Of a DNA stretch of 36,393 nucleotides, positions 1 through 36,393 are shown in pieces; the first letter of the stretch is position 1; every line of letters starts with the position of its first letter. The stretch is from Phlyctochytrium arcticum (Eukaryota > Chytridiomycota > Chytridiomycetes > Chytridiales > Chytridiaceae), in the NCBI GenBank assembly GCA_025602905.1, contig JAHLKI010000072.1:1-36393 (forward strand), given 5' to 3'. The position numbers and the translations under genes were made by a program. The notes beneath the pieces are model-generated. The model did not search any database, had not been told where the DNA came from, and saw only the letters and a list, made by a program, of their open reading frames with translations.

Positions 1-337
1 AACCACATATATGGATAATTATTAAGAACTAGATTCTGAGCCACTACTATGCGTGCCATCTGTGCGAAATTGATGAGATTAGCATACACGAACGGATGGT
101 ACTGGGGTCGACCCCTACCTTCCAGTGCGCTCAGCGATATAGGACCAGATCTGGGACTGGCTGCGTCTGCGGTACTCCAAGCTGGGGACAAATCATGACA
201 TTGGTCAGCATGCCCATTCGGTTCCCGGGATTGGCTTTCAACTCTGACATCCACATCAGAAAGCTCCTCGTAGACCACTTCAAGCGCTTCGTCCAAAATA
301 TCTTCCACATCTCCCATTATATCGTACGAAGGCGACA

Positions 338-960
338 CTATATTATCATGATTCGGTTCTCTGCATTCTCATCATCATCTGCACATGCCGGCTCCGAATG
401 GGCATCGATATTATTCAACTCATAATACTGTCGCTCAGGAGTCGACGGATCGTCTATTCCATCTGCGCCCTCTTCTGCTGCATTGCGCATCTCGTTATGG
501 CGGAATTTGTGTCGTTGCGGGGAAACAGGGGAACAAAGAGTTATTTCGGCTTCCTGTTCCTCCACCTCCAAGTGATGAAAGGCGGCCTCAAGTTCCGAGT
601 CGAGATCAGGTAATGCATGTGTTATATTTGCAGTGTCGTTTACGTCGCCATTGCTGCCGATATCTCGATATGCTTGGCCCACGGCAGCTTTGTCGGTTCG
701 CAAACGAAGGGCAAACTGCTGGTCAACTCTGTCAACTTGGAATACCTATGAGTACCTGATGAATATCAGTTGGTAAACTAACGATTTTTTGATAAATGCG
801 ACGGTGTACCTTGCGCGAAGAGTCCCACACCAGCAAATACGATAAATCGTCTCCTTCATGATTGGCAGCGAAATGCCGTGGCTCTCCCGTCTGAAAAGGA
901 ATTGAGACCCTGCCAATGCGAGCCGGGCAACGTGATCGCGAACCTGAGTTGACGGGCAAT
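338..960 (-). CDS. Possible spliced hypothetical gene, 3' part
   Basis: I do not recognise this gene. Two consecutive minus-strand reading frames have protein-like composition. One (about 960 to 783) contains GEPRHFAANHEGDD and DSSRKVHRRIYQ. The other (about 745 to 338) is strongly acidic, with DLDSELEAAFHHLEVEEQE, and ends with a stop at 338. They can be joined by a very short intron in phase 0. Either 782-746 (37 nt, GTTAGT...CATAG) or a ~40-nt one starting at the GTACTC downstream of IHQ would work. Both are shorter than the introns elsewhere in the window, so the model is weak. The 5' end is unresolved: a competing frame (SNDFETPSSEG, VRDHVARLALAG) covers 760-1050. It would be transcribed divergently from the coiled-coil gene at 1331. 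RNA reads would decide. Confidence 0.35.
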
Positions 961-1330
961 GCTCCAGGAATGACACCCTGCCTTTATGCGACCGCAAGAT
1001 ACCTTCAGATGATGGTGTTTCAAAGTCGTTACTGTCTGTTAATAGAAAGCCAAAAGTTAGTTTGAAAAAAATGCTCCTTTTCCGTAACTCAGACTCTCGC
1101 ACAATTCAAGCCTACGCAAGTTCCGATGCCTGTCCGTACGCCTTTTCCAAGCAGCACTTTGAACCTTCCTCGCACTGGCCATTCGAGAGACGAGAAAGAC
1201 GGGGACCCATGTTTGGTATTTTCCATCTGTTGAAGCTGATTCTTTGCGTGAGGGGTTTTTTGACACCACGGTTTTTACGTAACAGCGATTTCCATTTCGC
1301 GTTCCGCCTGTCGCGTGTTGATGGACAGAC

Positions 1331-4300
1331 ATGTCGTCCATCCGGAGCAGCCATGAGCATCCTCACCGTGACCGCCGAGAAACCTCCAAGTCCAAGTCAG
1401 AACGATCAAGAGGCTCCTGCGGGGGTTTGTCAGAGTCTCAAGATGCCCAAACAACCTGTACTTCCGTTATTATCAACCCCAGCCGCCTGAGTGAGCGCTC
1501 GCAGGACCTGGTTCGAGCAGCTGCTATGATATCCAAAACTCTCAAGGAACTCGAAGGAGGGATTTACGCGGCATCACACCATACAGAAACCAAGCACCAC
1601 AAATGCCACCATCATCAGCACCATCGTTTACCATCGGCACAACCTCCTTCGGGAGATCTGCATACGGCAAGACACGAGACTGAACGAGCGCACCTCAAGT
1701 CTGCAAATGGCCACGTCGAAAATCCGACATCGATTTTCACATCCGGCTCACCTTTTGGGAATGCTCATGAGAAGGGTACACACCTAGTCACTCAGTATGA
1801 CCCAAACCCCATCAAGCCCGCGACCCAAGTTTCATCATCAGGAACGAGCAACTCCGGTGACGATAATCAGGACAATGGGGACTACCGATCTGTATCTCCA
1901 CTAGACATTCAGCCACATCCAGAGCAACCGTTTGAAGGTACGGAGAAGGATGGCAATTTCACATCGATGACTACGCCAGATGACGGCCCTTCTACCTTTA
2001 CGCAAGAGAACCAAAGTGGAATGCCTGGATGCGACCCTAAATCGAGTACAGCAAAGCAGGCTGCCACTTCACACCATTCCAGGAGACGTCATGATTGCGA
2101 CAGCAAAGTTTCTGAAAGCAGTGCAGGTGTTTCGGGACAAGAGAATATTCAATTTATGCGCAACGGCGCAAAGCAGAGTAGCAAAGTTCCGCACCGCTTT
2201 TCCACTACAAACGGAATATCCTCTTCCTCAGGATCTAAGTCGCACAATATGAAAATCGAGCATAGACTGAAGCAACTTGAGAATGAAAATTGGCATTTGA
2301 AAGCAAGAGTGCAGGCTCAAGAAAGTATCGATCTGACACTGGTAGCCAATCTTCAAAAGAAACTTTCAGCTTTAGAAGAGTTCAACAAGCGCACTGCTAC
2401 CGACGAAATTCCGAACCAACACCTCCCAGCGCTGCATGAGCAAGATCCTACAATCAGTTTTTTAAAGCGTAAGATTCAACTGTTGGAAAAGGAGAACGCC
2501 AAGTCAATGAATACCTCTTCCAAAGAAGAAAAGCATCGCTTAAACCAAGCAAATCTTCGATGTCGGGCACTCGAGAGTGACAATCAGGATTTGCAGATGC
2601 GGGTCTCACGGCATCATATCGAGATAAAATCTTTGCTGGAGCAAAATGAGATTTTGAAACGAGAAAATAAGAGGTTAATTGAGCAGGAGATTGATTTGAA
2701 GGGAAAGCTATTACATTTGGAGGAGGCCAAGAGGGTCAGACCGGCTTCCGAAGGTGTCGCAACTCCTGAGCACGACACCAGTGGAACACGCCACTTGACT
2801 GATTCAAGATCGCCAAGTCAGTCTCACCAGAAGCTTCGTGAGGATATTTTGCGATTGATTAACGATGAATCACGACGAATCCGTGATCAAAAATATCAAG
2901 TCACGCTCAATAGGTCATCAGCAACATTCCCGGTGCGAAACCTTGACGCACTACTCGAGGTTTTGGAAACACTTCGCGTACTTGTGACGTCCCCGAATCC
3001 TGGCGAAGCAAAACTACTGAGTATAGGCAGTCAATTGGTTGAAGCGGTTGGTGTCACGTCTCACGCTTACTTATCTGCTCTCGATCAAGCGCTAGAGCTG
3101 GACCAACGTGTTATGCAAATACAGGAGGAAGGTAGCAAGATGCGCCAGGAAACCGAACGCACTGTCAAAAAGATTACGAAAGTCTACGAACGTGATATGC
3201 GAGGGCTTCGAGCTGAGAACCAGGCATTGGCGTCGCAATTAGAGATCATGAAAGAGGAGGTCAGGGGGTTTGAGGTTGCCTACCTTGAAGAACAAGATCG
3301 TTGCATTGATGAGGTTGCCAAAGCTCGCGAAATCGGGCTTCGAGAACACTCTGAACTCCACGACGCCATTCATGAGTTAAATAGGAAGGACCGACACCAA
3401 ATTACGACCCAATCGCAGGAGCTTCTATTGCAAGAACAGCTTAAAAATGCTCAAAGTGAACGTATCATAGCCGAATTGACTGCACAGTCGGATCAAATCC
3501 GGTCGCACCGAACACATCTGGAAGACACAATTGAAAAATGGAAACGGGAAAATACCACGTTACAGGAATCATGTGAAAAGTCCCGCACCGCCATGGAGGC
3601 AAGTCAACTAGAGGTGGGCCAAATGTCTGCAGTGATTAAAGATTTGGAAAGCCGATTGGAGGATGAGATTTTGCGCGGCAAAAATAAGGAGCAGATGCTG
3701 CATGTCATCGAGAAGGAGCTGGCGACCACCAGGCAAGATGTGGACATGAAAGCTGGCGAGGGAGAGTTCGTAGCAGAGAACGCCAATAGGCCGGGAAAGT
3801 GTCTCCAGGGAATTGAGAAAATATTAGCCACTCGACTTCAAGAGTTTACCAAAGTCAATTCCGGGCAGGGCCTGCCGTCCAATTCTGGTGGAGTGGCCGG
3901 GTTTGAAAATCTGGTCAGCGTTCTTGTTGAGAAACAAGAGTCTGGACAGGAGCTGGAACAGTTGCATACTATGGTCGAGGGTAAGGGGTACTTTGAATGG
4001 CGTCCGCTATGATTGGATACTGATGACAGAAATCCTTAGAACATGTTCAACAACTCGATACACTCCGCCGTGAAAATACGCAGTTGAGGCAGCGATTGAT
4101 GACACAGAAAGACGGATTGAAAACGCGTGAAGAATGCTGGGTGAACAAGCTCAAAGTCATACAAAGCTCGCTGGCCGAGTTGCAAGCACAACACCAAACT
4201 CTGGAATCCTTGCTGACCGATTATGAGAAACAATTTCAATACCTTAACACTCTCCTTCATCCCACTACAAGCTTGGCTACGTGGAGCAAAAGCGAGCACC

Positions 4301-4626
4301 CATTACCGTTCGCTCAAACCTTTTCCGATTTTTACAGCGATTATCTCGCGGTAAAAGAGGGGGCATGTGTACTTACCCAAAAATTGGAAGCTACAACCAC
4401 AAATGTTCAAACACGAACTTGTCAGATTGAGACATTGACATCACGTCTAGAGTCTGATCGTGATCGGATCACATCGTTAGAGAGAGCGTTAGAGAAAGAG
4501 CTATGCAAATCAAAGGAGGTGCAAGAGCGGTTACGGTTTGTTGAGCAACAAAAGACCGAATTAGAAGGTAAAATGAATCGGATCATGGCGGGATTGAAGA
4601 AACTCTTTTACGGTCCTATTTTGTAA
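1331..4626 (+). CDS. Large coiled-coil protein, one intron
   Basis: Predicted 1078-aa protein. Exon 1 is 1331-3980 and exon 2 is 4040-4626. The 59-nt intron (3981-4039, GTAAGG...CTTAG, branch-like CTGAT) is inferred because without it the frame stops at 4012. With it the heptad-rich sequence continues smoothly (MVE then EHVQQLDTLRREN). Residues 1-300 are low-complexity, Ser-rich and charged, with a His-rich patch near 100 (HHKCHHHQHHR). From about 305 to the end most of the chain is heptad-type coiled coil (KIEHRLKQLENENWHLKARV, SFLKRKIQLLEKENAK). This is interrupted at about 500-590 by a non-coiled segment containing ILRLINDESRRIRDQKY and LDALLEVLETLRVLV. No enzyme motif, signal peptide or membrane segment is visible. 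A scaffold at the spindle pole, centrosome or cytoskeleton is only a guess from architecture. It is the one convincing host gene in the window. Confidence 0.8.
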
Positions 4627-5585
4627 CATGTACTCTTGCTATTTCCCTCAATCCTCAATACATCAATATCAACAGAGTATACCTCAATCGCAAAACACGC
4701 TCTGTTGATCCCCGTGACCTATCCTTGGTTCATTGTCTTTCGCTTTCTTGCTCTCTTTTTCGCACGCTGTCTGTCCTTCCCTTACCTTTCAAATTTGATG
4801 CTGATTTTTTGGCCGGCACTCTCGCTTCCTGTCTTTCCAACGAGCCTCTTGCTAGATTTTTCCTGTTTGACTGTCCTGTTCTGTCCACAAATATGTCATG
4901 GTAGCATATTTGTAGGAGGATGGATGGATGGATGAATGAAAAGGTAATGGACGTTGAATGCACCTTCCCAGGGTGCGAGAGTCGGGTAGTTGTGATTATA
5001 GCTTTAGTGCAGAGGAAGCCAAGCGTAAAGCGTATGAAAATGTAAAGTGTAAAGGATATACTAAAAGAAACAAAACATCATGTGTAATAAGGCACCGGGC
5101 TGCGCTACTAGCGCTACTACCATCGGGTACTACCGGCAAGGCCATGATACGTCCGTAATCTTCCGTACCGTGCTGTTACCAGTCAAATTATCCTGGGGTC
5201 CGTTGCGATGCGACAAACCAACAGTGCTGAGGGTTTACGAGTAAAGGTCTAGGTATAGCTACTGTACTTTGAGTTTGCTGTATAGCTACTTTGCGTTTGC
5301 AGCAGTCTTCAGTATCAGGAAGCAATATGTGGATTGAGAAAGATATGTAAACAATTGACGTTTTATTCCTTTCTTGTCATCTATCTTCTATAACTTTTGA
5401 TCTCTCCATTGCACGCTGGTGTGCGTTAGCAACCGGTCAATCAGGCAGTTAGACGTACTGCTGTATTTTTCCCATCTTTGAATTTCTACTACGGAACACG
5501 CGCGCCAAGGGATGGGCTAGGTAGGGAAACATGCTCGTTGGAATGAGTAAAAGGCCCTACGCCGTTTGATGCGAACGGAGTGTAC
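4627..5585. other. Gene-free stretch after the coiled-coil gene
   Basis: No supportable gene. 4636-4935 is pyrimidine-rich and gives spurious hydrophobic open frames. A short GGAT tandem repeat lies at 4918-4937. The first ~200 bp should hold the 3' UTR and poly(A) signals of the upstream gene. The rest shows nothing I can name. Confidence 0.5.
4918..4937. repeat. (GGAT)n microsatellite
   Basis: About four copies of GGAT/GGATG followed by a degenerate GAAT copy. Confidence 0.8.
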
Positions 5586-6430
5586 TCAGATATCGCAATA
5601 CTCGGAGCAAATGTGACATAAAAGATGCTGACTTGATTCAATGTCAGTACTCATGAGGCAGGGGAGACCGCCGCACCCCCTTCCGAAGTTCAAAATCTTA
5701 TCAAACTTCACATGGTTCAGCTTGTTCAAGATCATTACTCGAGTACTCATGAAGCAGGGGTCTTGGGCCAGCTTTTTCAAAGTCATCCCTCTTGCCTGCC
5801 GGCGGCCCTCGCAGGGGCGCAAACACTGCGGAAGATATGAACTGTGATAAACCACGCAAGGAATCACCAATGGTCATTCAGTTCACAGCTTGAAGAGGAA
5901 TCCAAGGATGCCGATGCAATATGGGAAGCTGCACATTGGTATTTATCGTTGTTGCTTCTCTTTGTCCATTATCGTTTGTCCTTTGCCTCCCATCTGTAAC
6001 TTTTTGGGCTTCCTCTGTATTTCGTTTTTCTTCGTCTATTGTCTTTTGTGACGAGAGGGTAAACCATCGCTTCGCTCGGGTACAATGTAGGGAATTATTT
6101 TCATTTTGATCTTCACCAAATGAGGTGAAGAGACAGAAATAACAAAATGGAAATGTATCCGAGAAGAAGTGTCCGCACAGTGAATGACATTCAAGAGATC
6201 TGGCAAAAATGTAGGTATGATATACACCGATCCCTTCCTTGCTTGCCCATACAACTTGTGAATAGTAATTGCATAGGTGATGGATGTGCATGTTGAATAT
6301 CTTGACCCTGAATACTGCTCATCTTCACAGAGACCGGTGACAATATCTAAAAGTTGAGTATCGTTCTGAGAATTGTTTGAATTTGCCAATTTGTCCTTGC
6401 TGAAGACATGGTAGAATGTAACTGCTAAAA
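5586..6430. other. Unassigned region with a short direct repeat
   Basis: GTACTCATGAGGCAGGGG at 5647-5664 recurs with one mismatch at 5743-5760. Minus-strand open frames at 5878-6434 have no recognisable domain and overlap each other in two frames, so I do not call a gene. Confidence 0.4.
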
Positions 6431-6646
6431 TCATTTCACTGACAATAATCCCACTGTCTTCTTCGAGGTAAGTATGTCGAGATTTGAAGGGAATTCTTTC
6501 AAAATTGGCGTTTCATACAAAAGTTTCATTGTCTCCCAGACCATTGAAGGACCCTCAACCTGAACCAACAGTTTAGAACCGATGGTAGTCCAGTCACTTT
6601 CAAAAACATTATGATTGTATTCATTAGGGCGTCGGTAGATATCCAA
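6431..6646 (-). CDS. Short hypothetical coding fragment
   Basis: A 71-codon minus-strand frame (starting MDIYRRPNEYNHNVFESDWT, ending in a stop at 6431) has a natural-looking amino-acid mix including GSKLLVQVEGPSMVWETMK. I recognise no family. It sits in a locally AT-rich stretch with no neighbouring gene. It may be an exon or the leftover of a mobile element. Confidence 0.2.
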   Translation of the reverse strand: MDIYRRPNEYNHNVFESDWTTIGSKLLVQVEGPSMVWETMKLLYETPILKEFPSNLDILTSKKTVGLLSVK

Positions 6647-6708
6647 TGCTCAGCTGAATTAGGCACTTGTGAAAATCCCTCACAAAAACTACATGAGCAT
6701 TTGCAAAT

Positions 6709-7044
6709 TTGAGCCTACAGTTGTGCGTACTACTCCGTCAAGTTAATAAGACTAAGGTTTTCTCGCCCAAGTGTGGAAGGCAGCATGTACGAAAAATCAC
6801 CGCCCAAGATAGCAACAGTGCCACCAACAGGTTCGTACATTTATATGCCGCATCATCTCCAATGGTAAAGCATTTCTATTGGAGCAACTCACCAAGCGCA
6901 TCTCATGGGGATTTTATGGTGCAAATGGAGTTGGCCAACATATTAGTTGGGACCTTTGTCTCACGTGTGCACCGGGGCATTGAATCCGCGAAGAAGCTGA
7001 CTTCGGTAGTTGAAGAAATCTGCCAGGCCAAAATCGCGGCTTAG
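6709..7044 (+). CDS. Short hypothetical coding fragment
   Basis: An open frame with coding-like C-terminal sequence (SHGDFMVQMELANILVGTFV, then GIESAKKLTSVVEE). The first ATG in frame is well inside it, so the 5' end would need an upstream exon. No family recognised. Chance is a real alternative. Confidence 0.2.
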   Translation: MSLQLCVLLRQVNKTKVFSPKCGRQHVRKITAQDSNSATNRFVHLYAASSPMVKHFYWSNSPSASHGDFMVQMELANILVGTFVSRVHRGIESAKKLTSVVEEICQAKIAA

Positions 7045-7306
7045 TAATTGGATCGTGGGAAATTTCATGTTAGTGACCCAACGCAAGCGTGCAGAGTTTT
7101 GTATATTTCTTAGTTTAGCCAGTGTCCCTATTGCGTGAAATCATATAAAAAGGCAGTCTGGGTTTGTTTTGAAGAAGAGAATCCAGGACTGTCACCTACA
7201 ACATATTGTACGCTTTCAAAAGCATCTAGTCATCCTGTTGTAGGCCTGTCTGCTCCTGTTTTCCTTTCCTAAAGAGCCAGCACCGGCAAGAGCAAAAAAT
7301 GTCTTA

Positions 7307-7335
7307 CAGTGACTACCAAAACTGTCTCAATGTTT
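7307..7335. repeat. Tc1 left terminal inverted repeat
   Basis: 29 bp, exact reverse complement of 8886-8914, directly after the TA target. Confidence 0.95.
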
Positions 7336-7542
7336 GCTCTTTTTGCCTACATGTGCATGTTTTAGCAAAATGTAATTAGGAAGATGATGGTCATGTATAA
7401 TAACAAAACGACAAGAAATATGTAAAAAACAATTCGTGTTATAATGTCTAACCACTAGAGAATGTCCTGAGCTGAGAATATATTTTAGAGTGGGTGGGTG
7501 TCATTGAGACAATTTTGGAGCCTACCTCGAATTTTGTCAAAA

Positions 7543-8560
7543 TCAGTACTTTGTGTACCCTCCTTGTGCTTTGAGAACAGCTTCAACCCTCCTGGGCATG
7601 CTTTCAATCAGGTTCCGACAGACTGCAGCGGGTATGGCGTCCCACTTGGTCTGAATACGTTCCCAGAGTTCGTGAATAGAAGTGGGTGGGTTGGGGTGTT
7701 TTGCCAGTTGTTTTTTCAAGTGGGACCAGAGATGTTCGATTGGATTGAGGTCAGGGCTTTGGGCTGGCCACCACATGAGTGGAATGTTGTGCCTTTGGAA
7801 CCAACTCCTTGCAAGTCTACTAGTATGTTTGGGGTTGTTGTCTTGCTGAAATTCAATGTCCGCAGGAGAAATGTCGTAAAAATCCAGACTAGCCAGCAAA
7901 TCGTCCTCCAAAATTTCACAGTATAGTTGGGCATCCATCCGTCCATCAATCTTTGCGGCGTAGCCGGGCCTATCCCATGTCATACAACCCCAAACCATCA
8001 CTGAACCACCTCCAAACTTCAGTGTTCCTTCGACCGTGCGATCATTAAGCCCCTCCCCCTTCTTCTTCCACACCCAACTGCGACCATCCGACCCAAGGCG
8101 ATTGATTTTAGTCTCGTCAGACCAGACAACACGCTTCCAATCATCCACAGTCCAATTTTTGTGTGCAACAGCCCAATCCATCCTTGCCTTCCTGTGACGA
8201 GGTAAAAGTCGAGCCTTTTTCTGCTTCACTGCCGCCTTCAAACCGGCCTGCTTCAGCCCCCGACGAACTGTTGAAGGTGAAATAGCCTTGTTGGTAACAT
8301 CCTGAAGAACTTGAGCAACTTTGGGGGCCGTTTCAGCTTCACCAGATGTAATGAGAGAAACAGCTCGAGAAATAGTACGAGGTGTCAAGAGCTTTGGGCG
8401 TCCCCCCGACAATGAAGGCAGATCCGGAAGATTGTTGTGACTTGACGCGGGACACCGTGGCATGGCCTATCCCCAGGGAAGAGGCAATTTGTCGGGCAGA
8501 ATGGCCATGGGAAAGCTGAACCAGGATGCTGTTTTTGGCGTCTGGAGAAATTGGTCTCAT
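7543..8560 (-). pseudogene. Tc1-family transposase, frameshifted
   Basis: Starts at ATG 8560 with an N-terminal helix-turn-helix (MRPISPDAKNSILVQLSHG, then SARQIASSLGIGHATVSR). Around 8430-8445 the frame shifts. The downstream frame carries the second DNA-binding half (GGRPKLLTPRTISRAV) and the catalytic domain to a stop at 7543. The catalytic residues are D in VVWSDETKINRLGS, D in IEFQQDNNPKHTS and E in SPDLNPIEHLW. There are 34 residues between the second D and the E, i.e. DD34E. Total length about 340 aa is normal for the family. No intron signature explains the shift, so I treat it as an inactivating indel. Confidence 0.9.
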
Positions 8561-8885
8561 GGTGGTGGAAAAAGATGAAGAGGGAGAAAGTGAGGGCAGG
8601 GCGCGTTTAAATACTCCTGCGGGGCCAAGCCACGTCATGTGATCTCACGTGGCATTTGTTTTTGCATGCCAATGGCAAAACGTGCACATCTTGGGCAGGC
8701 GCTCCAAAACTGTCTCAATGACCAACCCACCTACACATGGCCCCTGCTCCCTGAAATTTGCATATCACATAAAATACTATTGATCAAACATCTTCCTCTG
8801 ATATTGCACAACACTTTTGGTCTAAGCAAGACCCCAATTTTACAAGGTACTTCTAGAGAAATTCATGCATACTTCAAAATTTACA

Positions 8886-8914
8886 AAACATTGAGACAGT
8901 TTTGGTAGTCACTG
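8886..8914. repeat. Tc1 right terminal inverted repeat
   Basis: 29 bp, exact reverse complement of 7307-7335, followed by TA. Confidence 0.95.
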
Positions 8915-8916
8915 TA

Positions 8917-9546
8917 TTTCTGCCACAACATTGTTCATATGAAATGACATGGCATTTTGGTGCAATGACTACTGCAAACTTTACTGTATGATACATTTTG
9001 TACTTCCTACTTCAGCACATTGATTGATCCTTCTCAATGATCAGCCAATACAGTATTACAGTCGAATGGCAAAGAGGGCCAGACGTTTGCTCCAAGGTAG
9101 GAATGGGCTGGCGGCTAAGAAAGGGTCGTTCCTGGACGAGACACAATTGATTTGGTTCAGTTTCTTCTTTAGGTAGGACGTACAGTAAATGGCATTGGAG
9201 TCACACCAATCTAACTGGCACTTTGTGATGCACGTAAGATGTCCCAATCTTAAAAGGATTACCCATTGACCCATCTGCTGGTAGGTCTACATGCACGTAT
9301 ACAGTAGCGCGCAGCGTTCAGCCGGGGGCCCCAGGTTTCCTCTACTACTGTATGTGGATTAAAGTCATGTAGAACAAAGGAAGGGCATAAGTATGGATGT
9401 GGGAAGATCAAAACTTGTCAAGATAATAGTGTCCAAAACCAACTGTGCCACTATAAAAAAACAATTCATGACTTTGCCACCTCTCGCCAAAGACTGTGCC
9501 ACTTTCGAGCTTTTGTGGTGCCGCCAATCGTATCTTATTATATAGG
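8917..9546. other. Gene-free stretch between Tc1 and the tandem repeat
   Basis: Only short overlapping open frames on both strands, none with a recognisable motif. Nothing else seen. Confidence 0.5.
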
Positions 9547-9770
9547 GAGTTGGTAAAAAGACGCCCGGCATCTAATCTTAAAACAACGCCCCCATTAAAT
9601 TTGAAGAAATATGCCCAAAATGCCGATCTCCGCTCCTCGTCCAATCAGTCGTCCAATTCTGTGTCCCATTCTGTGGGGCATTTCAAAAGGAAAAAAAAGA
9701 GAGTTGGTAAAACGACGCCCGGCATCTAATCTTAAAACAACGCCTCCATTAAATTTGAAGAAATATGCCC
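9547..9770. repeat. Tandem ~154-bp repeat unit (copy 1 and start of copy 2)
   Basis: The 70-bp block at 9547-9616 (starting GAGTTGGTAAAAAGACGCCC) recurs at 9701-9770 with only two differences, giving a 154-bp period. The second half of the unit in copy 1 (about 9617-9700) recurs after the hAT element at about 17209-17275 (CCAATCAGTCGTCCAATTCTG). A third, diverged start of the unit lies at 17292-17350. The hAT element therefore interrupts copy 2 of a tandem array. Confidence 0.85.
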
Positions 9771-9785
9771 TAGACCTGCCACCCG
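9771..9785. repeat. hAT left terminal inverted repeat
   Basis: TAGACCTGCCACCCG, exact reverse complement of 17159-17173. Confidence 0.85.
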
Positions 9786-9815
9786 CAGGTAATGGACGGG
9801 TTGAGGGGCCTGACT

Positions 9816-9826
9816 CAGCGCAACCC
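9816..9826. repeat. Inverted repeat flanking the inner segment, left
   Basis: CAGCGCAACCC is the exact reverse complement of 13302-13312. Weaker inverted similarity extends outward on both sides (GGTAATGG/GGTAACGG-type sequence). It may mark the ends of a nested element or be subterminal hAT sequence. Confidence 0.5.
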
Positions 9827-9830
9827 AAGA

Positions 9831-9844
9831 TTTTGGCGCCAAAA
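9831..9844. repeat. 14-bp palindrome TTTTGGCGCCAAAA
   Basis: Perfect palindrome just inside the left inverted repeat. Function unknown. Confidence 0.8.
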
Positions 9845-10012
9845 ATTTACATAAGCAATGTCCGACAGCCCAAGCCATTTCCGCGAGAATGAAGGGATAC
9901 CTGAAAGTGACCCAATTTCACCCAAACTTTATATAAAATAACGAAACCGAGTAAACGAGAATGAAGGAAACATATCTAAGAAGCTAAGGAAAACGTGGCC
10001 GCTACCTCAGAC

Positions 10013-10022
10013 TATATAAAGG
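10013..10022 (+). promoter_or_regulatory. TATA-like box
   Basis: TATATAAAGG lies on the plus strand, about 200 bp past the 3' end of the minus-strand gene at 10227-13113. The only downstream plus-strand frame is tiny (ATG at about 10071, 15 codons). Either it drives an unseen transcript antisense to that gene or it is chance. Confidence 0.3.
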
Positions 10023-10226
10023 ATAGAGTTTGACCCGAAAAACCAACAGTCTAAGCGCATCTAAGAATTTGATGGGGTACGTGAAATGCGTAAGCATGGT
10101 GAGATACACGAGCTACTGAGTTGATGTTGAAACTGATGATTCTAAATAGTGTTAGAAAGAAGGTTGTTAATCGCTCATAGCCGGGAAAAGGACGCAACTC
10201 GCGAGACACTGAGCGGTACCTCTGGC

Positions 10227-13113
10227 TTAATTACCTTCATCATCACGCACAAGTTCCTTGTCAATGTTGTTTGAAAAATGCTTCAGGGACTTGGTTGCAA
10301 TCCACTGGTACATTGCTGTACATTGGCAGTTGAAGATCACGCAACCGCAAGCGGTCAGATCTTGCTTCAGCGAGTCTGATTTTAAGAAATCTCGCACTGT
10401 GACTTTTTTGGCCTTACTGGGAGATGGCCCATTCGTAATGTCAGCAAGAGGGGTCTTCGCGACCGGCATTGGAACACTTTGAAACCCTTCAACATCGATG
10501 TGGTTGCCGAGATTTACGAAGGGTTGACGGCGCAGCGGCAAAGGCAGAAGTGACTCCCGGATGGTAGCTAAGACTACCACGGGGATCTCTTCTGCGCTGG
10601 CTGGAGGGAGGTTTACCGTAGTGTTCTCTTTGTTGGTTGTAGCTGACCCGGAAGAGAGTACAGGGTTGGTGACGGGTGGGGCTGGAGCTGGAGGGCGGAG
10701 AATCAGGTTGTAATGCGGCAGAGCAGACGCATATGGAATCTTATCATGTTGTCCAACGACGTCAAAAGTGAACTGAGAAAGGGTGGAGAACAGGTCCTTG
10801 AGATACGCAACCATCCTCGGGACGACATCATCGGCTGCCTTTTCTAGCGGGGATAGGGCGGGAGTACGGGCCGGACCAGAGGTACCTGGCTCGACTTTGA
10901 TTGGCGAAACTGGTTGTCCACGTAGCGCCAACTCCCTTTCTGTCATAGCCGCAAGCTGCTTGATGGCAGACTCACCCCTCATGGCGGTTATCAACATTGC
11001 CTTTCTTGAGACCTGCGCATTAGTATCTTGAAAGCGGATGGCGGCCCGGAGGATGGAGTGAAATACTTCCAAATCCTCACTTGAGAAAGTGGAGAAAAGG
11101 AAAGCCATTGCACATCTTTTGGTAGGTGGGAGGGAAGCTTTTCTAAGAGACCAAGCTGGTAGAGGACAATGTTCACGTAGTTTTTCTTTCCCAAAAGAGT
11201 GAACAACGGGAACAGCCGCTTGAGGCACATCTTGATCTGTTCGAGATCCCCACTAGACAGTAAATACGGACAATCCACCGCAAGAGGAATGTGATCTTCG
11301 AAAAGCGAGATGATCGAATCCACCATCGCCTTGCGGACAGGTGTTGCCTTTATATTGCTGGATACCGCCGCCTTGTAGGAACGCAAGACTTCCTTACGGC
11401 ACTCTTGCCAAGCGGTCATAGAGAGGGCCAACATTGCCGTCCTGCGCTTTGGCCGCATGTTGATGGGAGCTGTGTTTTCCACGTCCGGATACCCGGCAAC
11501 CCACAGCCGGTGTATGATTGTCCAACCATGGACAAGGACTGCCTCCTGTATGTTCAGGGCTATATGCATATTGTCCGGGACCGGTAGGACGTGAGGCCTG
11601 AGATTACTATACTTGGCTGATCGCAGCAATTTGCTAGCGTACATCCAAACATAGTAATCGCCGGCCAAAACCACAGACTTACTAAATGAACCGTCTTTGT
11701 CAGGATAGTTGACTTTCGCCAAGAATGTCTCGATATTGTCCATCACTGGTTCCAAATCGAGAGCGGACTTCATAGGGTTGTTGTCGCTGCCGATAATGTG
11801 GAAATCCTCTTGCGATCCGGCCTTGGTAGCCATACTGTAGGCGTACATTTTTTTGGACAAAACTTCATCGTTACGTAGTTCCGCATACGTCTACGTTGCG
11901 GGAGCACACAGGACTGAGGGAATCCATGTTGTGTCCTGCAACACAGAAGCTAGAACATCGGTGATTGCAGGAGGAAGAGGTGGCAGTTCCCTGTGAAGCT
12001 TTACCGCATAGTTGGCGGTGGTCCTCGCACTCGTAAACTTTCCGGGTGCGTTTGCGGCATCTGGTACAGGGCGGACTTGACACCAATGGAAGTCATCAAT
12101 GGTGATGACCAAGAGTGGGTCATTCTCCAAAATATCTTTCACAACGCGCTCGTGGGCCGTCATGATCATGTTGTTCATCCGCGTAATCGATTTTGACGGA
12201 TGATAGCCCAGATTCACCCGTGAAAGAAGCCGTTGGTCTGTGTGGGATCCCGAGATGAAGACAGATCCGATATATCGTTTGACGTAATCAGTCTTCCGGT
12301 CCATACACTGTCCCTCATAGCATATGGCAAAGATCAAGTGCCGCTTCATTCGATCGTTGTAGAGAACAGAATACCGGCTTTCGTCATGTCCGACCCTGAG
12401 TGACTTGAGCTCATATAGGCGGGGATACTGAGCGACAAATTCATCCATCTCGACGAACGGATTTCCTCCGAACGGATGAGCAATGAAGTTGCGCATTTCT
12501 TGGTGAAAATCAGCAAGAGTCGCAGGAGATGGTCCTGATGTTTCAGAAATATCAACATCATCGCCTTCAGGTTCCGGAAGCTCGAAGTCCGTCATCAAGA
12601 TGACACTGCCATTCGCAACCGCATCGACAACGTTGTCGTCACTGACTTGAGCGTTCACTGCTGCATCCACCACATTGTCGGTACTGATGCTGGCTTCCTG
12701 AATGGCCGCAACCTCATTGGGTTGAGCAGGGATGATGGGCCTGACGGCGGGCTGTCGAATGATCCCTGCTTTGTACCAGCGGGTTCGACACGCATTGCAA
12801 GCATACGGATCAGCAGCTCCTGGTCCAACCTGGGGCCTCAAACGTGCCGCCCGAAGGCTGTCAAGTTCAGCCCAAATGAACTTGTGAAATCGGGTTGAGC
12901 TCTTGGTCCCGCAGCCGATGCATCCAGGGTTATAGCCATATTTGTTACCCCTCTTACCGGGTACCTGATCGTACCAGCTAAGTCCGTCTGAGACCTGGCG
13001 CTATAATGGTTGTAATAAGAGGAAGTAAAAGAATGAGTGAACTGACTCCTACAGCCGGATAAAGGCTTGTTTTCGAGATCATGAAGATGCCCATCTCACC
13101 TTTTGGGCGGCAT
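10227..13113 (-). pseudogene. Zinc-finger / DDE-like transposase candidate, broken
   Basis: About 920 codons on the minus strand. A 14-nt first exon (MPPK, ATG 13113) joins across a GTGAGA...TTAG intron (13099-12978) to SWYDQVPGKRGNKYGYNPGC. Next comes a Cys4 finger, C24-X2-C27-X37-C65-X2-C68. Its CIGCGTKSST and CNACRTRWYKAG halves recall GATA fingers but with a much longer loop. Then follow an acidic linker and LLVITIDDFHW (about residue 300), which looks like a beta-strand with a catalytic Asp, and later SVVLAGDYYVWMYASKLL, a second candidate. This pattern suggests an RNase H-fold transposase, perhaps related to large fungal DUF6589-type proteins. The family assignment is tentative. Two lesions are visible: an in-frame TAG at 11893-11891, with the frame continuing as TYAELRNDEVLSKKMYAY, and a one-base loss in an A-run near 11120 (SHLPK then RCAMAFLFSTF). 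The C-terminus is low-complexity with an SPSKAKK patch. Confidence 0.6.
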
Positions 13114-13301
13114 CCTGTCACTTGCGCGTCGTAATTCTAAAGATCCTGTGAGAGAGGTTCAGATAAAGTCACACAGTTGAAAAGATCGCGTGGAAATGGA
13201 CAGATGGTGAACAAATGTTTTGCAATAACGTACAGTAAAACGGCGAGGTCGGATCTGCTTACTTAATGCCACAATGACTGTGCCTCCCTATAGTAAAAGT
13301 C
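13114..13301. other. Upstream region of the zinc-finger gene
   Basis: Noncoding. It presumably holds the minus-strand promoter of the broken gene. No clear TATA box seen. Confidence 0.4.
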
Positions 13302-13312
13302 GGGTTGCGCTG
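13302..13312. repeat. Inverted repeat flanking the inner segment, right
   Basis: GGGTTGCGCTG, exact reverse complement of 9816-9826. It is followed by ACCCGTTACCCGTCC-type sequence like that near the right hAT end. Confidence 0.5.
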
Positions 13313-13810
13313 GGGCCTGACCCAGTCCATACCCGTTACCCGTCCTTTTACCCATGTGGCTATGCAGGTGGCTGTGTATGTGGCTTGGTCTGAATCCAAA
13401 AAAGGGTTCTATTGGACCAAATTGGGATTAACAAAGCATGTCTGCCTTTAGTACCAATATCACTGCAAGTGAGAAGTGCCTTTGGAGTGAGTGTGTTTCT
13501 TCTTGTTGAAAAGAGCCACGCAAGAAGGTCCTTCTTTTATAAAACTTGGAGTCCGGAACAATGCGCTGGAAAAAGTGCAAAAGTACTTGATCAAAAGATG
13601 AAAGGCGGAGGAATTTCGAGTCAAAATCCATTGGAGGAATGATAAGTTACAAGTACTGGATTCTCGTGAACGGTGAAGCTGGGATCAAAACGGTTGAGAA
13701 AACCTCGAGGTAAGACTATGGGGATTTGATGCCAGATATAGCTCAAGGGCATGTATGTCAGGGGCACAAAATATGTGAAGTATGAGATAATTATTATAAG
13801 AGAGTCAATG

Positions 13811-13914
13811 GGTCTTTTAGTCTAGTGGTCTTGACGACGGAGGCCGGCCATCGGCATGCCCGCGCCTCCGAGTTTGACCTGCGGGATGCAACAACTCCGA
13901 GCCTTTTATTTTTT
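13811..13914 (+). ncRNA. tRNA-like / SINE-like segment (degenerate)
   Basis: TAGTCTAGTGGT matches an RNA polymerase III A-box. GTC...GAC can form a D-stem, GGAGGC...GCCTCC a long anticodon-like stem, and GAGTTTGACCTGC is a poor B-box. A TTTTATTTTTT run follows at about 13905-13914. The acceptor stem does not pair, so this is not a functional tRNA. A tRNA-derived SINE or chance remain possible. Confidence 0.25.
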
Positions 13915-14114
13915 GCACCTGCTGAATTTAACACAGAAACGGCAACAAATCCCCCATGATACACCTTTCCAAAATATGATTGAATGCATCGATAATTGCC
14001 ATTAGAATTATAAAATTTCTGACGCTTGACGGTCTGTAGTGACTATTGGTTAGGTTGCAAAACTGAATGCAAACCTGATCTTGTGTTGAGAACTTGAGAT
14101 CGACTTGAAAGTTC

Positions 14115-14172
14115 AGGCTGACGCGGCTGACACTCTGGCTGGCTGACAATGACAAGCTGACAGGGCTGACAG
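14115..14172. repeat. Cluster of GGCTGAC motifs
   Basis: GGCTGAC occurs four times and AGCTGACA once within about 58 bp, upstream of the hAT transposase. It could be a subterminal transposase-binding array or a simple-sequence expansion. Confidence 0.5.
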
Positions 14173-14501
14173 CAGTCACAACTGTTGACACAACACCTGC
14201 CATGCTGTGGCATTCTGTGGGAATTTCCCCCAAAACCTCGACTTGATCCAAATTTGCAATTGAAAAATCGTACAATACTGTATGCTAACTATAAAAATAA
14301 AAACGAGGCAGGCTAAATCCTGGCTGGGGTGTTTTCTCAGCCGATCCAGCCATAATAAAGACATCACAGCCTGAGAAAAAATTGGCTGAAGAGAGAGTCA
14401 AAGATCTAAAATATAAAAGGAGAGGTCCTTGGGATCCCCCAGAACACTCTAGCGATCACAGCATCATAGTTCCCATCACCCATGACCAAGCCTGCGCACA
14501 T

Positions 14502-16909
14502 ATGTCTTCACGAACCTATTCAAAGCTGGACGACAATTACGACAGTCAAGAAGGCCCATCCAATGCCGCACAACGTCGTCGCCTGGACCTTGATGAGCAG
14601 AGCGAGCGCAACTCCGAAATTGCACCCGAAGACAGCAGGAGCGAGATCTCCGCCGTCACTGTTACTTGCCAGAAAAGACAACGGAGCTGGGTATGGAGCC
14701 ACTTCAAATCCACCGAGGAAAAGTATATGGCAAGATGCTATATCCAAGTCAAGAAGTGGGATCCCACCACCAAAGAGTATCGGATGCAAGATTGCGGCTA
14801 TACTGCCACCCACCATCCAAGACACGGACTGAGCAACTTGTCCCGGCACATAGAGGACAAACACAACATCGACAAAAATGGGCCCATCCAAACAGCCAAT
14901 GGTCAGAGACAACTGAATTTCGGCTCGGGCAGTGCGGTCAAACTAAAGGTGATTTTTCTCAAAGCAAAACATTCATCCACCAACAAATACTTATATTTTA
15001 TTTCTCATTAGGAAAACTTCAACCTTGAAGGGCTGCGCAAACGCATTATCCTATTTGTTGCCGATTGCGATCTGGCGTTCTCTCTTGCCGACCGCCAATC
15101 TTTCCGCCAAATACTCGAATTCTGCAATGAAGAAACCAGATATGTGGGACTGGGAAGAACCTCAATCAGCGACTCTCTCAACAAGATTTATATCAAGTAT
15201 CAGCGCCATGTCGCCACCATCCTCAACAGCGCCGATACCCAAGTCCTACACATTTCAACTGATTGTTGGGCATCCAAGTCGAAAGACGATTACATGGGCT
15301 TGGCCGCTCAATATGTTGACAAGAACTTCAAGATGCAGACAGTCTTTTTGGGACTCAAAACCATCTACAAAATTGGTAGGTATCTGCTCTCTCAAACAAT
15401 CAGAAAACAGATTCAACTAATATTGACAAAAGGCAGGCACACAGGAGAAAACCTTGCTCCCATTTACTTTTCTGTCATGCAGGAGTATGGCATCCTTGGC
15501 AAACATGGCACCATCACCACCGACAGCGGCTCTAACAACCCAACCATGGTGCGCGACGTGGCAACTCAGCACCTCCCAGACTTTGACGACAGGCAGCACC
15601 ATATTCGCTGCTTCGCCCACGTTCTCAACCTGGCAGCAAAGGATGCCATCAAGCAGTTCGGGGGTGACTTCGATCCAGAAGAAGTTGCAGGTGATGAGGC
15701 ACCACGCGAGAACCCAATGGACTTGGGAACGATCCTACAACCACGAGACATCGGGCAAGGACGAACCGGGGCCAAGACCATCAACAAGCGCATCCACAGT
15801 CTCGTCATTGCAGTCCGGGGTCCAACCAAAGAGTATCGGGACCAGTTCCGTAAATTCATCGAATGTTATCAGCCGGAAGCGCACACCCACAATCTGGTGC
15901 TGGATGTTGGGACCCAATGGAACTCCACATTCTTGATGTTCGAAAGAGTGCTTTTCTTTAAGTAAGTTATGACTCTTCTCCAATGATTGGTGGTGCAGGG
16001 GCTGATTCTTCTTGTTCCTACTCTAGAAAAACCCTCAAGAAATTGGCCACCGACGACAATACCAAAGAGCTCTTCTCCGAGTTCGAGCTTACCGAACCTG
16101 AGTGGGCCCAACTGGAGCAGCTAGCCAAATTTCTGAAGCCTCTCCACGCGCTGACCGAGGAGGTTTGTGTTGCGAAAGGGGCCACGTCCAATCTGGTAAT
16201 CCCCATTTTCCTACAACTTGTGAAGCATCTAAATGAGGTGAGTTTGAGTGTGTTTGAGAGTCCTGGGCTCCTACGGTTGGTGCTAACTCCATCAATGCCC
16301 CAGCTACAATTGAACATCGACTACCAAGACCTCCAGCCATCCACCATAGCGATGATTGACAAGCTCCGAAAATACTTGGCCATATCCATCAAGCAACGTC
16401 CCTTGATAGCAGCTACCATCCTCGACCCCCGCCGTAAGCTCTTCTTCTTCGAGAAACATGAGCAGCAATTGATGGACCATCACCTGACGGTTGCAACAAT
16501 GCGATATGATTTCGAGAACCTGGCTTCCCAGTTTGACAAGCACGAGCATACCACTCCCACCGCCCCCTCCAACCCAGATGCCATGGGCTTTGCCCTGTTC
16601 GACGACCATGACAATCCCTCCTTAACCGGTCTACGAGAAGAGATCACGAGCTACTTGGCCGCCCCCTGGAGCAACACAAAGCAAGACCCCTTGACTTTCT
16701 GGGCCGCCAACCAGTCAACATATCCCTCCCTGGCAGCAATGGCACAATACTATCTGGGGATTCCCGCAACTAGCGTTGAAACAGAGCGGGCGTTTTCGAA
16801 GGGCCGGTGTATCTTGCGCTGGGACCGGCAATCTTTGGGTGTGGACACTGTCGACAAACTCCTCTCGGTGAAAGAATGGTATCGGGTTTTTGGCCAACAT
16901 GTACTGTAG
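14502..16909 (+). CDS. hAT-family transposase, intact, five exons
   Basis: Predicted 718 aa from exons 14502-14948, 15012-15379, 15437-15961, 16027-16237 and 16304-16909. The four introns (63, 57, 65 and 66 nt) all have GT-AG borders, and joining them keeps one frame without stops. An N-terminal BED-type zinc finger (WVWSHFKSTEEKYMARCY, then DCGYTATHHP and LSRHIEDKH) precedes the RNase H-like catalytic core. Core motifs are HISTDCWASK (first Asp), GRHTGENLAPIYF, ITTDSGSNNPTMV (second Asp), HHIRCFAHVLNLA and LDVGTQWNSTF. The C-terminal hAT dimerisation region reads YYLGIPATSVETERAFSKG. Length and domain order are normal for hAT. The protein binds the element's ends and cuts and pastes it. It is the only long transposase gene here without a lesion, so the element may be recently active. 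Confidence 0.92.
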
Positions 16910-17068
16910 TCTGTAGTTCAGCATTAGCTTAGCATTGTTTAGTTTGCAGCCATATATCCCTACTTCTTGTTCTAGTTTTAACACATCAAAGTTGTTCAGA
17001 CAAATCAGTCCCGGAGCATCCCGGATCAATGCGGAAAGCCCCGGGTGAGGCTTGGCAACCCTAACGGG

Positions 17069-17158
17069 TAAAGTATGGACAACCCATGGGTCAGCACCGG
17101 CTGTCCATTACCCGTCCATATCAACGGGTAATGGGTAATTTATGGACGGGTCATAGAA
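17069..17158. repeat. Right subterminal repeats of the hAT element
   Basis: Several short copies of ACGGGTAA / TTACCCGT and TGGACGGG / CCCGTCCAT lie in both orientations. They are probable transposase-binding sites. Confidence 0.6.
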
Positions 17159-17173
17159 CGGGTGGCAGGTCTA
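17159..17173. repeat. hAT right terminal inverted repeat
   Basis: CGGGTGGCAGGTCTA, exact reverse complement of 9771-9785. The host tandem unit resumes with CCCAAAATG. Confidence 0.85.
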
Positions 17174-17350
17174 CCCAAAATGAGGACTAATCCCCTCTGC
17201 ACAGCCACCGATCTCCGCTCCTTGTCCAATCAGTCGTCCAATTCTGTGTCCCATTCTGCGGGGCATTTCAAAAGGAAAGTAAAAGGGAAATCGTAAAGCG
17301 ACGCCTGGTGTCAAAACTTAAAACGACACCCCCACTAAATTAGGACAAAT
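17174..17350. repeat. Remainder of tandem-unit copy 2 and diverged copy 3
   Basis: 17174-17181 continues the unit split by the hAT. About 25 bp absent from copy 1 follow. The shared second half (CCGATCTCCGCTCC onward) then runs to about 17275. A diverged restart of the unit (GTAAAGCGACGCCTGG) begins at 17292. Confidence 0.75.
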
Positions 17351-17352
17351 TA

Positions 17353-17423
17353 CACAAAATAGGACGGTTTCGAACCGAAATTCACAAAATAGGACATTTT
17401 TTCACAAATTCACAAAATAGGAC
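17353..17423. repeat. Three copies of CACAAAATAGGAC
   Basis: Exact 13-bp copies at 17353-17365, 17383-17395 and 17411-17423, between the tandem unit and the Mutator-like gene. They may be part of that element's terminal region. Confidence 0.7.
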
Positions 17424-17602
17424 GGTTTTGGAACTTTTGGCAGTTGTAAATTAACATTGAGGGATATAAACTCTTATTAAGTACAAAATGGGTTAATTGG
17501 ACCAAAAAACTCGACTCGGGTGCAGACTTGGGTTTGGGTTGTTGTTTCTTGAATACTTTGCTCAAGGATACTCAAAAAGACACGACTTCAACGAATCACA
17601 AA

Positions 17603-18714
17603 ATGACCACTGCACTTGGGAGACTCCCAGCAATCGCCGAAGGACAGATATATGGATCGATGGACGACGCAATTAATGCCGCACGCGAACATGCAAGGGA
17701 AAATCTGACATCATTCAAGGTGGCAGAGCAAAACAAGCAACGAGCCTACTTGAAATGCAAGGGGACGGACTGTAGCGCTTACATCAGAATCCAGTGTTCC
17801 CTCCGAACCCAGCAGATTGTCGTGAGCAGATTCTATGATGTTCACAGTTGTCAGGGATCCCTCGGCAAGGCACGCTCCAGTCAAACAGATCATGAATACC
17901 TGCTGGCACTTATTGAGGCCAGATTTCCTGTGAATAAGGACACCAAGGTCAAAAGTGTCCAAGAATTCTTCCAACTTCAGCTCGGATTGACTGTACCGTA
18001 TACCACCGCTCACAAGGCATTAGAAGCAGTATTGAATGAGACAGCCGAGGATGAAAGAAAGCAGTTCACACTTATTAATTTGTACGTTCAGAATCTCACA
18101 CATGCGGACCCTCTGGCCATTGTCAAATTGAACACACAAGCGGTCACAAGGCAAGATCCAAACGTACGTCGGTTCCACAGTATTTTCATCGCTACGGGTG
18201 CGGCCCGGAATGCTTTTCAACACATGCGGAAGTTTGTAGCCATTGATGGTACCTTCACAAAGAGCCGCTTTATCCAGACGTTGCTATTGGCGGTGGGTAT
18301 GGATGCAAATGATAACCTTTTGATCCTGGCGTGGGCTGTTGTACCGAGCGAATCTGAGGATACCCGGACTTGGTTCTTGACGGCCATGAAAGAAGCACAC
18401 CCCTATGTCGACTCTACAAGTTGTGTTGTGATTAACGATCGGGAGAAAGGTCTCATCAATGCAGTTGCCTCCGTCTTACCCGATACTTTCAATGCATTCT
18501 GCTGCTGGCATATTGCTTCCAACGTGCAGACCAAATTCGGCTTGGCCGCTAAACAGTACGTCTCTGTTTCTTCATGGCTCCGTGGTGACAAACTGAGCTA
18601 ATTTTGACTTCATTTTCATTCTGTAAGCAAATTTTGGCAGTGTGCGTATACGGACACACGAACTGCGGCGGGCTCGTGGTTTGATGAGCATTGACCGCAC
18701 GACTGCGCTAAGGC
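17603..18714 (+). pseudogene. Mutator-like (MULE) transposase, 3' truncated
   Basis: ATG at 17603. The N-terminal part resembles the FAR1/WRKY-type DNA-binding domain of MULE transposases (AYLKCKGTDCSAYIRIQCS, then VVSRFYDVHSC). The MULE catalytic domain follows: FVAIDGTFTKSRF (first Asp), SCVVINDREKGLINAV (second Asp) and the C-x-x-H motif in CCWHIASNV. An intron at 18556-18627 (GTACGT...TGTAAG, 72 nt) joins the frame to KFWQCAYTDTRTAAGSWFDEH, which hits TGA at 18691-18693. The copia LTR starts at 18715. The third acidic residue and the C-terminus are missing, so this is a non-functional 5' part of a gene of normally 600 or more residues. A 51-bp piece of its end recurs at 27889. Confidence 0.85.
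18664..18714. repeat. 51-bp direct repeat, left copy
   Basis: Identical to 27889-27939. It ends exactly where the copia LTR begins. Confidence 0.95.
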
Positions 18715-18878
18715 TGTTGAAAATCGGTACTAGGTACAGTAGTCATTAAAGGGAAAGGGTATACATGAGATGCCTTATGTAGGTTTCAGTCCCCAATCTA
18801 TCCTAAACAAATGTGGTTCTGCGGCCTATGGCCGAATAGCGCAGCATTGGATGTGGCTGTGAATCCTGAATCCTAACA
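18715..18878 (-). repeat. Copia 3' LTR
   Basis: The first ~117 bp align with 23349-23465 with few differences. TGTT...AACA ends and the adjacent polypurine tract on the minus strand set the inner border. The border could be 18880 instead. Confidence 0.8.
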
Positions 18879-19426
18879 CACCCCCGCACGGCTACAGTCC
18901 AATGCTTTGAGGATAATGTGTCGGTCCAGTAGTTGAAATCGTTCTTGAGTTGTTCTCAGAAATCGAAGAATAAATACTGTCTTTCAGGTTGAAGTTGTTT
19001 GACTGAAGTCGTGCCCCCCTTGTCCTTCTTTAAGCCGGGTGTATCCACAACTCTCCGCATCGGTCCACCCATCATTTGTGAGCTGCAGAATCGTGTTCTA
19101 GTATCGCGCAATGTCAGTCTCGATGATGTTTGTGGCCGTGTGGTAGATGTTGTTCCGCTCTAGATAGGATCGAGTAGTGCTCCGCTCCGCCTTCATGGAT
19201 GACAAAGGTCGTTGCACTGTCTTTCAGATTCGATGACAAGTGTCGTTGCACTGCCTTTCAAGTTCGATGACAAGTGTCGTTGCACTGTGTTTCAAGTTCG
19301 ATGACAAGTGTCGTTGCACTGTCTTTCAAGTTCGATAAATTGTTGAAGAATATTTCTTTGTTGAACAGATACAGATTTGTGATCTTGATTCAAAGCTATA
19401 CATAAATTCGTTACTGCTAATGCTAA
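18879..19426 (-). other. Copia 3' untranslated region
   Basis: Noncoding between the pol stop (19427) and the LTR. It contains the 34-bp tandem repeat. Confidence 0.6.
19198..19335. repeat. 34-bp tandem repeat, about four copies
   Basis: The unit contains GATGACAAGTGTCGTTGCAC followed by TGTCTTTCAAGTTC. Copies begin at about 19198 (diverged), 19231, 19265 and 19299. Copies are adjacent with no spacers. Confidence 0.9.
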
Positions 19427-22425
19427 TCATAATTCGACAAGTCCTATGCAACGCCTTAACTTTTGAAATTGCCCAATAGGGAGAGGTTTGGTAAAAATGT
19501 CCGCGATGTTGTCGTTTGTTGGAACATGCTGAAGTGTAACATTTTTTGTCTCAACCGCCTGTCGTATGAAATGGTGTTGACTATCCATATGCTTTGTCCT
19601 CGAATGGTTGATGGGATTCTTAGCTAAGCGTTCGGCTGGTTCATTATCGATCATAATTGCTGAGGGTGCTTTTGGCGGGAGGTTGATCTGAGACAATATT
19701 TGCCGGAACCAGTAAGCTTCTTTTGTAGCCTGCGTTGCAGCCATGAATTCCGCCTCGGTAGAGGATAATGCCACGGAAACTTGACGCTTGCTCTGCCACA
19801 ACAAGCAGTTTGTCATTTGGTAGTCCGAAGAAATGTCTCCCAAAAAGAACACGTAACCAGTCCTTGATCGCCTTGTTTCCTTGTCTGACGCCAATCCGAG
19901 TCGCAATACCCAAGGACAGACCGAATCGCGGAAGGATCTAATTTGCTGAAGCTTAAACCGAGATTTCGTGTCCGCTTCAAATATCTCAAAATGCGAACTA
20001 CAGAACGCCAATCGCCGACTGTGGGTGAAGCCATTTTCTGAGCAGCGACAGAAACGGAATATGCGATATCTGGTCTTGTACTGGTCATAGCATACATTAG
20101 TGCTCCGATTGTCTCCCTGTATGGCGTGTCTGCGGGAGCCGGTTGCATATCTTCTTTAGTTGGTGGTGGTGCTGAGGCTAAAGCCGGTGTGTCGTGCGTA
20201 CTTCGAGCATTGAGCCGAGGACCGAGATATCTTTCCAAGAAGGTGTCAATGTAACCTCGTTGATCCAGCGTGAATCCAGAGGCCGTTCTTGTCACCGTTA
20301 TGCCCAGTATGTAGTGAACTGGCCCGCTGTCGGTCATTTTGAACTCTGCAGTCAGTTGGGCTTTCACCCCTGCAAGGACAGCCTTTGGGGCAGCAACCAA
20401 AATGTCGTCCACATAGACAACTAAGAGCACGGCCGGTACCCCGTTTTCCAGCTTGACATAGAGAGATGGATCCGCTTGACTGGCAATGTATCCGATAGAC
20501 AGCAAATACTTGTGAAGGCGACGGTTCCACTCGCGCGGCGCTTGTTTTAGGCCATAAATGCATCGTTTGAGACGGCACACAAATCCAGGAGGAGCCTCTA
20601 TACCATCGGGAACCGTCATGTAAACTTCTTCCTGCAGGAGCCCGTTGAGAAAAGCGGTGACTACATCCATTTGGTCAACATCAAAACCCAAAATCAACGA
20701 AAGCGCCAAGACAAATCGTAAGGTCTGGATTTTGACAACGGGCGAAAATGTTTCCACGAAGTCAATGCCGTATTCTTGTTCAAAGCCGCGAGCCACGACT
20801 CGGCCTTTGTGTCGCGATATTTGTCGATTCGCGTTACGTTTCCTCTTGAAAACCCATCGACAAGAAATAATGCGCCGGCCCTTAGGTCGAGGAACTAATT
20901 CCCAGGTGTCGTTCTCGATTAAGGAGTCCAGCTCCGATTTGACGGCCGCTTGCCATTGTTCAGCTTCCGGATTTGTAGGAGCAACCGCAGAAGCGTATGT
21001 CTTTGGTTCAGGGGTTTCGTCCACCAGCGAGAGCAGTTGTTCAATTTGATCTACAGAGTGAAGTTCCTGCAGGTCTTCGCGTCGGACAATTGCTGGAGAG
21101 ATGAATTTGAAGTCGCGAGTCACTTCAACTTTCTTGGTGGCTTCATCCAGAACGTAAATACCGTCCTGTCGTGGGGCGTACCCGAGAAAACGGCCTCGTT
21201 GCGCGCGTGGTGTGAATTTCTTGAGATCGATTCCGGCGGATTGATAATACAGAAAGCTGCCAAAGGTGTGGAATCGAGTTAGGTCCGGTTTCGTTCCATG
21301 GAAGGCCTCGTATGGAGTGATGCACTTGGGAAGAGCGGAATGTGGGCGAGCGTTGTATAACTCGCAGGCATATGTTGCGGCGTACGACCAAAATTCATGC
21401 GGGAGGTCACTGGCGTGGTGTAAGAGACAACGAACGATGGTCATGATGGACCGATTGAAGCGTTCGACTACTCCGTTCTGCTGGGAGGTGTCGGTCAATG
21501 TCTGCTCGTGACGGATGTATTTCTCTTCAAGGGTTTTCTTCCAGAGTCCGTTGTTGTATTCTTTGCCACCGTCGGTCCTTAATATCATGATTTTTCCATC
21601 CTTGGGAGCGACCACATCCGTATAGTAGGAAATAAGTGCGCTGTGGGTTTGCTCCTGTGTCTTGTGCGTTAAGGGAGCCACGAACGCATATCGAGAGTGT
21701 CTGTCGACAAAAGATATCAGACATTTGTGGGGCCCAGGTGTACTTCGTGGAGGGAAAACTAGGTCTGATTGGACAACTTGCAGGTTGCCTGATGTCTCGC
21801 GCTCCGCGATGCCAAACGGTTTCTGGGATAGTTTTGCCTGCGCACACACAAGGCAATCCGCTTGCTCAGGAATGCTGGTAGGGTCAATATCCGGTAGATT
21901 AAGACCTTGGTCAATCATGCAAAGTAGTGATTTTTTGCTGACATGTCCGAGACGAGTGTGTACTTCGGTAAAGGTTGTGAGGGCCATAGCTGTCTCAATT
22001 GTGGGGGCTGCCGTTGTCGTAGGTAGTGGATAAGTGCCCGCATCGTCCATCGGGTAAGAGGCGAGTTGATAAGAATCCAAGATCTGTTAAGCAAATTCTG
22101 GCAGAAAGGATTTGGCATCAAGAAGTATGGCAGCACGGTTGGTGAATAACGTAAAAATGCCTGCTCTGGCAAGTTTTGAGACGGAGATCAGGCGTGCACC
22201 CAGTTCGTTGGATTGTAAGGTGGTGGGCAGATTTACAATGTTTTTGGTGCCCGGAAGAGTAAGGGTGAGGTCGCCCTCTAAGCATTTTTGAACAATTTGA
22301 TTATTACTGACACGAATGCGTTTACAGGATGTTTTTAGGTTTGTTAAATCACTTTTAAAATCGTAGTTGCGCCAGAATCCAGAAGCCATGGTTGTGTAAC
22401 GTCTGTGGAGCAGCCATGTAGTCAA
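19427..22425 (-). pseudogene. Copia pol (protease, integrase, RT, RNase H), broken
   Basis: The protease Asp motif WLLDSGAT sits at about 22380 in a different frame from both gag and the following protease body (SVSKLARAGIFTL), so at least two shifts lie there. An in-frame TAA (22089-22087) separates protease from integrase. Integrase follows: the GAG-pre-integrase zinc motif (HTRLGH...CLVCAQAK), the catalytic VQSDLVFPP and RTDGGKEY, then NGVVERFNRS. The copia RT has RRIISCRWVFKRK, QMDVVTAFLNG and the LLVVYVDDIL active site. After GYCDSDW (about 19930) the frame shifts again. RNase H (RTGYVFFLGD, VALSSTEAEFMAA, IDNEPAERLAKNPINHSRTK) ends in a stop at 19427. Confidence 0.92.
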
Positions 22426-23308
22426 TTGCTGTCTGACTCGATCGCGGCGCCGTTGTCATCTTGGTGGTTGGCCTCTTCTTGAGTGGAAATGTTGTGTGCT
22501 TTTCCATCTCAGCGCGGGGTCGTTTTTTGTTGATAAAGTCTTGAGCCCGCTCGATGCAGTAGCATTGGTCTGCCGAATGTCCAGTGCGTCTGCAAATTTG
22601 GCACACAGCAGGGTTGTTGGTGTTGTTGTTGTTGAAGAAAGGTTTAACTTTGTTGCAGCTTGTGTTAGGCTTAAATTTAGTGTGTGCTGTTGCGTATTGG
22701 AGTTGTTCGACGGGAGGCTCGTAAGTCGTACTTTTTGAGCCCTTGGAGTCAACTTCGTAAGTATCGACAAATTGCTGAACTTGGTCGAGTGTATAAATCT
22801 TTCCCTGCTTGACTTTGTTCAGTGTTGGAATTTTGATGTTGGTCCGGAGTCCTTGCAAAAATAGAGCAACGGTTGTTGTAGGTAAGAGTCGCTCCTCTCT
22901 TTTTTGTAGTAGCTCGTTAAATTTTTGTTTATATGCCGAGATTGTTGATACTTGTTTGAGGTTACAGAGTTGAAAGAAAATCGAGTAGTTCGTCCCTTTT
23001 GCAGCGTATGTATCCTTCAGAATGATAATAATTTCCGCCGCGGTGGTGTAGGTGTTTCTTCGTAGGAGGTTGCTGGCCTCGCCGTCCAATTTGGATTTAA
23101 TGAGTGCACATCGGGCTCCGTCGTGGTCGATGGCCATGGGAAGCCAGTTTTCGATATGTCGAAGCCAAACTTGTAGGTTGTAGCTGACATCCTCAGCGGT
23201 ACCGACCGTGGACAGAGTCGGAATGTTTCTATAGAGTTGTTTGCTGACTTTCTCAAGTCGAATGGACGTAAGGTCCGCATCAATATGATTGGTAGTGTTG
23301 TTCGACAT
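22355..23308 (-). CDS. Copia Gag protein
   Basis: The frame is open even across the LTR border, but the first ATG inside the internal region is 23308 (MSNNTTNHIDADL). That gives about 317 aa ending at 22355. It has the copia-type capsid region (LQVWLRHIENWLPMAIDHDG, ALIKSKLDGEASNLL, ISAYKQKFNELL). A CCHC zinc knuckle, CQICRRTGHSADQCY, precedes a basic tail (NKKRPRAEMEKH). Its last codons overlap the protease region in another frame. Gag forms the virus-like particle and packages element RNA. Confidence 0.85.
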   Translation of the reverse strand: MSNNTTNHIDADLTSIRLEKVSKQLYRNIPTLSTVGTAEDVSYNLQVWLRHIENWLPMAIDHDGARCALIKSKLDGEASNLLRRNTYTTAAEIIIILKDTYAAKGTNYSIFFQLCNLKQVSTISAYKQKFNELLQKREERLLPTTTVALFLQGLRTNIKIPTLNKVKQGKIYTLDQVQQFVDTYEVDSKGSKSTTYEPPVEQLQYATAHTKFKPNTSCNKVKPFFNNNNTNNPAVCQICRRTGHSADQCYCIERAQDFINKKRPRAEMEKHTTFPLKKRPTTKMTTAPRSSQTAIDYMAAPQTLHNHGFWILAQLRF

Positions 23309-23335
23309 AATTGCAGAAGTATTGTTAGTGCTAAC

Positions 23336-23348
23336 AGTGCTCAGAACC
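23336..23348 (-). promoter_or_regulatory. Copia primer-binding-site position
   Basis: Directly inside the 5' LTR the minus strand reads GGTTCTGAGCACT. By position this is the tRNA primer site. I cannot name the tRNA. Confidence 0.4.
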
Positions 23349-23465
23349 TGTTGAAAATCGGTACTAGGTACAGTAGTCATTAAAGGGAAATGGTATACAT
23401 GAGATGCCTTGTATAGGTTTCAGTCCCCAATCCATCCTAAACAAATGTGGTTCTGCGGCCTATGG
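23349..23465 (-). repeat. Copia 5' LTR, truncated
   Basis: 117 bp matching 18715-18831. The match ends at CCTATGG, where gypsy element A's LTR begins. Confidence 0.9.
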
Positions 23466-23635
23466 TGAAAGGTAGAGTAGAGTCACTATATTGTATTAAG
23501 CCTGTCTGGGATGTGGCTTAGCCTAGGCAGATCTCGTGAGGCTGCGCCATACCACCCTGGGATTACCCGGTCTCCTCCTTCCTGTAAAGTAGTCGCTAGG
23601 CTTAATACAATATAGTGACTCTACTCTACCTTTCA
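23466..23635 (+). repeat. Gypsy A 5' LTR with 38-bp inverted ends
   Basis: 170 bp, TG...CA. The first 38 bp (TGAAAGGTAGAGTAGAGTCA onward) are the perfect reverse complement of the last 38. The middle contains TGGGATGTGGCTTAGCC and CTGCGCCATACC, which match sequences in the gypsy B LTR at 29059-29277. A primer site follows immediately. These points favour an LTR over an independent MITE. Confidence 0.75.
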
Positions 23636-23646
23636 TGGTAGCACCA
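23636..23646 (+). promoter_or_regulatory. Gypsy A primer-binding site
   Basis: TGGTAGCACCA directly after the LTR. It would pair with a tRNA 3' end TGGTGCTACCA. The same sequence with one change follows the gypsy C LTR. Confidence 0.6.
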
Positions 23647-23791
23647 CCGTGAGAGTTTCGATCCTTTCACATAGTCACATCCTCCACGGCAGGAAGGCTA
23701 TTTGTTCAGGCGGACTTCTCCGGACCCAGCAAAACATTTCCCAACATTGAAATTTACCCAGACAACTCCCACCCGATCTCAAGATCTCAGG

Positions 23792-25651
23792 ATGGCCGAG
23801 GGGACTCAAGCGGTGACCTTCGAGCAGCTCCAGGCTTTGATGCAAGAGCAGCAGCAATCCTTGCTCAATTCTTTGAATCAGTCCGTACACGAGGCCATCA
23901 ACGCAGCCATCGCCCCCATTCGCCATGAAGTGCGTGATCTCGACGAAAGGATTATTGAGGTCGCTGGAAATCTCGCCGTTGTCCGCGACCATGTCGATAC
24001 TGTGCGTAGTGATCTCAGCTCGGTTCAGATATCTCAGCAGCAGCAGCAATCCCAGCGTCGAAATGCCTTTCCTGAGGACCGCAACTCGGATCTCCCAACA
24101 CCTTTCACCGGCACCGGGCGTTACTTCCGCTGTTATCAATATAAAGGCCTGGCCGGCGAGGACGTTGATAGTTGGCTGATCTCAGTGGAAATGGATTTTC
24201 GAAAAGACCGTACCGCGCCGCAAGAACGACTTACCATCATCATGGATGCCCTGGACGGTATTGCTCGCACTTGGTATCTTAGCAAGATCAAACAACGAGA
24301 TGCGTATCTACTACGTCTCCACATGACTGTCGACACAATCAACGCGGCGGAACGCGTACGTATTGCCAGCACTGAACAGGATCCGTTGATCATTGACTGG
24401 GAAACCTTCGTTCGAGCGTTCAAACAGCGTTTTGTTCGTGTAAACAACGAGGAACATCTTTATGAAGCGCTTTTGACCTTGACGCATACCTTTGGACAAA
24501 TTGAAGATCATATCTACAAGTTCACTGCGTTAGAAGGGCAAATGAAGGATCTGCCCGAGACGCAAAACATTTACCTGTTCAAACGCAAGCTCGACATCGA
24601 GATCCGCCCCATTGTCGAACAACGCGACCCAAAAACCTTGAATGATGCTATTCGTTACGCCCAGTTGGCGGAGTTTTCGCTCAATCCCGCCGTTAATCGC
24701 GCCCCGTTGATCCCCACTATTCACACTGCGTATTCTTACAATCCTTCCTCCACTCGCGATCGGGACCTTCCAGCCCCTGTGTTTCCGCCTACAGACGTCC
24801 CCGTCCCACCCGCGGATCACATGGAAGTGGACCACCTTCGCCTTCAAGCTTTACGAAATCAGCCCAACCGTGACCGTACCCTGGAGACTTGTTGGTACTG
24901 TCAAAAGCCAGGTCACAAACTGTTTGAGTGCCGAAAGCGACGGAGTGACATCAAAGAAGGCAAACTCAAGCGTTGGACGCGCAAGCAGGGTGATTTCAAA
25001 CCTCGCCTGCATTTCATGATGGATGAGGCTGAAGATTCCGACGACGAAGGAGTCAACAACAACTCAGTTTTCTCTTACTTGCAGTACGATGAGACCACTA
25101 CCACCGTCACAAGTACTTCCAATGGACCCCGCGCGTTGGCGATTACCCCCGAAGCGACGCAAGTGGTTTTGGATACCTACCCTGTGCTTGATTACATGTT
25201 GCCTGCCGACCCGTTTCCAGCTGCTATGGTCAGTTACCCTTTGCCTTCAATCGGGAATTGTCGCAAAGAGCCCACCGCTGCGGAATGCCTCCAGGTCATT
25301 TCCCGCTCCACCAGCAACTCTCCACGCATGACTTTCGTTGGTTCTCTGACTTGTGGCGACGGCAGCCCCATCGCATGTAATTTTTTCATGGATAGCGGTG
25401 CGACTCACTGTTTCATTTCCGAGCGTTTTGCTAAGCTTGCCGGCATTGATATTACAGAGACCTCGGGTACGGTTACCCTTGGCGACGAACATACCGCGCA
25501 GTCCCGCGGCAGAGTCTCTGTCAACGTTGAATTTGCCGGATTCCGCGATCACCTGTTCGCCACTGTCCTCCCCTTCACGCATGCCGACGTTATTCTCGGT
25601 CTCAATTGGGCTAAACGGAACTATGTCACGACTAATAGTCAACCGGACTGA
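23792..25651 (+). CDS. Gypsy A Gag-protease
   Basis: ATG at 23792 (MAEGTQAVTFEQLQALMQEQ). The start is preceded by open frame but no earlier ATG. About 619 aa: an N-terminal coiled coil (about 1-90), then a retrotransposon gag capsid domain (GLAGEDVDSWLISVEMDF, ALDGIARTWYLSKI, EHLYEALLTLTHTFGQIEDH). A zinc knuckle, CWYCQKPGHKLFEC, and an aspartic protease follow (FFMDSGATHCFISERFAKL, then ADVILGLNWAKRN). The TGA at 25649-25651 falls between protease and RT, and the same frame continues afterwards without a break. Confidence 0.9.
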   Translation: MAEGTQAVTFEQLQALMQEQQQSLLNSLNQSVHEAINAAIAPIRHEVRDLDERIIEVAGNLAVVRDHVDTVRSDLSSVQISQQQQQSQRRNAFPEDRNSDLPTPFTGTGRYFRCYQYKGLAGEDVDSWLISVEMDFRKDRTAPQERLTIIMDALDGIARTWYLSKIKQRDAYLLRLHMTVDTINAAERVRIASTEQDPLIIDWETFVRAFKQRFVRVNNEEHLYEALLTLTHTFGQIEDHIYKFTALEGQMKDLPETQNIYLFKRKLDIEIRPIVEQRDPKTLNDAIRYAQLAEFSLNPAVNRAPLIPTIHTAYSYNPSSTRDRDLPAPVFPPTDVPVPPADHMEVDHLRLQALRNQPNRDRTLETCWYCQKPGHKLFECRKRRSDIKEGKLKRWTRKQGDFKPRLHFMMDEAEDSDDEGVNNNSVFSYLQYDETTTTVTSTSNGPRALAITPEATQVVLDTYPVLDYMLPADPFPAAMVSYPLPSIGNCRKEPTAAECLQVISRSTSNSPRMTFVGSLTCGDGSPIACNFFMDSGATHCFISERFAKLAGIDITETSGTVTLGDEHTAQSRGRVSVNVEFAGFRDHLFATVLPFTHADVILGLNWAKRNYVTTNSQPD

Positions 25652-27888
25652 GATGTTATTGTTTGGCCTGATGCTCGGACTGGCCGCCTTCACACGATCA
25701 CTATCCCTACCAATTCCTCAGCAGACCGTTCTTCGCGTCTACTTAGCATCGATCCACAGCGAAAACGTCCCGACTATGACGTCGCTCCACTGTACCTGTC
25801 CGCCAAGCAGTTTGACCATCTCTTGAAGCGCCAGCCGGATGAGTGTTATTTGGCGTTTGCCGTTTCCGACCGCCCAGCCGCTCCAGTATTACGTTTGCAG
25901 TCCTTGGTGACATCGGCCACAAACCAACTGTCCGGCCCCCCACCACAGCCGCTCAAATCCGCTGCCGGTCCCTCGCTGTCTTCTGATTCCTTCGATGCCA
26001 GCAAACTGCCTGAGGACCTGCGCCCCGTTGTCGGCAAGTACGAATCGCTTTTCGCTGACTTTAATGCTGTTCACCCACACGACCAGACGGACCAATTCAC
26101 GGTACGCATTTCGACAACCGATGACAGTCCCGTCCAGTCTACACCCCGCCGAGGAAGCCGAACTGCGCACCCAGCACGACCTCTTTTTGCGCGCTGGATT
26201 TATCAAGGAAGCCCCGCCGGATTGTGAATAGGCATCTCCCATCCTGTTTGCTAAGAAGCCGGGTGGTGCAGGATTGCGCTTGTGTATCGATTATCGCGCG
26301 CTGAACAAGAAGACAATCCGGGACCGTTTTCCTATTCCGCACATCGGTCGTATCCTCTCAGCTTTACAGGGCGCACAAGTTTTCACGTCGCTCGACCAGC
26401 AGAAAGCGTTTTATCGTTTGCTCATGGATCCTGAAAGTCGTTTGAAGACTGCATTTACCACGCCATTGGGAAACTACTATTGGTTGGTCCTTCCCTTCGG
26501 TCTGACCAACGGCCCTTCCTCCTGTCAACGATTCATAAATGCCGCACTGAAGGATATTCTGGGGACATTTGTCTTTGCGTACCTCGATGATATTCTTATT
26601 TTTAGCGGATCTCTGACCGAACACGTGGTTCATGTAGAGGAAGTGCTGTCCCGCCTCGCTGCAGCTAAGGTGCATCTACGTTTCGAGAAGTGTAAATGGG
26701 CCCAAGCTTCCTTGAAATATCTAGGTTTCATCATCGAACATAGTGGAATCAAACCCGACCCAGAAAAAATTGCAGTCATAAAGGCACTGCCCACCCCGAC
26801 CTCTTTGTCCGACTTGCAATCATTTTTGTGGATGTGCGTTTACTTTCTGCACCATATTAAGGATTTCCCTCGTCTCGCCGCCCCATTGTACGAAGCCACT
26901 AAGGGTGGTCGCCTGGTCTGGACGCCGCAACAGGATTCCGCTTTTCATTCCCTTAAAACGGCTTTGAGCACTGCCCCCGTCCTGGCCCATCCAGATTTTT
27001 CCCGGCCATTCATTGTTGATGCTGATGCCTCCGACTGGGCCCTCGGTTGCGCTCTCCTTCAGCGCAACGCTCAAGATCAAGAACACGTAATCGCTTATCA
27101 TTCCCGGAAGCTCAATGCCCACGAACGAAATTACCCCATTCACGAGAAGGAGCTGCTGGCGATTATTCATTCTCTTGGCATCTGGAGACACTACCTTGAA
27201 GGCCCGACTTTTCTGATTCGTACGGATCACAAATCGTTGGAACACTTACTAACCCAGAAAATTCTCTCCCGCCGCATGGCTAGATGGGTCATGGTCCTCA
27301 CCGAGTACGATTATGTGATCCAATACCGCAAGGGTAGTCAGCAAAAAATCGCCGATGCCCTCTCACACCTACTCTGGAAAACTTGACTCGCCGAAAAAAT
27401 TGGAACTGGCCCCCCGCTTGAGCGCTCTGCAAGACAACCCTGGCAACAAACCCCCATCCCCGCCATCCTGGGAATCTGAGTGGCCTGAGTTGATCCAGCA
27501 AGTCTTACTCCAGGCCCGCCTCAGTACGGGACAAGTTGACTACCAACGTGCCAAGCAGTATATTCGCCATCTGCCCGTCGAGGAGTCTATTTGCAATACT
27601 TGCAGTGCTAAAGTGGAACGTTTCTCTCTCGACGCGGATGATTGTCTCCTCTTTAACGACACACCATATGTCCCTCTGGCTTGCCGTGCCGACACAATCG
27701 TGAAATTCCACAAGGACCTTGGCCACTTGGGTGGTAAAGGGTTACGTGATATTATATCGGCTCGTGTCTAGTGGCCAGGACTGCCCGACTCGCTGCGATC
27801 TATTACGAAATTTTGTCCCAAGTGTCAGGTTCGCGCCCCTCGCAACCTAACGGCTAACGCCCCGCTTCACCCTTTGACCCGCCCCGCA
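25652..27888 (+). pseudogene. Gypsy A pol (RT, RNase H, partial integrase), broken
   Basis: Continues in the gag frame after TGA (DVIVWPDARTGRLHTITIPT). A shift near 26140 leads to LHPAEEAELRTQHDLFLRAG, then a TAG at 26229-26231 inside the pre-RT segment. RT has LRLCIDYRALNKKTI, FTSLDQQKAFYRLLMD and the FAYLDDILIF active site. RNase H has IVDADASDWALGCALLQ and the tail LIRTDHKSLEHLL. Another shift near 27370 leads to the integrase zinc region (FHKDLGHLGGKGLRDII, TAG at 27769-27771, then KFCPKCQV). The integrase catalytic core is missing. The element cannot transpose by itself. Confidence 0.9.
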
Positions 27889-27939
27889 TGCGGCGGGCTC
27901 GTGGTTTGATGAGCATTGACCGCACGACTGCGCTAAGGC
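27889..27939. repeat. 51-bp direct repeat, right copy (MULE sequence)
   Basis: Identical to 18664-18714. It joins gypsy A on the left and probably continues as MULE or other host sequence to 27950. Confidence 0.95.
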
Positions 27940-27950
27940 GCATCGTCACG

Positions 27951-28114
27951 TGTATATTTCTTGTTTTCTTCTGTATATCATTCCCTTGCACTGTACATTT
28001 TACTCTTCACGCTTTTTCTCTTCCTCTGCGCTAAAGCTAATAACACTACCCCGACTCTCGCACCCTGGGAAGGTGCATTACTGTCCATACCAACTCTTAA
28101 CCGAAAACGCTACA
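27951..28114 (+). repeat. Gypsy C 5' LTR
   Basis: 164 bp from TGTATATTTC to CGCTACA (TGTA...TACA ends), similar in size to the gypsy A LTR. The borders are inferred from the TG/CA ends and the adjacent primer site. There is no second LTR copy to confirm them. Confidence 0.55.
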
Positions 28115-28125
28115 TAGTAGCACCA
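28115..28125 (+). promoter_or_regulatory. Gypsy C primer-binding site
   Basis: TAGTAGCACCA. It differs at one base from TGGTAGCACCA of gypsy A, so both probably use the same tRNA primer. Confidence 0.5.
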
Positions 28126-28194
28126 ACCCTAACCCTCTTCGACCTACTAACCTCAACTCTATTTTCAACTTAACCTTATTCTTACTTCTTCACC

Positions 28195-29058
28195 ATGGGT
28201 TCTGGATCCAAGAAGAGCAGCCGCAAGCCCACCAAGGTTTCCGAGGACAGCCCTGTCAGGAGCGAATTGTCCTCCAAACCTATGGATGGAGCAAACTCGG
28301 ACGTTGAGGAGGGACAGCATTCCGCTGCCTCCGACTCCGAGCAAGAAAACCCTCTCGCTAGAGATAGCAGCGAGCAGGGCCGTCCCAGCGCTAGAGATAG
28401 CGGCGCTGAGGGCAACAACAAGGGAGAGGACGGCGGTGTCGTACCTATGGAGGTCGACAAGCCTACCCCCCAAGAACCTTCCGGCGGTGCAACGTTGTCC
28501 CTTTCGGGCAACGCTCACCCTGCTGGCCAGGTTCTCGGAGGAACTCCCTTTGTTGCGACCAACACCGGCCCGGACGTTGAAAGACTCGAAACCCTCACGC
28601 AAGAGGTTGAACAACTGAAGCGGTTGATTTCGAAGGCGGGCGTCCCCCTAGATGGTAGTTTCTTTCAAAACTCCATGCTGAACTCTATGCAGCGCGGGGC
28701 GGATGAGGCCACTTTCAATGGCGACGGCACGGACGAGGATGCCCACAAGAGAATTCGGGACTTTTTGGACCGACACTTTCTCTTTTTGGACAACTCAACC
28801 GATAATGCCGACCAGCAATACGGCCGCAAGTGTGTTGAGTACCTCAAAGGCTTTCTTGAGGGCACGGCCAATGCTTGGTTCAAGTCCTTGACCTTCGCCA
28901 ACGAGCCCAAGACCCGCGACAAGTTTGTGTCGATGTTGCGCGAGTGATTTGAGGCTCATAACTCCCGCGATGGCATTGTGGCGAAGTTGAATCAGCTTGC
29001 CTGTGACAACTATGCCGCCTTTCTGTCTGGCTTCAACCGGTTGACCAGAGAACTGAGG
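28195..29058 (+). pseudogene. Gypsy C Gag, nonsense-mutated and truncated
   Basis: ATG at 28195 (MGSGSKKSSRKPTKVSEDSP). A long acidic, Ser-rich N-terminal tail is followed by a short coiled coil (VERLETLTQEVEQLKRLIS) and a gag capsid domain (CVEYLKGFLEGTANAWFKSL). The frame stops at TGA 28945-28947 but continues in frame as FEAHNSRDGIVAKLNQLA and SGFNRLTRELRW. That matches the usual capsid continuation, so the TGA probably replaced TGG (Trp). The gene is then cut by the LTR of gypsy B at 29059. Confidence 0.8.
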
Positions 29059-29277
29059 TGGCAGTATAGTCAGAGTAGGTATGTATTAGCTGGGCAGTAA
29101 GAGGGTGTCCCGGGGAGGACTATACAAGAGGTAGGGAAGTGGCGTGGGTATGGCGCAGGGCCAAGCCACATCCAGGACATGCCCCCATACAAATAGGAAA
29201 GGGAGGTCATAATACAACATAACAGGGAAGGGGATAAAGGACACAAGAATACGCCGAGAATACGCAGTAGTAAGCCA
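29059..29277 (-). repeat. Gypsy B 3' LTR
   Basis: About 219 bp, TGGCAGTATAG...AAGCCA on the plus strand. It shares TGGATGTGGCTTGGCC-like and CTGCGCCATACC segments with the gypsy A LTR. The borders are inferred from TG/CA, the end of gag on one side and the end of integrase on the other. Confidence 0.6.
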
Positions 29278-29283
29278 TCGAAA

Positions 29284-30131
29284 CTATACCGGATTGTTGC
29301 TATTGTCGCTCTTCTCCGTCTTTGGTTGATAGACCCAGGGGACTTGGCCTTGCAGCAGTCGTTGCAGCTCTCCATCAGCAAGGTTCGCCCGGCGCAACTG
29401 ATTAACATGATATTGAGCCTTCAACTGCTGTCCAGCGAGGTCCTTGAGGACGTAAGAATCGGGGAAGGTGCCGGGGCCGACGACAATGACAGGACCGTAG
29501 CAATTGACTTGAAACTTTTTGGGCTTGGGGACTTCAATAGTTTCCGGGAGTGATATGCGACCACACGTTCTAACCCTTTTGCGTCCACTTGAAGCAATGC
29601 GCAACCGAGAGCCCAGTCAGAGGCATCGGTGTCCACGATGAACTGTTTGGTAAAATCTGGATGAGCTAACACCGGTGCGGTCGTCAGGGCAGTCTTAAGT
29701 TCGTGGAAAGCTAAATCCTGTTGCGTAGTCCAAAGGAGGCGAGAACCCTTAGTAGCCTCATAAAGGGGAGCGGCGAGTTGGGCAAAGTTTGTTATGTGCT
29801 GAAGGAAATAGACGCACATGCCTAGGAAAGTTTGAAGCTCGCCAAGAGTGGTCGGGGGAGGGATAGCCTCACTCGCTGCGATCTTGGATGGGTCAGGTTT
29901 AATCCCATGAGACTCAACAATAAATCCAAGATATTTCAACGATGGTTGGGCCCATTTACACTCTTTGAAGCAAAGGTGGACTTTGGCTGCTTCGAGTCTT
30001 TGCAAAACGAGATCAACGTGCTGGAGGTGTTCTTCCATGGAGTTGCTCAAAATAAGTATGTCATCCAGGTACGCAAAAGCAAACTTTCCAATCAGATCGC
30101 CCAGGGCATGGTCGATAACAGTGTGCCACAT
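29284..30131 (-). pseudogene. Gypsy B pol fragment (RT, RNase H, integrase C-terminus)
   Basis: From 30131 it reads the RT from just before the active site (GKFAFAYLDDILILSNSMEE), the connection domain (CVYFLQHITNFAQLAAPLYE) and the start of RNase H (VDTDASDWALGCALLQ). After AYHSRKL it jumps, with a frame change near 29550, to a C-terminal integrase segment (FQVNCYGPVIVVGPGTFPDS, then QYHVNQLRRANL) that ends at a stop near 29284. The rest of RNase H and nearly all of integrase were deleted. Translation of a normal product is impossible. Confidence 0.88.
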
Positions 30132-30380
30132 ACTGCGCAGACCTCTTCACGCATGTTCCCATCTGCAAGCGCGTCGCGTGTTTCTTGGTATACTCTTGTG
30201 ATGGTGTCCTTGGCTATTGGGCCCAGTATGGGATGTTGCTCCATCTCCACTAATTCTGCAGCCGTGTAGAACTGCGGATGATGTCGGTCTGCTGGCGTCT
30301 GTCGTTGCCTTCTTCTGGCTTCATTTCTGCGGCCCCGTTGTTCTTTTGTCCTGCGTTCTTGCGCAGCAGTTTGTATGCTG
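30132..30380 (-). CDS. ORF fragment with CxxC motif, possibly Helitron-like
   Basis: A continuous minus-strand frame reads a basic segment (RRTKEQRGRRNEARRRQRQT), then HHPQFYTAAELVEMEQHP and MREEVCAVCGTLLS. It ends in a stop just inside the gypsy B junction. A basic N-terminus followed by a C-x-x-C finger resembles the start of some fungal Helitron Rep-helicase proteins. The fragment is far too short to prove it. It is transcribed away from the gene at 31604, so 30.4-31.6 kb would be a shared upstream region. Confidence 0.3.
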
Positions 30381-31603
30381 AAACCGGCTCTGTATTACAT
30401 ATTAATATCTCACTTAATACATATGCGTTTTCTCATACGCAAGGGTTGTGACGCTGTGCATGTAGGCGTCGCATGCTTATTGCCGCCGGCGTACTTGCTC
30501 GCGGCATGGTGTTGTGGTTGGTCCTGTTGCTTTGCTGTTCGTTGTTTACTGGGGTGTCGCTGGGGGTGTCGGGGGGGACGCGTGATGCGGATTTCACTGG
30601 CAAGAGTCTTGTACTTTGTGTCGTTCTTCTAGCTGGCCCCCTGATCTCAAATACGCTTGTGGGTTCTGTATTCTCTTTCCACAAAGGAGTTGATGCCGTT
30701 TTAACTTAACCTTTTGACGGCTAACCGTTTTGGACGTCATTTAAGTTTACGACTAACTTTGCCCCCGCCTAACCGAATCTGATATTTCCCATTATTCATT
30801 TGTTTTTGTGCGAGACCTTGTTCTGGCTTTCCCGTTACATAGTACATACTCCTTCTAAATAATGGACATGTTCTCCTTTCGCCCCCTGTGTTTTTCAACT
30901 TGCTTTCCCCCTCCGCTTGCCATGTTCTGCGTTGTTGCTTTTCATTCAACTACGACTTCATGCCGTTTACGCTTAACCTTGTTAATGACTTTCCGTTCTG
31001 AGTTCATTCAGGTTTGCGGCTGACTTGGCCGCTGCCTTGCGTTAATTTTGGAGTTACGTTAACGCTTCCCTTTCCACACATACATGCATTCCTCATCACA
31101 CATATCCTTCTTACTTCCTTTCAAGTTGACTCTCGCCGTTGAAGGTTGACCGCTCTTCTTTCCACTACGGAGGCAACTAGCCGCTTTACACTTACTGTTG
31201 GACGGTGGCCGCCTGTGCTTCCGCGTCCCGTTCCATTTGAGCTTCTCTCCCCTTACGCCCCGTTTTTCGCACGCTTCTGGACGCTTGCCTCTACTCCTGA
31301 GTTCAATCGAATATACGCGTATCCTTTCTCCGCTCAGCGTTCCTCAATCGTTCCTAATAGGTTGCCGCTTCTCTTTCTGCTGCCCGCTTTGTTGTGTATG
31401 AGGTCTGCCCTTTCACGTAATTACGCCATATTTCTAAGTCCTTGCCCTGTCCTGCCTGCCACCTATAAAAAGGTCGCTGCCCGTCGGACAACCCACAACA
31501 ACATCCCTCTGTTACACCCACTGCACATCCCTGCTTCAGCATCTTCCACTCTCTCTTGCTTCCTCCAACCACCCTTGCAACCCCCCCACCCCCCTTCTTC
31601 TCC
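30381..31603. other. Long pyrimidine-rich upstream region
   Basis: No gene. The plus strand is C/T-rich from about 30690 to 31600. Two imperfect ~80-bp direct repeats start at ATGCCGTTTTAACTTAACC (about 30691) and ATGCCGTTTACGCTTAACC (about 30960). A TATA box lies at 31464. It looks like the promoter and leader of the gene at 31604. Confidence 0.55.
31464..31470 (+). promoter_or_regulatory. TATA box of the OB-like gene
   Basis: TATAAAA within ACCTATAAAAAGG, 140 bp before the ATG, followed by CAACCCACAACAAC. This is a plausible transcription start 30-35 bp downstream. Confidence 0.55.
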
Positions 31604-32514
31604 ATGCTTGTCATCACCTCTGCCGTGAAGGTGCTGTCCATCGTCAGCAACGACCACAAGAAATGGGACGTTATTCTCGCCGGACCCACCGCCGATGGGG
31701 CTTTCGTCGAGCTTCCCGCAAGCGTTTGGGTGAAGCCTAACCGGATTGTCGAACCTGAGGAGGACGGGGGGTACTTCTGCGTTGCTGCTATTATGGATGC
31801 TAAGTCGAGTGACCTTCAAGTTTACACCTTTCAACCTCTCCCAGACTGGACTGAACCCTGCCCTGCCCAAGTCTCCCTAACAGGCATCATTTCCACTGTT
31901 CAAGAAGACTCCGCCAAATTGGGCTACCGTGTTTATCGGGACGGCGTGGAAGTCCATCGTTCAGTTAACATCACCCGTCCAGGTGGATGGAAAACCCGGC
32001 GTTCCGTTCTCGTCAAAGGTGCTGTCTTGGAAGTCGTGGGTGAACTGCTCTCCCTGGACGAGGTGGAGCCGGTGCTACCGCTAGGCTCCCTACCATCACT
32101 AGTGCCGCTAGCACCTCCCGTGCCCAAGTCTGGGGGCGCAAGCCGCAATCAGCAGCTGACAGCCCTGTGAGGAAACATCGTTCTGCCGGTTGTGACTCTG
32201 CAACAGCACTGGATAGCTCCGCCACGTTCTCCTCGCCCTCCTCATCCTACTCGTACCCTTCCAGATCGCCCGAACCAAGCCGCTCGCCACCAGCGAAATT
32301 GCCTGCTCTAAGCGCGAACGGGAAACGTCGAGGCCGCCCACCCAAAGCCAAACCCGCGGAAGAAGCGCATCTTGCTCCCTCCAAAAAAACTCGACTGTCG
32401 CCGCCGGCACCGCCCACCACGCGAGTGGTCGAGTTAAGCGACAACGACTCAATCTCCGATGACGGCGTGCCCTATAAGAGCAAACGTTCCCTATTGCGAA
32501 CGTACTTGGAGTAG
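31604..32514 (+). pseudogene. OB-fold-like / AT-hook protein, frameshifted
   Basis: ATG at 31604 after a CT-rich leader. The first ~150 residues contain VSLTGIISTVQEDSAKLGY, VNITRPGGWKTRRSV and VKGAVLEVVGELLSL. This beta-rich pattern is like the OB-fold-type proteins that recur in fungal mobile elements; the inference comes from pattern only. The frame stops at 32170, but the overlapping frame is open from at least 32050 to 32514. It is rich in Ser/Pro/Ala with an AT-hook core, GKRRGRPPKAKP, and an acidic tail (VVELSDNDSISDDG). A single indel between about 32045 and 32100 would join them into a ~303-aa protein. Two overlapping products or an unseen intron are alternatives. Confidence 0.5.
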
Positions 32515-32808
32515 GATTATTGTCCCTGTATATAATGTAGATAGTCTTATTTTTCTTCCTGTCTTGATTTCATGAACGGTTCTTGTGTATTTTCCTTTTG
32601 AATTGATGTTGTCTGCCAATATGTCTTCTGCGGCTCTAACTATCCTTATGCGCGTGGTGTCTTCCCCTACTCCATGAGTCCAATCTGCTACTCGGACACG
32701 CTAAACTGCTTTGCTTGCCCATTATATACCAGAGCTAATCCCCGCAACTTCGTCCGGGGCTACTGTTCCTATAACTATAATTCCAAGCTACATGTTAAAC
32801 GAGAAACG
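32515..32808. other. Transition into AT-rich block
   Basis: No convincing gene. Composition shifts from about 50 percent GC to AT-rich. The left border of the methyltransferase element should lie here, but I see no terminal repeat or target duplication. Confidence 0.4.
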
Positions 32809-33108
32809 ATGTACTCAAGAGGGAGCGATTACAATTTTGAAATGCCCCTTGAGGCAGTTCACGCTCTATTAGTTCAGGACTTTCATAGAATACAAAAGAT
32901 TGACGAAAAGAAGGAGTATATCTTGGATATAAAAAAATTGGCAGATGTTGAACAAGACACGATCAAATACTTGGAGCTATGCATAAAACTGGATGAACTG
33001 AGGGTAAAATACAAGGAAAGCTTCAAAAAGAGAAGGTCAAAACGAAACAAGTGTTTGTCACGGACGACAAGCAGGATGATTAGTCGACCCGCATTCACAT
33101 ACGGGTAA
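32809..33108 (+). CDS. Small basic, helical protein
   Basis: A 99-aa intact frame from ATG 32809 (MYSRGSDYNFEMPLEAVHAL). The frame is open upstream, but this start fits the beginning of charged helical sequence. Predicted helices (ADVEQDTIKYLELCIKLDEL) are followed by a very basic segment, FKKRRSKRNK, suggesting nucleic-acid binding. No family recognised. It lies 84 bp upstream of the methyltransferase on the same strand, in the same AT-rich block, so it probably belongs to the same element. It has no lesion, unlike its neighbours. Confidence 0.45.
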   Translation: MYSRGSDYNFEMPLEAVHALLVQDFHRIQKIDEKKEYILDIKKLADVEQDTIKYLELCIKLDELRVKYKESFKKRRSKRNKCLSRTTSRMISRPAFTYG

Positions 33109-33123
33109 AATAGGGGTCGGACC

Positions 33124-33139
33124 TGTCTCAATTGAGACA
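33124..33139. repeat. 16-bp perfect palindrome
   Basis: TGTCTCAATTGAGACA between the small ORF and the methyltransferase ATG (33193). It is a possible operator or recombinase site. Half of it resembles the core of the Tc1 ends, probably by chance. Confidence 0.7.
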
Positions 33140-33192
33140 CTCATTGTTTTTTCACATCTTTACAATAAAGGAACACACGAACCACGTGACAA

Positions 33193-34190
33193 ATGCTCAA
33201 GGTAGCAACAGACTGCTCCGGCCTTGAATGTCCACTAGTAGCTTTACAGAACCTCGGAGTGGAATATATTCATCAATGGAGCTCTGATATAGACAAGAAT
33301 TGCCGCAAAATGATAGCAGCAAACCACCAACCCAAGCTGATATTTGAAGATATCACAACTCGAGACTTACAAGATTTGCCTGAAATAGACTTGTATGTAG
33401 CTGGATTCCCCTGCCAACCATATTCATCTCTGCGGCACATGGGAAAGAAGACAAAGAGGATCCTAGAAAAGATGTTGCCGCACACTGTATCGCGACGATT
33501 CTCCATACAAAACCGGCAGCATTCTTGTTGGAAAATGTCCCCCTCCTTGTGTCATATGACAAAGGACAGACCTTTGCGGATATTCTAGCAGCTTTAAATA
33601 AAACCAATGAATATACCATATCACATTCCGTATTGAACACAATGCATTACGGAATCCCGTAACACCGGAGACAATTGTATATCGTTGGAATTCGCAAGGA
33701 TCAAGAGAACCGGATATTCAAGTTTCTCACACCCCATGATACAATACCCAAACTCAGTGAATTCTTGAAACTAAGAGATCGCCATGAATATCAACCAGAA
33801 AGATATTCTTCTAGACTCATAGCGCGAATGCCTGATGATCATACTGAGAAATGTTATACTGTCAAACACCGCGGGGGAAATGGCCGATATGTGGAATGTT
33901 CCCCATGTATTACAACAAACACTAGCATATTCCTCACACAATACAATAGAGACCTTAGTACCTTGGAGAAACTTGAGTTACAAGGATTTAACAAAGATCA
34001 GATGAATATAGTTGTTTCGGATTGGATACAAGCAAAACAGGTGGGAAATGCAATGAGTGTCAATGTGTTACAAGCCATATTCGTCGAGATATTTGCATCA
34101 ATGGGAAGTTATATATACAAGAACTATCTGAAATATTACATCTTATTGTCCTCAGAGAATCTGAATGCATCAATAGCATTATTCTTATAA
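33193..34190 (+). pseudogene. C5-cytosine DNA methyltransferase, broken
   Basis: ATG at 33193. About 332 codons, the length of a stand-alone (bacterial/viral-type) C5 enzyme, with no regulatory domains of host DNMTs. Motif I, the S-adenosylmethionine site, is ATDCSGLECPLVALQNLG. Motif IV with the catalytic Cys is GFPCQPYS. A one-base shift at about 33441-33450 moves to the frame with HCIATIL and motif VI, LLENV. Motif VIII, GIP-x-HRRQLYIVGIRKD, contains TAA at 33660-33662 where Gln (CAA) is usual. The target-recognition part follows, then motif X, QVGNAMSVNVLQ. The enzyme would transfer a methyl group to cytosine C5. It is now inactive. Genes of this type occur in viruses, mobile elements and restriction systems. 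Confidence 0.88.
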
Positions 34191-34289
34191 ACCGCGGGCC
34201 AAAATGCGCCTATTTTAACTTATTGCACTTAAGTAAAGCCCCATGGATACAGTATCTTAAAATACCTCAAGACTTTTGCCGCGTCCTGA

Positions 34290-35561
34290 TATGGTACGGG
34301 CGAAAAGCTTGCAACATTATCTAGTGATAACCCCGTTGAACCAAAGATTCTATTTGAGTTAATCTTCGCAAATGTACCGTACTTGCCACAAACACTCAGA
34401 GAATATGTGATTAGCCAAATCGAGTCACGTGATTTGGCTGAATTGGCAGAATCAGAAAAAGTTGATTTGGCTGATTCAGAAGAATCATATGACTCGGACA
34501 ATGACATGAATATCGAGGCACCACCAGAACCAGAACCATTGAAGATTACCAAGGACTTTGTTATGGAAAAGTTTCAAGCTGCCATCATAGCAAAACCAGA
34601 ATCAAAAGGAACACTAGTCACAAACAAGAACAGAATGCTCAACAAGTTTATGCCACATTTCAAACTGGACCAGAATATTGACTATGACACTATTGAGGGT
34701 GAATGTTATGAATATCTGGAGAATTCAATGGTTCGTGGACCTCTTGAAAGGATTCAAAGCGTTTTTCAATCTTCTTACAGAAGAAGAGAGACACAAATTG
34801 ATTGAGGATAACGACAAGATGTTTGGTACAAAAACTGGACAACTCATCACATTCCTCAACAAACAAATTAGAAGCGCAGAGACAGAGCAAGAATTCAGCA
34901 AGAAACATCTGAACAATATGTTCCATATGACGAATTATGGACCCGAGTTGATACCAAATTGAACACCTTAGACAAGACAAATATTCAAGAGATACAAAAA
35001 GGAATCGTTCTCTCATTATATGTCCACTATCTGCCCCGTCGCAACCCATATGCAACTCTGACTTATCGGACCGGTCTAAACTCATATTCAAATGGTGTCA
35101 TTACTTTGCGGGATTACAAGACTCACAACGTATATGGGGACTTTAAATTCAATGTAATGACATTACAATTGACTTGATTGAGACTTATCATTCACTAGCG
35201 GGTGACATGGCTATATTTCCAGAACATCAAGATCTTCAAAGTGGAGCTCATTTGTCGCATCAATATTCAAGGAGATTATAGATGTTCCATTGACCTTGAC
35301 AAACTTGCACAAAATTTCATTTGCTGGAATGTCAAAGAGGGACGTTTGAAGTTTATGAAGGAAAAGATTGAACTAGCCGATGCCATGGGTCATTCCGTCA
35401 CAGCACAAACCAGGGCCTACACCTATCGAACAGAGACCACTGAGGAAACAAATACGCGGAAGGTCTGGGATCAAGATGAGATCGAACGTTTGAGAGATCT
35501 TAGTGCTGAATATGATTCTTTGGCGCCAGAAGAGAAAACAGTATCGAAGGAAGCTTTATAA
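34290..35561 (+). pseudogene. Tyrosine recombinase (integrase)-like gene, multiply frameshifted
   Basis: Successive plus-strand frames read as one protein of about 420 aa. First is an acidic N-terminal region (LAESEKVDLADSEESYDSDN). A helical segment (FNLLTEEERHKLIEDNDKMF) is reached by a shift in the T-run at about 34763. The catalytic-like region comes after another shift near 34950: SLYVHYLPRRNPYATLTY (Arg box), ITLRDYKTHNVYGDF (Lys in the beta-hairpin), LIETYHSLAGDMAIFPE, NFICWNVKEGR, and ELADAMGHSVTAQTRAYTY (late His and candidate Tyr). The R-R-N-x-Y-A and YKT-x-x-x-YG pattern recalls recombinases of polinton-like viruses, virophages and related eukaryotic elements. The second catalytic Arg is not evident. 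At least three shifts make it dead. Confidence 0.55.
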
Positions 35562-36114
35562 CAGTAAACAGGGACGGATGACTCGCTAGTTCAGGGGATG
35601 TGTAATGAGTAGAAGTAATCCTATTGCTCAAGGTCAGAGGCCGGTTATCATGTACAGAGGGGATGAGGCAGAGCCTCGCTTTTATAGTGTTTCTACAACA
35701 ATTCCTACTTAAGGAAGGGGGATTGCAATGGGGCATCTTGGCACCCTACTTCTGCCAACCTTCCTTTCCTTGCCTTGGCATCTTTTCTGCCACAGTGTTC
35801 TCGACCAGGCCCCATGTCTATGCGTGCGGTCTTTCTACTGGAGGGAGTGAGATAGCCGCTAGGCCGCATCTCTGGCCACGCGCGACGCGTCCTGGCAGCT
35901 TAGCTTGCTGACACATTGGTTCGAGAGCGCGCTGGGAGGAATGTCCGAGAAATGCCTAAGTCCCCTCGCTCACTACTGACACTACCCAACTACAAGGTTA
36001 TCCTACAAGAGCATATATACAAAGATTGGAGCTGAGAACCGGGGGGGTACGATGGGACTATTTACAAGACAAACAGATGACTATCTGTTACAGATGCCGT
36101 GCGCTATGGGTCGA
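35562..36114. other. Gene-free stretch near the right end
   Basis: Composition returns to about 50 percent GC at about 35.7 kb, which may mark the right border of the AT-rich element. No terminal repeat matching 32.5-32.8 kb was found by eye. A TATA-like ATATATAC lies near 36015. Nothing else seen. Confidence 0.4.
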
Positions 36115-36393
36115 TCACTCCGAGGTCGAAGGTGAAATCCGCGGTAGCGCTGGACAATCCCCCTGACTCGTAGATGATGCCCCAGGACGTTCACTACTTT
36201 CATGCCCCAACACGTTGAGATCGACCGCCAAACCAGTAGAAGACGAATCCGCGATGGAGCGCTGGACAACGCTTCCAAGGTCATGCGGTGCCCCGACGCG
36301 TCGCGTGCCTTGCGTAACATTGTTGTGGTATGCGATATGAATGGACGTTTTCACTTGTGCAAGAATGGTTGGTGAGGCAAGCAAGAGGAAGAT
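36115..36393 (-). CDS. Possible C-terminal coding fragment running off the window
   Basis: A minus-strand frame is open from the window edge to a stop at 36115 (VQRSIADSSSTGLAVDLNVL and GHESSERPG). No domain recognised. A second frame is open over most of the same interval, so coding status is uncertain. Confidence 0.2.
   Translation of the reverse strand: MFLLLASPTILAQVKTSIHIAYHNNVTQGTRRVGAPHDLGSVVQRSIADSSSTGLAVDLNVLGHESSERPGASSTSQGDCPALPRISPSTSE

Follow-up and report, generated by a model that had tools for sequence, protein, structure and literature searches.

The window analysed here is a stretch of 36,393 bp, contig C72 of the chytrid Phlyctochytrium arcticum. Close to its right-hand end, the 3' part of a small basic ORF, a C5 DNA methyltransferase pseudogene and a tyrosine-recombinase-like pseudogene follow one another on the same strand in an AT-rich piece (GC 0.397 in 32768-35556 versus 0.486 in 1-32767). 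Table 1 lists these features together with the elements that adjoin them.

Table 1. Features at and around the AT-rich piece (positions in the window)
Feature	Position	Strand	Remarks
End of a repeat, abutting the virus fragment	30118..32767	+	97% identical copies on contigs C4 (~1,403-1,406k) and C3 (~521-524k)
Very probable endogenous polinton-like virus remnant, 2,789 bp	32768..35556	+	Truncated on both sides; delimited by junctions and GC 0.397
3' part of small basic ORF, inserted piece	32770..33108	+	32764-32937 98% identical to C3:494818-494991
Perfect 14-bp palindrome GTCTCAATTGAGAC	33125..33138	.	Just upstream of the methyltransferase
C5 DNA methyltransferase pseudogene	33190..34190	+	Frameshift near 33.45 kb; in-frame TAA at 33660-33662
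Tyrosine-recombinase-like pseudogene, 3' end lost	34290..35556	+	Intact homologue has 487 aa
Solo LTR of a Ty3-type retrotransposon	35557..36092	-	Truncates the recombinase gene; matches LTRs at ~C5:1135444-1141927

The first-pass annotation had placed an AT-rich cassette at 32515..35561. The distinct composition is confirmed, but the piece starts at 32768, and 32515-32767 is the end of the repeat on its left. This border is sharp: the copies of the repeat on contigs C4 and C3 stop at the same base (32767), with unrelated sequence beyond. No Pfam match was found for the repeat. The right border is sharp as well, since in a relative on contig C5 the recombinase gene continues beyond the point where the window changes to 35557-36092. 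The latter sequence matches the LTRs of another contig C5 element, which has both LTRs and an interior with Ty3-type RNase H and integrase domains; thus, the stop codon at 35559-35561 belongs to the LTR, and the recombinase gene is cut at about 35556 rather than ending naturally at 35561, as had been proposed. No target duplication is seen flanking the LTR in the window, and a deletion may therefore be involved. Further to the left, 17450-22086 and 23675-30146 hold a MULE transposase, a Ty1-type polyprotein and two Ty3-type pieces in opposite orientation.

Within the AT-rich piece, a Pfam scan finds no reverse transcriptase, as the annotation had stated. Capsid, ATPase and rve integrase genes are absent too, and only the small ORF, the methyltransferase and the recombinase were found. 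Because the piece is a fragment, we refer to the remnant of a polinton-like virus (PLV) rather than to a virus.

From 24086 on, the window is almost identical to part of contig C3, with nine differences over 12.3 kb. All nine are located from 34906 on and eight are one-base indels, four of them within the recombinase gene (34906-35308), which has a longer open frame (315 aa) in the C3 duplicate. Some of the recombinase frameshifts are thus probably contig-end errors, and part of the apparent decay of this gene may be assembly noise. The breaks in the methyltransferase are common to both copies, with no difference before 34906.

The small basic ORF, annotated at 32602-33108, turns out to be chimeric: the 3' part does belong to the inserted piece, but the first 55-56 residues come from the flanking repeat on the left. 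Its counterpart on contig C3 (Table 1) lies near weak matches to other viral genes. The region C3:494.8-500.9k (partly in locus L033), about 20 kb from the duplicate of the AT-rich piece, combines small-ORF sequence with weak DEAD-helicase and Prim-Pol matches; these pieces are perhaps from the same original insertion as the duplicate, split by other elements.

The palindrome GTCTCAATTGAGAC occurs in six of 43 loci. Four of the six are copies of the window locus (in the window or on contig C3), and the other two are relatives on contigs C5 and C4, in which it lies inside stop-to-stop frames of 505 and 351 aa, respectively. It is a possible promoter or operator. The contig C5 frame that holds it has a weak Dam match (18.2 bits; cut-off 28.1).

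The methyltransferase and recombinase families

The methyltransferase had been described as a stand-alone C5 enzyme, and three frame pieces indeed match PF00145 (at 1.3e-13, 2.9e-15 and 3.5e-8). A six-frame search of the genome recovers the gene in two parts, scoring 49.5 and 98 bits; the latter contains a single internal TAA. The motifs PCQ, ENV, Q-R-R and GN can be read off the sequence, with a presumed motif numbering. Among profiles of solved structures, those of HhaI-type enzymes come closest to this family. Homologues number 1,280; 120 of them were listed and 29 entered in a tree of 41 rows. The two window pieces, seven other P. arcticum copies and three metagenomic proteins form one group (100/99), and five of the seven have a recombinase or D12 gene nearby. 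A host-type methyltransferase on contig C16, whose neighbouring ORF matches BAH weakly (24 bits; cut-off 30.8), falls outside this group, and the window pieces do not group with it. Since the host row has an unusual composition and a very long branch, with a placement that the program calls unsure, and the root is for drawing only, identity is also needed to argue against a host origin.

Viral contigs were also scanned with the methyltransferase, and the best 80 of 100 loci were kept. When 12 P. arcticum proteins were compared with ORFs of at least 60 aa from these 80 loci using phmmer, there was one match, to the Prim-Pol in locus L044, which combines D5_N, Prim-Pol and a C5 methyltransferase (44% identity).

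In the recombinase-like gene, the Arg (PRR), Lys (YKT..YG) and late GH...Y boxes are in different frames. Homology to the intact 487-aa protein is clear in both copies (E 2.4e-13 in the window, 2.5e-33 in the C3 duplicate). PF00589 matches neither the window pieces nor their intact relatives, and sequence searches of Pfam, PHROGs and the PDB give no usable match, the best being a PHROG ‘integrase’ at 0.035 in one of four members. A structure model and fold search, by contrast, assign the recombinase fold to the catalytic part of a family member, and within this fold the model has the catalytic Arg, Lys, Arg, His/Trp and Tyr of the tyrosine recombinase superfamily. The gene is thus recombinase-like by homology and modelled fold though not by Pfam profile, and the refutation that the annotation had foreseen fails on this point.

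The model is weak overall, with a mean pLDDT of 52; the core (211-370) is mostly at 68-89, and 384-394, with the Gly-His and Tyr, is low. A Foldseek search of the PDB with this model gives nothing at 0.001 (best 0.06), and no telomere-resolvase structures are among the 50 fold-search entries listed, an absence that speaks neither for nor against the resolvase-like role proposed below. In a viral library, the best matches of the model are mostly giant-virus proteins, with a Qinghai Lake virophage protein also present. Protein searches, each of which scored the 7,989 or 7,997 candidates with the most shared words, returned only two P. arcticum proteins and one metagenomic protein. The viral-contig scans contain no relative of the recombinase and none of the putative capsid protein described below, and the phage records searched gave no match. 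In locus L036, the recombinase at 230-1690 has a weak C-terminal Myb/SANT match (below the cut-off), and the integrase next to it (1697-2962) has a clear chromodomain; these are perhaps two chromatin-related modules side by side.

Fuller relatives and a complete provirus

The genome has 16 matches to the recombinase at 15 places; two of the places are the gene in the window and its C3 duplicate. At all 13 others, an rve integrase match lies 5 to about 195 bp from the recombinase match, convergent and on the opposite strand. The cluster also includes an ATPase gene and a putative capsid gene at 12 of the 13 (all but contig C5), and a C5 methyltransferase at five. Some of these places may be duplicates on other contigs, like the pair C72 and C3, and they are thus not all independent insertions.

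Products of the clusters on contigs C45, C29 and C5 include an rve integrase with a chromodomain, a Pox_A32-type ATPase, a Prim-Pol with D5_N, a Herpes_ori_bp-type DEAD helicase, a D12 methyltransferase and a fibre-like protein; the relatives carry both rve with Chromo and the recombinase fold. The ATPase is of the A32/FtsK packaging type (PF04665, 34 bits; cut-off 22.8), with 51 matches in the genome including fragments. The putative capsid gene (420 aa; at 6877-8136 in locus L036) is conserved and has 58 matches, fragments and duplicate contigs included. Its product has no Pfam, PHROG or meaningful PDB sequence match, and we use the label on the strength of its position and conservation. A Pfam search of 20 cluster ORFs finds neither reverse transcriptase nor protein-primed PolB. 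The gene map uses the following rows (used/total): recombinase 16/16, putative capsid 45/58, ATPase 41/51, rve 42/105, DEAD helicase 14/35, Prim-Pol 19/34 and D12 9/9; the 16 C5 methyltransferase matches were merged to 13 rows. Most of the omitted rows are short or weak, and for rve, many weak ones cover the chromodomain part only.

The search for intact copies and viral hallmarks that the first-pass annotation had proposed thus yields fuller relatives, including one complete provirus of 27,048 bp at C23:393495-420542 (ends in L124-L127), the one provirus examined at both ends. Its terminal inverted repeats are 100% identical over at least 564 bp, the comparable length. At each extreme end, a perfect 30-bp stem and a loop of five bases form a palindrome, which also closes the right end of the element on contig C45, and GTTAC on both flanks is a 5-bp target duplication. 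Such a duplication is described as the trace left by an rve integrase (PMC12220804, in part), which makes the recombinase an improbable candidate for the main enzyme of insertion in this element. The many related loci, several with all mapped genes open and one with identical ends, point to recent activity.

A 14-base motif, ACGTTTAAGTGTAT, has 18 exact matches genome-wide and the reversed control none. The matches are on contigs C23, C45, C5, C4, C3, C1, C17, C6 and C46; some lie close to the termini of the C23 and C45 proviruses, and on C5 and C4 others flank the DEAD-helicase gene as inverted pairs. The motif is a possible replication element. The idea that it is an origin tied to the DEAD-helicase gene was dropped, since the C23 provirus, which carries Prim-Pol, has it at its ends too. 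Locus L037 has inverted repeats of about 257 bp (92%) flanking Prim-Pol (5432-5688 and 8479-8733), each with an internal inverted repeat.

The proviruses also share parts. C45a and C23 are almost one and the same virus: their recombinase, integrase and ATPase proteins are 100% identical and the methyltransferase block is 99.9% identical over 2.9 kb, whereas the replication genes are unrelated (DEAD helicase in C45a, Prim-Pol in C23). A swap of the replication module separates L035 (3076-7643, DEAD helicase plus a 181-aa ORF) from L043 (110-4258, Prim-Pol), with flanks 99.2-100% identical. C26 has the methyltransferase block in common over 2.5 kb (99.2%), but recombinase and putative capsid proteins with identities of 41% and 51%, respectively. 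These identities indicate that modules have been exchanged recently among the proviruses.

Origin of the fragment

We consider the piece at 32768-35556 very probably a dead fragment of a PLV. Since it has no capsid, ATPase or rve gene of its own, membership rests on the relatives: those of both its genes cluster with an A32-type ATPase, an rve-chromodomain integrase, and replication and fibre-like genes, which supports the endogenised DNA-virus fragment that the annotation had offered as one choice. The other choice, a new methyltransferase-carrying recombinase transposon, is not upheld, as these relatives sit in viral gene clusters and the piece has no element ends of its own.

Taken by itself, the piece, with a methyltransferase, a recombinase and no reverse transcriptase, could resemble an autonomous Crypton-like tyrosine-recombinase DNA transposon that captured a C5 methyltransferase, and Cryptons occur in fungi (PMC12220804, in part). 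That origin is very unlikely, given that all 13 other recombinase places continue into rve and 12 of them into ATPase and the putative capsid gene, and that a repeat and an LTR, rather than ends of its own, form the borders of the piece. A giant virus (Nucleocytoviricota) as the source of the insertion is less probable still. Giant-virus genes have been reported in three fungi (PMC5294986, in part), and giant-virus proteins dominate the viral-library matches noted above; the virophage protein is nevertheless among those matches, and the one complete relative, at 27 kb with inverted repeats and a 5-bp duplication, has the size and content of a PLV. DIRS elements pair a recombinase with a methyltransferase, and a remnant of a DIRS/Ngaro-type retrotransposon (recombinase, reverse transcriptase and methyltransferase) would share that pairing. 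We give this reading almost no weight: reverse transcriptase is matched by none of the 20 scanned cluster ORFs, rve integrase and ATPase are among them, and the cluster methyltransferases are, by family assignment, PF00145 and D12 enzymes.

For the PLV, the fuller relatives suggest a linear genome of about 27 kb with inverted repeats ending in hairpin-forming palindromes. The rve integrase would insert it with a 5-bp target duplication (as seen in one element), and the A32-type ATPase would package it into a capsid, to judge from gene content; particles would thereby form. A probable function of the C5 and N6 methyltransferases is to mark viral DNA, protecting it from nucleases or silencing. 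For the tyrosine recombinase, whose gene always neighbours that of the integrase, a second recombination job is more likely than primary insertion; it might resolve replicated ends or multimers, or exchange modules. After insertion, other mobile elements and deletions would have taken both sides, and the two remaining genes decayed. A more specific proposal, which we regard as unlikely though worth stating, is that while the rve integrase inserts, the adjacent recombinase acts on the viral palindromic ends (resolving or re-forming hairpins, in the manner of a telomere resolvase) or drives exchange of the replication module; if true, this would be a new recombinase role in small eukaryotic DNA viruses.

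Comparison with known systems

To our knowledge, DNA viruses of fungi are scarcely known; the literature consulted names a single chytrid PLV (PMC7805220). Our literature search, with most subscription journals outside its scope, found no paper on viruses of P. arcticum. Hairpin-ended PLVs were likewise not found in this limited search; ‘hairpin’ is not used in PMC12220804, and the hairpins in the relevant part of PMC12747079 are those of giant viruses. P. arcticum offers a named chytrid for work on PLVs with two integrases, on palindromic ends and on the swapping of replication genes.

The C23 element (27,048 bp; one element) is within the 14-40 kb size range of PLVs and has their terminal inverted repeats. 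According to parts of PMC7805220, a PLV has been reported in the chytrid Spizellomyces punctatus, and more than half of the PLVs and virophages covered carry a DNA methyltransferase. Like the P. arcticum elements, that PLV is integrated in a chytrid genome; one element is reported there, versus 58 putative capsid matches here, fragments and duplicate contigs included. Polintons/Mavericks share the rve integrase, packaging ATPase, inverted repeats and target duplication (5-6 bp) (PMC7805220, PMC12220804, both in part). Unlike them, P. arcticum has no protein-primed PolB among the 20 ORFs, and Prim-Pol/D5 or DEAD (Herpes_ori_bp-like) genes instead.

The pairing of two integrases also has precedents. 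TDR-flanked PLVs of Tyrannomonas regina combine a tyrosine recombinase with an rve-type integrase, as in P. arcticum, but have direct terminal repeats, whereas the C23 element has inverted repeats and a 5-bp duplication (PMC12747079, in part). Mid-GC EMALE virophages of Cafeteria burkhardae, a marine flagellate, have an rve integrase and a tyrosine recombinase as well; the relevant parts of PMC8547959 do not mention a C5 methyltransferase or hairpin ends, and they describe primase/helicase genes replaced between EMALE types, a gene replacement of a similar sort to that among the P. arcticum proviruses.
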